From Negativicutes bacterium (lineage in GTDB: Bacteria; Bacillota_C; Negativicutes; Sporomusales_B; JARLHX01), in assembly GCA_031292015.1 (NCBI GenBank), contig JARLHY010000182.1, positions 1 through 43,726 on the forward strand: 43,726 nt of DNA, written 5' to 3'. The notes under the pieces were generated by a model. It was not told the origin of the DNA, did no database searches, and saw nothing but the letters and a program-made list of their open reading frames with translations. Position 1 is the first letter of the stretch; each line of letters starts with the position of its first letter. Of this stretch, positions 1-43,726 are shown piece after piece. The translations under genes were made by a program, and so were the position numbers.

Positions 1-1002
1 AACTATGTGCTCAACCCCAGCGCGCAATACGCGGATATCGTACTGCCTGTCACCACGATGTGGGAGCGGGGCAGTATGCTGTTTAACGGAAACCGCGAGT
101 CTCTGCTGTGCACCGACCAGGTGATGGAGCCGTACGGCGAGGCGCGGGACGTCAGCTGGATCGCCAAAGAACTGGCCGGGCGGCTGGGGATCGACGCCGC
201 CAGGCTTGAGCCTGTGCCGCCGGCTCAAGTCTGGTTTAATCAGCTGGCCGGAGCCAGGGTGATCAGGGCGGACGGCGCCGGCTACGAACCGCTGCTGACC
301 ATCAGTGACGCTGATATCGCGGCGATGGGGGCGGCCGGACAGCCGCAGACCGGCCGGATTACGCTGCAGGAGCTGCGGGATAAGGGCATCTATCAGGTCC
401 CCCGGGCGGCAGGAGACAAGTTTTCCTATATCCACCTGAAAGAGTTCCGGGAAGACCCGACTGCCCATCCTCTGCCTACACCCAGCGGCAGGCTGGAGAT
501 CCACTGCCAGGCTGTCGCCGACCTTGTGTCAAAGTGCGGCTGGACCCAAATCGATCCGATTCCTACGTATCAGGCGCCCTGTGAGGGCTATGAGGATACT
601 TTCAGCGACTGGGCGGCAAAAGCCAAGGGCGAATACCCGCTGCAGCTTTATTCGATCCATGTCCTTGCCAGGGCCCATTCCTGCATGGACAACGTCGCCT
701 GGCTGCGGGAAGCGTTTGGCCACGACCTGCTGATGAATCCTGACGATGCCGAAAGCCGCGGGATAGCAAACGGCGAAAGCGTACTTGTGAGGAGTCGTCA
801 TGGTACGGTGCGGCGGCCGGTGCGGCTGACAGAGAGAATGATGCCCGGCGTGGTGGCGCTGGGGCAGGGTGCCTGGGTGACGTGGGATGATGAGGCCGGC
901 GTGGATCTGGCCGGATCGGTGAATGTGCTGATCGGGGCGATCCCGACGGGCCAGGGGCACGGCGGCTACAATTCCTGCAATGTGCAGGTGCTGAAGGAAT
1001 GA
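1..1002 (+). CDS. Molybdopterin oxidoreductase catalytic subunit, DmsA-like (3' part)
   Basis: The reading frame is open from base 1, so the gene begins outside the window and only the C-terminal ~333 residues are present. The visible part matches the end of the DMSO-reductase family: the segment NPSAQYADIVLPVTTMWER is typical of the cofactor-binding domain, and PLPTPSGRLEIHCQ followed by a C-terminal beta-barrel ending in GYNSCNVQV is the molybdopterin-dinucleotide-binding domain. Such enzymes reduce small oxo-compounds (S-oxides, N-oxides, polysulfide-type acceptors) or run in the oxidative direction, and pass electrons to a four-cluster ferredoxin subunit, which is encoded 37 bases downstream. 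The substrate cannot be read from this fragment. The N-terminal Fe-S and Mo-ligand region is not visible. Confidence 0.9.
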   Translation, partial: NYVLNPSAQYADIVLPVTTMWERGSMLFNGNRESLLCTDQVMEPYGEARDVSWIAKELAGRLGIDAARLEPVPPAQVWFNQLAGARVIRADGAGYEPLLTISDADIAAMGAAGQPQTGRITLQELRDKGIYQVPRAAGDKFSYIHLKEFREDPTAHPLPTPSGRLEIHCQAVADLVSKCGWTQIDPIPTYQAPCEGYEDTFSDWAAKAKGEYPLQLYSIHVLARAHSCMDNVAWLREAFGHDLLMNPDDAESRGIANGESVLVRSRHGTVRRPVRLTERMMPGVVALGQGAWVTWDDEAGVDLAGSVNVLIGAIPTGQGHGGYNSCNVQVLKE

Positions 1003-1039
1003 GTAGACTGTTGGGACAATATCGGCGGCAAGGGGGGGC

Positions 1040-1600
1040 ATGACTATGGCTCAGATGGGATTTTTCTATGATATGACGGCATGCATCGGCTGCAAAACCT
1101 GCCAGATCGCCTGTCAGGACAAGAACGACCTGGCGCCGGGGCTGCTGTTTCGCCGGGTGACCGGCTGTGAAGGCGGGAAGTTTCCCCATCCCTGGGTCTA
1201 CTACCTTTCGCTGTCATGCAATCATTGCCGGGAACCGCTTTGTGTGAGCGCCTGTCCGACCGGAGCGCTGTATAAAGAGACCCGGCTGGGAGCGGTGCTG
1301 ATTGACCCGGATAAATGCAGCGGCTGCCGAAAGTGCCGGCAGTCCTGCCCATACGGGAATATTTATATTGACGAAGCCAGCGGCAAAGCCGTCAAGTGCG
1401 ACATGTGCGAAGGGCTTGTCGCCGCCGGTGAAGAGCCGGCCTGCACGGGTTCCTGCGTGATGCGGGCCCTGCGTTTCGGACCGTTGGACGAGTTTGAAAC
1501 AAAATGCGGGGGAACGAAGGACGTCAAAGCTCTGCCGGCTTCTTCCATAACCGGGCCGTCGATGGTAATCATTCCGAAGCCGGAAGCCATTGGGCCGTGA
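1040..1600 (+). CDS. DmsB-like four-cluster [4Fe-4S] ferredoxin subunit
   Basis: A 186-residue electron-transfer subunit for the upstream molybdoenzyme. Four cysteine groups are visible in the usual order: CIGCKTCQIAC near residue 17, CNHCREPLCVSACP near 57, CSGCRKCRQSCP near 93, and CDMC...CTGSC near 120-140. This is enough to ligate four [4Fe-4S] clusters. The length is close to E. coli DmsB (about 205). The ATG follows a run of G (AAGGGGGGG). No DmsC-type membrane anchor or TorD-type chaperone gene follows; a strong terminator comes 32 bases after the stop, so an anchor, if there is one, must lie upstream of the window. Confidence 0.9.
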   Translation: MTMAQMGFFYDMTACIGCKTCQIACQDKNDLAPGLLFRRVTGCEGGKFPHPWVYYLSLSCNHCREPLCVSACPTGALYKETRLGAVLIDPDKCSGCRKCRQSCPYGNIYIDEASGKAVKCDMCEGLVAAGEEPACTGSCVMRALRFGPLDEFETKCGGTKDVKALPASSITGPSMVIIPKPEAIGP

Positions 1601-1632
1601 AAGAGAGTTTGGCCGCGGCCTGGAAAACAAAA

Positions 1633-1668
1633 ATAAAAGACAGGTCAAAAGACCTGTCTTTTATTTGT
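1633..1668 (+). terminator. Rho-independent terminator after the molybdoenzyme operon
   Basis: A perfect 14-bp stem (1633-1646 with 1651-1664) and an AAAA loop, with U-rich sequence on the descending arm and after it. It ends the oxidoreductase operon. Confidence 0.9.
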
Positions 1669-1685
1669 TCAGTGAAGCGGCGACA

Positions 1686-1852
1686 ATTACTGCGATTCGT
1701 GATAGGAAAAAGCTGCGACGGATGCTGCGAATAGAGTGCGTATATGGTAAGCTGTGGGGCAGATGTGATTCTAAGGAAGAGAGTGCGACTGCTGCTGCGA
1801 TTTTGCTGCGTTCCCAACTGCAAATAGGCTGCGTAGGTTGCTGCAATGTTAC
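1686..1852. repeat. Intergenic tract with recurring CTGCG(A) words
   Basis: The 1669-2051 gap holds no credible gene. Its first half contains at least eight irregularly spaced copies of CTGCGA, GCTGCG or GTGCGA (for example near 1690, 1711, 1724, 1785, 1796, 1806 and 1830). The period is not constant, so this is not a clean tandem array; it may be a decayed repeat or part of a structured RNA. The rest, up to the nfeD ribosome site, is A+T-rich and shows no convincing promoter. Confidence 0.3.
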
Positions 1853-2051
1853 ATGATTGGTGGCGATGCTTCACTATAACATAACAGAAAAATACCATAT
1901 CGGGACTGGCTAGTCAAGCTCTCTGAAAAAAGAAGTAATATTAAAATTAATCAAACAATGGCCGGATAATTCCAGGGGGCGGTCCGGCAAGAACAGGAAT
2001 ACATCTTCCCACGGCGAATACACTAACACAAGAAGATGCGGGGGAGTGCTT

Positions 2052-3356
2052 ATGCGACGGGTACTGACAGGGTTGGTGCTTATTGTTTTTATGGCCCTGG
2101 CATCCGGATTGGCGGCTCCGGTCGCCCACGGTGCCGCGGGTCCGGTGGTTATCATCAATATCAAGGGTGAAATCGATGGCGGACAGTCGGCCCTTGTCCA
2201 TAAAGCGATGGCAGAGGCCAAATCTCAAAATGCCCGTGCCGTGCTGGTGGAGATCGATACTTTCGGCGGGCTGGTGAATGCCGCGGTCGCCATCCGCGAC
2301 ATGATCAGCGACGCTCCGGTGGAAACGATCTGCTATATCAAAAACCGGGCCTGGTCGGCGGGAGCACTGATCGCCCTTTCTCACAAAAGGATTGCCATAG
2401 CTCCCGGCGGCAGCATCGGAGCGGCCGAACCGATTCCGACCACTGAAAAGACGGTGGCCGCGCTGAAGGCGGAGTTCGCCGCCACCGCCAACAAGACGGG
2501 CCGCAATCCCCGGGTGGCGGAGGCGATGGTGGATAAATCCCTCGGTTTCCCTGGATACGCCGAACCGGGCCAGATTCTGGCCCTGACCGACTATCAGGCA
2601 GTGCAGGTGGGCTACGCCGATCTGGTCGCGGCCGACCGCGGTGCGGTGCTGGCTTATTACGGCCTGGCGGACGCGCCGATACAGGAATACAGTCAGGGCT
2701 GGGCGGAACAGCTGGCCGGCTGGCTGTCCAACCCCACAGTGCGGGGCGGGCTCCTGTCACTGATGTTTTTGGCCATCCTTACCGAGATCAAGACCGCCGG
2801 ACTTGGTCTGGCCGCCTTCATCGGTCTCCTGGCGGCGCTGCTGTTCTTCGGCAGCGGCTGGCTGACCGGGCTGGCCGGCTGGATGGAAATTCTGCTGTTT
2901 ATCGGCGGGGCGATCCTCATTTTGTTTGAGCTGCACGCCCCGGGGCTCGGTCTGTTCGGGCTGGGGGGCATTGCCTGCATCCTGGCGAGCTTTTTCCTGA
3001 CACTGGGCGGGGATGTGGCCGCGCTGAACCTTCTGGCGGTCAGCCTGGTCGTAGCGGTGGCTGTATTCATGCTGATCGTAAAAAGGCTTCCTTCCAGCCG
3101 ACTGTGGCAGCGGCTGGTGCTAAAGGACGCCGAGACCACGTCGGCAGGCTATGTCTCCGGGCATGACTACCGTTCTTACCTGGGCCGGACGGGGGTAACC
3201 ATCACCCTGCTCAGACCCGCCGGGGTGGTGGATGTCGATGGCGCGCACCTGGATGTGGTGTCAGAGGGGCAGTATATTACCGCAGGGACAAAGATCAAGG
3301 TGGTGAGTGTGAACGGCCACAGGATTGTGGTGCGGCCCACTGGTGATAAAGAGTAA
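2052..3356 (+). CDS. NfeD family membrane protein with ClpP-class serine protease domain
   Basis: A full-length NfeD of 434 residues. A signal peptide or first membrane helix (residues 1-25) is followed by a ClpP/crotonase-type protease domain with the nucleophile motif WSAGALIALSH near residue 100 and GGSIGAAEP after it. Next come a cluster of hydrophobic helices (about 230-345) and a C-terminal OB-fold-like NfeD domain. NfeD proteins work with SPFH/flotillin proteins in membrane organisation, and floA follows 20 bases downstream, as yqeZ-yqfA do in Bacillus subtilis. The ATG at 2052 was chosen because GGGGGAG lies five bases upstream; a GTG at 2046 would overlap that ribosome site. Confidence 0.9.
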   Translation: MRRVLTGLVLIVFMALASGLAAPVAHGAAGPVVIINIKGEIDGGQSALVHKAMAEAKSQNARAVLVEIDTFGGLVNAAVAIRDMISDAPVETICYIKNRAWSAGALIALSHKRIAIAPGGSIGAAEPIPTTEKTVAALKAEFAATANKTGRNPRVAEAMVDKSLGFPGYAEPGQILALTDYQAVQVGYADLVAADRGAVLAYYGLADAPIQEYSQGWAEQLAGWLSNPTVRGGLLSLMFLAILTEIKTAGLGLAAFIGLLAALLFFGSGWLTGLAGWMEILLFIGGAILILFELHAPGLGLFGLGGIACILASFFLTLGGDVAALNLLAVSLVVAVAVFMLIVKRLPSSRLWQRLVLKDAETTSAGYVSGHDYRSYLGRTGVTITLLRPAGVVDVDGAHLDVVSEGQYITAGTKIKVVSVNGHRIVVRPTGDKE

Positions 3357-3376
3357 TTTAGGAGGCGCAGATCATT

Positions 3377-4384
3377 ATGGTATTAACGAGTTTGGTCAGC
3401 AGTGTATTTTTATTGGTCATTTTTGTAATCGGTATCGCCCTGTTTTTGCACTTTGTTCCCCTGGGACTGTGGGTTTCGGCTCTGGCCGCCGGAGTCAACG
3501 TGGGGATATTCACCCTCATTGGCATGCGGCTGAGAAGGGTGCCGCCGTCCCAGATCGTCCTGCCTCTGATCAAGGCGAACAAGGCCGGGCTTGACGTCAA
3601 TGTCAACCAGCTTGAGGCTCACTTTCTTGCCGGCGGAAATGTGGACAGGGTGGTTGACGCCCTGATCGCCGCCCACCGGGCGGAGATCGCACTGCCTTTC
3701 GCCCGGTCGGCCGCCATCGACCTGGCGGGGCGCAACGTGCTGGAGGCTGTGCAGATGAGCGTCAACCCGAAGGTCATCGAAACGCCGTTCGTGTCAGGGG
3801 TTGCCAAAAACGGCATCGAGCTCAAGGTCAAAGCCCGGGTGACGGTGCGGGCCAATATCGACCGCCTGGTGGGCGGCGCCGGTGAGGCCACCATCATCGC
3901 CAGGGTAGGCGAGGGTATCGTCACCAGCGTCGGCGGAGCCATCGACCACAAGGACGTGCTGGAGAATCCCGACCATATTTCCCAGACGGTGCTGGCCAAA
4001 GGCCTTGACGCCGGGACGGCTTTTGAAATATTGTCCATCGACATCGCCGATGTGGATGTGGGCCGCAACATCGGCGCTGAGCTCATGACCGATCAGGCCG
4101 AGGCCGAAAAAAGGGTCGCCCAGGCCAAAGCCGAGGAGCGCCGGGCGATGGGTGTGGCCAAGGAGCAGGAAATGCGGGCCTACACCCAGGAAATGCAGGC
4201 CAAGGTTGTGGAAGCCCAGGCCGAAGTACCGCACGCCCTAGCGGTGGCTCTCAAGGAAGGCCGGATGGGTGTGATGGATTACTACAATATGAACAATATC
4301 CTGGCCGATACTCAGATGCGGGAAACCATTTCCAAGTCCGGACCTGCCGCTCAGTCACTCAAACCGGAAGAACCCAAGAAATAA
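3377..4384 (+). CDS. floA: Flotillin-like protein FloA
   Basis: 335 residues, matching the YqfA/FloA family in length and motifs. There is an N-terminal membrane segment (about 5-50), then an SPFH-like region ([19 protein letters not shown] near 135), then an alanine/glutamate-rich coiled coil (residues 235-285, with [15 protein letters not shown]). FloA forms membrane microdomains that scaffold signalling and secretion proteins. AGGAGG stands 12 bases before the ATG. The gene sits between nfeD and a short proline-rich gene, apparently in one operon. Confidence 0.95.
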
Positions 4385-4391
4385 GGAATGA

Positions 4392-4763
4392 ATGATGGAT
4401 ATTGTAACCCTTTTAATTTTGATGGCACTTTTTTATCTTGTGCCTGAGCTGCTGAAACGACGGCGGCCCAAGACCTACGAATATCCGCAGATCCCCGACC
4501 GGGTGCCCATGCCGGAGACGGTGCCGCCCCCGGCGCCAGGCAAGGCAGACGAAACCCCCGCCGTCCCTTACGCTTATGCGGCGGAATCCGCCGCTCCGTT
4601 CCAGCCGGAGGTCCGGCCGGGGGAAAGCAAGGTTCCGGGGCCGGCGGAGGGAACACTCGGGCCGCTGAGGCTCGATCAGGCTGAGGTGGTCAACGGCATT
4701 ATCTATGCCGAGATACTGCAGCCCCCGCGGGCGCTCAGACCGATGAGACGGCGCGGGAGATAG
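4392..4763 (+). CDS. Small membrane-anchored proline-rich protein, unknown function
   Basis: 123 residues. A single N-terminal hydrophobic helix (IVTLLILMALFYLVPELL) is followed by a basic stretch (KRRRPK) and a long proline/alanine-rich, probably disordered cytoplasmic tail ending in basic residues. It starts 7 bases after floA and is followed by a terminator, so it is the last gene of the nfeD-floA unit and holds the position of B. subtilis yqfB, although I see no recognisable similarity. An accessory of the NfeD/FloA membrane scaffold is a guess from position only. A second in-frame ATG at 4395 has better spacing to AAGGA. Confidence 0.7.
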   Translation: MMDIVTLLILMALFYLVPELLKRRRPKTYEYPQIPDRVPMPETVPPPAPGKADETPAVPYAYAAESAAPFQPEVRPGESKVPGPAEGTLGPLRLDQAEVVNGIIYAEILQPPRALRPMRRRGR

Positions 4764-4817
4764 CAATATAGCGAGCCGGCCAGGGGTAAACGCTGGGGCG
4801 GCTGAACAAAGTATGGT

Positions 4818-4848
4818 GCGGGAGGGAAATTCCCTTCCGTATGAGTTT
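4818..4848. repeat. Short intergenic palindromic motif, copy 1
   Basis: GCGGGAGGG followed by an AATTCCC half-palindrome. It closely resembles 8237-8264 and, on the opposite strand, 8338-8366. It lies in an otherwise featureless 260-base gap between the floA unit and the next gene. Confidence 0.4.
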
Positions 4849-4881
4849 CACCTTGACCCTTTAAAGAGGCCAGGTTAGGTG

Positions 4882-4912
4882 AATGACAGGGAGGCTCCCT
4901 GTCATTTTTTTG
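4882..4912 (+). terminator. Rho-independent terminator after the nfeD-floA operon
   Basis: TGACAGGGAG pairs with CTCCCTGTCA and is followed by seven T. It closes the nfeD-floA-small protein unit. Confidence 0.9.
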
Positions 4913-5026
4913 TTCCGCCCCTCGCGTTTTGTCGGGAAAAGAGGAAAATTGCGGCAACAGCGAGAAACAAAGTAAGCATGCAGTGAAGCAAAAATCCGGA
5001 GTGACGAAGTAAGGAGTGTTACCATC

Positions 5027-5521
5027 ATGCGCCTGTCCAAGGTTTTGAGCAGCTTGATTCTTAGCCTGTTAATCACAATTTTTCTCACCGGCGCCGTTTC
5101 GGCGGAGTCGTATTGGGACTGTGTCGCCAGCGGCGTTGAAAGAAACGGCAACCGCAAGGTGGATATGAAATTTCGTCTTGATGCCAGCGGCAATATTGTT
5201 TCAGGGCAGATTACCTTTACCAAAGACCTCAAAGGCAAAGCCCCCGGAGGAGATTATGCCTATGCCGGCGGGTCCAAGCTGACCCGTGACGACGGGACAT
5301 ACGAGTGGATCATGGAGGCCAACTGGACCGGGACCAACGACAATATCGACAGCTCGGTCTCGAAGAATCAGGGTACGGTGATGGTCCGCAAAATGAAGAT
5401 CCAAAATATCGCCGAGATGCAGATCAAGGGCAAGGACGGCACGGTCTGGTTCGTCTTCCCCCATGGCTGTGAATACAAGCAGGTCAGCGGGGATGATAAG
5501 CAGGCCATCTCCAATAACTAA
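5027..5521 (+). CDS. Secreted protein of unknown function
   Basis: 164 residues with a clear Sec signal peptide: basic start MRLSK, hydrophobic core to about residue 22, and cleavage site VSA-E near residue 26. The mature part (about 138 residues) is polar and looks like a small beta-rich domain, with two cysteines (SYWDC near 32 and PHGCEY near 150) that could form one disulfide. I recognise no family. AAGGAG lies 10 bases before the ATG. It is a single-gene unit between a terminator and an inverted-repeat element. A periplasmic or extracellular location is inferred. Confidence 0.75.
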   Translation: MRLSKVLSSLILSLLITIFLTGAVSAESYWDCVASGVERNGNRKVDMKFRLDASGNIVSGQITFTKDLKGKAPGGDYAYAGGSKLTRDDGTYEWIMEANWTGTNDNIDSSVSKNQGTVMVRKMKIQNIAEMQIKGKDGTVWFVFPHGCEYKQVSGDDKQAISNN

Positions 5522-5530
5522 AATGAGAAT

Positions 5531-5709
5531 GGCTGTTGAAAAAGGCCAATCTGCGTCGTACCCGCAAGGGGCAGGCCGCATTTCTAAGCGCTGAAGCGCA
5601 AGAACTGCGCACTTTGGTGCTCCGGGAGCGCGCTTGCCGTACGCATTCATGTACTGCCTGCGCGCGTTTCCTCGCAGCCGCCTAGCATCTTGACCTTTTT
5701 GAACAGCCT
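5531..5709. mobile_element. MITE-like element with terminal inverted repeats
   Basis: A 179-bp block begins GGCTGTTGAAAAAGGCC and ends with the imperfect inverse complement GACCTTTTTGAACAGCC; about 15 of the outer 17 bases match. The interior is G+C-rich with several small hairpins (for example AGCGCTGAAGCGCAAGAACTGCGC) and no open frame of note. It is non-coding and lies directly after the secreted-protein gene, nine bases past its stop. The structure suggests a miniature inverted-repeat or REP-like element. No clear target-site duplication is visible. A 16-base identity to its interior occurs at 23603-23618. Confidence 0.6.
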
Positions 5710-5757
5710 ATACGGTTTTGCAATTACGGAAAATGATGTTCTAAAACATTAAATGAG

Positions 5758-5793
5758 AAAGGCACTCACCGGAATGGATGAGTGCCTTTTAAC
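5758..5793. terminator. Hairpin terminator, possibly bidirectional
   Basis: AAAGGCACTCA pairs with TGAGTGCCTTT around a 10-base loop. It lies 5 bases beyond the stop of the minus-strand amidase gene and has T-rich sequence on both sides. Confidence 0.8.
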
Positions 5794-5795
5794 GT

Positions 5796-6443
5796 TTAAT
5801 GGTCCTGGAAATAAGTGATGATCCCCTTGACGATGCCTTCAGCCAGCTGATTCTGGTAAGTGTCCTCGCTCAGGCAGGCCGCTTCCTCCGGGCAGGTCAG
5901 AAAGCCCATCTCCAGCAGGGCTGCCGGTATTTCGCTGTTCCTGAGGACATAGAAGTTCGCCGGGCGGACCCCGCCGTCGACGGCGGCGGTCCCATGCACG
6001 GCGCCGTCTTTCAGCGCCCGGGCCAGATCGTCAGGCCGGCCGGCAGGGAAAAAACCGATCACACCGGCGGCGGTGACGTTTTCATCGGCGTTGGCGTGCA
6101 GGCTGATAAAGATGTCGGCGCCGGCGGTCTTGGCAACATCGACCCTGGCCTGAAGATCGTCGGCGAGAGAGGCACCGGGGGCAGCCAGGTTGGTGTCGGT
6201 GGTCCGGGTGAGAATAACGGCCGCTCCGGTGGCGGCGAGTCTGTCGCGCACTTTAAGAGCCACGGCGAGGTTGACGGTTGCCTCGCGGATGCCGTTGTGA
6301 ACCGCCCCGGGGTAAATGCCGCCGTGGCCGGGATCGATGACGATGACTTTGTCGGCCAGCAGGCTTTGGCCGGAGGAGGAGGAAGCGGTGGTCAGGACAA
6401 GGGTAAGAAGGAAGACAAGAGTGCTTGCCGCCAGCTTTATCAT
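5796..6443 (-). CDS. N-acetylmuramoyl-L-alanine amidase (Amidase_3), exported
   Basis: 215 residues with an N-terminal signal peptide (hydrophobic to about residue 20) and one Amidase_3 domain. The zinc-site motifs are in order: IDPGHGG near residue 36, the glutamate of GIREATVNLA near 53, SLHAN near 115, and the catalytic glutamate in LLEMGFLTCPEE near 175. The enzyme cuts the amide bond between muramic acid and the stem peptide outside the inner membrane. The length fits the CwlD/AmiC catalytic domain with no added binding module. AAGGAG is 5 bases before the ATG. It is divergent from the HerA-like gene, and whether it acts in sporulation or division cannot be told. Confidence 0.92.
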   Translation of the reverse strand: MIKLAASTLVFLLTLVLTTASSSSGQSLLADKVIVIDPGHGGIYPGAVHNGIREATVNLAVALKVRDRLAATGAAVILTRTTDTNLAAPGASLADDLQARVDVAKTAGADIFISLHANADENVTAAGVIGFFPAGRPDDLARALKDGAVHGTAAVDGGVRPANFYVLRNSEIPAALLEMGFLTCPEEAACLSEDTYQNQLAEGIVKGIITYFQDH

Positions 6444-6612
6444 AGATTCTCCTTAGGCTGTTTTTCATCATGATACCATAATGGCGGCCCGCGGTGCCAG
6501 CAGAATGTTGCCGTTTGCAGCAATGCAAAGTTTGCCTGTTTTTTTTCGTTTCGCAGCGCGCACAATAAGTTGTGGACGCAAACGTTCCGACGGAGTGAAA
6601 GGGGGCAGGCGA

Positions 6613-8178
6613 GTGGCTGATTACAAGGGACGCTTGACTTACGCCAAAGGTACCTATGTCGAGTTTGTGGTTGCGCCTAACCAGGACGTCGATTTTGGCG
6701 ATATCCTTGTTGTCGAGGGCAAGAGCGGCGACCGTTTTTATATTCGGGCCTATGATTTCAAGGTGAAATCCCGCTGGTCGGGGATCAACAATGTGGGGTA
6801 CCTGATGAGCAAACTGAATGAGGACGGCCAGGTACAAAACCAGGAGGAGCTGGAGTTCTATCTGGGGGGGAATCATACCGTAAAAATCGGCATGGCGGAA
6901 CAACTATGCTACGCTGACGGCCAAGGCCAGCTGTTCAACCCCAAGACTTGTCCCGACTTCTTCTGTGAGGTCCGGGGCCTGTGTCCGGAAGACACGTCGC
7001 TGCTGGCGGAGATGAAAGGCGACCTGGAGATCGGCTTTTTGAAAAGCGGGCGCGGGGTGCTGGAACTGCCTGTGGGCATCTACGGCTCTAAAGCGATTAC
7101 CGAGCATATCGGCATTTTCGGTACCACCGGTTCGGGTAAGAGCAATCTGGTGAAAGTACTGTCCAGTTCGGTGATTGATAATGGCAATTACGGGCTCTTG
7201 ATTTTTGACGTTCACAATGAGTACTATCGCGATCTGGCGCAACACCCTTCGATCAGCGAACGTCTCCGGGTATATAACACCAACCCTCAGGCCGATTATG
7301 CCCGCAGGCTGACTGTGAATTACGGCGAAATCGACCCTGAGGATATCACGGCCTGCGCGACCTTCACCGAACCGCAGTTTGACGCCATCTACAAGCTTTC
7401 CTCAGTGCTGCAGGAAAATTGGATGAAGGATGTGCTGCAGTACGAAAGCGCAGATATCATCGACGAACTGAACGCCGCCACCGGGCAAAAGTTTCAGTCC
7501 CGGACGATCAGCAAGATCAAAAGCATCTGCTGGAATCTGCAGCAGGAACTGAATGTTCTTGACGGCGGCGAGTCGGTGATCAGCGAACTGCTGGCCGAAC
7601 TGGAGCAGGGAAAAGTGGTGTTGGTGGAGCTCAAGAACATCTCGCCGGTGGGGGAACAGGCGCTGTCGACGCTGCTGTCGAAAAAATTGCTGCAACACTA
7701 TGCGGCCAAGCCTGACGCCGAACGCAGCAAGTCCAAGCCGGTCATGATTGTAATGGAAGAGGCCCATCGTTTCCTGGGCAAGAAAGAGCAAAGCAGCAAC
7801 AACGTGTTCGCCCGGCTGGTGAGCGAAGCCCGTAAGTTCAACCTGGGCCTGTGCGTTGTCGATCAGCAGCCGCGGCTGCTGGCGGATAAGGTTTTGTCGC
7901 AGCTGAATACCCTGTTTATCCTGGGGCTGGCCTCCAAGGCCGACCGGAGCAAACTGGAGGCGATGTGCCGCAAGGATATCCTGCAGCAGCGCAACGAAAT
8001 CAAAAACCTGGACTGCGGCGAAATGATCGTGGCCACCAATTATATGCGGTTTGCCGCGCCGGTAAAGGTCCATAAATTTGAAGATTTCCTGGCGCGGCGG
8101 CACGGCGCGCCGATCGCGCCGACCGCGGCGCTGCCTGGAGGACTGGGCGGGTTGACCGTGGGCGGTATTGGAATTTAA
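6613..8178 (+). CDS. HerA/DUF87-type DNA-translocating ATPase
   Basis: 521 residues. An N-terminal beta-barrel of the HerA-barrel type (GRLTYAKGTYVEFVV) is followed by a RecA-like ATPase core with Walker A GTTGSGKSN near 170, Walker B VMIVMEEAHRFLGK near 378, and a C-terminal sensor/arginine region (LNTLFILGLASKADR). HerA-family hexamers pump DNA, often with a NurA nuclease or another effector; none is encoded next to it. The GTG start at 6613 is chosen because AAAGGGGG sits seven bases upstream and the barrel begins at once. A frame extension to 6481 is low-quality sequence. It lies between the floA unit and yqfC, outside the Bacillus gene order. Exact role unknown. Confidence 0.88.
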   Translation: MADYKGRLTYAKGTYVEFVVAPNQDVDFGDILVVEGKSGDRFYIRAYDFKVKSRWSGINNVGYLMSKLNEDGQVQNQEELEFYLGGNHTVKIGMAEQLCYADGQGQLFNPKTCPDFFCEVRGLCPEDTSLLAEMKGDLEIGFLKSGRGVLELPVGIYGSKAITEHIGIFGTTGSGKSNLVKVLSSSVIDNGNYGLLIFDVHNEYYRDLAQHPSISERLRVYNTNPQADYARRLTVNYGEIDPEDITACATFTEPQFDAIYKLSSVLQENWMKDVLQYESADIIDELNAATGQKFQSRTISKIKSICWNLQQELNVLDGGESVISELLAELEQGKVVLVELKNISPVGEQALSTLLSKKLLQHYAAKPDAERSKSKPVMIVMEEAHRFLGKKEQSSNNVFARLVSEARKFNLGLCVVDQQPRLLADKVLSQLNTLFILGLASKADRSKLEAMCRKDILQQRNEIKNLDCGEMIVATNYMRFAAPVKVHKFEDFLARRHGAPIAPTAALPGGLGGLTVGGIGI

Positions 8179-8236
8179 GATGGCGTGAATCAACCCGTAG
8201 GAAACCAAGCTGTTGAAGTAGCTGAGCATTATCATA

Positions 8237-8264
8237 GCGGGAGGGGACTTCCTCTGGTATGGGT
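8237..8264. repeat. Short intergenic palindromic motif, copy 2
   Basis: GCGGGAGGGGACTTCC with a downstream GTATGGG. It has the same layout as 4818-4848 and lies just before a terminator in the 295-base gap between the HerA-like gene and yqfC. Confidence 0.4.
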
Positions 8265-8285
8265 AACGGGAAAATAAGTGAAATT

Positions 8286-8323
8286 AAGACTCGGGTGATT
8301 TTGTCACCTGAGTCTTAGTTTTA
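8286..8323 (+). terminator. Rho-independent terminator after the HerA-like gene
   Basis: AAGACTCGGGTGA pairs with TCACCTGAGTCTT (one mismatch, 5-base loop), followed by AGTTTT. Confidence 0.85.
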
Positions 8324-8337
8324 TCCAGATTCCTGGG

Positions 8338-8366
8338 CGAATCCCGCCGCGGAAATTCCCTCCCGC
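8338..8366 (-). repeat. Short intergenic palindromic motif, copy 3
   Basis: Read on the minus strand this is GCGGGAGGGAATTTCCGC followed by GGCGGGATTCG. It is the third copy of the GCGGGAGGG...TTCC motif and the second within this gap upstream of yqfC. Confidence 0.4.
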
Positions 8367-8444
8367 TTGGATTTTTCTGAAGCGGTGTGAAAGAAAAGCT
8401 CGATTCGCCTGCGGTTTTCTGCTGTACTAAACCTCTGGGCCTCG

Positions 8445-8452
8445 CATACATT
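8445..8452 (+). promoter_or_regulatory. Possible sigma-E type -10 element for yqfC
   Basis: CATACATT resembles the sporulation sigma-E -10 consensus (CATACAnT). B. subtilis yqfC and yqfD are known mother-cell sigma-E genes. No good -35 is seen at the right distance, and transcription would begin almost at the ribosome site, so support is weak. Confidence 0.25.
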
Positions 8453-8474
8453 TTTAGATGAGGAGGGGGTTGTG

Positions 8475-8753
8475 ATGCAACGCCGCCGGAAGGGGAATTT
8501 GCAGGTGCTGGCCGGACTGCTGGAGATTCCGCAGGATATCGTGCTGGATCTGCCCCGGGTTACGATGCTGGGCAACAAGCAGGTGCTGGTGGAAAACCAT
8601 AAGGGAATCATCGAATACACCGACTCGCTGCTGCGAATAAGGCTTAATCAGGGAGAACTGGTCGTTGTCGGTGAAAATCTGGTTCTGGGCAGTCTGCAGC
8701 CGGAATTGCTTTTTATCGAGGGCGTTATCAGCGCAGTAAGGTACGACCATTAA
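8475..8753 (+). CDS. yqfC: Sporulation protein YqfC
   Basis: 92 residues, the usual size of the YqfC family. It has a basic N-terminus (MQRRRKG), then the conserved stretch LEIPQDIVLDLPRVTMLGN and a C-terminal beta-rich part including ENHKGIIEYT. YqfC and YqfD are conserved mother-cell sporulation proteins of unknown biochemical role. AGGAGGGG lies eight bases before the ATG; a GTG one codon earlier is also possible. yqfD follows 12 bases after the stop, giving the pair seen in Bacillus and clostridia. Its presence supports a spore-forming host. Confidence 0.93.
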   Translation: MQRRRKGNLQVLAGLLEIPQDIVLDLPRVTMLGNKQVLVENHKGIIEYTDSLLRIRLNQGELVVVGENLVLGSLQPELLFIEGVISAVRYDH

Positions 8754-8765
8754 GGAGGGCCGCCG

Positions 8766-9989
8766 GTGTTGACGCTAAGAATCGCCAACTATATGAACGG
8801 TGTGGTTCGGGTCAGGATATGCGGCCCTGTGCCGGAAAAGCTCATCAATCTCTGTCTGGCGCAGGGTATTTTTTTGCAGGGCATTACAAAACATAACGAA
8901 GAAGTTCTGGCATATATCCGGCTGCCGGATTTTTTTCGCATCAGGCCGTTGGTGCGAAAAAGCCAGAGCCGGGTCGAGGTGATCGGCTGTCACGGATTCC
9001 CTTTCGCCCTCAAGCGGCTCAGGCGCCGAAAAATGCTGGTGGCCGGGGCGATACTGTTTTTTGTTATGCTGCATGTGTTAACCTCATATATCTGGTTTGT
9101 TGACGTAACCGGCCAAAGCCATTTTTCCGGCGATGAGATCAAAATGATCGCCAGGCAAAACGGCCTGAAACCGGGAGCCAGCAAGGACCGGGTGAATGTC
9201 CGGGAAATCGAAAATCAGATCCTGCTGCAGGCGCCCCAGGTCGCCTGGGTGGGGGTCAGCCTTACCGGCACCAGGGCGGTTATCGAAGTGGTGGAAAAAA
9301 CGCTGCCGAAGCAGGAGGATAAGTCTCCGGCCGACATTGTGGCCGCCAAGGCGGGAATTATCACCGAGATCATCGCCATCGCCGGCCAGGCCGTGGTCAA
9401 GCCGGGCGACACGGTGAAAAAAGGCGACCTGCTGATCAAGGGGGTGCTCGCCGCTTCGCCGCCGCAACCGCCGCAGCCGGGGCAGCCGCCGGCGGTGGTC
9501 GAGCCTCCCCAGCTGATGAGGGCCAACGGCATCATCAAGGCGAGGGTATGGTACGAAAGTTACGGCGAAGCGGCGTTGGTGCAGGAGGACTGGGAACGCA
9601 CCGGCAGACAGACGCTGGGAATCAGTCTCCAGATCAAGGAGCATCACATGGCTCTAAAGCAGGTTCCGGCCCAGCCGTACGAGCACTTCGAGACCGAGGC
9701 AATCCACAAAAAACTGGCCGGCTGGAGGAATAGTGACTTTACTGTCGAATCTACTATAAATATCTTTCATGAGGTTGCTATGAAATCACGGGAAATCGGC
9801 TGGGAGGAAGCCCGGGACCTGGCCAAGGGAAAGGCCCTGCAGACGGTGCAGGAATCGATCCCCGAGAATGCACAAGTTTTGACCCGCGCCATCGAGACCC
9901 TGCATACCGCCGAAGCGGGACTGGTCAGGGTCAAGGTAAGCGTGGAGACCAGCGAAGATATTGGGCATACTGCCAATATTGCTCAGTGA
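8766..9989 (+). CDS. yqfD: Sporulation protein YqfD
   Basis: 407 residues in the usual range for YqfD. An N-terminal cytoplasmic domain rich in beta/basic segments (to about residue 85) leads to one transmembrane helix (about 90-112: MLVAGAILFFVMLHVLTSYIW). A large extracytoplasmic region follows, opening with a FtsQ/POTRA-like motif (VDVTGQSHFSGDEI). Around residues 232-250 there is a proline-rich spacer (PPQPPQPGQPPAVVEPPQ). The GTG start has TAAGGAGGG upstream, overlapping the yqfC stop. phoH starts 17 bases after its stop. The mechanism in sporulation is not established. Confidence 0.93.
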   Translation: MLTLRIANYMNGVVRVRICGPVPEKLINLCLAQGIFLQGITKHNEEVLAYIRLPDFFRIRPLVRKSQSRVEVIGCHGFPFALKRLRRRKMLVAGAILFFVMLHVLTSYIWFVDVTGQSHFSGDEIKMIARQNGLKPGASKDRVNVREIENQILLQAPQVAWVGVSLTGTRAVIEVVEKTLPKQEDKSPADIVAAKAGIITEIIAIAGQAVVKPGDTVKKGDLLIKGVLAASPPQPPQPGQPPAVVEPPQLMRANGIIKARVWYESYGEAALVQEDWERTGRQTLGISLQIKEHHMALKQVPAQPYEHFETEAIHKKLAGWRNSDFTVESTINIFHEVAMKSREIGWEEARDLAKGKALQTVQESIPENAQVLTRAIETLHTAEAGLVRVKVSVETSEDIGHTANIAQ

Positions 9990-10005
9990 GGGGGAGGCCT
10001 GGCAA

Positions 10006-10995
10006 TTGCCTGAAGAGCAGTACGAAAAACGGATAAAGCTCACCGACGTGGCAGAAGCGGTCGCGATCCTTGGCCGCAACGACGATCACCTGCGCGTTGT
10101 CAGCGAATATTACTCCTGTCGCCTGCTCGTCCGGGGCGACGAAATTGTCATTAGCGGCGGACAAGCCGAGGTCGACGGACTCCACCGGCTGTTTACCGAG
10201 CTGCTGTTTTTATACCGCCAGGGCAACACGATCACGACCCATGACCTGCGGTACGGAATCAAGATGATCAAGGAAGGCCGGGATGAGAATCTGCACCAGA
10301 TGTTTGCCGACACGGTGCTGGTTACGGCCCGCGGCCGCCACATCAAGCCCAAGACCCTTGGCCAGCGGCTGTACCTTGAGGCCATTCGCCAGAATGACAT
10401 CACCGTTGGTATAGGACCGGCAGGAACTGGGAAAACTTATCTTGCGGTGGCGATGGCAGTTTTTTCCTTAAAAAATAAGCAGGTCGAACGGATAATTTTG
10501 ACCAGGCCGGCGGTGGAAGCCGGCGAAAAACTCGGCTTTTTGCCTGGAGATCTGCAGGAAAAAGTCGATCCTTATCTCCGGCCGCTGTATGACGCCATGT
10601 ATGATATCATCGGCGTGGACGCTTTTCAAAAATTCATGGTCAAGAATATTATCGAAGTCGCGCCGCTGGCCTACATGCGGGGCCGGACCCTTGACGACTC
10701 GTTCATCATTCTCGACGAAGCCCAGAACACGACCCCGGAACAGATGAAGATGTTTCTGACCCGGCTGGGGTTTGGTTCCAAGATGGTGGTCACCGGCGAT
10801 GTCACCCAGGTGGATCTGCCCCACGGCAACAGTTCGGGCCTGAAGCAGGCCCAGGTCGTGCTGGCCGGCATCCGTGGCGTCGAGACCATTATTCTCAATG
10901 AAACCGATGTTGTCCGGCACGAGATCGTCGGACGGATCATCAAGGCGTACGAGCGTTTTGAAAGCTCGAATCCGGGATCGGGTCAAGCAACCTGA
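10006..10995 (+). CDS. phoH: PhoH family ATPase
   Basis: 329 residues from the TTG at 10006. An N-terminal KH-like region is followed by the PhoH ATPase: Walker A GPAGTGKT near 137, LTRPAVEAGEKLGFLPGDL near 168, and Walker B IILDEAQNTTPEQMKMFLTR near 234. PhoH-like proteins are cytoplasmic RNA-linked ATPases or helicases; in firmicutes the gene is joined to ybeY, as here, suggesting a role in rRNA maturation. GGGGGAGG lies seven bases before this TTG. A frame extension to a TTG at 9961 would overlap yqfD and has no ribosome site, so it was set aside. Confidence 0.92.
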   Translation: MPEEQYEKRIKLTDVAEAVAILGRNDDHLRVVSEYYSCRLLVRGDEIVISGGQAEVDGLHRLFTELLFLYRQGNTITTHDLRYGIKMIKEGRDENLHQMFADTVLVTARGRHIKPKTLGQRLYLEAIRQNDITVGIGPAGTGKTYLAVAMAVFSLKNKQVERIILTRPAVEAGEKLGFLPGDLQEKVDPYLRPLYDAMYDIIGVDAFQKFMVKNIIEVAPLAYMRGRTLDDSFIILDEAQNTTPEQMKMFLTRLGFGSKMVVTGDVTQVDLPHGNSSGLKQAQVVLAGIRGVETIILNETDVVRHEIVGRIIKAYERFESSNPGSGQAT

Positions 10996-11014
10996 TTGGT
11001 GGGAGTTGATATAG

Positions 11015-13198
11015 ATGCAGTCTGTTCCCAGTAAGCTAAGGGAATTGTTTATCCAGCCGAACAGCCTGCACGCTCGGCCGATTACCCGCCGTATCGTGCT
11101 GGGGCTGGCGTTTTTTTCCTTGTTTATGATCATTCTTTCGACTGATTTCATTTCGGACAAGATAGCCCTCCAGGTCGGCCAGGTAAGCGACCGTGACGTA
11201 CTTTCCCCGCGAACGGTGTCTTATGTCGACACTGTTAAGACCAAAAAACTGGAAGCCGAGGTGTTGGCCAGCGCGGCCAGCGTCTATGATCTGGATGTCG
11301 CCGTTACCGCCCAGGCAGAAGAAGGCGTGGGAGCGATATTCCGGACCGCCAGGTCGGTGGTGGCGGATTCTGCCCTGACTTCGCCCGAGCAGAGGGCGGA
11401 CAAGCTGCAGGCGCTGCTCGCGGTGAGCCTGCCGCGGACGGCGCTCATCGGGCTCGCCGGTCTGGACGAACCTGTTCTCAGGCAAACCGAAGAACAAACC
11501 AGGACCATTCTGCGGAAATATCTGCAGCGCGGTGTGCGGGAAGACGAACTGGACATCACCCGCAAGTATGTCGTCATCGAGGCCGAGGGTCTGAGTCTCG
11601 GCAAAGACGGGGAAGCGGCGGTGGCCGGAATCGCCCAGGCGCTGCTGAAGCCAAACTTCATCCTGAACAAGCAGGAAACGGAAAAACGTAAACACGCGGC
11701 CCTGGCCAGCATGGAACCGGTGCGGGAAACGGTCAAGAAGGGTCAGGTGCTGGTTCGCCGCGGCGATGTGGTCACGGCTGAGCAGATCAGCGCCATGGAG
11801 GAGCTCGGGCTGCACCGCGGTGAAGTCAACGAGACCCGGGTGTTCGGGCTGGCTATTTTCGTGCTGATTACCATGGCCCTCATGATGGGCTACTTGTATA
11901 AATTCGCTCCGGAAGTCTTCGCCAACGACCTATCGCTGGTGCTGCTGGGGCTGATCCTCCTTGTCACGCTGCTCTTAGGCAAGGCGGCCCATTATTATTC
12001 CGACTTTGCCGCCCCGGTAGCTGCAGGGGCACTGCTGACGGCGATTTTGATCGATGCCCGGCTGGGCGTGTTTTTCAGCGTAGCCCTGACGCTGTTGTTT
12101 GGCGTAGTGGTGGACCACGACCTGAGAGCGGTGGGGGTAGCCATGGTGGGCAGCCTGACCGGGGTGTACACCGTTTCCAAGATGCATCACGGCTACAGCC
12201 TGACCCGGACCGGGGTCTGGATCGCGGCGATGAATTTCCTGACCATCGCGGCCACCGGCCTGCTGGAACAAATCAACGCCACCCAGATTATGTTTCAGGG
12301 GCTGCAGGGTATTTTCAGCGGTATTGCCGCAGCGATCATCACTATCGGACTGCTGCCGTACCTTGAGCATACATTCAGTGTCACGACGCCCTTTAAGCTG
12401 CTGGAACTGGCCAATCCCAGCAACCCGCTGCTGCAGCGGCTGCTGCTGGATGCTCCCGGAACCTATCATCACAGCATCCTGGTGGGCAACCTGGCTGAGA
12501 CGGCGGCCGACGTGATCGGCGCCGAACCGGTCACTGTCCGCGTCGGGGCCTACTATCACGATATCGGCAAGATCAAGCGGCCGTACTTCTTTGTGGAGAA
12601 TCAGGCGGAAGGGGAAAATCCCCATGATAAAATCGCCCCGTCGCTGAGCACGCTGATCGTCACTTCCCATATCAAAGATGGCGTCGAGCTGTGCCGGGAC
12701 TACAAGCTGCCCCAGGTGATCGTCGATGTCGTTCAGCAGCATCACGGCACGATGCTTGTCTCGTATTTCTATAAACGGGCCACCGAAAATGAGCACGGCG
12801 AATGTATCATTGAAGCCGATTTTCGTTATGAAGGGCCGTGCCCGCAGACGAAGGAAGCGGCCCTGGTGATGCTGGCCGACGCTTGCGAGGCCGCCGTCCG
12901 GTCTCTTTCCAAGCCGACCGCGAACCGGATCGAAGCCACGGTTCGCAAGATGATCCGCCAGCGACTGCAGGACGGTCAGCTGGATGACTGCAACCTGACG
13001 TTAAAGGACCTTAAAACCATCGGCGATGTTTTCATTCGGGTACTGTCCAGCATGTTCCACAACCGGATCGAATATCCGGACGCCCTGAAAGACCTGGAGA
13101 GGAGAAAGCCGAAGAATGGAAACAGTACTAAGCAATGTGCAGGAAAAGATAGCGATCACTCCGACAATGAAACAAACGGTAACAGCCGTTCTGGCTAA
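11015..13198 (+). CDS. pgpH: 7TM-HD c-di-AMP phosphodiesterase PgpH/YqfF
   Basis: 727 residues. A first transmembrane helix (about 25-47) is followed by an extracytoplasmic 7TMR-HDED domain (about 50-265), a seven-helix membrane bundle (about 270-460) and a cytoplasmic HD domain with [13 protein letters not shown] near 485, [15 protein letters not shown] near 510 and a later QQHHGT. The family hydrolyses cyclic di-AMP to pApA and so controls potassium and wall homeostasis. The C-terminus runs 83 bases into ybeY, adding a polar tail ([16 protein letters not shown]) that does not look conserved. Loss of an earlier stop is possible. The ATG has GGTGGGAG upstream. Confidence 0.95.
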
Positions 13199-13586
13199 GG
13201 CGGCAGAGATTCTCGCCATCGACAGGCAGGCAGAAGTCAGTGTGGTTTTAGCTGACGATGAATATATCCGGGAGCTCAACCGGCAGTTCCGGGGGAAAGA
13301 CTGCCCCACTGATGTCCTGTCCTTCGCCCTGAACGAGGGCGACGAACCGGAAATTCAGGGCGGACCGGAAGAGACGCTGCTCGGGGATATCGTCATTTCC
13401 CTGGAAACGGCGATCCGCCAGGCGGAAGATTTTGGCCACAGCCTGGAGCGGGAACTGGCCTATCTGACGGTTCACGGCATCCTGCATCTTATGGGCTACG
13501 ACCATGAGGAAGAGGACGCGAAGGCGGACATGCGCCGCCAGGAGGAAGAAATCCTGGCGCAGCTCGGCATCCGTCGCGATTCGTAG
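13116..13586 (+). CDS. ybeY: Endoribonuclease YbeY
   Basis: 156 residues. It carries the zinc-binding signature [11 protein letters not shown] near residues 119-129, and [15 protein letters not shown] near 55, both diagnostic of YbeY. It is a metal-dependent RNase needed for maturation of the 16S rRNA 3' end and ribosome quality control. The ATG lies within the 3' end of pgpH and is preceded by GGAGAGGAG, about 10 bases away. The order phoH-pgpH-ybeY-dgkA-cdd-era is the standard firmicute arrangement. Confidence 0.96.
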
Positions 13587-13656
13587 GGCCGAAGGATGCA
13601 GCATCAATACGAGCGGCGCTCCGCTTTGGCGGCAGATTCGGCGGCGCTGGTCCGGA

Positions 13657-13687
13657 AGTTGCCGAAACCGATGAGGTCTCGGCAACT
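13657..13687 (+). other. Stem-loop in the ybeY-dgkA spacer
   Basis: AGTTGCCGA and TCGGCAACT form a 9-bp perfect stem with a 13-base loop, in a 177-base spacer that has no supported gene. No T-run follows, so it is not a standard terminator; it may be an mRNA processing or stability element inside the operon. Confidence 0.4.
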
Positions 13688-13763
13688 GTTGCGTCTGCCG
13701 AAAATCAATGCCGTAACTCGTGTGCCGGAGCCGGCAGGAAAAACTTGACGGAGGCAAACGGCC

Positions 13764-14120
13764 ATGCGGCAGAAAAGTTGGGCCGGGGCGTTCAGACACG
13801 CCGCAGACGGCATCGTTCACAGTTTCAAGTCCCAACGCAACCTGAAGTTCCATGTCGCCGCCGCGGCGGCGGCGGTGGTTTTGGCGGCATATTTCCGGCT
13901 GTCGGCCGCGGAATGGGGTCTGCTGGCGCTGACTATCGCCGGAGTCATAGCGGCCGAGCTTTTCAACACCGCGGTGGAAGCGATGGTGGATCTGGTTTCG
14001 CCTCAGGTTCATCATCTGGCCAAAACCGCCAAGGACGCGGCCGCCGGAGCGGTGCTCGTCATGGCGCTGGCGTCGCTGGCGGTAGGATATGTATTGTTTT
14101 TTCACCGCCTGTTCGGCTGA
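13764..14120 (+). CDS. dgkA: Undecaprenol/diacylglycerol kinase, DgkA family
   Basis: 118 residues, the normal size of the small trimeric membrane kinase. An N-terminal amphipathic segment (FRHAADGIVHSFKSQRN) is followed by three membrane helices. The active-site signature ELFNTAVEAMVD near residue 65 and AKTAKDAAAGAVL near 86 are both present. In Gram-positive-type lineages the substrate is usually undecaprenol, giving undecaprenyl phosphate for wall synthesis. GGAGG lies eight bases before the ATG. Confidence 0.95.
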   Translation: MRQKSWAGAFRHAADGIVHSFKSQRNLKFHVAAAAAAVVLAAYFRLSAAEWGLLALTIAGVIAAELFNTAVEAMVDLVSPQVHHLAKTAKDAAAGAVLVMALASLAVGYVLFFHRLFG

Positions 14121-14136
14121 AAGGGGTAACACGGAT

Positions 14137-14541
14137 TTGGATGAATTGATTTATGCGGCAACCGCGGCGCGATCCAGCGCCTATGCTCCGTACTCTCATT
14201 TTGCGGTGGGCGCGGCCGTCCTGACCGCAAGCGGCAAGATTTACAGCGGCTGCAATGTGGAGAACGCATCTTACGGGTTGACCAATTGTGCGGAGCGTAC
14301 CGCGATTTTCAAGGCGGTGTCCGAAGGAGAGAGGGTTCTGACGACTCTGGCGGTGGTCGCCGACAGTCCGCACCCCGCCTCGCCCTGTGGCGCCTGCCGC
14401 CAGGTGATGGCCGAATTCGGCATCAGCCGGGTAATCATGTGCAATGTGAGCGGAGAGCAGCAAGTAGTTTCCCTGGCCGAGCTGCTGCCCTTTGCTTTCA
14501 CCAAAACCGAACTGCCGGGAGATGACGATAACTGTGAATGA
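14137..14541 (+). CDS. cdd: Cytidine deaminase
   Basis: 134 residues from the TTG at 14137, fitting the tetrameric CDA length. The zinc motifs are complete: TNCAERTAIFKA near 50 (with the catalytic glutamate) and PCGACRQVMAEF near 85, plus the substrate motif GCNVENASYG. It deaminates cytidine and deoxycytidine to uridine and deoxyuridine for pyrimidine salvage. AAAGGGG lies 10 bases before the TTG. A longer frame from 14089 would overlap dgkA and has no ribosome site. The 3' end overlaps the era start by 20 bases. Confidence 0.94.
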   Translation: MDELIYAATAARSSAYAPYSHFAVGAAVLTASGKIYSGCNVENASYGLTNCAERTAIFKAVSEGERVLTTLAVVADSPHPASPCGACRQVMAEFGISRVIMCNVSGEQQVVSLAELLPFAFTKTELPGDDDNCE

Positions 14542-15430
14542 TCCGAAGGATTTTAAATCCGGTTTTGTGGCTGTAATCGGCCGGCCCAACGTCGGCAAGT
14601 CGACCCTTGTCAACAGTCTCATCGGGCAGAAGATTGTGATCATGTCCGACAAGCCGCAGACCACCCGCAACAAAATTCTCTGTGTCTTAAACCAGCCTGA
14701 GGCTCAGATTGTGTTTATCGATACCCCGGGAATCCACAAACCCCGGCACAAGCTGGGCGAGTACATGGTGAAAACCGCCGAAAACACACTGCGGGAAGTG
14801 GATGCGGTGCTGTTTGTGGTGGATGCCACCGAGGAGATGGGCGCCGGGGAGCAGTACATCCTGGAACGGCTTTCGGCGGTAAAGACCCCGGTAATCCTGG
14901 TCATCAATAAAATCGACAAAATCACCAGGCAGCAGATCCTGCCGGTCATCCAGCGCTACGCCGACCGGCATGCCTTCACCGCGGTGGTGCCGATTTCGGC
15001 GCTGGCCAAAACCAATCTGGACGACCTTGTGCAGGAAATCAAAAAACATCTGCCGCCTGGGCCGAAATACTATCCTGACGATATGATCACCGATCAGCCG
15101 GAGCGGTTGCTGATCGCCGAGCTCATCCGGGAGAAGGTGCTGCAGCTCACCAGGGAAGAGATTCCTCACGCCATCGCTGTCGATATGGAGGAAGTTGTTA
15201 CAAGGGATAATGGCGACCTCTACGTCCGGGCGGTGATCTATGTCGAGCGCGATTCGCAAAAACGGATCGTCATCGGCTCGGGCGGGCAAGTGCTGAAAGA
15301 GGCCGGACGCCTGGCCCGGCTGGATGTCGAAAATCTGCTGGGGACGAAGGCTTATCTGGACTTGTGGGTCAAGGTCAAGAAGGATTGGCGCAACCGCGAC
15401 GGGGCGTTAAGGTCTTTCGGCTACGAATAA
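14522..15430 (+). CDS. era: GTPase Era
   Basis: 302 residues. The GTPase domain has G1 GRPNVGKST near residue 20, G3 DTPGIH near 66 and G4 NKIDK near 128. A C-terminal KH domain includes the RNA-binding GSGGQVLKEAGRLAR near 258. Era binds the 3' end of 16S rRNA in 30S assembly, in line with ybeY upstream. The start is uncertain: ATG 14522 touches GGGAG with no spacing, while GTG 14534 lies 12 bases from it; both leave the conserved domain whole. Confidence 0.96.
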   Translation: MTITVNDPKDFKSGFVAVIGRPNVGKSTLVNSLIGQKIVIMSDKPQTTRNKILCVLNQPEAQIVFIDTPGIHKPRHKLGEYMVKTAENTLREVDAVLFVVDATEEMGAGEQYILERLSAVKTPVILVINKIDKITRQQILPVIQRYADRHAFTAVVPISALAKTNLDDLVQEIKKHLPPGPKYYPDDMITDQPERLLIAELIREKVLQLTREEIPHAIAVDMEEVVTRDNGDLYVRAVIYVERDSQKRIVIGSGGQVLKEAGRLARLDVENLLGTKAYLDLWVKVKKDWRNRDGALRSFGYE

Positions 15431-15435
15431 TTTAT

Positions 15436-15490
15436 GACCGCCAGGGTGGCAAAGGGTTATCTTGCCATTCGAGGCGGTTCTTTCTTATTT
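15436..15490 (+). terminator. Terminator after era
   Basis: Nested inverted repeats: ACCGCC with GGCGGT outside and GTGGCAA with TTGCCAT inside, followed by the T-rich TCTTTCTTATTT. It ends the long yqfC-to-era unit. Confidence 0.8.
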
Positions 15491-15491
15491 A

Positions 15492-15520
15492 TTGACCATA
15501 GTGACAGTAAATGGTATCAT
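15492..15520 (+). promoter_or_regulatory. Sigma-A promoter for the DUF502-HlyC-yqzL-recO unit
   Basis: TTGACC and TATCAT are separated by exactly 17 bases, 20 bases upstream of the DUF502 start codon. The leader is therefore very short. Confidence 0.75.
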
Positions 15521-15539
15521 TTGTAGATAGAGGTGGGTT

Positions 15540-16127
15540 ATGAAGACCGTGTCCAAATATTTTCTCAACGGGTTGATCGTCCTGGTGCCGATCGCGGCCA
15601 CCGGTTTTGTCGTAACCGGTATCCTGCAGTTTACGGAAGGTCTGCTCGGCAACCACCTGCCGCTGCACTTTCCCGGAATGGGCCTGCTGGCCGTTCTGGC
15701 GCTGATCCTCGTTGTCGGCTGGCTTTCATCTTACTGGATTTTACGCCGTTTTCTCGATTATGGCGAGAAACTGCTGGGTTCGATACCGATTGTCAAGTTT
15801 ATCTATAACAGCATAAAGCAGCTTTCCACCGCGGTATTCGATTCCCAGAACCTTTTCAAGCAGGCGGTGCTGGTGCCTTACCCCCACGCCGGGACCAAGG
15901 CGCTGGGATTTGTTATGGCCGATTTATCCCAGCCTGTTGCCGTCCATATGACTGAAGAGTGCGTCTGTGTCTTCATTCCGCTTAGCTTGAACATGACAGC
16001 CGGGGTTAATATTATCCTGCCGAAACGGGAAATAATACCTCTAGACGTCACAAGTGAAAGCGCGCTGCAATATATTCTTACCGCCGGCGCCATTATGCCG
16101 CACGGCAATGAGGTAACCAAAGCTTAG
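15540..16127 (+). CDS. DUF502 family membrane protein
   Basis: 195 residues. Two N-terminal transmembrane helices (about 8-32 and 47-68) flank a conserved start (FLNGLIVLVPIAAT), followed by the DUF502 core: GSIPIVKFIYNSIKQL near 82, the cytoplasmic beta domain and SLNMTAGVNIILPKREIIPLD. The family is widespread in bacteria and some plants and has no firmly assigned biochemical role. AGGTGG precedes the ATG. It is read from its own promoter and joined to the HlyC/CorC gene by a 12-base gap. Confidence 0.9.
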   Translation: MKTVSKYFLNGLIVLVPIAATGFVVTGILQFTEGLLGNHLPLHFPGMGLLAVLALILVVGWLSSYWILRRFLDYGEKLLGSIPIVKFIYNSIKQLSTAVFDSQNLFKQAVLVPYPHAGTKALGFVMADLSQPVAVHMTEECVCVFIPLSLNMTAGVNIILPKREIIPLDVTSESALQYILTAGAIMPHGNEVTKA

Positions 16128-16139
16128 GGGAGATGCGCT

Positions 16140-17486
16140 ATCGATTCGTCTGCCAGTATAATTGAACTTATTGCGGCCTTTTTATTGGTACTTGTAAATG
16201 CCTTTTTCGTGATTGCCGAGTTTGCCCTTGTCAAGATCCGCAGGACTCGCCTGGAGGAACTCAGCCAGCAGGGCAACAAACGCGCCGTTCTGGCGCTGAA
16301 AATAGTGACTTCCTTCGATACATACCTGGGGGCCACTCAACTTGGCATCACCCTCGCGTCCCTGGCTCTCGGCTGGCTGGGTGAACCGGCGGTGGCGTCT
16401 CTGCTCGAACCGGTTATTATCGCCTATTTCCCGGGGTCGTTCTGGCTGGTGCATACCGCAAGTATTGCCATCGGCTTTATTATCATCACTTTTCTGCATA
16501 TCGTGCTGGGAGAACTTGTGCCGAAATCGATGGCGATCCAGCGGTCGGAAAACCTGGCGCTGATGGTGGTGTGGCCGCTTTTCTTCTTTCATAAGCTGGG
16601 TTATCCGGTTATCGTGCTGTTCAATAAAACCGCGCGGGTGATACTGGCCCTGTTTGGTTTCGAGCCGGCGAGCAACGCCGAACTGGCCCATTCCGAAGAC
16701 GAACTGCGAATGCTGGTGAGCGCCAGCCATCGCGGCGGGGTGCTGGACCAGATGGAAAGCGAACTGCTTGACAATGTTTTTGATTTTGCCGACCGGCTGG
16801 CCCGGGAAGTGATGGTGCCGCGCCAGGATATGACCTGCCTGTTCCTTGATGATACCTTCGAGGAAAACATGCGGGTGGTGAAAGAAACCGGCCATACGCG
16901 TTATCCGCTGTGCGAGGATGACAAGGATCATGTGATCGGCATGGTTCATATCCGCGACCTTATGGACCTTGACATCAACGGCAGCAACGAGCAGGACCTG
17001 CGTACCGTCATGCGGGAAATCCTGGTGGTTCCGGAAGGTATGTCGGTGGCGAAACTGCTGCAGTTTATGCGGCGAAAACGCACCCATCTGGCGGTGGTGG
17101 CCGACGAGTACGGCGGCACGGCGGGCTTGGTGGCGCTGGAGGATGTGCTGGAAGAGATCGTCGGCGACATCCAGGATGAACATGATGAGGAGACGCCTGA
17201 GGTCCAGCGTTCCCCGGACGGAAGCTACGAATTTGACGGGCGAGTCCTCCTGGATGATGTTTCCGAACTCCTGGACATCCGGCTGGAGGAGCACGAAGAA
17301 GATACCATCGGCGGCTATATTTTCGGCCTGCTGGGACGACGGCCGGAAATCGGCGATCAAGTAAATATTGGCGATTTTGTTTTTGCCGTTATGCAGGTTA
17401 ACGGTTTTAGGGTGGTGCGGGTAAAAGCAAGCCCCCTGGAACCTCCGACCGGTGAAAACGAGGATACATCCCCTGAGTCAGTTTAA
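16140..17486 (+). CDS. HlyC/CorC (CNNM-type) transporter-associated protein, start codon unclear
   Basis: About 448 residues. An N-terminal DUF21/CNNM membrane domain (about 1-200, with NAFFVIAEFALVKIRRTRLEEL) is followed by a CBS pair (about 215-335: MVPRQDM..., THLAVVADEYGGTAGLVALEDVLEEI) and a C-terminal CorC_HlyC domain. These proteins are linked to magnesium or cobalt efflux. The conserved N-terminus reaches back to about 16140, but no ATG, GTG or TTG occurs in frame before the TTG at 16185, which lacks a ribosome site and would cut the first helix. AGGGGAGA lies seven bases before an ATC at 16140; an out-of-frame ATG sits at 16133. A non-standard start or a frameshift is implied. Confidence 0.85.
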   Translation: MDSSASIIELIAAFLLVLVNAFFVIAEFALVKIRRTRLEELSQQGNKRAVLALKIVTSFDTYLGATQLGITLASLALGWLGEPAVASLLEPVIIAYFPGSFWLVHTASIAIGFIIITFLHIVLGELVPKSMAIQRSENLALMVVWPLFFFHKLGYPVIVLFNKTARVILALFGFEPASNAELAHSEDELRMLVSASHRGGVLDQMESELLDNVFDFADRLAREVMVPRQDMTCLFLDDTFEENMRVVKETGHTRYPLCEDDKDHVIGMVHIRDLMDLDINGSNEQDLRTVMREILVVPEGMSVAKLLQFMRRKRTHLAVVADEYGGTAGLVALEDVLEEIVGDIQDEHDEETPEVQRSPDGSYEFDGRVLLDDVSELLDIRLEEHEEDTIGGYIFGLLGRRPEIGDQVNIGDFVFAVMQVNGFRVVRVKASPLEPPTGENEDTSPESV

Positions 17487-17518
17487 ACAGCAGCAGACGA
17501 CTGAAAGGATGATGGCCT

Positions 17519-17647
17519 ATGCGTTTTCGGGATGCAATGTGGGAGCTGTTTCAAAGCACAGGTAACATTGCCGTTTATCTCTTATACCGCAGGTGCCTTG
17601 AAGATCATCAGGTTCAGCCGGAAGGCGGACAGGCGGACAATGGCTAG
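17519..17647 (+). CDS. yqzL: YqzL family small protein
   Basis: A 42-residue gene. The sequence MRFRDAMWELFQSTGN continues into IAVYLLYRR, which matches the YqzL pattern (an aromatic-rich W-x-x-F-x-x-TGNI-x-x-YLLY core). AAAGGATGA lies about eight bases before the ATG. It sits between the HlyC/CorC gene and recO, just as yqzL lies beside recO in Bacillus. The function of YqzL is unknown. Confidence 0.8.
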   Translation: MRFRDAMWELFQSTGNIAVYLLYRRCLEDHQVQPEGGQADNG

Positions 17648-17658
17648 GATGATTCAGC

Positions 17659-18396
17659 ATGGGAGAATATAAAACAGAGGCCATCCTATTGGCTGTCCGG
17701 GATTGGGACGACGCCGACAGGATGGTAACTTTATTTTCGCGGGACCACGGTAAGCTGACCGCCATGGCCTATGGGGCCAGAAGGCCGAGAAACCGGCTTG
17801 CCGGGGCGGTTCAGCCGTTTATTCATGCTGAGCTGGTACTGACTTCCGGGAAGATGGCATCCATCAAACAATGTGATATCAAGAACTCGTTCCGTCCGCT
17901 GCGGGAGGAACTGACCGGCATGGCCTATGCTACGTTTTTGGCTGAACTTGCGGCCGAACTGTGGCCGGAAGGAGAGGCGGAACCGCAAGTATTCGAATTG
18001 CTGCTGGCGGCTTTCGGGATGATGAGCAGCCGCAACCCGCGCATCACGGCGCTGGCCTGCGCCGTACAACTGATGGCTCTGGGCGGCTTCCGGCCGGAAT
18101 ACCAGCGCTGCGTGGTCTGCGGCCAGCCGCTGGTCTACCCCGCTTTCTTCGACTGCGGGGCCGGCGGAAGCGTCTGCGCCGGGTGTGCTCAGCCTCAGCA
18201 GCCGGTGCTCAGCCAGGATGTGAACCGCTTTATTGAGCGGCTGCTGACCCTCAACTGGCGGGACCCGGGCCAGTTTTCGGTAGTGGGGGCGGTGCTGATG
18301 GAGACCGAGAAACTGCTGATCGATTTTATCACCTGCCGCCTGGACAAACCGCTCAAATCGAGGTCCTTCATCGCTGCGATAACATCACCCGGATAA
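17659..18396 (+). CDS. recO: DNA repair protein RecO
   Basis: 245 residues. The N-terminal OB fold (YKTEAILLAVRDWDDADRMVTLFSRDHGKLTAMAYGARR in pieces) is followed by a helical region and a zinc-finger-like cluster CVVCGQP...C...CAGC near 150-175. RecO binds single-stranded DNA, anneals strands and helps RecR load RecA during gap repair. The start ATG is 11 bases after yqzL. The era-yqzL-recO-glyQS order is kept from Bacillus despite the two inserted membrane genes. Confidence 0.95.
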   Translation: MGEYKTEAILLAVRDWDDADRMVTLFSRDHGKLTAMAYGARRPRNRLAGAVQPFIHAELVLTSGKMASIKQCDIKNSFRPLREELTGMAYATFLAELAAELWPEGEAEPQVFELLLAAFGMMSSRNPRITALACAVQLMALGGFRPEYQRCVVCGQPLVYPAFFDCGAGGSVCAGCAQPQQPVLSQDVNRFIERLLTLNWRDPGQFSVVGAVLMETEKLLIDFITCRLDKPLKSRSFIAAITSPG

Positions 18397-18447
18397 AACC
18401 CCTGCCTGGCGGGAAAAATAGGAAAAAGGCAAGGGAGGCAGACCGCG

Positions 18448-18888
18448 ATGGAAGAAGTCACACTGGAAAAAATCGACCTTTTACGGGAACGGACCGGGGT
18501 ATCCTACCGGGAGGCCCGCGATGTTCTCGAACGTACCGCCGGAGATGTGATCGAGGCGCTGGTGGAACTGGAAGGAAGAAAGCAGAATCGCTGGACAGAA
18601 GAGTTTTCCGTCAGGTCGGGCGAGGTAATCGACAAGGTCAAGGACCTTGTCCGGGAAGGCAACGTCACCAAGATCCGGGTGAAGCACGACGGCAAAGTTC
18701 TGGTGGAGATCCCGGTGACCCTCGGGGCGATCGGGGCGGTGGTGCTGCCGCAGCTCGCGGCGCTGGGGGTGCTGGTGGCGGTGTTCAAGCGCTGCACCAT
18801 CGAAGTGGTGCGGGGCGAGGACGGAGCAGGCGAAGAATTCCATGACTCGCCCGGAGCGGACAAAGAGCCGCCGCGGAACGTATTATAG
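18448..18888 (+). CDS. DUF4342 domain protein with N-terminal UBA-like helix bundle
   Basis: 146 residues. The first ~40 residues (EKIDLLRERTGVSYREARDVLERTAGDVIEALVELE in pieces) form an EF-Ts/UBA-like three-helix motif. A DUF4342 domain follows, with a basic beta segment (KIRVKHDGKVLVEIPVT) and a hydrophobic helix (LGAIGAVVLPQLAALGVLVAVF, about 92-113) that may insert in the membrane. The C-terminus is acidic. GGGAGG is about 10 bases before the ATG. It is the last gene before a terminator, and its role is unknown. Confidence 0.8.
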   Translation: MEEVTLEKIDLLRERTGVSYREARDVLERTAGDVIEALVELEGRKQNRWTEEFSVRSGEVIDKVKDLVREGNVTKIRVKHDGKVLVEIPVTLGAIGAVVLPQLAALGVLVAVFKRCTIEVVRGEDGAGEEFHDSPGADKEPPRNVL

Positions 18889-18901
18889 TCCAAATAATGA
18901 C

Positions 18902-18953
18902 GAAAAAATGCCTCGTTGATGGGTTGTAGTCCATAGCAACGGGGCATTTTCGC
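18902..18953 (+). terminator. Terminator after the recO-DUF4342 unit
   Basis: AAAATGCCTCGTTG pairs with CAACGGGGCATTTT (one G-T wobble) around an 18-base loop. Confidence 0.75.
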
Positions 18954-18994
18954 ATAGGCAGCTCCGATTCTCCTTACAATATGGGGGATTATCC

Positions 18995-19023
18995 TTGCAT
19001 CTGACCCCAATATATGGTAAAAT
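18995..19023 (+). promoter_or_regulatory. Sigma-A promoter for the zinc-ribbon gene
   Basis: TTGCAT and TAAAAT are separated by 17 bases, about 75 bases before the start codon. Confidence 0.55.
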
Positions 19024-19099
19024 TTACCAGTGAATTCATGTGGCGGCTGGCCGGCGATCCCGGTTGCCGACCGCAGCAGATTTTGGGGGGGCGAAAGAG

Positions 19100-19285
19100 A
19101 TGAAGGAGTTCGAGTGCATAGCCTGCAAGATGAAATGGTACAGCGCCGCAACCACGACCAGGCCCTGCGAGGCGTGTGGCGGCGTTTTGGTCGAGACAAC
19201 GGCGGGCGCGCCCAGAACGCTCCGCCGCTTTCAGCTGATTGTAAACGAAAAACAGGCAGGAGGAGCAAAAACCGAGGGCAGTTAG
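19100..19285 (+). CDS. Small zinc-ribbon protein, unknown function
   Basis: 61 residues from the ATG at 19100, with GGGGGGGCGAAAGAG upstream. Two cysteine pairs (CIAC near residue 6 and CEAC near 23) are spaced as in a rubredoxin-like zinc ribbon; the C-terminal half is basic and polar. It lies alone between the recO unit and the glyQS leader, with its own promoter. No family can be named with certainty. A longer in-frame extension to 19040 was rejected because it lacks a ribosome site. Confidence 0.6.
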   Translation: MKEFECIACKMKWYSAATTTRPCEACGGVLVETTAGAPRTLRRFQLIVNEKQAGGAKTEGS

Positions 19286-19319
19286 CCGAGGGCCGCCGCT
19301 GGCGACCGCCGAGAAGTTC

Positions 19320-19349
19320 TTGCTTTTTCCTGGGCTCATATGGTATATT
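19320..19349 (+). promoter_or_regulatory. glyQ: Candidate promoter for glyQS
   Basis: TTGCTT and TATATT with an 18-base spacer, directly upstream of the T-box leader. Confidence 0.5.
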
Positions 19350-19355
19350 ATCTTT

Positions 19356-19651
19356 GATTAGGAAGTCCCCCCAGCTTCCGCAGCATAAGAAACGAAGCTG
19401 CCAGAAATACTAAATTTATCGGTGATGACGGAAACAAGTAGCCGGCAGGTAAAGCGAACCGGGGAGGGTGAGAGCCCGGTGAAGATGCGGCGAAGGCATT
19501 CCCGAACCGCAAGAGGAAATCCGACGCCTCAGGGTTCGGAGAGTAAAGCTTGCACGGCAAAAGAGGCGGGTCGCCGAGGGCGGCCAATCAGGGTGGAACC
19601 GCGGGAGTACATCCCGTCCCTGTAACGGATGTTACTGGGACGGGATTTTCT
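19356..19651 (+). promoter_or_regulatory. Glycine T-box riboswitch of glyQS
   Basis: The leader shows the hallmarks of a T-box. A stem-I region has GATGACGGAAACAAGTAG and the GGGTGAGAGCCCGG distal arm. A probable specifier GGC (19495-19497, in GAAGGCATTCCC) fits tRNA-Gly(GCC). The universal T-box sequence AGGGTGGAACCGCG is at 19590-19603. The terminator ATCCCGTCCC / GGGACGGGAT (19611-19645) with a TTTT run is next. Known mechanism: uncharged tRNA-Gly pairs with specifier and T-box bulge, stabilising the antiterminator and allowing glyQS transcription when glycine charging is low. The specifier call is by eye. Confidence 0.93.
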
Positions 19652-19689
19652 AATTCTTGGCACTTATTTTGACAGGAGGCGACGCTGCT

Positions 19690-20565
19690 ATGACTTTTCA
19701 GGAGGTCATCCTGACGCTTGAACATTTCTGGGCTGGACAAAAATGCATTATTCAGCAGCCCTATGACGTGGAAAAAGGAGCCGGAACGATGAACCCGGCC
19801 ACGTTTCTGCGGGCCCTCGGGCCCGAACCCTGGAACGTGGCTTATGTCGAACCGTCCCGCCGTCCCGCCGACGGCCGCTATGGCGACAACCCCAACCGCC
19901 TGTACCAGCATCACCAATACCAGGTTATCATGAAACCCTCGCCAGCCAACATCCAGGAGCTGTATCTGGAAAGCCTGGCCCGGCTCGGCATTGACCCCGG
20001 CATGCACGACATCCGTTTTGTTGAGGATAACTGGGAGTCGCCGACTCTCGGTGCCTGGGGTCTGGGCTGGGAGGTCTGGCTGGACGGGATGGAGATCACC
20101 CAGTTTACTTATTTCCAGCAGGTGGGCAGCATCGACGTCAAGCCGGTAGCGGTGGAAATCACCTACGGCCTGGAGAGACTTTCCATGTACATTCAGGGAA
20201 AAGAAAATGTCTATGACCTGGAATGGGTCGAAGGCATCACATATGGTGATGTATTTCACCGCAACGAGGTCGAGCATTCCCACTATAACTTCGAGCTTGC
20301 CGACACTGCCCTTTTGTTTCAGCTGTTCGACCTGTACGAGAAGGAAGCCATCCGGATCGTGGAACTGGGATTTGTTCTGCCGGCCTATGATTATGTACTG
20401 AAATGTTCCCATGCTTTCAACCTGCTGGGGGCCCGCGGCGCCATCAGCGTCAGCGAGCGCACCGCGTTCATCGGCCGGGTCCGCAACCTGGCCCGCCTTT
20501 GCGCCCAGGGCTATCTCGAACAACGGGAAAAATTGGGTTATCCGCTGCTCAAAGGAGGGAAATAG
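19690..20565 (+). CDS. glyQ: Glycyl-tRNA synthetase alpha subunit
   Basis: 291 residues, the standard length of bacterial GlyQ. The family signature [20 protein letters not shown] at the N-terminus and [20 protein letters not shown] and [16 protein letters not shown] after it identify the catalytic subunit of the alpha2beta2 enzyme, which charges tRNA-Gly. AGGAGG precedes the ATG. It lies under the T-box and is followed one base later by glyS. Confidence 0.98.
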
Positions 20566-20566
20566 C

Positions 20567-22630
20567 ATGGCCAAGGATCTGATTTTGGAAATCGGCACCG
20601 AGGAAATCCCGGCGAAGTTCATGCCAGCCGCCCTTGAGCAATTCGCCCAGATCGCGACAGCCAAACTCAAGGAACGGCGCGTTGATTACGGCAGTATCGA
20701 AACCTTCGGCACGCCGCGCCGCTTGACGCTGCTGGTGCGCCAGATGAGTGAAGTTCAGGCCGACAAACACAGCGAAAATAAGGGGCCGTCCCTGAAGATC
20801 GCTTTTGACCTCAATGGCGCGCCGACAAAAGCGGCTCAAGGCTTTGCCCGGGGTCAGGGCGTCGACGTGAGCCAACTGGTAGTGAAGGACGGCTATGTGT
20901 TTGCGATGGTTGACGAGGTCGGCCAGTCGGTGGAGCACTTATTGCCGAAACTGCTGCCGGAAATGATTGAGGCTCTGACTTTCCCGAAAAGCATGCGCTG
21001 GGGCGACCTGGATATGCGGTTTGTCCGCCCGATCCACTGGCTGCTGGCCCTCTTCGGCAGTGCGGTGGTCCCTTTTTCCCTGGCTGAGGTGACGACCGGC
21101 AACGTTAGCTATGGGCACCGCTTTTTGAGCGGGGGGCCGGTAACAGTGAAGTCGGTGGATGAATATTTCGTCAAAATGACGGAAAACCATGTGATGGTCG
21201 ACCAGAACCTGCGGCGGCGGATCATCCGCGAGCTGGTTGAGAAACTGGCGGTGCAGCAGGGCGGCACGGCCAGCATCGACGAGGACCTCCTGGAAGAGGT
21301 GGTTTACCTTGTAGAGTACCCGACCGCCCTGTGCGGCCGGTTTGAGGAGAAATACCTGGCCTTGCCTCCGGAAGCGGTGATCACCCCGATGCGGGAGCAT
21401 CAGCGCTATTTCCCGGTGTTCGGCCCCGACGGCCGCCTGCTGCCGGTGTTCATCACCGTGCGCAATGGCGGACTGGACTATATCGACATTATCCGCCAGG
21501 GTAACGAGCGGGTGCTGAAGGCCAGGCTGGCTGACGCCGAATTCTTCTTTGCCGAGGACAAGAAGGTCGCTCTGGCCGAGCGGGTGGACGCTCTCAAGTC
21601 CATTGTCTATCAGGAGGGCCTTGGCACCATGTTTGACAAGACTCTTCGGCTGCGGCGCCTGGCGGCGTTTGTCGGCACAGCCACAGGCCTGGACCACGAA
21701 GGCCTGGAGACGGTCGAACGCAGCGCCTATCTGGCCAAGGCCGACCTGGTCACAGGCATGGTCAACGAATTTGACGAACTGCAGGGGGTCATGGGACGGG
21801 AATACGCCAGACTGGGCGGGGAACCGCCGGCGGTGGCCGAGGCAATTTTTGAACACTACCTGCCGCGGTTTGCCGGCGATATTCTGCCGCAGACTCCGGC
21901 GGGGCGGCTGGTGAGTATCGCCGACAAGCTGGACAATATTGTGGCCACCTTCAGCCGCGGCCTGATTCCCAGCGGTTCCCAGGATCCTTTCGCTCTCAGG
22001 CGCCAGGCTCTCGGGATCGTGAATATCCTGATCGCAGCCCAATACCATCTGTCGATCAGCGAACTGGCGGAAACGGCCATGGATTTACTGGCGATTACCG
22101 AGCCCGTCAAGCGTTCGAAGCTGCTGGACGATCTGCAGGAGTTCTTCCGTCTGCGGCTGAAAAACGTCCTGACTGACGAGGGCATGCGCTATGATCTGAT
22201 TGACGCCATTCTGGGGGCGGGGCTTGATGATGTCTATGACGCCTGGCTGCGGGCTCAGGCCCTGGCCAAGGAGGGCACAAGCTCGGCAATGCAGACAGCT
22301 GTCCAGGCCTTCACCCGGGTTGGCAACCTGGCCAAGGGAGCCGCAGACGGCGCTATCGACCCCGGTCTGTTCGAGAATGACGCCGAGAAAGAGTTGTATC
22401 AGGCTTATCTTGCCGCCGGCCGGGAAATCAGCGCTATGACGGCAGCGGAAAACTATGAAGGGGTTCTGAAGGCGATGGCCGGTCTGGCGGCTCCCATCGA
22501 CGCCTTTTTCGGCCAGGTGATGGTAATGGTGGAGAATATGGCGGTACGCAACAACCGGCTGGCCCTCTTGAAGGCGATTACTGGACTGACGGCGCCGGTC
22601 GCCGACCTGAGCAAGATTGTCGCCGGATAG
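20567..22630 (+). CDS. glyS: Glycyl-tRNA synthetase beta subunit
   Basis: 687 residues, in the usual range. The N-terminus (DLILEIGTEEIPAKFMP), the middle HD-like part and the conserved FSRGLIPSGSQDPFALRRQA are typical of GlyS, which supplies tRNA binding to the alpha2beta2 enzyme. AAAGGAGGG lies just upstream, inside the glyQ end. The pair is co-transcribed and controlled by the upstream T-box. Confidence 0.98.
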   Translation: MAKDLILEIGTEEIPAKFMPAALEQFAQIATAKLKERRVDYGSIETFGTPRRLTLLVRQMSEVQADKHSENKGPSLKIAFDLNGAPTKAAQGFARGQGVDVSQLVVKDGYVFAMVDEVGQSVEHLLPKLLPEMIEALTFPKSMRWGDLDMRFVRPIHWLLALFGSAVVPFSLAEVTTGNVSYGHRFLSGGPVTVKSVDEYFVKMTENHVMVDQNLRRRIIRELVEKLAVQQGGTASIDEDLLEEVVYLVEYPTALCGRFEEKYLALPPEAVITPMREHQRYFPVFGPDGRLLPVFITVRNGGLDYIDIIRQGNERVLKARLADAEFFFAEDKKVALAERVDALKSIVYQEGLGTMFDKTLRLRRLAAFVGTATGLDHEGLETVERSAYLAKADLVTGMVNEFDELQGVMGREYARLGGEPPAVAEAIFEHYLPRFAGDILPQTPAGRLVSIADKLDNIVATFSRGLIPSGSQDPFALRRQALGIVNILIAAQYHLSISELAETAMDLLAITEPVKRSKLLDDLQEFFRLRLKNVLTDEGMRYDLIDAILGAGLDDVYDAWLRAQALAKEGTSSAMQTAVQAFTRVGNLAKGAADGAIDPGLFENDAEKELYQAYLAAGREISAMTAAENYEGVLKAMAGLAAPIDAFFGQVMVMVENMAVRNNRLALLKAITGLTAPVADLSKIVAG

Positions 22631-22782
22631 CAGCATGAAGCGGGGCTTGGCGACAGCCGGTTCCCGCTGAAGGTTCCGCAGCGCGATATTTAGTGAGGTT
22701 CCTGCCGACAAAAGTGGTGGTCAACGCCGCGACTTTGGTTTACACTGATAAAGGAAGCCAATTGGGCAGGGGAGGTTATGGG

Positions 22783-23601
22783 ATGTCAATCGCACCCGTC
22801 ATCTACGCTTTATCCGATTCCATCGGCGAAACGGCCGAGATGGTGGCCAGGGCCACTGCCAGCCAGTTTAACTCAGGTAAGTTCGAGATCGTACGGATCC
22901 CTTACATTTCAACTGTCGCTCAGATCGAGGAAGCGCTGAAAGCCGCAGCCAAACAACCGAGCGTGATCTGCCATACGCTGGTGTCGGTCGAACTGCGGGA
23001 GGCGTTCGCCTCGCTGGCGAAAAACTATAATATTCCCACCATTGATATCATGGGACCGATGATTCAGGCGGTGCAGAGCGTCACCCCCCTTCCTCCCAAG
23101 CTGAAGGCGGGGCTGGTTCACAAGCTGGATCAGGATTATTTTCGGCGGGTGGAAGCGGTGGAGTTTGCCGTAAAATACGATGACGGCAAGAACCCCTGGG
23201 GGATTTTGAAAGCCGACATTATCATCATCGGCGTTTCCCGCACTTCGAAAACACCGCTCAGCATGTATCTGGCCCACAAGAAAATCAAGGTGGCCAATGT
23301 ACCGATGGTTCCGGAAGTCCCGCCGCCGGAGGAACTGTTCAAAGTCGGGCCGGAGCGAATCGTGGGCCTGATTATCGATCCCCTGAAACTGAACGAAATC
23401 CGGACCGAGAGGCTGAAAGCCATGGGGCTGGCCGCGGACGCCAATTATGCCAACGTTCAGCGGATCAGCGAGGAACTGGAATACGCCAAAGTCATTTTTC
23501 AGAAACTGGGCTGTCCGGTGATCGATGTTTCCAACAAAGCTATCGAGGAAACGGCCAATAAAATCCTCGAAATCATCGACAAGAACGAAAAACAGTCCTA
23601 G
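22783..23601 (+). CDS. Pyruvate, phosphate dikinase regulatory protein (bifunctional kinase/phosphorylase)
   Basis: 272 residues of the PSRP/DUF299 family (YqfL in Bacillus). IYALSDSIGETAEMVARA opens the protein, and the P-loop-like GVSRTSKTPLSMYLA lies near residue 150. Members phosphorylate PPDK (or PEP synthase) with ADP to inactivate it and remove the phosphate again, tuning pyruvate/PEP interconversion. The ATG at 22783 has GGGGAGG eight bases upstream. It keeps the Bacillus position after glyS, but the next backbone gene, dnaG, is displaced by 16.5 kb. Confidence 0.95.
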   Translation: MSIAPVIYALSDSIGETAEMVARATASQFNSGKFEIVRIPYISTVAQIEEALKAAAKQPSVICHTLVSVELREAFASLAKNYNIPTIDIMGPMIQAVQSVTPLPPKLKAGLVHKLDQDYFRRVEAVEFAVKYDDGKNPWGILKADIIIIGVSRTSKTPLSMYLAHKKIKVANVPMVPEVPPPEELFKVGPERIVGLIIDPLKLNEIRTERLKAMGLAADANYANVQRISEELEYAKVIFQKLGCPVIDVSNKAIEETANKILEIIDKNEKQS

Positions 23602-23602
23602 C

Positions 23603-23618
23603 GGGCAGGCCGCATTTC
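23603..23618. repeat. 16-base match to the interior of the inverted-repeat element
   Basis: GGGCAGGCCGCATTTC is identical to 5569-5584 inside the 179-bp element. Flanks do not extend convincingly, so this may be a remnant or chance. Confidence 0.3.
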
Positions 23619-23641
23619 CAAACGTTTCGCCTTAAGAGGAA

Positions 23642-23667
23642 ACGGCCCCGCGATTTTGCGGGGCCGT
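23642..23667 (+). terminator. G+C-rich hairpin after the PPDK regulator
   Basis: ACGGCCCCGC and GCGGGGCCGT form a 10-bp perfect stem with a 6-base loop. There is only a poor T-run after it, but the position fits a terminator of the glyQS-regulator unit. Confidence 0.6.
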
Positions 23668-23706
23668 CGTGCATCCGGGGGAACTGATCAGACTGAAGCA
23701 GCGGTT

Positions 23707-23747
23707 TTAAAATAACAAAACCCCCGCCACTACCGCCGGGGGTTAAA
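23707..23747 (-). terminator. Terminator of the LptA-like gene
   Basis: On the minus strand AACCCCCG/CGGGGGTT is followed by the T-rich TTGTTATTTT, directly after the stop of the minus-strand gene. Confidence 0.8.
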
Positions 23748-23750
23748 ATG

Positions 23751-24230
23751 CTATAATATAGAGTTAGTGTCCACATTGTAGGTCACGGTGTCGGCGGTCC
23801 GGGCGTTGCCGTCCTGGGTGATTTTGACGTTGCCGGAAAATACGCCGAGCTTGGAGCGCCAGTTGAATTCGGCCCGGTCGGCGGTGATCGACAGGCCGGT
23901 ACGGGTGAAGGTGACGCCGCCGTCAATCTGAGCCTTGTCCTGGGAACCGTAGACATAAACGCTGTCGCCGGTAAAGGTGATATCGTCCTGGGTCACGACC
24001 ACGCCACCGGAGCCCCAGACTTCCAGCGAACCGACGCTGACTTTGGCCATATCGGCGGTGATGATCCGGTTGCGGACTTCGATATACACATTGCCTTTCA
24101 GAACGTATAGCCCGGTATTTATATCAAAATAGGTCTTATCGGCTCTGATGACCGGTTTGGACGCAGCAAACGTTGTACTGCTCAGCACCAGGAGAGCCAG
24201 CAGGAAGATAAGTAATATTTTTCGCTTCAC
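23751..24230 (-). CDS. LptA/OstA-like periplasmic protein
   Basis: 159 residues from the GTG at 24230. A signal peptide (KRKILLIFLLALLVLSSTTFAA) is followed by repeating beta-strand units of the OstA/LptA fold: ADKTYFDINTGLYVLKGNVYIE, ITADMAKVSV, GDSVYVYGS, ITADRAEFNW and FSGNVKITQDGNARTADTVTYN in sequence. LptA-type proteins bridge LPS from the inner to the outer membrane, so this points to a diderm envelope. An ATG at 24260 overlaps the -10 box and cannot be the start of the main transcript. It is a single gene, not beside other lpt genes; it might instead handle another amphiphile. Confidence 0.85.
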   Translation of the reverse strand: MKRKILLIFLLALLVLSSTTFAASKPVIRADKTYFDINTGLYVLKGNVYIEVRNRIITADMAKVSVGSLEVWGSGGVVVTQDDITFTGDSVYVYGSQDKAQIDGGVTFTRTGLSITADRAEFNWRSKLGVFSGNVKITQDGNARTADTVTYNVDTNSIL

Positions 24231-24258
24231 AATTGTTAACCATCCTTTCTTATTACTC

Positions 24259-24267
24259 ATTATAGCA
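24259..24267 (-). promoter_or_regulatory. Extended -10 promoter of the LptA-like gene
   Basis: On the minus strand TGCTATAAT is a perfect extended -10 (TGnTATAAT); no good -35 is seen. It fixes the downstream GTG as the translation start. Confidence 0.65.
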
Positions 24268-24307
24268 AGAATTACAGCAAAATAGTATGTAAATTAATGG
24301 GTCGCGG

Positions 24308-24316
24308 TGATATAAT
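24308..24316 (+). promoter_or_regulatory. Extended -10 promoter of dgt
   Basis: TGATATAAT is a perfect extended -10 box, about 30 bases before the dgt start; the -35 (TGTAAA at 24288) is weak. It is about 40 bases from the divergent promoter. Confidence 0.6.
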
Positions 24317-24346
24317 AATGCCAAAAGTGGGGAGGGAGGCTGGCGT

Positions 24347-25360
24347 ATGAATGTCCGCGAACGTATTGAGGAACAGGAATACAAAATATTGTCGCCTCTG
24401 GCGGCAAAAAGCCGCGACGCGGCAAGAGAGAAAGACGAGGCGCCCTGTGACTTCCGGACGGCCTTCCAACGGGACAGGGACCGCATCATTCACAGCAAAT
24501 CCTTCCGGCGGCTGAAGCACAAAACCCAGGTCTACATCGCTCCCGGCGACCACTACCGGATGCGGATGACCCATAGTCTGGAGGTCGCGCAGATTTCGCG
24601 GACCATCACCAGGGGGCTGATGCTCAACGAAGATCTGACTGAGGCGATCGCCATGGGGCATGACGTCGGACATACACCGTTCGGGCACGCCGGCGAGGAT
24701 GCCTTGCGCGAGATTCTCGGTCATTACGCCCACAATGAGCAGAGCCTGCGGGTGGTGGAATACCTCGAACGCGGCGGGCGAGGCTTAAATCTGACTGTCG
24801 AGGTGAAGGACGGTATCGCCAACCATACCGGACCGAACCGGCCGCTCACCCTTGAGGCGAATATCGTCAGGATCGGTGATCGGGTCGCTTATCTTTGCCA
24901 TGACTATGACGACGGAATACGGGCCGGGATGCTGAGGCCCACCGATCTGCCGGAAAACGTCGCCAAGGTGCTGGGCACCAATCCGTCGGCGATGATCACG
25001 GTCATGGTCGCCGACATGATCAGATCCTCCAGCGACAAAAACGAGATCCGTCTGTCGCCGCGGGTGCTGAAAGCCATGGACGAATTCCGCGAGTTCATGT
25101 TTGTTGCCCTGTATAATTCAAAGCACCTGGAAGACGAGCGGCGCAAGGCCAAATACGTTATCCACAAGCTCTACGAGTATTTTATGGCCGCCCCCGGCGC
25201 CCTGCCCCAGGAATTCCTGGAGCGGGAAGATCGCTGGGGCCTGTCGGTGACGGTTACCGACTACATAGCCGGACTGACCGATCTATACGCGATTCGCCTG
25301 TTTGAGAAACTGTTTGTGCCAACAAGCGGCATCAGCAATCTGAGTTATCAGGACAAATGA
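24347..25360 (+). CDS. dgt: Deoxyguanosinetriphosphate triphosphohydrolase-like protein (HD family)
   Basis: 337 residues, matching the shorter dGTPase type 2 family. The HD motifs are complete: RMRMTHSLEVAQISRTI near 67, GHDVGHTPFGHAGEDAL near 104, and later RIGDRVAYLCHDYDD. It hydrolyses dNTPs, classically dGTP, to the nucleoside and triphosphate, helping set dNTP pools. It also carries FRTAFQRDRDRIIHSKSFRRLKHKTQV in pieces, typical of the family. GGGAGG precedes the ATG. In many clostridia this gene lies just before dnaG; here about 15 kb of other DNA separates them. Confidence 0.95.
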   Translation: MNVRERIEEQEYKILSPLAAKSRDAAREKDEAPCDFRTAFQRDRDRIIHSKSFRRLKHKTQVYIAPGDHYRMRMTHSLEVAQISRTITRGLMLNEDLTEAIAMGHDVGHTPFGHAGEDALREILGHYAHNEQSLRVVEYLERGGRGLNLTVEVKDGIANHTGPNRPLTLEANIVRIGDRVAYLCHDYDDGIRAGMLRPTDLPENVAKVLGTNPSAMITVMVADMIRSSSDKNEIRLSPRVLKAMDEFREFMFVALYNSKHLEDERRKAKYVIHKLYEYFMAAPGALPQEFLEREDRWGLSVTVTDYIAGLTDLYAIRLFEKLFVPTSGISNLSYQDK

Positions 25361-25448
25361 GACCGTTGCTCTAATTCGCAGGACCGTTTGGAGGGCGGCA
25401 GCATAAGGGGCAATGAACGGCTTATTTATAACGCATCGACTTTGGCTT

Positions 25449-25472
25449 GCTTCCATGCCACGGTATGGAAGC
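25449..25472. other. Perfect 24-base hairpin upstream of the nitroreductase gene
   Basis: GCTTCCAT and ATGGAAGC flank G-CC-AC-GG-T, giving a stem of up to 10-11 pairs with one G-T wobble. It lies 24 bases before the start codon. No T-run follows, so an operator or a mRNA 5' hairpin is more likely than a terminator. Confidence 0.45.
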
Positions 25473-25495
25473 TAACAGGAACAGGAGGAGAAAAA

Positions 25496-26065
25496 ATGTT
25501 TCGTGATTTAGTTTTACGCAACCGCTCTTACCGGCGTTTTTGGGAGGAGCACACCATCCCCTACGATACCATGCTTGAGCTTGTTGACCTCGGCCGCCTT
25601 ACGCCTTCCGGTGCCAATAAGCAGCCCCTGAAGTACATGATCTCTTGTGACAAAGCCAAAAATGAACTGATTTTCTCGACGCTGCTATGGGCCGGGTACC
25701 TGTCCGACTGGCCGGGACCGGAAGCAGGGGAGCGGCCGTCGGGGTATGTGGTGATTCTTCAGGATAAAAAGATCGGAACCAGTATGGTGGATCACGGTAT
25801 AGCGGCCCAGACCATCCTGCTGGGGGCAACCGAACTCGGGTTGGGCGGCTGTATGCTCGGCAATGTCAAACGGGAGGAGTTAAGGCAATTGCTCAACATT
25901 CCCGACCAGTTTGATATACTCCTGGTCCTGGCCCTGGGTAAGCCGAAAGAGACAGTCGTGATGGAGGAACTGAAAGAAGGCGGCGATATCAAATACTGGC
26001 GCGACGGCGAGAAGGTTCACCATGTTCCCAAGCGCAAGCTGAAAGAAGTTATTGTAGAGATGTAG
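25496..26065 (+). CDS. Nitroreductase family protein
   Basis: 189 residues. The N-terminus MFRDLVLRNRSYRRF carries the FMN-phosphate-binding arginines of the family (RSYRRF); LVDLGRLTPSGANKQPLKY and the C-terminal GATELGLGGCMLG are the other flavin-site motifs. These dimeric flavoenzymes reduce nitro or quinone compounds with NAD(P)H, but the natural substrate of this branch is unknown. AGGAGG precedes the ATG at 25496. A terminator follows. It is a single gene, possibly co-transcribed with dgt. Confidence 0.9.
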   Translation: MFRDLVLRNRSYRRFWEEHTIPYDTMLELVDLGRLTPSGANKQPLKYMISCDKAKNELIFSTLLWAGYLSDWPGPEAGERPSGYVVILQDKKIGTSMVDHGIAAQTILLGATELGLGGCMLGNVKREELRQLLNIPDQFDILLVLALGKPKETVVMEELKEGGDIKYWRDGEKVHHVPKRKLKEVIVEM

Positions 26066-26153
26066 CTTTCATCTCTTAAAAACTCTGCCTGCGAAGCAGG
26101 ATATGAAGTCGCGTCACGCAACGAAAAAAGTCGTACGATTAGAAATTCGTATT

Positions 26154-26193
26154 GGTCGCAAGGGTCTGTAATTTGCCCTTAGCGACCTTTTTG
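26154..26193 (+). terminator. Terminator after the nitroreductase gene
   Basis: GGTCGC-A-AGGG pairs with CCCT-TA-GCGACC and is followed by TTTTT. Confidence 0.9.
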
Positions 26194-26307
26194 TTGCCGG
26201 GCGTCAGCCTCATTCCAGCGGTGGCGGGTGCTAAATAGGAAGCTTTTCGGCAGAAGCTCAGGTGAAGCAAATATACAAAAACCAATCCTGAAATTATATA
26301 TTGAATT

Positions 26308-26338
26308 GGCAGGAATTCTGTCCTTTTTTGGGAATGTG
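26308..26338. repeat. GGCAGGA-type intergenic motif, copy A
   Basis: GGCAGGAATTCTGTCC followed by GGGAATG. It shares the GGCAGGA-N-T...TCC...GG-N-GAAT layout with 40021-40050. It lies in the 338-base gap upstream of the LuxR-type gene; the rest of the gap has a small CCTGCGAAGCAGG hairpin near 26090 and no gene. Confidence 0.35.
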
Positions 26339-26403
26339 TATCAGGATAGTTTTATTGATAACAGTCCCGCTAAATCATGAGCAACCCACAGGATGGTGCT
26401 TCT

Positions 26404-28893
26404 ATGGAGAAAACGAGGCAATACAATACAAAAAGCTTATATTTCTCCCAGCGGATAACGAAAGCAATGGCGGGAAGTTGCAATTATCCGCTTACCCTCG
26501 TCGAAGCGCCGATGGGCTACGGGAAAACCACGACTGTAAAGGGGTATCTAAATAAATCCGATGCCCATATATTGTGGCAGGTTGTCCATAATAATTCGCT
26601 GAGCAGCTTTTGGAAAGGATTTAGTCGCTTATTCGCCAAATTGAATGAAGAATGCTCGCAAAGCCTGCTGCAGCTTGGCTTTCCAGTCGACAGCGCTTTA
26701 ATGCAGGAAGCTTTGCGGATTATTGGTGAGATCAAGATAGCTGACAAAACCGCACTGGTGATTGATGACTATCATCTGATAGAAAGTCCCGCAGTCAACC
26801 GCTTGATTCAGCTTTTGGCAAGTAACGAAATAACCAATTTAAATATCATTTTAATCGCGCGTTTTGCCCAGCTTCAAAATAGCAAGGAGTTCAAGCTCAA
26901 AGGCTATTTGCATTATATAGGAAAAGAAACGTTTGAGCTTTCGCCGCAGGAAATCGCTGAATACTACAAAACGTGCGGGATTAGTCTCAACAACGCTGAA
27001 ACCGAAAAGCTGTCTGCCATGACCGAAGGCTGGATCAGCGCCCTATACCTGTTTATGCTGGAATTTATCGCCGAGGGCAGCTATACGCCGGGAAAAACCA
27101 TCTATAAGCTGATAGAAAAAGCGATATATAAGCCGCTTTCCGATGAGACTAAAGATTTTCTTGTTACCATGTGCATTTTTGACGGTTTTACCCTCAAGCA
27201 GGCCGTCCACATGTGGGGGAAAGAAGCTGCCGGCGAGCTTCTGACTGAGATAACGAACAAAACCGCTTTCGTAAAATATGACGGCAGAACCAAAACCTAT
27301 TATATGCATAATATCTTCACAGGTTTTCTCCGGGAAACGCTGGCCAGAAAAGACGGCCGCTATAAAAACGACCTATATCAAAAAGCGGCCCGGTGGGTCC
27401 AAAGAATAGGCGACTACCTCGCTGCGCGGCGCTATTTTTATGAGTGCGGCGATTTTGACGGTGTCCTTGTTGCTCTGGAAGAAGACCGATCGAATGATTT
27501 TACCGCAACGAATAAAGAGTCGCTTAAAAAGTATATGGCCGAATGCCCCTGGGAGGTCAAATTCCGTCATCACTATGCGCTGCTTATCTTTGCCATGCAT
27601 TTGTTTGTTCACAATGAGCAGGAATTGTTTCACAAAACCTGCAAGGACTTCATTGAGAATATGGAACTGGATGAAAGCTTGAAACCCGACCTGCGGAACC
27701 GGCTTTTAGGGGAGCTTGAGCTTTTGCTCAGTTTTGCCGAATTCAACGACCTGAAAAAAATGTCGGCCCGCCATCAGAAAGCCTGGGAGCTGCTTAATCA
27801 GCCGGCATCTATTTATGATGCCGGGACGAATTGGACATTTGGATCGCCATCGGTACTGACCCTTTATTACCGGGAAAGCGGTAGACTTGCAGAGCATATT
27901 CACGATTTCAAGGAAGCAATGCCCCATTACTATCGTTTGACAAATGGACACGGCTCCGGCGCGGAATACGCCATGGAGGCAGAAGCATACTTTAACCAGG
28001 GCGATTTTAAAAACGCTGAGGTTTCGGCACACAAAGCCTTGCTCAAGGCGCAAGCGGGAATGGATGAGGCTATCGTTTTCAGCGCCCAGTACCTTAAGGT
28101 GCTCATTTCTTTTATGAAGGGCGATCTAGCCCAGATGACGGCGATTATGCATACAATGCGAGAGGATATGCCAAAAGGAAAGGCATCTGATTTCATCCAT
28201 ATCGTTGAAATCTGTGAGGGCTGTATCTATGCCTATCTTGACCAAGAGGACAAAATCCCGGAAAGACTTTTGAAAGCTGATGTAGGCAACATCCGCCTAA
28301 GGTTTCCCGCGTTTCCGTTTTTTAATGTCATGTATGGCAGAGTGCTGTTAATAAAAGGAGAATACTTCAAGCTGATCGGAAGTGCGGAGCATTTTATTCA
28401 GATAGCTTCCGTTTTTCAGAATCAGCTGGGGTTTGTTTATACCTATATCTATCTTGCGGCGGCATATTATAAAATATGCAGGGAAGAGGAGGCCCTCTCA
28501 AACCTTAAAAAAGCGCTGGAAATTGCCATGCCGGACAGGCAGTTCATGCTTTTTTCGGAAAACTGCGATTATATTGAGCCACTTCTTAAAAAAATTGCCG
28601 CAGAAGGCAGCTATCGCGAAGAAATCAGGCAGATCATAAAGCTATATCAACTATACCGGAAATCCAAAGAGCAAATGCTCCATGAGCATTTCACAGGGAG
28701 CCCCCCTAAACTGACCGGGCGGGAACTGGAGATAGCGCACCTTGCGGCTGAAGGGATAACCAATAAAGAAATCGGCGCACGGCTGTTCATCTCGGAAAAC
28801 ACAGTCAAAATGGCGCTTAAAGGCGTTTTTGAAAAGCTGGGCGTCAACTCAAGGGTTTTGTTGAAGCAAGGTTTGAATAACCTCAACCAGTAA
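26404..28893 (+). CDS. Large LuxR-family transcriptional regulator (LAL / MalT-like)
   Basis: 829 residues. An N-terminal STAND-type ATPase has Walker A EAPMGYGKTTT near 36 and Walker B ALVIDDYHL near 118. A long helical TPR-like sensor region (about 330-740) follows, then a C-terminal LuxR/GerE helix-turn-helix (LTGRELEIAHLAAEGITNKE and SENTVKMALKGVFEKLGVN, about 768-825). Such proteins bind an inducer through the TPR part and activate nearby genes; an MFS gene follows on the same strand. AGGATGG lies eight bases before the ATG at 26404; an ATG at 26377 has no ribosome site. Base use is visibly A+T-richer than in the neighbours, suggesting transfer. Confidence 0.9.
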   Translation: MEKTRQYNTKSLYFSQRITKAMAGSCNYPLTLVEAPMGYGKTTTVKGYLNKSDAHILWQVVHNNSLSSFWKGFSRLFAKLNEECSQSLLQLGFPVDSALMQEALRIIGEIKIADKTALVIDDYHLIESPAVNRLIQLLASNEITNLNIILIARFAQLQNSKEFKLKGYLHYIGKETFELSPQEIAEYYKTCGISLNNAETEKLSAMTEGWISALYLFMLEFIAEGSYTPGKTIYKLIEKAIYKPLSDETKDFLVTMCIFDGFTLKQAVHMWGKEAAGELLTEITNKTAFVKYDGRTKTYYMHNIFTGFLRETLARKDGRYKNDLYQKAARWVQRIGDYLAARRYFYECGDFDGVLVALEEDRSNDFTATNKESLKKYMAECPWEVKFRHHYALLIFAMHLFVHNEQELFHKTCKDFIENMELDESLKPDLRNRLLGELELLLSFAEFNDLKKMSARHQKAWELLNQPASIYDAGTNWTFGSPSVLTLYYRESGRLAEHIHDFKEAMPHYYRLTNGHGSGAEYAMEAEAYFNQGDFKNAEVSAHKALLKAQAGMDEAIVFSAQYLKVLISFMKGDLAQMTAIMHTMREDMPKGKASDFIHIVEICEGCIYAYLDQEDKIPERLLKADVGNIRLRFPAFPFFNVMYGRVLLIKGEYFKLIGSAEHFIQIASVFQNQLGFVYTYIYLAAAYYKICREEEALSNLKKALEIAMPDRQFMLFSENCDYIEPLLKKIAAEGSYREEIRQIIKLYQLYRKSKEQMLHEHFTGSPPKLTGRELEIAHLAAEGITNKEIGARLFISENTVKMALKGVFEKLGVNSRVLLKQGLNNLNQ

Positions 28894-28931
28894 AAAAGTT
28901 ATAATACTTCCCGGTAGGTAGTATCAGGGAA

Positions 28932-28972
28932 AAAATCCACTGTACAATTTTTGTAGGGTGGATTTTTATTTT
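28932..28972 (+). terminator. Terminator after the LuxR-type gene
   Basis: AAAATCCAC pairs with GTGGATTTT, with an inner TACAA/TTGTA extension, followed by TTATTTTT. Confidence 0.85.
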
Positions 28973-29068
28973 TGATTGCGAACACGATTTTGCGCCGTAT
29001 TCACCAGCACAGGGCTATGGTTGGCAATAGGATTCAATTAGGGATTGAAGTAATATTCTGGCTATTTT

Positions 29069-29099
29069 AATTGACAGTCAATTGTATTGGAAATAGAAT
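29069..29099 (+). promoter_or_regulatory. Sigma-A promoter with palindrome over the -35, upstream of the MFS gene
   Basis: TTGACA (29071) and TAGAAT (29094) are 17 bases apart, a strong promoter. The -35 lies inside the perfect palindrome AATTGACAGTCAATT (29069-29083), a possible operator. The start codon is about 145 bases further on; that leader is A+T-rich with repeated GGAAATAGA words and no gene. Confidence 0.65.
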
Positions 29100-29249
29100 G
29101 GAAGTAGATTTTATAATATGGAAATAGATGTATTCGGCTAGATTCCATTAATGATGGGTGTCGGAGCACTCAGTTTGGGGAAAGGAGAGGAGATTTGTCG
29201 AACCTATCTTCTTGGCGGTGAAAATACCACATTATAAGGAGGAAATAGG

Positions 29250-30608
29250 ATGATCAGGAGTACGTTGTATCGATTCCGGTATTTACTGTTGGCAATCTTA
29301 ACATTTTGTTTTGCTATTCAGGTTCTTGACCGGGTAAAGACTGCGGTGCTTATTCCCTTTATCAGCCAGGATATCGGCCTCAGCAATTTTCAGATCGGTA
29401 TCGGCATGGCTATCATGATGGTATTTTACGGTCCGACCCAGATGTTGACAGGCTGGCTGTGCGACAAATTCGGTTCCCGCCGCCTGGTGATTTTTTCTAT
29501 CGCCACATGGAGCGTGATGACCTATTGGCTGGGTTTAATCGGTTCAGTTGAAGAATGGTATCTGCGGATGGCTTTATTCGGCATCCTGATCGGCACCGAG
29601 TTTATTCCCACCACCAGGCTGCTGGTGCGATACTTTCCGCCCCTGCAGCGAGCCAGAGCCCAAAGCGTGCTGTCGGTGGCCTGGATCGTCACACCGGCAC
29701 TGGCCCCGATCGTCAGCACCTGGATGTATGTGACTTTGGGCAACAGCTGGCGCGAGGTTTTTTTCTTCCTGGCTTATGTAGGCATCATTCCTTTGCTGCT
29801 GGCGGTCATGTTCGTTTTCGATAAACCCGAGAATAACCGCTTTGTGAGCAAGGACGAGGCGGTGGAGTCTTATGAAGAGGAAATCCAGCGTGGTCTCATC
29901 ACCGAGCAGGATGTCCGGAGCGGCAACTTCAAGCTGATTGAGGAAAAAGACAACACCCAGGACATGTCTTTCCTGCAGATGTTGAAAACGCCGGGCTATA
30001 TCCCGCTGATTTTTGTTTATGTCGCAGCGCAACTGGCGTATTGGGGTGTCATGACTTTTTCGGCGCAGTACCTCACCCAGGTGCACCAGTTCAATGTTAT
30101 GAAAATGGGAATGTGGGCGTCGCTATATTTCGCCGCCGGGGCTGTCGGCTCGTTCGTCAGCGGTTATGCCAGCGACCATGTCTTCAAAGGACGGCGTAAG
30201 CCGATGCTGATTGTCTGTTTTGTCAGCATGATTCCGTTTGTTATCTTATTGGCGAATCTGGAAAAAGGTATTTCGCCGTTTATTCTGCTGTTAACTTTGG
30301 CTGGCGCAGGTTTCTTCTCCAATATGGTATGGGCGCCGGCCATCAGCTATCCGGCCAACTTGTTTCCGGTCAAGGTTTATGGCAAAGCCATGGGGCTTGT
30401 CAACGGCGTGGCTTATGTGCTGGGGGCGGCGTCGCCCTTCATTATGGGATGGCTGATTGTCACCGATCCGGTCAGCAAAGTATCCAATTATTTATACGCC
30501 TGGATGTGGGTGGCCGCTACCGCCGTGCTCGGGATTGTCGCGTCAAGCATGCTGGTGGACAAAAAAGGAACAGCTGAAAGCCCAGGCAAAACGATGCAAT
30601 TTCATTAA
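29250..30608 (+). CDS. MFS transporter
   Basis: 452 residues with about 12 hydrophobic helices. The loop 2-3 signature GWLCDKFGSRRLV near residue 68 and a similar DHVFKGRRKP between helices 8 and 9 mark the Major Facilitator Superfamily; the overall look is of the anion:cation symporter (organic acid/sugar acid) branch. A long central cytoplasmic loop (about 190-245) is charged. TAAGGAGGA precedes the ATG. It is probably controlled by the LuxR-type gene upstream. The substrate is unknown. Confidence 0.88.
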   Translation: MIRSTLYRFRYLLLAILTFCFAIQVLDRVKTAVLIPFISQDIGLSNFQIGIGMAIMMVFYGPTQMLTGWLCDKFGSRRLVIFSIATWSVMTYWLGLIGSVEEWYLRMALFGILIGTEFIPTTRLLVRYFPPLQRARAQSVLSVAWIVTPALAPIVSTWMYVTLGNSWREVFFFLAYVGIIPLLLAVMFVFDKPENNRFVSKDEAVESYEEEIQRGLITEQDVRSGNFKLIEEKDNTQDMSFLQMLKTPGYIPLIFVYVAAQLAYWGVMTFSAQYLTQVHQFNVMKMGMWASLYFAAGAVGSFVSGYASDHVFKGRRKPMLIVCFVSMIPFVILLANLEKGISPFILLLTLAGAGFFSNMVWAPAISYPANLFPVKVYGKAMGLVNGVAYVLGAASPFIMGWLIVTDPVSKVSNYLYAWMWVAATAVLGIVASSMLVDKKGTAESPGKTMQFH

Positions 30609-30671
30609 CGGTTTTGATTACCGCCTCCGGAGCCGGTCGCTGATCCGGCGAAATGTTGCCGGAAAATCAAT

Positions 30672-30733
30672 AAGGCGAAGCCTTCTGACAGTCGTCAGAA
30701 GGCTTCGCTTCGTCCTTGGCCCGTTTTCGGGCC
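30672..30733. terminator. Double hairpin between convergent genes
   Basis: GCGAAGCCTTCTGAC and GTCAGAAGGCTTCGC form a 15-bp perfect stem with a 4-base loop, followed by a second hairpin GGCCCGTTTTCGGGCC (30718-30733). They separate the plus-strand MFS gene and the minus-strand regulator and can serve both directions. Confidence 0.8.
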
Positions 30734-30734
30734 T

Positions 30735-32600
30735 TCATATTGTAATACCCAACCGGCGTATTTTCCGCCACAGCGTGGAGCGGTCGATACCCAGGATTTC
30801 GGCGGCCTTTGACTGGACGCCCCTGGCTTTTAACAGGGCTGACCGTATTTCCTCGGTCTCCTGATTGTCAATCAGGATTCGTACCGGATTATCATTCCAT
30901 TTTTCCAGGACCGGGAGGATGTGCCGCGATTCCACCGTCTGTTCCTGACAGTAGGCTACCACCCGTTCCATGACATTCTGCAGTTCACGGATATTTCCGG
31001 GCCATTCATAGCCTTCCAGGGCTTTTACGGCGGCCGGATGGAGGGTCAGTCGGCGGCCGGACGCTTGGCCGTAGCTCTGGAGAAACCGCTCGGCAAAGGG
31101 CAGGATGTCCTGCTTGCGCCGGCGCAGGGGCGGCAGTTCAAGCTTCAGGACATTCAGGCGAAAGAATAGATCTTCCCGGAATTTAGCTTCTTTGACCAAC
31201 CGTTTCAGGTCTTTGTTGGAAGCGGCGATTACTCTGACATCAATGGAGATGACGCGGTCGCTGCCAAGCCGCATGACCGACCGTTCCTGCAGGACGCGCA
31301 GCAGGCGGCTCTGATTGACGTAATCCATTTCGGCGATTTCATCCAATAAGATAGTTCCGCCGTGGGCGAGTTCAAAAATCCCCGGTTTACCTTCCTTGGT
31401 TGCTCCGGTAAAAGCGCCGGCCACATAGCCAAAGAGTTCGCTTTCCAGGATCTGACCGGGCAAGGCCGCGCAGTTTATCGCCACAAAGGGACCGTTCCTG
31501 CGGCTGCTGGCGTTATGAATACTCTGGGAGAAGACTTCTTTGCCTGTGCCGGTTTCGCCGGTGATCAGGATGTTGGAACCGGTGAGGGCAAATTCCCTGG
31601 CCAGCTTGATTACCTGGGCGATGACCGGGCTGCCGCCGATGATGTCGCTGAAGCCAAATTTGGCGATGTGTCCCTTGTTATATACTTCCTGCCTGATGCG
31701 GGCCTCGGCCTGCTGGATTTTTGTGATATCCTGAAAGGCGATCACCAAGCCGGTGGGTTTGCGGTTTACAATGATGGGGACTTTGTTGCAGAGCACTTTT
31801 AAGCCCCGGATGGTAAGGATCTCGTTGACCGCTTGCCGGCAGTCGGTCATCAAATTTTCCAGATTGAGATTCGGCCAAATTTTGTCGATGGGTTGCCCCA
31901 TAAAAGCCGGGGCCTTCACATTCAAAAGTTTTTGGGCCGTCATATTCATGCTGGTAATTTTTTGATCGCGGTCCACGGTGATAAGGCCGTCATGAACATA
32001 GTCAAAAACGATGGTTAAAAGGCTTCTCTTGGCTTTTTCGAGTTCGATGGCCCTGGCAATATGCTCCGCCTCCTGGGCGGCCTGGACAATACCTTCATCA
32101 CCGCTTTCGATGAAGACAGAGGGGAAGCCCCTGGCTTCGGCGTCGCGGACGGAAACCGCTCCGCCCAGGATAACATCAGCTCCTTCGCTGATTGCTTTTG
32201 CCACCATGGTTTCGGCTTCGTTGTCGTTGTGGATATTGTAGTGGCGGAGGTTGACGTCCAAAATGGCGGCGAGACAATCGATGCCGATGACCATGGTCTC
32301 ATAGGCAACAACCGCGATATTCGTGCCGTATTTTCGGGCCTTCTCCACAGCCCGGATGATGTCAAAGCCGGTTATCGGCAGTTCTACGATGGTGGCCGGC
32401 AGCCCTGATCTTTTTAATAAGGCGGCGGTGCCCGCCCGGGCGATAATGATTTCATATCCCTGCTCAACCAACTTCCGGGCGGACTCAATCTTTTTATTCA
32501 GGCTGCAATATTCCACATGAATCTGGTGCTGATCCTGCAGGGCTTTTTTGATGACAGGCACCATCTGGGGGTGGGGGATTAAAAAAGCAATTGTGCCCAC
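30735..32600 (-). CDS. Sigma-54-dependent transcriptional activator with PrpR_N sensor domain
   Basis: 621 residues from the GTG at 32600, six bases after GGAGGTG. An N-terminal PrpR_N sensor domain (about 1-185) is followed by a PAS domain (about 200-310), then the AAA+ sigma-54 interaction domain with Walker A GETGTGKEVF near 346, the sigma-54 contact loop GAFTGA near 395 and Walker B GGTILLDEIAEM. A Fis-type helix-turn-helix ends the protein (SKAAEILGIDRSTLWRKI). PrpR-type activators sense small carboxylic acids such as 2-methylcitrate. It is divergent from the organic-acid operon, whose promoter has a -24/-12 box. A frame extension of 43 residues upstream is unsupported. Confidence 0.95.
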   Translation of the reverse strand: MGTIAFLIPHPQMVPVIKKALQDQHQIHVEYCSLNKKIESARKLVEQGYEIIIARAGTAALLKRSGLPATIVELPITGFDIIRAVEKARKYGTNIAVVAYETMVIGIDCLAAILDVNLRHYNIHNDNEAETMVAKAISEGADVILGGAVSVRDAEARGFPSVFIESGDEGIVQAAQEAEHIARAIELEKAKRSLLTIVFDYVHDGLITVDRDQKITSMNMTAQKLLNVKAPAFMGQPIDKIWPNLNLENLMTDCRQAVNEILTIRGLKVLCNKVPIIVNRKPTGLVIAFQDITKIQQAEARIRQEVYNKGHIAKFGFSDIIGGSPVIAQVIKLAREFALTGSNILITGETGTGKEVFSQSIHNASSRRNGPFVAINCAALPGQILESELFGYVAGAFTGATKEGKPGIFELAHGGTILLDEIAEMDYVNQSRLLRVLQERSVMRLGSDRVISIDVRVIAASNKDLKRLVKEAKFREDLFFRLNVLKLELPPLRRRKQDILPFAERFLQSYGQASGRRLTLHPAAVKALEGYEWPGNIRELQNVMERVVAYCQEQTVESRHILPVLEKWNDNPVRILIDNQETEEIRSALLKARGVQSKAAEILGIDRSTLWRKIRRLGITI

Positions 32601-32652
32601 TTGCAACACCTCCGCAACAAATGCAATAGTTTTACAACAATGATAAAACAAT

Positions 32653-32668
32653 TTGCCAAAACTGGCAA
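32653..32668. promoter_or_regulatory. Candidate activator-binding site (inverted repeat)
   Basis: TTGCCA-AAAC-TGGCAA is a perfect 6-bp inverted repeat in the divergent control region, 44 bases upstream of the -24 box. It is a plausible upstream activating site for the PrpR_N-type regulator. Other GCAA/TTGC words lie around it. Confidence 0.45.
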
Positions 32669-32711
32669 TGGTTTTGCTCCGAAAATACTGAATATTGCTG
32701 CATTGGCGGCT

Positions 32712-32728
32712 TTGGCACGGAAATTGCA
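32712..32728 (+). promoter_or_regulatory. Sigma-54 (-24/-12) promoter
   Basis: TTGGCACGGAAATTGCA matches the consensus TTGGCACGnnnnTTGCW at every fixed position, with GG and GC spaced correctly. It lies 47 bases before the MFS start codon and faces the five-gene operon. Confidence 0.92.
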
Positions 32729-32774
32729 ACTTGTTCCTGTGAAATGGATCGAATAGAAAAGCGGGGTGACAGGC

Positions 32775-34034
32775 TTGTTGGAAAGTTGGAAAGTAAGGAA
32801 TAAGACGCTGTTGATTTTATGTCTGATTTATGTTGTCGCTTTTTTGGACCGGGCGAATTTTAATGTTGCTGCGCCGTATATTGCCAAAGAACTGCAGCTT
32901 AACCCCAGCCAGATGGGGATGATTATGAGCGCCTTTCTTATCGGCTACGGCTGGCTCCAGGTGGTTGGGGGCATTATGGCCGACCGGCTGGGCGGCCGCA
33001 AGACGTTGGTTTTTGCTATTTTATGGTGGTCGGTATTCACCGCGGCGACCGGCTTGGCCGGCGGGTTCATGAGTATGGTGGTGATCCGCTTCGTCTTCGG
33101 ATCGGGGGAGGCGTTTCAGCCGCCTGCCTGTTATAAAGGTGTTTCGGTATGGTTTCCCAAGAAGGAACGTCTTTTCGCCAATTCGATGATGATGGGGGCT
33201 ACCGCGCTGGCCCCTGCCATCACGCCTCTGATCGTGGTCTGGATGATGCAGGCCTTCGGCTGGAAAGGAATGTTTCTTTCTTTCTCCATTCCCGGATTGA
33301 TCATGGCCTGGGTGGTCTGGCACAACTTGTACGATAATCCGGCCGACCACCCTAAGATCACCAAGGAAGAGCTGACCGAGATTTACGACGGACTGCCGCC
33401 GGTCTCCCAGGTTCCCAAGCTGTCGCTGTGGGATGCCTGCCGCGTCCCGGGGCTGTTTTTGCTGGCGATGATTTACCTGATCTTTGACATCACCTACTGG
33501 GGGTTCTTTTCCTGGCTGCCGTCCTATCTTGTGAATGTCCGCCATTTCGCCATGCTGAAAATGGGCATTTATGCGTCGATGCCTTTCCTGGCCGGGTTTA
33601 TTGGCCTCATGCTGGCCAATACCATCGGCACCAAGATTTTTCGGGGCAACAAGCTGGTATTTTTAAGCGTCATCTGGGTGATTGGCGCAGCTTCGATGTA
33701 CTTGGCCTATGCTTCCGCCAGCGCCGAGGTTTGTATCACCTTTTTGTCGCTGACCGCCTGCTGCGGCATTTACATGAGCCTCGGCCCGTTTTGGGCGCTG
33801 GTTACCGAGACCATGCCCAGTCAGGCGATGGGTTTTTTAAGTTCCATCGTGAATGGCGCAGGCAAGGTCGGCGGAGCGATGGCTCCCGCAGCCATCGGCT
33901 TTCTTATCGACTGGGCGGGTGGAGACTATGGCGCCGGCTTTGCGCTGATGGAAGCCTGTCTGCTAATATGCGCGGTCCTGGTGTTCTTCGTGCGGGAGAA
34001 GAAAACCGTGCCTGAAGTCAATACCGCCGGTTAA
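32775..34034 (+). CDS. MFS transporter, organic-acid type
   Basis: 419 residues from the TTG at 32775, with GGGGTGA six bases upstream. Twelve hydrophobic helices and the signature ADRLGGRKTLVF near 70 are visible; YVVAFLDRANFNVAAPYI at the N-terminus is typical of the ACS family (hexuronate, galactonate, phthalate and similar anions). It is the first gene of the sigma-54 operon and presumably imports the acid that the next genes degrade. A GTG at 32766 is an alternative start but would lie on the ribosome site. Confidence 0.9.
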   Translation: MLESWKVRNKTLLILCLIYVVAFLDRANFNVAAPYIAKELQLNPSQMGMIMSAFLIGYGWLQVVGGIMADRLGGRKTLVFAILWWSVFTAATGLAGGFMSMVVIRFVFGSGEAFQPPACYKGVSVWFPKKERLFANSMMMGATALAPAITPLIVVWMMQAFGWKGMFLSFSIPGLIMAWVVWHNLYDNPADHPKITKEELTEIYDGLPPVSQVPKLSLWDACRVPGLFLLAMIYLIFDITYWGFFSWLPSYLVNVRHFAMLKMGIYASMPFLAGFIGLMLANTIGTKIFRGNKLVFLSVIWVIGAASMYLAYASASAEVCITFLSLTACCGIYMSLGPFWALVTETMPSQAMGFLSSIVNGAGKVGGAMAPAAIGFLIDWAGGDYGAGFALMEACLLICAVLVFFVREKKTVPEVNTAG

Positions 34035-34079
34035 CCTGACCATAAAAGACAGATCAGAATGAAGGAGAGGAAATCAGCA

Positions 34080-35324
34080 ATGCACGCAGTTCATAAAATG
34101 CTGGCCGCCGCCGCCGGTAAAGAGCGGGTCAGCCCTGGCGAAATCATCAATGCCCGGGTGGATGTCGCCGGCATCAACGACATTTATCTGCTTGTCGTCA
34201 ACTCATTCAACGATATGCTCGGCTCAAAGGTCTGGGATCCGGCCAAAGTTTACATCTTTATGGATCACAACGCTCCGGCCTCCACCCTCAAAGCCGCCGA
34301 GAACCAAAAAGCCTTCCGGGAATTTGCCGACAAATACGGCTGCAATATCGTGGAGATTAATGAAGGAATATGCCATATGGTCTTGCCCGAGTCCGGCGCC
34401 ATCCGGCCCGGCGCCATCGTCATCATCACCGATTCCCACACAACGACGCATGGCGCCCTCGGCGCTTTCGGGACAGGCGTGGGTTCCACCGACATGGCGG
34501 CGATACTGATGGAGGGAGCCATGTGGCTTCGGGTGCCTGACGTGGTAAATGTCCGTCTTTCCGGAAGGCTGGCGGACGGAGTGATGGCCAAGGATGCTGC
34601 CCTCTACATTCTCGGTAAGCTGGGGACCAGTTTTGCGAACTACAAGGTAATAGAATTTTCCGGCCCGGTTATCGAAGCTCTGCCTGTCGAGGAACGGATG
34701 GTTCTTTGCAACATGGCTGTCGAAATGGGCGCAAAGGCGACTTTTATCAAACCGGACCAGACCACCGTCGATTATGTGACAGCCCGCACCGCGGTACCGT
34801 TCACGGTTTACGAATCCGACCCTGATTATCAATATGCCGCGGAATACGATTTGGAGCTGTCGGCACTTGAACCGCAGGTGGCTGTGCCCTTCGCGGTCAA
34901 TAACGCCAGGAATCTGACGGAGGTGGAAGGAACCGCCATCGACCAGGTTTTTGTCGGGTCCTGCACCGGCGGCAAAAACCTCGACATCGAGGTTGTCGCC
35001 AAGGTGCTGAAGGGCAGAAAAATCGCCCCGACGACCCGGCTGGTGGTGACCATGGCATCAAAGAAAGTACTGCAGGAAGCGCTGGAAAAAGGTTATGTCC
35101 AGATTCTCCTGGAGGCAGGGGCAGCAATCACCACCCCTGGCTGCGGCGGATGTTCGGGCCTGCTTGGCGGCATACTGGCGGCCCATGAAACCTGTGCCTC
35201 CACCGCCAATCGCAATTTTGTCGGCCGCATGGGCAGCGAACAGTCGAAAATCTATCTTGTGTCTCCGTTGACGGCGGCCGCGACGGCGCTGACAGGCCGG
35301 TTGACACACCCCAGCCGGTTATAA
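34080..35324 (+). CDS. Aconitase-family hydro-lyase large subunit (LeuC-like)
   Basis: 414 residues, the size of the LeuC/HacA group. The cluster ligands are seen at C295 (VGSCTGGKNLD) and C355/C358 (PGCGGCSG); DSHTTTHGALGAFGTGVGST near 125 is the conserved active-site stretch. The [4Fe-4S] enzyme would dehydrate or isomerise a 2- or 3-hydroxy acid. GGAGAGG precedes the ATG at 34080. It pairs with the small subunit 15 bases downstream. The operon has a sigma-54 promoter, carriers and an RraA-family gene and lacks leuA, so leucine synthesis is unlikely; homologues act on isopropylmalate, homocitrate, citramalate or dimethylmalate. Confidence 0.9.
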   Translation: MHAVHKMLAAAAGKERVSPGEIINARVDVAGINDIYLLVVNSFNDMLGSKVWDPAKVYIFMDHNAPASTLKAAENQKAFREFADKYGCNIVEINEGICHMVLPESGAIRPGAIVIITDSHTTTHGALGAFGTGVGSTDMAAILMEGAMWLRVPDVVNVRLSGRLADGVMAKDAALYILGKLGTSFANYKVIEFSGPVIEALPVEERMVLCNMAVEMGAKATFIKPDQTTVDYVTARTAVPFTVYESDPDYQYAAEYDLELSALEPQVAVPFAVNNARNLTEVEGTAIDQVFVGSCTGGKNLDIEVVAKVLKGRKIAPTTRLVVTMASKKVLQEALEKGYVQILLEAGAAITTPGCGGCSGLLGGILAAHETCASTANRNFVGRMGSEQSKIYLVSPLTAAATALTGRLTHPSRL

Positions 35325-35339
35325 GAGGAGGTTACAGGC

Positions 35340-35849
35340 ATGAAAATTGCAGGTAAAGCGGTTGTCTTCAATCACGACGATATCTGCACCGATGAAATCT
35401 ATCCCGGCCCCTATGTCAATCTGACCGATCCGGCGGAAATCGCCGAGCATGTTTTGGAGGGCGCCGACAAATCGCTGAAAAACAGGTTCAAAACCGTCGG
35501 CAACATTTTGGTCACCGGCAGCAATTTCGGCTGCGGTTCGAGCCGGGAACAGGCGGTCATCGCCATCAAAGAGTCCGGGGTCAAAGCGGTCATCGCCGGC
35601 TCGGTGGGGCGGATCTGGTACCGGAACGCGATCAATCTGGGCTTCCCGGTCTTGATTTGCCCGGGACTGGCCGCAGTACTCAAGGAGGGCGACGGTATCG
35701 AAATCGATCTGAGGCAGGGAACGGTCAAAGAGCTGGACAGCGGGACGATCCACCAGGGGGAAGCTATTCCTGATTTTGTCCTGAACATGTTTGAACTTGG
35801 TGGCCTGAAACCAATGATGCGGAAAAAAGGAGGAAATGCAGATGCTTGA
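35340..35849 (+). CDS. Aconitase-family hydro-lyase small subunit (LeuD-like)
   Basis: 169 residues of the swivel-domain type. It has DDICTDEIYPGPYVNL near 14, GSNFGCGSSREQAV near 60 and GRIWYRNAINLGFPVLICP near 90, all standard for LeuD/HacB. It completes the large subunit encoded just before it. The substrate-selecting loop around YPGPYVNL differs from the usual LeuD YLK-type residues as far as I can judge, in line with another substrate. AGGAGG precedes the ATG. The last 8 bases overlap the next gene. Confidence 0.9.
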   Translation: MKIAGKAVVFNHDDICTDEIYPGPYVNLTDPAEIAEHVLEGADKSLKNRFKTVGNILVTGSNFGCGSSREQAVIAIKESGVKAVIAGSVGRIWYRNAINLGFPVLICPGLAAVLKEGDGIEIDLRQGTVKELDSGTIHQGEAIPDFVLNMFELGGLKPMMRKKGGNADA

Positions 35850-36477
35850 AATCAACCCTTGTGCCAAGATGCTGCCGGAAAGTGCCATTCAGCGGGTGAA
35901 GAGGCTTTCAACCACGTTGCTGGCTGACGCCATGGCCGGGGCCGGCGCCATGGATTACCGGATCAAGCCGATCACGCCGGGGACCAGGCTCATCGGAACG
36001 GCACTCACCGTTAATCTTCGGCCCGGCGACAACATGGCGCTCCACAAGGCAATCGTCTTTTCCAAAGGTTATGTTCTGGTGGCTGATCATAAAATGGAAA
36101 CAACCAGCGCCCCCTGGGGCGACCTCATGACCCGGGCGGCCATGGCCGCCGGAGCGATCGGTACTGTGGTCGGCGGTGTAGTCCGCGATATCAACGATCT
36201 TCGTCAACTGAGCTTTCCCATTTTTGCCATGGGGACGGTCCCCAACGCCACAAGCAAAAGCGGTCCGGGCGAGATCAATGTTCCAATCAGCTGCGGCGGG
36301 GTTGCGGTTCAACCGGGGGATCTGATTGTCGGCGATGACGACGGGGTGGTGGTCATCAAACCGGAAATGCTGGAACAGGTGCTGGCTGCTGCTGAGAACA
36401 AAGCCCAGCAGGAACAAAAACGGATCAAAGAGATCGAGGCAGGGATCATCGAGCCGGAGTGGCTGCGTCAGAAATAA
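35842..36477 (+). CDS. RraA-family protein, probable 2-oxoacid aldolase
   Basis: 211 residues. The RraA/class II pyruvate aldolase fold is indicated by LSTTLLADAMAGAGAMDYRI near 25, the GGVVRDINDL motif near 115 (with the Arg-Asp pair used in aldolase members) and GDLIVGDDDGVVVI near 155. Relatives are HMG/CHA aldolases, which cleave 4-hydroxy-4-methyl-2-oxoglutarate to pyruvate, and oxaloacetate decarboxylases; E. coli RraA itself binds RNase E. The operon setting favours an enzyme. AAGGAGG lies eight bases before the ATG at 35842; an ATG at 35836 is too close. Confidence 0.85.
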   Translation: MLEINPCAKMLPESAIQRVKRLSTTLLADAMAGAGAMDYRIKPITPGTRLIGTALTVNLRPGDNMALHKAIVFSKGYVLVADHKMETTSAPWGDLMTRAAMAAGAIGTVVGGVVRDINDLRQLSFPIFAMGTVPNATSKSGPGEINVPISCGGVAVQPGDLIVGDDDGVVVIKPEMLEQVLAAAENKAQQEQKRIKEIEAGIIEPEWLRQK

Positions 36478-36489
36478 GGAGGATGAATC

Positions 36490-37590
36490 ATGGCCAAATC
36501 ACTGAAAATTGCCGTTCTGCCGGGAGACGGGATTGGTCCCGAAATCACACACGAAGCGGTTAGGGTGCTGCGGGCGGTGGAAAAGAAGCTGGGGACTTTC
36601 GCGCTGGACTGCCAGTACCAGGATACCAGCGTCGACCGCTACCGCCGCCTGGGGGTCGCGATGTCGGAGGAAAGCTATAATGACTGCAAAGCCGCTGACG
36701 CCATTTTGCTCGGGGCCATGGGGATTCCAGAGATCCGTCTGCCGGACGGGACCGAGGTTCAGCCGGAAATCGTCCTGCGGCTGCGCTTTTCCCTTGATCT
36801 GTATGCCGGCATCCGGCCGGTCAAATATTATCCGGGTGTAACCAGCCGGATTATGGATCCGGCCATCGACTACGTGATTATGCGGGAAAACACCGAGGGG
36901 CTGTATTCAGCCAGAGGCGGCGGGAACATCCTGCATGATGAAGTCGCCACCGACACGATGGTGATTACCCGCACCGGGACAGCGAAGATCGTCAGGGCCT
37001 CGGCCAAAATCGCCCGGGCCAGAGCCGCAGCCCGGGGGGGCAGGGGCAAGGTAACCTGCGTCGACAAGAGCAATGTCCTGCGGTCCTATGCATTCTTCCG
37101 CAAAGTGTTCGACGAAGTGATGGATGAGTTTCCCGATCTGGAGCGGGATTACGCCTATGTCGACGCGATGATGATCAACATGGTGCTGTGGCCGGAACGC
37201 TATGATGTCATCGCGGTGGAAAATATGTTCGGCGACATCATCTCCGATCTGGGGCCGGCCACTGTCGGCGGTATGGGGATGGCTCCCTCAGCCGATGTGG
37301 GCGACAGGCACGGCATGTTCCAGCCGTCGCACGGGTCGGCGCCGACGATTGCCGGCAAAGGCATCGCCAATCCCATCGCCACGATTCTTTCCGGCGCGAT
37401 GATGCTCCAGTGGCTTGATGAACGGCACCCCAACCTTATGCTCAAAAGTGCGGCTGCTATGATCGACCGCGCAGTGACGGAGTTTATCGGCAAAAAACAA
37501 GGACTGACCACTGATATCGGCGGCAGCGGCACCACCGGCGGAGTCGGCGACGGGGTGATCAAGGAAATTGAAATGATGTCGATCCTTTAA
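36490..37590 (+). CDS. Isocitrate/isopropylmalate-type beta-decarboxylating dehydrogenase
   Basis: 366 residues. It has IAVLPGDGIGPEITHEAVRV at the N-terminus, LYAGIRPVKYYPGV near 105, the catalytic VIMRENTEGLYSARGG near 130 and the metal/NAD site DAMMINMVLWPERYDVIAVENMFGDIISDLG (in pieces) near 220-255. These enzymes oxidise a 2-hydroxy acid and decarboxylate the product. The usual LeuB segment RPEQGLL is absent (LRFSLDLYAGIRPVK instead), so a homoisocitrate, tartrate or other alkylmalate-type substrate is as likely. GGAGG precedes the ATG. It is the last gene before a terminator. Confidence 0.9.
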   Translation: MAKSLKIAVLPGDGIGPEITHEAVRVLRAVEKKLGTFALDCQYQDTSVDRYRRLGVAMSEESYNDCKAADAILLGAMGIPEIRLPDGTEVQPEIVLRLRFSLDLYAGIRPVKYYPGVTSRIMDPAIDYVIMRENTEGLYSARGGGNILHDEVATDTMVITRTGTAKIVRASAKIARARAAARGGRGKVTCVDKSNVLRSYAFFRKVFDEVMDEFPDLERDYAYVDAMMINMVLWPERYDVIAVENMFGDIISDLGPATVGGMGMAPSADVGDRHGMFQPSHGSAPTIAGKGIANPIATILSGAMMLQWLDERHPNLMLKSAAAMIDRAVTEFIGKKQGLTTDIGGSGTTGGVGDGVIKEIEMMSIL

Positions 37591-37606
37591 TTGCAGCTAT
37601 TTATTG

Positions 37607-37647
37607 AAACAGCACCCATCGCTTCAGACCGAGGGTGCTGTTTTTTT
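37607..37647 (+). terminator. Terminator between the dehydrogenase and GntP genes
   Basis: AACAGCACCC pairs with GGGTGCTGTT and is followed by seven T. Some readthrough into the permease gene is possible since no separate promoter is obvious. Confidence 0.92.
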
Positions 37648-37685
37648 CGGAAGGCAACAGGCAGATTGGGGAAAGAGGTGGAAGC

Positions 37686-39014
37686 ATGTTGTTGATGTTG
37701 GTGATCATCACCATCGCGGCGCTCTTTGTATTGATTGTCAGGTACAAGGTCAATCCGTTCGTCGCACTCGTCGCCGCCAGCATCTTTTTGGGCCTGCTGG
37801 CCGGTATGGCGCCGGCAGAGGTCGCCAAATCCATCGCCGCCGGCATCGGCAGTACCCTGGGATTTATCGCCATCGTACTGGGTTTCGGCACGATGCTGGG
37901 CAAGCTGATGGCCGAGTCCGGGGCCGCCGATGTGATGGCCCGCAGGATGATTGATTTTTTCGGCGAGGAACGGGTGAACTGGGCCATAGCCGGCGTGGCG
38001 TTCATTATCGGGATTTCGGTCTTCTTTCAGGTGGGGCTGGTGCTGCTGATTCCCCTGTTGTTCACTATTGCCCTGCGCACCGGGGTGTCGCTGCTGTTCG
38101 TCGTCGTTCCCCTGATTGCCACCCTGAGCGCCGTGCAGCACTATATGCCGCCCCATCCGGCCATCATGGCCATTGTCAACATCCTGCACGCCGATATCTC
38201 CAAAACCATTCTTTATGGTTTTGTTTTATCGGTACCGACCTCGATCATCGCCGGCCCGCTTTTTGGCAAATTCATCAGCAAACGCATTCAAAAAACCCCT
38301 TCGCCGGATATGGTCGCCAAATTTTGTTCGGCGACCGTTCACGGCAATCCGCCGAGCTTCGGGATATCGGTGTTGACGATGATTTTTCCGATTACGCTGA
38401 TGCTGTTGTCGGAGGTGGCTGACCTGGCCTTCGCCAAGGGAACTTTTGCTTTTGGCCTGCTGAAATTTGTCGGCGGCCCCTCGATATCGTTATTTGTTTC
38501 GTTTGTCCTGGCGCTTTACACTTTCGGGTTCGCCAGAGGCTTTACCAAGGAGCAGCTCAACAAGTTTACCACCGAGTGCCTCGGACCGGTGGCCATGATT
38601 CTGCTGGTAATCGGAGCAGGCGGCGCCTTCGGCAGGGTTTTGGTTGACAGCGGCGTGGCTAAAACGGTCACGGCTCTGTCAACCCAGTTGAGCATACCGC
38701 CGCTGCTGCTTGCCTGGTCGATTGGGTCGCTGCTGAGATTTTCCGTGGGTTCCGGGACGGTTGCCATGATTACCACCGCCGGGATGGTCAGCCCGCTTGT
38801 CACGTCGGGAGCGGTTACACCCGAGCTGATGGTAATGGCGATCGGGGCAGGCGGAACAGGATTTTCCCATGTCACCGATTCGGGATTCTGGGTGGTAAAG
38901 GAATTTTTTGGCCTCACCATGGAAGAAACGCTCAAAACCTGGACGGTTGTCACAACGATGATTTCGGTTATCGGTATTTGTATAGTCAGCGTTATGAGTG
39001 TCCTCGGGTTCTGA
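37686..39014 (+). CDS. GntP family permease
   Basis: 442 residues with about 12-14 hydrophobic helices. The family features are the start LVIITIAALFVLIVRYKVNPF, GFGTMLGKLMAESGAADVMA near 75, YMPPHPAIMAIV near 155, and SVGSGTVAMITTAG and GAGGTGFSHVTDSGFW near 375-415. GntP proteins are proton symporters for gluconate and other hydroxy acids. AGAGGTGG lies before the ATG at 37686. It stands after a terminator at the end of the sigma-54 island, giving a second carrier of a different family beside the MFS protein. Confidence 0.92.
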   Translation: MLLMLVIITIAALFVLIVRYKVNPFVALVAASIFLGLLAGMAPAEVAKSIAAGIGSTLGFIAIVLGFGTMLGKLMAESGAADVMARRMIDFFGEERVNWAIAGVAFIIGISVFFQVGLVLLIPLLFTIALRTGVSLLFVVVPLIATLSAVQHYMPPHPAIMAIVNILHADISKTILYGFVLSVPTSIIAGPLFGKFISKRIQKTPSPDMVAKFCSATVHGNPPSFGISVLTMIFPITLMLLSEVADLAFAKGTFAFGLLKFVGGPSISLFVSFVLALYTFGFARGFTKEQLNKFTTECLGPVAMILLVIGAGGAFGRVLVDSGVAKTVTALSTQLSIPPLLLAWSIGSLLRFSVGSGTVAMITTAGMVSPLVTSGAVTPELMVMAIGAGGTGFSHVTDSGFWVVKEFFGLTMEETLKTWTVVTTMISVIGICIVSVMSVLGF

Positions 39015-39047
39015 CCCGGAGGAAACAAGCGCCAGGGATGGAGAAGA

Positions 39048-39082
39048 GGAAAAAGATGTCCCCGCGATGGAGCGGGGACATC
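39048..39082 (-). terminator. Terminator of the minus-strand membrane-protein gene
   Basis: GATGTCCCCGC and GCGGGGACATC form an 11-bp perfect stem; on the minus strand it is followed by TTTTT. It may also stop the convergent GntP transcript. Confidence 0.8.
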
Positions 39083-39145
39083 GGTGTTTACAGCGCCTTA
39101 AGCCAGCCGGGGAAGGTAAGGAATGCAAGGGCCGCGAAGGGGTGG

Positions 39146-39706
39146 TCAGGTTCCGGCGGTCTGTTGGCGGGTTTTCAGCCTGGCAATGATGGCTTTGAAT
39201 ACGATCCCAAGCAAAATGTAAAGCGGAAAGGAGTAAAAATAGTTCCATTTCAGCAGTTCGTAGTAATCCAGCTTCACCAGAAGCGGTTCACCAACGAAAG
39301 CCAACCCGGCGGCGCAGACGGTCATGATCTTCAGGAAGCGTTTCCAGCCCGGACAGTATTGATAGATAAGCATATAGATGATCGGGAGGATGAACAGATG
39401 GACCCACAGGATGTGGGGAAACTGGGCGATAAGGTGGTAATTGTACCGCCACAGCCGGTACTCATAGCCAAACTCGTCCAGGGTTACGCCGGTTATTGCG
39501 ATCCAGGAACCGTAAAGCAGGATTTCAAGGGTGCGCTGCTTATCGACAAGTCTGAGCCATACGATGATGGCAACGACCGTCAGCGCCGTCATCAAAAGCC
39601 AGGGAAAGGACAGGTATTCATATTTGGCCCAGTGGAGATAGCGATAGTAGGCCAAGACATTCTCCAGATCCCGGACATATTCGGTGGTGGGGAAAATAGT
39701 ATCCAT
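39146..39706 (-). CDS. Integral membrane protein, possibly CBO0543 family
   Basis: 186 residues from the ATG at 39706. An N-terminal soluble part (DTIFPTTEYVRDLENVLAYY) is followed by about five hydrophobic helices (near 35-55, 62-78, 100-120, 130-148 and 160-178) with many Trp and Tyr residues, e.g. FGYEYRLWRYNYHL. The pattern recalls the small CBO0543-type proteins of endospore formers, but the match is from memory. GGGAGA is only 4-5 bases before the ATG. In-frame sequence back to 39916 looks random and was left out. Function unknown. Confidence 0.65.
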   Translation of the reverse strand: MDTIFPTTEYVRDLENVLAYYRYLHWAKYEYLSFPWLLMTALTVVAIIVWLRLVDKQRTLEILLYGSWIAITGVTLDEFGYEYRLWRYNYHLIAQFPHILWVHLFILPIIYMLIYQYCPGWKRFLKIMTVCAAGLAFVGEPLLVKLDYYELLKWNYFYSFPLYILLGIVFKAIIARLKTRQQTAGT

Positions 39707-39906
39707 GACATCTCCCGGATGAAATTTTTCGATGGAATCCCTGTAATTACTTTTTGCGGATTCAACATTTCTAGCGTGCCCTGCCTGGAATAAAGTATAA
39801 GCAGGATGAGCGAGAAAGCAAGAAAGCTGTGGGAAGCGGCCGAAGGGCCGGCAATAAAACAGGCAATGTTTTCCGGAGGCGGAGTCTGGGGGGGCTTCGT
39901 CTTTTT

Positions 39907-39935
39907 CTTTTAGCAAAACAGGTCGGTTTTGTCAA
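39907..39935 (-). promoter_or_regulatory. Candidate sigma-A promoter for the minus-strand membrane gene
   Basis: On the minus strand TTGACA and TAAAAG are 17 bases apart. The transcript would carry a leader of about 195 bases. The 447-base gap 39707-40153 holds this promoter, a short start-like site at 39941-40008 and the dnaG promoter region, but no clear gene. Confidence 0.5.
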
Positions 39936-40020
39936 GAGGGTGAAAGGAGGATATTTGCAAATCACCTTGAATAATATTATCTGGAGACCTAGTGCACAAC
40001 CGGTTTGACTTGGCTGTACC

Positions 40021-40050
40021 GGCAGGATTATCGCTCCGACCGGAGAATAG
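40021..40050. repeat. GGCAGGA-type intergenic motif, copy B
   Basis: GGCAGGATTATCGCTCC followed by GGAGAATAG, similar in layout to 26308-26338. It contains the CCGACCGG near-palindrome and lies about 100 bases before dnaG. Confidence 0.35.
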
Positions 40051-40105
40051 TTTCAAAGCAGGAGCGGCGGTCAATAAGATATGTATAGATCACTCGGTTT
40101 TGCAT

Positions 40106-40111
40106 TATAAT
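40106..40111 (+). promoter_or_regulatory. -10 element for dnaG-rpoD
   Basis: A perfect TATAAT stands 43 bases before the dnaG start; no convincing -35 is visible at 16-18 bases. Confidence 0.45.
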
Positions 40112-40153
40112 GTAGTGATGGATACTGCTTGAGCGCTGAACAAGGTGGAAAAA

Positions 40154-41959
40154 ATGAAAGACCCGGCCTACGACGAATTTATTGAGAAGCTACGCTCAGA
40201 GAGCGACATAGTCAGTGTTATTTCAGAGTACCTGCCGCTTAAGAAGCGGGGAAGAAACTACTGGGGCTGCTGTCCCTTCCATCATGAAAAAACCGCATCG
40301 TTTTCGGTGACCTCGGACAAAGGCTTTTTTTATTGTTTCGGGTGTCAGGCCGGCGGCAATGTATTCAACTTCTTGATGAAAATAGAAAATCTCTCTTTTT
40401 TCGAAGCGGTGAAACTGTTGGCTGGCAAGCTGAATATCCCCCTGCCGGAAAGGGAAAAAACAGACCGCGACAGACAAGTGGAGAAGGAGCTAGCCGGCTT
40501 ATACCGTGTAAATGCCCTGGCCAGCGATTTTTTTCACTCCTGCCTGACGAAAACCAATTATGGCAAAACCGCCAGAGACTACCTGACCTCACGGGGAATC
40601 ACAGAGGCGGCGGTGACAGAGTTCAAACTGGGTTATGCCCCCCAGTCCTGGGATAAACTGTCCCTGGCGCTCCAGGAACGGGGTTTTGATCCCGAGATTC
40701 TGGTTAAAGCCGGCCTGGCCTCACCGAGGTCTTCCGGCGGCGGTGTCTATGACCGGTTCCGCGACCGGATCATGTTTCCGATCATCGATCCCCAGGGCCG
40801 GGTGGTGGGTTTCGGCGGGCGGGTTTTGGACAACAGCCAGCCCAAATATCTCAATACGGCCGAGACGGTGGTCTTCAACAAGCGTCATATCCTTTACGGT
40901 TTCGATACAGCCTACCGGTTCATCCGCCAGACCGGAAAAGCGGTGGTTGTCGAAGGCTACCTGGATCTTATCGCGCTTCATATGAGCGGGATAAAAAACG
41001 CCGTGGCTTCTCTGGGGACGGCTTTCACCCCCGAGCAGGCTAAACGGCTCGCCCGCTACGCCAGTGAGGTAATATTCGCTTACGACAGCGACGCCGCCGG
41101 CCAGAACGCAACCCTTAAAGCACTGACCACGGTGAGGACGATGGGGCTTGGCGTACGGGTGATATCCATCCCTGACGGCAAAGACCCCGACGAATTTATC
41201 CGCAAACACGGAGCTGACGCATTTGGTGCTTTGATTGACAACGCATCGGCCCTGCTGGACTTTCAGGTGCGCCAGGCCATTGAGACCAGTGATTTTTCCA
41301 GTCTTGAAGGCAAGGTCGGCGTAGTTTCCAAAGCGGTCCCGGCCTTGGCGGAAGCAGAGAACGCGGTGGAGGTCAACGCCTATATCGCAAAACTGTCCGA
41401 GCTTTTGGCTATCGATGAAAGTTCGATACGAACGGAAATCCGCAAATATATTGCAGCCGCCAAAAAGGATAATAATGTAAACAGGGGAAAGACTATTACC
41501 ATGACTGCCCTGGCGCAGCAGCCCGCCACGGCTATTGTCGCCGCCGAGCGCCATCTGATCAGGCTGATGTTTGAAGATCATTCGATCATTCCCTATGTGG
41601 AGGCCCAGCTGAGTGGCATCGAAATTCAGGGGGCAGCGCGCAAAACAATAATCAATTCGATCTTTGCAGCGTATAATATGGGAAAAAGTCCGGTGGCCGA
41701 CATGCTGGCCGTAAGCCTGACAGAGGAAGCAGCCACCGAGCTATCGAATATTATGGTAATGGAAAGTCAGTACAGCGATGTCGCCCGGATGGTCGACGAT
41801 TGCCTCAAGGCCATACGGCTGGCCTACCTGAAAGATCTATACGAGCAGCATCGGCTGCGGGCTCATGAATTAGAACGTATGGGGGATAGCAACTTTCTGC
41901 AGGAATTAGCCGAAAGTCAGCGAATAAAAGATGAAATTAGCAAATTGCATCAAGCTTAA
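40154..41959 (+). CDS. dnaG: DNA primase
   Basis: 601 residues, the usual DnaG length. The CHC2 zinc ribbon has C40, H43, C61 and C64; the TOPRIM catalytic core has VVEGYLDLIALH near 260 and FAYDSDAAGQNA near 308; a C-terminal helicase-binding helical domain follows. It makes RNA primers at the replication fork. AAGGTGG lies five bases before the ATG at 40154; a GTG at 40145 lies inside that site. It is joined to rpoD, the classical macromolecular synthesis operon without rpsU. Confidence 0.98.
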   Translation: MKDPAYDEFIEKLRSESDIVSVISEYLPLKKRGRNYWGCCPFHHEKTASFSVTSDKGFFYCFGCQAGGNVFNFLMKIENLSFFEAVKLLAGKLNIPLPEREKTDRDRQVEKELAGLYRVNALASDFFHSCLTKTNYGKTARDYLTSRGITEAAVTEFKLGYAPQSWDKLSLALQERGFDPEILVKAGLASPRSSGGGVYDRFRDRIMFPIIDPQGRVVGFGGRVLDNSQPKYLNTAETVVFNKRHILYGFDTAYRFIRQTGKAVVVEGYLDLIALHMSGIKNAVASLGTAFTPEQAKRLARYASEVIFAYDSDAAGQNATLKALTTVRTMGLGVRVISIPDGKDPDEFIRKHGADAFGALIDNASALLDFQVRQAIETSDFSSLEGKVGVVSKAVPALAEAENAVEVNAYIAKLSELLAIDESSIRTEIRKYIAAAKKDNNVNRGKTITMTALAQQPATAIVAAERHLIRLMFEDHSIIPYVEAQLSGIEIQGAARKTIINSIFAAYNMGKSPVADMLAVSLTEEAATELSNIMVMESQYSDVARMVDDCLKAIRLAYLKDLYEQHRLRAHELERMGDSNFLQELAESQRIKDEISKLHQA

Positions 41960-42010
41960 TAGCGAGAGAGACACCTTGTCCGGGGATTGCCGAGGGAGGA
42001 GGGGAGTAAG

Positions 42011-43120
<1,110 letters not shown>

Positions 43121-43195
43121 CAGCCATCGGGCGTAACTTAACATTGAGCCTTGGAATTGTGCCATTAGTTACCGGAAAAAGTTTACGCTAAGCTA

Positions 43196-43224
43196 TTGAC
43201 GTTACAAAGCCGCTGTTTTATAAT
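43196..43224 (+). promoter_or_regulatory. Sigma-A promoter of the tRNA cluster
   Basis: TTGACG and TATAAT with a 17-base spacer, ending 19 bases before the tRNA-Asn gene: near-consensus, as expected for stable RNA. Confidence 0.88.
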
Positions 43225-43243
43225 ATATTTTGTCGGTGGACAT

Positions 43244-43319
43244 TCCTCGATAGCTCAATTGGTAGAGCACTCGGCTGTTAACCGAGTGGTTGTAGGTTCG
43301 AGTCCTACTCGAGGAGCCA
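43244..43319 (+). tRNA. tRNA-Asn (GTT)
   Basis: 76 bases including an encoded CCA. TCCTCGA pairs with TCGAGGA; the anticodon stem CTCGG/CCGAG surrounds loop CTGTTAA with anticodon GTT at 43277-43279; the T arm is GTAGGTTCGAGTCCTAC. Confidence 0.97.
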
Positions 43320-43374
43320 TTTATTTGCTTGCTAAAACAGGCTTTCTTCGGAAAACCTGTTTTCAATGTCTTAC

Positions 43375-43449
43375 GGGCCTATAGCTCAGCGGTAGAGCAG
43401 CCGGCTCATAACCGGCTGGTCCCTGGTTCGATCCCAGGTGGGCCCACCA
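43375..43449 (+). tRNA. tRNA with CAT anticodon (Met, or Ile2)
   Basis: 75 bases with encoded CCA. GGGCCTA pairs with TGGGCCC; the stem GCCGG/CCGGC encloses CTCATAA. It lacks the three G-C pairs of the initiator anticodon stem, so it is elongator Met or a lysidine-modified Ile2; the sequence alone does not decide. Confidence 0.93.
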
Positions 43450-43461
43450 CCTTTTTATTAT

Positions 43462-43536
43462 GGCCCGTTGGTCAAGCGGTTAAGACAGCGCCCTTTCACG
43501 GCGTTAACAGGGGTTCGAGTCCCCTACGGGTCACCA
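43462..43536 (+). tRNA. tRNA-Glu (TTC)
   Basis: 75 bases with encoded CCA. GGCCCGT pairs with ACGGGTC (one G-T); the anticodon loop CTTTCAC carries TTC at 43495-43497; the T arm is AGGGGTTCGAGTCCCCT. Confidence 0.96.
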
Positions 43537-43540
43537 TCCC

Positions 43541-43616
<76 letters not shown>

Positions 43617-43618
43617 GA

Positions 43619-43657
43619 AAAAACGGCTTATCTCTGTTGAGATAAGCCGTTTTTTTG
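43619..43657 (+). terminator. Terminator of the tRNA cluster
   Basis: AAACGGCTTATCTC and GAGATAAGCCGTTT form a 14-bp perfect stem with a TGTT loop, followed by a long T-run, directly after tRNA-Val. Confidence 0.95.
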
Positions 43658-43685
43658 TTTGGCAGGTCTTCCTTAAAATAGGCCA

Positions 43686-43714
43686 TTGTCAATTTATCTG
43701 TTTTACGGTAAGAT
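43686..43714 (+). promoter_or_regulatory. Candidate promoter at the right edge
   Basis: TTGTCA and TAAGAT are 17 bases apart and point out of the window; the gene they serve is not included. Confidence 0.45.
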
Positions 43715-43726
43715 GTTCAGTGATTG

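Follow-up and report, generated by a model that had tools for sequence, protein, structure and literature searches.

A Negativicutes gene cluster for the probable uptake and degradation of a small hydroxy acid by relatives of leucine-synthesis enzymes

Introduction

The closest solved relative of the hydro-lyase described in this study is the isopropylmalate/citramalate isomerase of M. jannaschii (4NQY/4KP1, large subunit; 3VBA, small subunit), a biosynthetic enzyme with a two-subunit [4Fe-4S] layout. We know of no sigma-54 control of this isomerase and of no association with RraA proteins. The 2-methylcitrate operon is governed by PrpR, a regulator that combines a PrpR_N sensor with a sigma-54 AAA+ activator and is encoded divergently from its operon. 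Further counterparts are the HMG/CHA aldolase - oxaloacetate decarboxylase of P. putida (3NOJ), the tartrate/D-malate dehydrogenase (TIGR02089; 3FLK) of the beta-decarboxylating dehydrogenase superfamily, and the 3-oxo-tetronate (threonate/erythronate) clusters with a DUF1537 kinase. Maleate hydratase activity has been reported for the LeuC of M. jannaschii (PMC8307300), and oxaloacetate is known to be decarboxylated by class II pyruvate aldolases (PMC5065237).

The window, i.e., the complete 43,726-nucleotide stretch of a Negativicutes contig that was analyzed, resembles these systems in part. It encodes a LeuC/LeuD pair with the two-subunit layout of the M. jannaschii enzyme (379 and 140.4 bits, respectively), but the small-subunit loop reads PGPYVNLTDP instead of PARYLVYTKP. 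The divergent regulator shares the PrpR_N and AAA+ architecture of PrpR, but it falls below the equivalog cut-offs for PrpR (TIGR02329, 365.8 vs. 499.2) and PrdR (407.6 vs. 795), and the scanned ORFs contain no methylcitrate enzymes except the LeuCD pair. The RraA-family protein retains the Arg-Asp pair of 3NOJ and its surrounding motif, but stays below both equivalog cut-offs (NF006731, 149.6 vs. 179; TIGR02798, 134.6 vs. 304.5), and aromatic ring-cleavage genes are absent from the 30 scanned ORFs. The dehydrogenase belongs to the same superfamily as the tartrate/D-malate enzyme, but misses its cut-off (280.7 vs. 470.4). Finally, the 3-oxo-tetronate cluster of Rhodovulum sp. PH10 also has a GntP gene and encodes a dehydrogenase with 83% identity to that of the window, but the window has LeuCD and RraA instead of the kinase and decarboxylase, neither of which is found among the scanned ORFs. 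No paper on the complete gene combination was found among the matches listed in our search of open-licence PMC papers, and PMC3223730 and PMC10580937 offered nothing on the substrate.

Results

Organization of the locus

Both ORF positions and Pfam profiles confirm that the genes named in an earlier note on this DNA are present between positions 30735 and 39014, each at its place and on its strand. The regulator gene (30735..32600, minus strand) encodes PrpR_N (135.1 bits), sigma-54 AAA+ (221.1) and Fis-type HTH_8 (44.1) domains; the PAS domain that the note had added is weak and below cut-off (PF08448, 21.2 vs. 23.1). Behind this gene lies a terminator-like stem of 15 pairs (30675..30708, minus strand), a match to the consensus only. 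The operon on the plus strand starts with the carrier MFS2 (32766..34034; MFS_1, 186.8 bits), which is assigned to the D-galactonate/phthalate-type (ACS-like) branch with a TIGR00893 score of 220.9 bits against a cut-off of 395. It is followed by the large subunit of a LeuC-type [4Fe-4S] hydro-lyase (34059..35324; Aconitase, 319.9), which profiles, alignment and tree place in a non-leucine branch, and by the LeuD/DmdB-type small subunit (35340..35849; Aconitase_C, 57.2). The gene for the RraA-family protein (35836..36477; RraA-like, 150.6), which has class II pyruvate aldolase/oxaloacetate decarboxylase residues, overlaps leuD, and the last gene encodes an isocitrate/isopropylmalate-type dehydrogenase (36490..37590; Iso_dh, 303.4) of an uncharacterised subfamily, as judged from profiles, tree and residues.

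A GntP-family permease gene (37686..39014, plus strand; GntP_permease, 498.1; TIGR00791, 473.5 vs. cut-off 292.75) lies downstream, most likely starting at ATG 37686 within a mechanical ORF from 37635. The gap between dehydrogenase and permease contains a terminator-like stem with a T run (37607..37647, plus strand) that was read by eye and is missing from the hairpin scan list, its loop being too long for the scan. Because this stem precedes the permease gene, it is uncertain whether GntP is part of the operon; the permease stands where the note had placed it.

HMGL/LeuA-type, citrate synthase and citrate lyase domains are not listed in the Pfam scans of 30 window ORFs, with smaller ORFs outside the scan, in agreement with the note's statement that leuA, prpC and citrate lyase are missing. 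Rfam and ARAGORN report four tRNAs close to the window end as the only RNA genes. YbeY, Cdd, Era and RpoD were recognized in the window by reading only. Since the G+C content of the operon genes is 0.54-0.59 compared with 0.571 for bases 1-24260, composition does not show a foreign origin.

Regulator and sigma-54 promoter

The sequence TGGCACGGAAATTGCA (32713-32728, plus strand) is the sole exact match to TGGCACGN4TTGCW in the whole window and is predicted to be a sigma-54 -24/-12 promoter. It is located between the divergent PrpR_N regulator and MFS2-LeuC-LeuD-RraA-dehydrogenase, and this intergenic placement of a single exact site on the operon strand is more than chance; the relaxed one-mismatch pattern TGGCN7TTGCW shows no enrichment there (28 vs. 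25.4). The combination of an exact site facing the operon and an adjacent AAA+ activator gene puts the sigma-54 control suggested by the note on firmer ground than its reader could show, and the sensor protein encoded in the cluster probably activates it. The regulator displays GAFTGA and Walker A motifs. Its start is most likely GTG 32600 and not TTG 32729, up to which the mechanical ORF extends, because the alignments with two relatives begin at residue 44 of the 664-aa ORF and GGAGGTG lies immediately upstream of the GTG. The palindrome TTGCCAAAACTGGCAA (32653..32668), which is also on the hairpin scan list, may serve as an activator site; it is not conserved in the related loci L043 or L048, and a shared operator was rejected, as the window palindrome and the inverted repeat of L043 do not match.

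Hydro-lyase

The cysteines C302, C362 and C365 of LeuC are invariant in 16 aligned rows, and LeuD keeps the GSSRE motif. LeuC exceeds three subfamily cut-offs (NF001614, 522.2 vs. 385; TIGR01343, 496.5 vs. 385.7; TIGR02086, 496.2 vs. 410.15) and LeuD that of the LeuD/DmdB subfamily (TIGR02087, 158.6 vs. 108.95). Both subunits miss the homoaconitase cut-offs (HacA, 400.5 vs. 550; HacB, 145.5 vs. 230). LeuD lacks the loop Arg of methanogen homoaconitase (YVNL vs. YLRT). As leucine-type LeuD is likewise devoid of this Arg, its absence does not pick a substrate. A LeuC homologue with 65% identity (P0061) carries the name 2,3-dimethylmalate dehydratase. Window-type LeuC was recorded in none of 398 Pseudomonadota genomes at E <= 1e-140, a strict threshold that does not show absence, and the 41 LeuC and 18 dehydrogenase matches in plasmid records all have less than 60% identity.

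Judged at the level of sequence families, the cluster is not a leucine-synthesis cluster, in line with the note's reading. The leucine equivalog cut-offs are missed by LeuC (TIGR02083, 430.1 vs. 610.65), LeuD (TIGR02084, 147.7 vs. 245.85) and the dehydrogenase (TIGR00169, 257.1 vs. 353.2; NF002898, 300.9 vs. 393). In the LeuC tree, 11 leucine rows are split from the other labelled rows with a support of 100/97, and the window LeuC branches outside; the leucine label was assigned by score for L052 and by neighbours, not score, for L053. Three LeuB-type rows are separated with 100/100 in the dehydrogenase tree, which has flagged long branches, and the window enzyme again lies outside. The placement inside true leucine-synthesis clades that the note had named as a refutation of its reading was thus not observed for LeuC or the dehydrogenase. 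Moreover, a separate LeuC above the leucine cut-off is present in all seven fetched genomes with window-type LeuC. What speaks for leucine biosynthesis or a spare leucine gene set are the family names and the true LeuB (471.7 vs. 353.2) that adjoins the nearest LeuC (68% identical) in L042, but the genome of L042 is among the seven with a second LeuC, and a sigma-54 activator and a carrier within the operon also argue against this function. We therefore rejected leucine synthesis on cut-offs, trees and separate leucine LeuC copies, and regard it as extremely improbable.

Dehydrogenase and RraA-family protein

The dehydrogenase has the catalytic landmarks R99, R109, R132, Y139 and K193. According to PMC2796266, tartrate/D-malate enzymes have Trp at the Glu88 site and isocitrate enzymes favor Asn at the Leu91 site; the window enzyme lacks the Trp (Gln91/Pro92) and has Val95 instead of the Asn. 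Hydrophobic residues (V95, L96) occupy the Leu91/Leu92 positions of its pocket, and Asn134 takes the place of the isopropylmalate-type Leu135. The gene for the Rhodovulum relative is clustered with those for a 3-oxo-tetronate kinase (592.5 vs. 350), a 3-oxo-tetronate-4-phosphate decarboxylase (296.5 vs. 250) and GntP. More distant dehydrogenases differ in their pocket and carry Phe instead of Tyr139; of 20 regions around their genes, 7 contain relatives of this kinase.

In the RraA-family protein, R117-D118 aligns with R123-D124 of 3NOJ, i.e., the catalytic Arg and the neighboring Asp are both present. LeuC and RraA seem to recur together, as judged from equal-length contigs, an indirect sign of linkage: seven pairs of six lengths were found against 0.24 expected, and none of 500 shifts reached seven (119 LeuC, 119 RraA and 119/120 dehydrogenase rows, the window's own excluded). 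A direct observation of RraA beside LeuCD comes from L049 only, where it is on the opposite strand and the LeuC is a distant one.

Neighborhoods of the relatives

The four-gene set that the note had proposed to search for was not found to be conserved as a unit, but LeuCD recurs with a PrpR-like regulator in three of the seven fetched window-type LeuC loci. The window-type dehydrogenase is found in none of them, and relatives of RraA, MFS1, MFS2 and GntP are absent from all seven at E <= 1e-3, two of the contigs being only about 6 kb long. L048 contains a PrpR-like regulator, the sole exact sigma-54 site in 19.9 kb and then TctC-TctA-LeuC-LeuD-MR_MLE with a tartrate-type dehydrogenase, which surpasses the tartrate dehydrogenase cut-off (565.1 vs. 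470.4) and also barely passes the isopropylmalate model NF002898 (395.1 vs. 393). In L043 a PrpR-like regulator, the closest one (49% identity over 620 aa), faces LeuC-LeuD-TctC-TctA, with no sigma-54 site even at two mismatches. L042, the nearest LeuC neighborhood, harbors LeuB and aconitase, no tartrate genes, and beside LeuCD a lyase of the PEP mutase/ICL superfamily below the prpB cut-off (299.6 vs. 354.4).

Discussion

With enzymes related to those of leucine synthesis, the gene cluster seems to serve the uptake and degradation of a small hydroxy acid. Our preferred reading, held tentatively and at somewhat under even confidence, is a substrate-induced catabolic operon that converts an imported C4-C5 hydroxy-diacid to pyruvate-level 2-oxo acids, with a putative substrate from the candidate classes tartrate, malate/maleate or citramalate/citraconate. 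The acid imported by MFS2 would be a hydroxy-dicarboxylic acid that lacks a third carboxylate, the LeuCD pair would dehydrate, hydrate or isomerise it, and RraA would form pyruvate by decarboxylation or cleavage of the oxaloacetate-like or 4-hydroxy-2-oxo acid thus produced. From a 2R-malate-type product, the dehydrogenase may generate a 2-oxo acid and CO2, and the regulator would sense the acid or an early product. The single best guess for the core is a hydroxy-diacid converted to oxaloacetate by LeuCD and then to pyruvate and CO2 by RraA. This reading draws on the exact sigma-54 site, the layouts of L048 and L043, the exclusion of a leucine role at family level, the equal-length contigs of LeuC and RraA, the RraA Arg-Asp pair together with the oxaloacetate decarboxylation by class II pyruvate aldolases (PMC5065237), the maleate hydratase precedent (PMC8307300) and the lack of a tri-acid contact in LeuD and dehydrogenase. 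Against it count the absence of RraA, carriers and window-type dehydrogenase from the seven loci, the direct RraA-LeuCD neighborhood in L049 only, the dehydrogenase without the tartrate/D-malate Trp and below that family's cut-off, L042 without tartrate genes, L043 without a site, the NF002898 score of the L048 dehydrogenase, the equally Arg-less leucine-type LeuD and the unenriched TGGCN7TTGCW.

The note had leaned towards tricarboxylic acids, and it is this part of its reading that finds no support, while its sigma-54-controlled catabolic operon without a leucine role is supported. In a tri-acid route, a hydroxylated citrate-like acid would be isomerised by LeuCD and converted by the dehydrogenase to 4-hydroxy-2-oxoglutarate or a homologue, from which RraA would release pyruvate and glyoxylate or another 2-oxo acid. 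Each of the three enzymes would thereby catalyze one of the consecutive steps, with chemistry that is textbook knowledge for its family; the hydroxycitrate steps connect on paper, Tct carriers adjoin LeuCD in L043 and L048, and PrpR_N is reminiscent of the methylcitrate sensor. However, the residues, namely LeuD without the homoaconitase Arg and Val for the isocitrate-type Asn in the dehydrogenase, argue against tricarboxylates, and with the HacA, HacB and PrpR cut-offs all missed we consider this route unlikely. The dimethylmalate route of Eubacterium barkeri is the model for an alkylmalate pathway, in which LeuCD would act as a DmdAB-type dehydratase/hydratase on external citramalate, dimethylmalate or isopropylmalate and the dehydrogenase would form 2-oxobutyrate or a branched 2-oxo acid. 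The LeuD/DmdB score, the name of P0061, the L042 lyase and the hydrophobic V95 and L96 fit such a pathway, but the scanned window ORFs encode no lyase of this superfamily, that of L042 is below the prpB cut-off, RraA is left without a role and Asn134 replaces Leu135, which makes it quite unlikely.

The Rhodovulum cluster, the kinase relatives in the 20 regions and the sugar-acid carrier families of MFS2 and GntP raise a further alternative, i.e., that the dehydrogenase oxidises a tetronate (threonate or erythronate), with LeuCD and RraA acting on a related acid that enters via MFS2 or GntP. We judge it quite improbable, given that neither such a kinase nor a class II aldolase domain occurs in the 30 scanned ORFs and that the dehydrogenases of the 20 regions differ in Tyr139 and pocket; also, we know of no LeuCD chemistry on a mono-acid sugar. 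Building on the di-acid reading, LeuCD-RraA could represent an undescribed two-step module for the conversion of a tartrate-like hydroxy-diacid to pyruvate, with an aconitase-superfamily dehydratase followed by an RraA-type oxaloacetate decarboxylase, a PrpR_N regulator responsive to a di-acid instead of 2-methylcitrate, and, as an addition in this genome, a beta-decarboxylating dehydrogenase that represents a fourth specificity class; this extension is doubtful but conceivable.

Because sources label such genes as 3-isopropylmalate dehydratase and dehydrogenase, annotations that point to leucine synthesis can conceal a catabolic route. In the genomes examined, this LeuC branch does not serve leucine synthesis, as shown by the cut-offs, the trees and the counts of second copies. 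The recurrence of PrpR-like regulators with LeuCD, and apparently of LeuC with RraA, narrows the substrates to a short list, and a single series of assays could therefore establish a novel function for the aconitase superfamily, RraA proteins and PrpR_N sensors.

Gene organization and promoter region

All genes named in the earlier note were found in the window. The activator of the minus strand, located opposite the operon, contains the PrpR_N, sigma-54 AAA+ and Fis-type domains ascribed to it, while its PAS match falls below the cut-off. Its mechanical ORF begins at TTG 32729, and the start is probably GTG 32600, since the regulator relatives of L043 and L048 (fetched loci of relatives, as are all L numbers) align from residue 44 of this ORF and the GTG is directly preceded by GGAGGTG. 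The facing plus-strand operon comprises MFS2 (start 32766), LeuC (34059), LeuD (35340), RraA (35836, overlapping leuD) and the dehydrogenase (36490-37590). Between the dehydrogenase and GntP (plus strand, likely start 37686), a stem followed by a run of T was read by eye at 37607-37647.

The sequence TGGCACGGAAATTGCA (32713-32728), which is located 37 bases upstream of the MFS2 start on the same strand, represents the sole exact match to TGGCACGN4TTGCW on either strand of the window. The looser pattern TGGCN7TTGCW has only two perfect matches in the window, both in the activator-MFS2 intergenic region; with one mismatch allowed, it is not enriched (28 vs. 25.4 expected). Among the nine relative loci scanned (L001, L042-L049), the exact site is present in L048 only (5978-5993), between a PrpR-like regulator and TctC. 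As counter-evidence, L043, whose regulator is the closest (49% over 620 aa), has no sigma-54 site even with up to two mismatches.

Housekeeping genes flank the operon region on both sides (Pfam scans of 30 window ORFs), with GlyQ, GlyS and a kinase/pyrophosphorylase as examples from the upstream side and DnaG from the downstream side. The joint presence of the sporulation gene YqfD (8766-9989) and an LptA-like gene (23751-24260) suggests a spore-forming diderm Firmicute as host. In the region 26377-30608, a MalT-type LuxR regulator with the lowest G+C content among the measured genes (0.457) precedes a second MFS carrier, which has a near-consensus sigma-70 promoter (TTGACA-17-TAGAAT, 29071-29099), and the two possibly form a separate uptake unit. 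The region 7-1600 comprises part of a molybdopterin oxidoreductase, truncated by the window start, and after it a 4Fe-4S subunit.

Distinction from leucine synthesis

None of LeuC, LeuD and the dehydrogenase reaches the leucine equivalog cut-offs, which argues against leucine synthesis; the leucine set of L052 passes those for LeuC and LeuB. A search with the LeuC alignment in 395 genomes from the phylum of a Desulfobacterales genome (E <= 1e-140) yielded matches in 12, seven at 579-804 bits (here "window-type") and five at 470-476. Larger regions were fetched for ten of the 12, including all seven window-type genomes, and two from the relative genome G002. Each window-type genome harbors a separate LeuC above the leucine cut-off of 610.65, and their window-type copies score 409-454. 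G002, the eighth genome scored, has no LeuC above this cut-off.

The phylogenies bear out the non-leucine reading of the earlier note. The LeuC tree (59 rows) contains a branch of 100/97 support that sets the 11 leucine rows apart, and the window LeuC is placed outside them, within a 41-row clade (100/99). The three LeuB-type rows are separate from the other dehydrogenases (100/100) in the 50-row dehydrogenase tree, to which a long-branch warning applies. It is very probable that the operon is catabolic, sigma-54-regulated and non-leucine.

Neighborhoods of related genes

In L042, whose LeuC (identical to cluster P0018 of a Syntrophorhabdaceae MAG) and LeuD are 68% and 60% identical to those of the window, the run 5507-14778 encodes an XRE-cupin regulator, a PEP mutase/ICL-superfamily lyase, DctP, LeuC, LeuD, a LeuB above its cut-off and an aconitase; the two genes after DctP are taken as putative TRAP subunits by position. 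A PrpR-like gene is present in three of the seven window-type loci (L046 and L047 are contigs of only ~6 kb). It lies opposite LeuC-LeuD-TctC-TctA in L043, adjoins LeuC in an apparently broken form in L045, and faces TctC-TctA-LeuC-LeuD-MR_MLE-dehydrogenase in L048 (3970-13217). The L048 dehydrogenase passes the tartrate model (565.1 bits, cut-off 470.4) and narrowly an isopropylmalate model (395.1, cut-off 393), and MR_MLE is nearest to L-talarate/galactarate dehydratase but under its cut-off (325, cut-off 500). With its regulator, exact sigma-54 site and tartrate-type dehydrogenase, L048 is a candidate tartrate/D-malate operon. Relatives of RraA, GntP, MFS2 and MFS1, the window's other MFS carrier, were found in none of the seven loci at E <= 1e-3 (L046 and L047 covering only ~6 kb), nor was a window-type dehydrogenase. 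In L049 from G002, RraA and a distantly related LeuCD occur close together, on different strands.

Co-occurrence was assessed by agreement in the length of the longest contig per protein cluster and in source, with the best 120 matches listed per search and a null of 500 length shifts (1 to 250 bases either way). Among the matches listed (119 + 119 rows), LeuC and RraA share seven pairs on six lengths versus a mean of 0.24 expected, a number reached by 0/500 shifts, and four pairs at lengths >= 10 kb versus 0.014. The corresponding values, likewise among matches listed, are 1 versus 0.26 for LeuC/dehydrogenase and 0 versus 0.28 for dehydrogenase/RraA. According to these counts, an indirect measure, LeuC and RraA look like a recurring pair outside the fetched Desulfobacterota loci, and the dehydrogenase looks like an addition. 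Two LeuC paralogues (P0081, P0115) and an RraA (P0259) each have a longest contig of 18265 bases from a Bacillota MAG.

Substrate of the operon

According to PMC2796266, Asn at Leu91 indicates isocitrate, Trp at Glu88 tartrate/D-malate, and Leu91 with Val193 isopropylmalate enzymes. The window dehydrogenase has Val95, Pro92 (Gln91 opposite the Trp), Val196 and Asn134 for Leu135; judged by these residues and the published rules, it fits none of the three classes. By the same rules, the tri-acid lean of the earlier note loses ground, because Val95 instead of the isocitrate-type Asn leaves the pocket without a tri-acid contact.

Among the best 120 matches listed, the close dehydrogenase clade consists of eight clusters at 73-90% identity, the next being at 60%. 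Tyr139 is thought to act after decarboxylation, yet it is Ile in five of these eight (P0124-P0128; best 120 listed). The neighborhood was seen for one close-clade cluster, Rhodovulum sp. PH10 (L001), where GntP is also present and the dehydrogenase is preceded by a kinase above the cut-off for 3-oxo-tetronate kinase and a decarboxylase above that for 3-oxo-tetronate-4-phosphate decarboxylase. In the order of this strain, 55 of 297 genomes have a dehydrogenase match (E <= 1e-80), and 7 of 20 fetched regions contain 3-oxo-tetronate-type kinase relatives (42-50% identity). The dehydrogenases of these seven regions exhibit Phe at Tyr139 and a two-residue pocket gap, a combination also found in rows without a nearby kinase; Phe at the catalytic Tyr would fit a dehydrogenase acting without decarboxylation. 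The kinase-adjacent enzymes (L058, L061, L067, L068, L069, L070, L071 and L001) possibly represent a tetronate dehydrogenase family; neighbors in L058 are a Gfo/Idh-type oxidoreductase, a GntR regulator and a metallo-lactonase-like protein.

A loop of the small subunit governs substrate choice, as stated in PMC7308503. The window LeuD has PGPYVNLTDP in this loop, compared with PGPYLRTTDP for homoaconitase and PARYLVYTKP for the isomerase. The homoaconitase Arg binds the extra carboxylate. This Arg is also absent from the leucine-type LeuD of L052 and L053, so the Arg-less loop disfavors homoaconitase without choosing a substrate. The window RraA retains, in the alignment, the Arg-Asp of the P. 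putida HMG/CHA aldolase 3NOJ. Published studies describe oxaloacetate decarboxylation by class II pyruvate aldolases (PMC5065237), report M. jannaschii LeuC as a maleate hydratase (PMC8307300) and indicate that an RraA-like protein may also be a keto-deoxy sugar diacid dehydratase/decarboxylase (PMC8563752).

A C4-C5 di-acid is our tentative choice of substrate over a tri-acid, a sugar acid or an alkylmalate. MFS2 would import the acid, LeuCD would dehydrate, hydrate or isomerise a C4-C5 hydroxy-diacid, RraA would form pyruvate from a product of oxaloacetate-like or 4-hydroxy-2-oxo type, and the dehydrogenase would remove a 2R-malate-type product via oxidative decarboxylation. The operon would work like known acid-catabolic operons, yet neither its enzymes nor its regulator exceed an equivalog cut-off among the models shown, and it would hence represent a variant assembled from known families.
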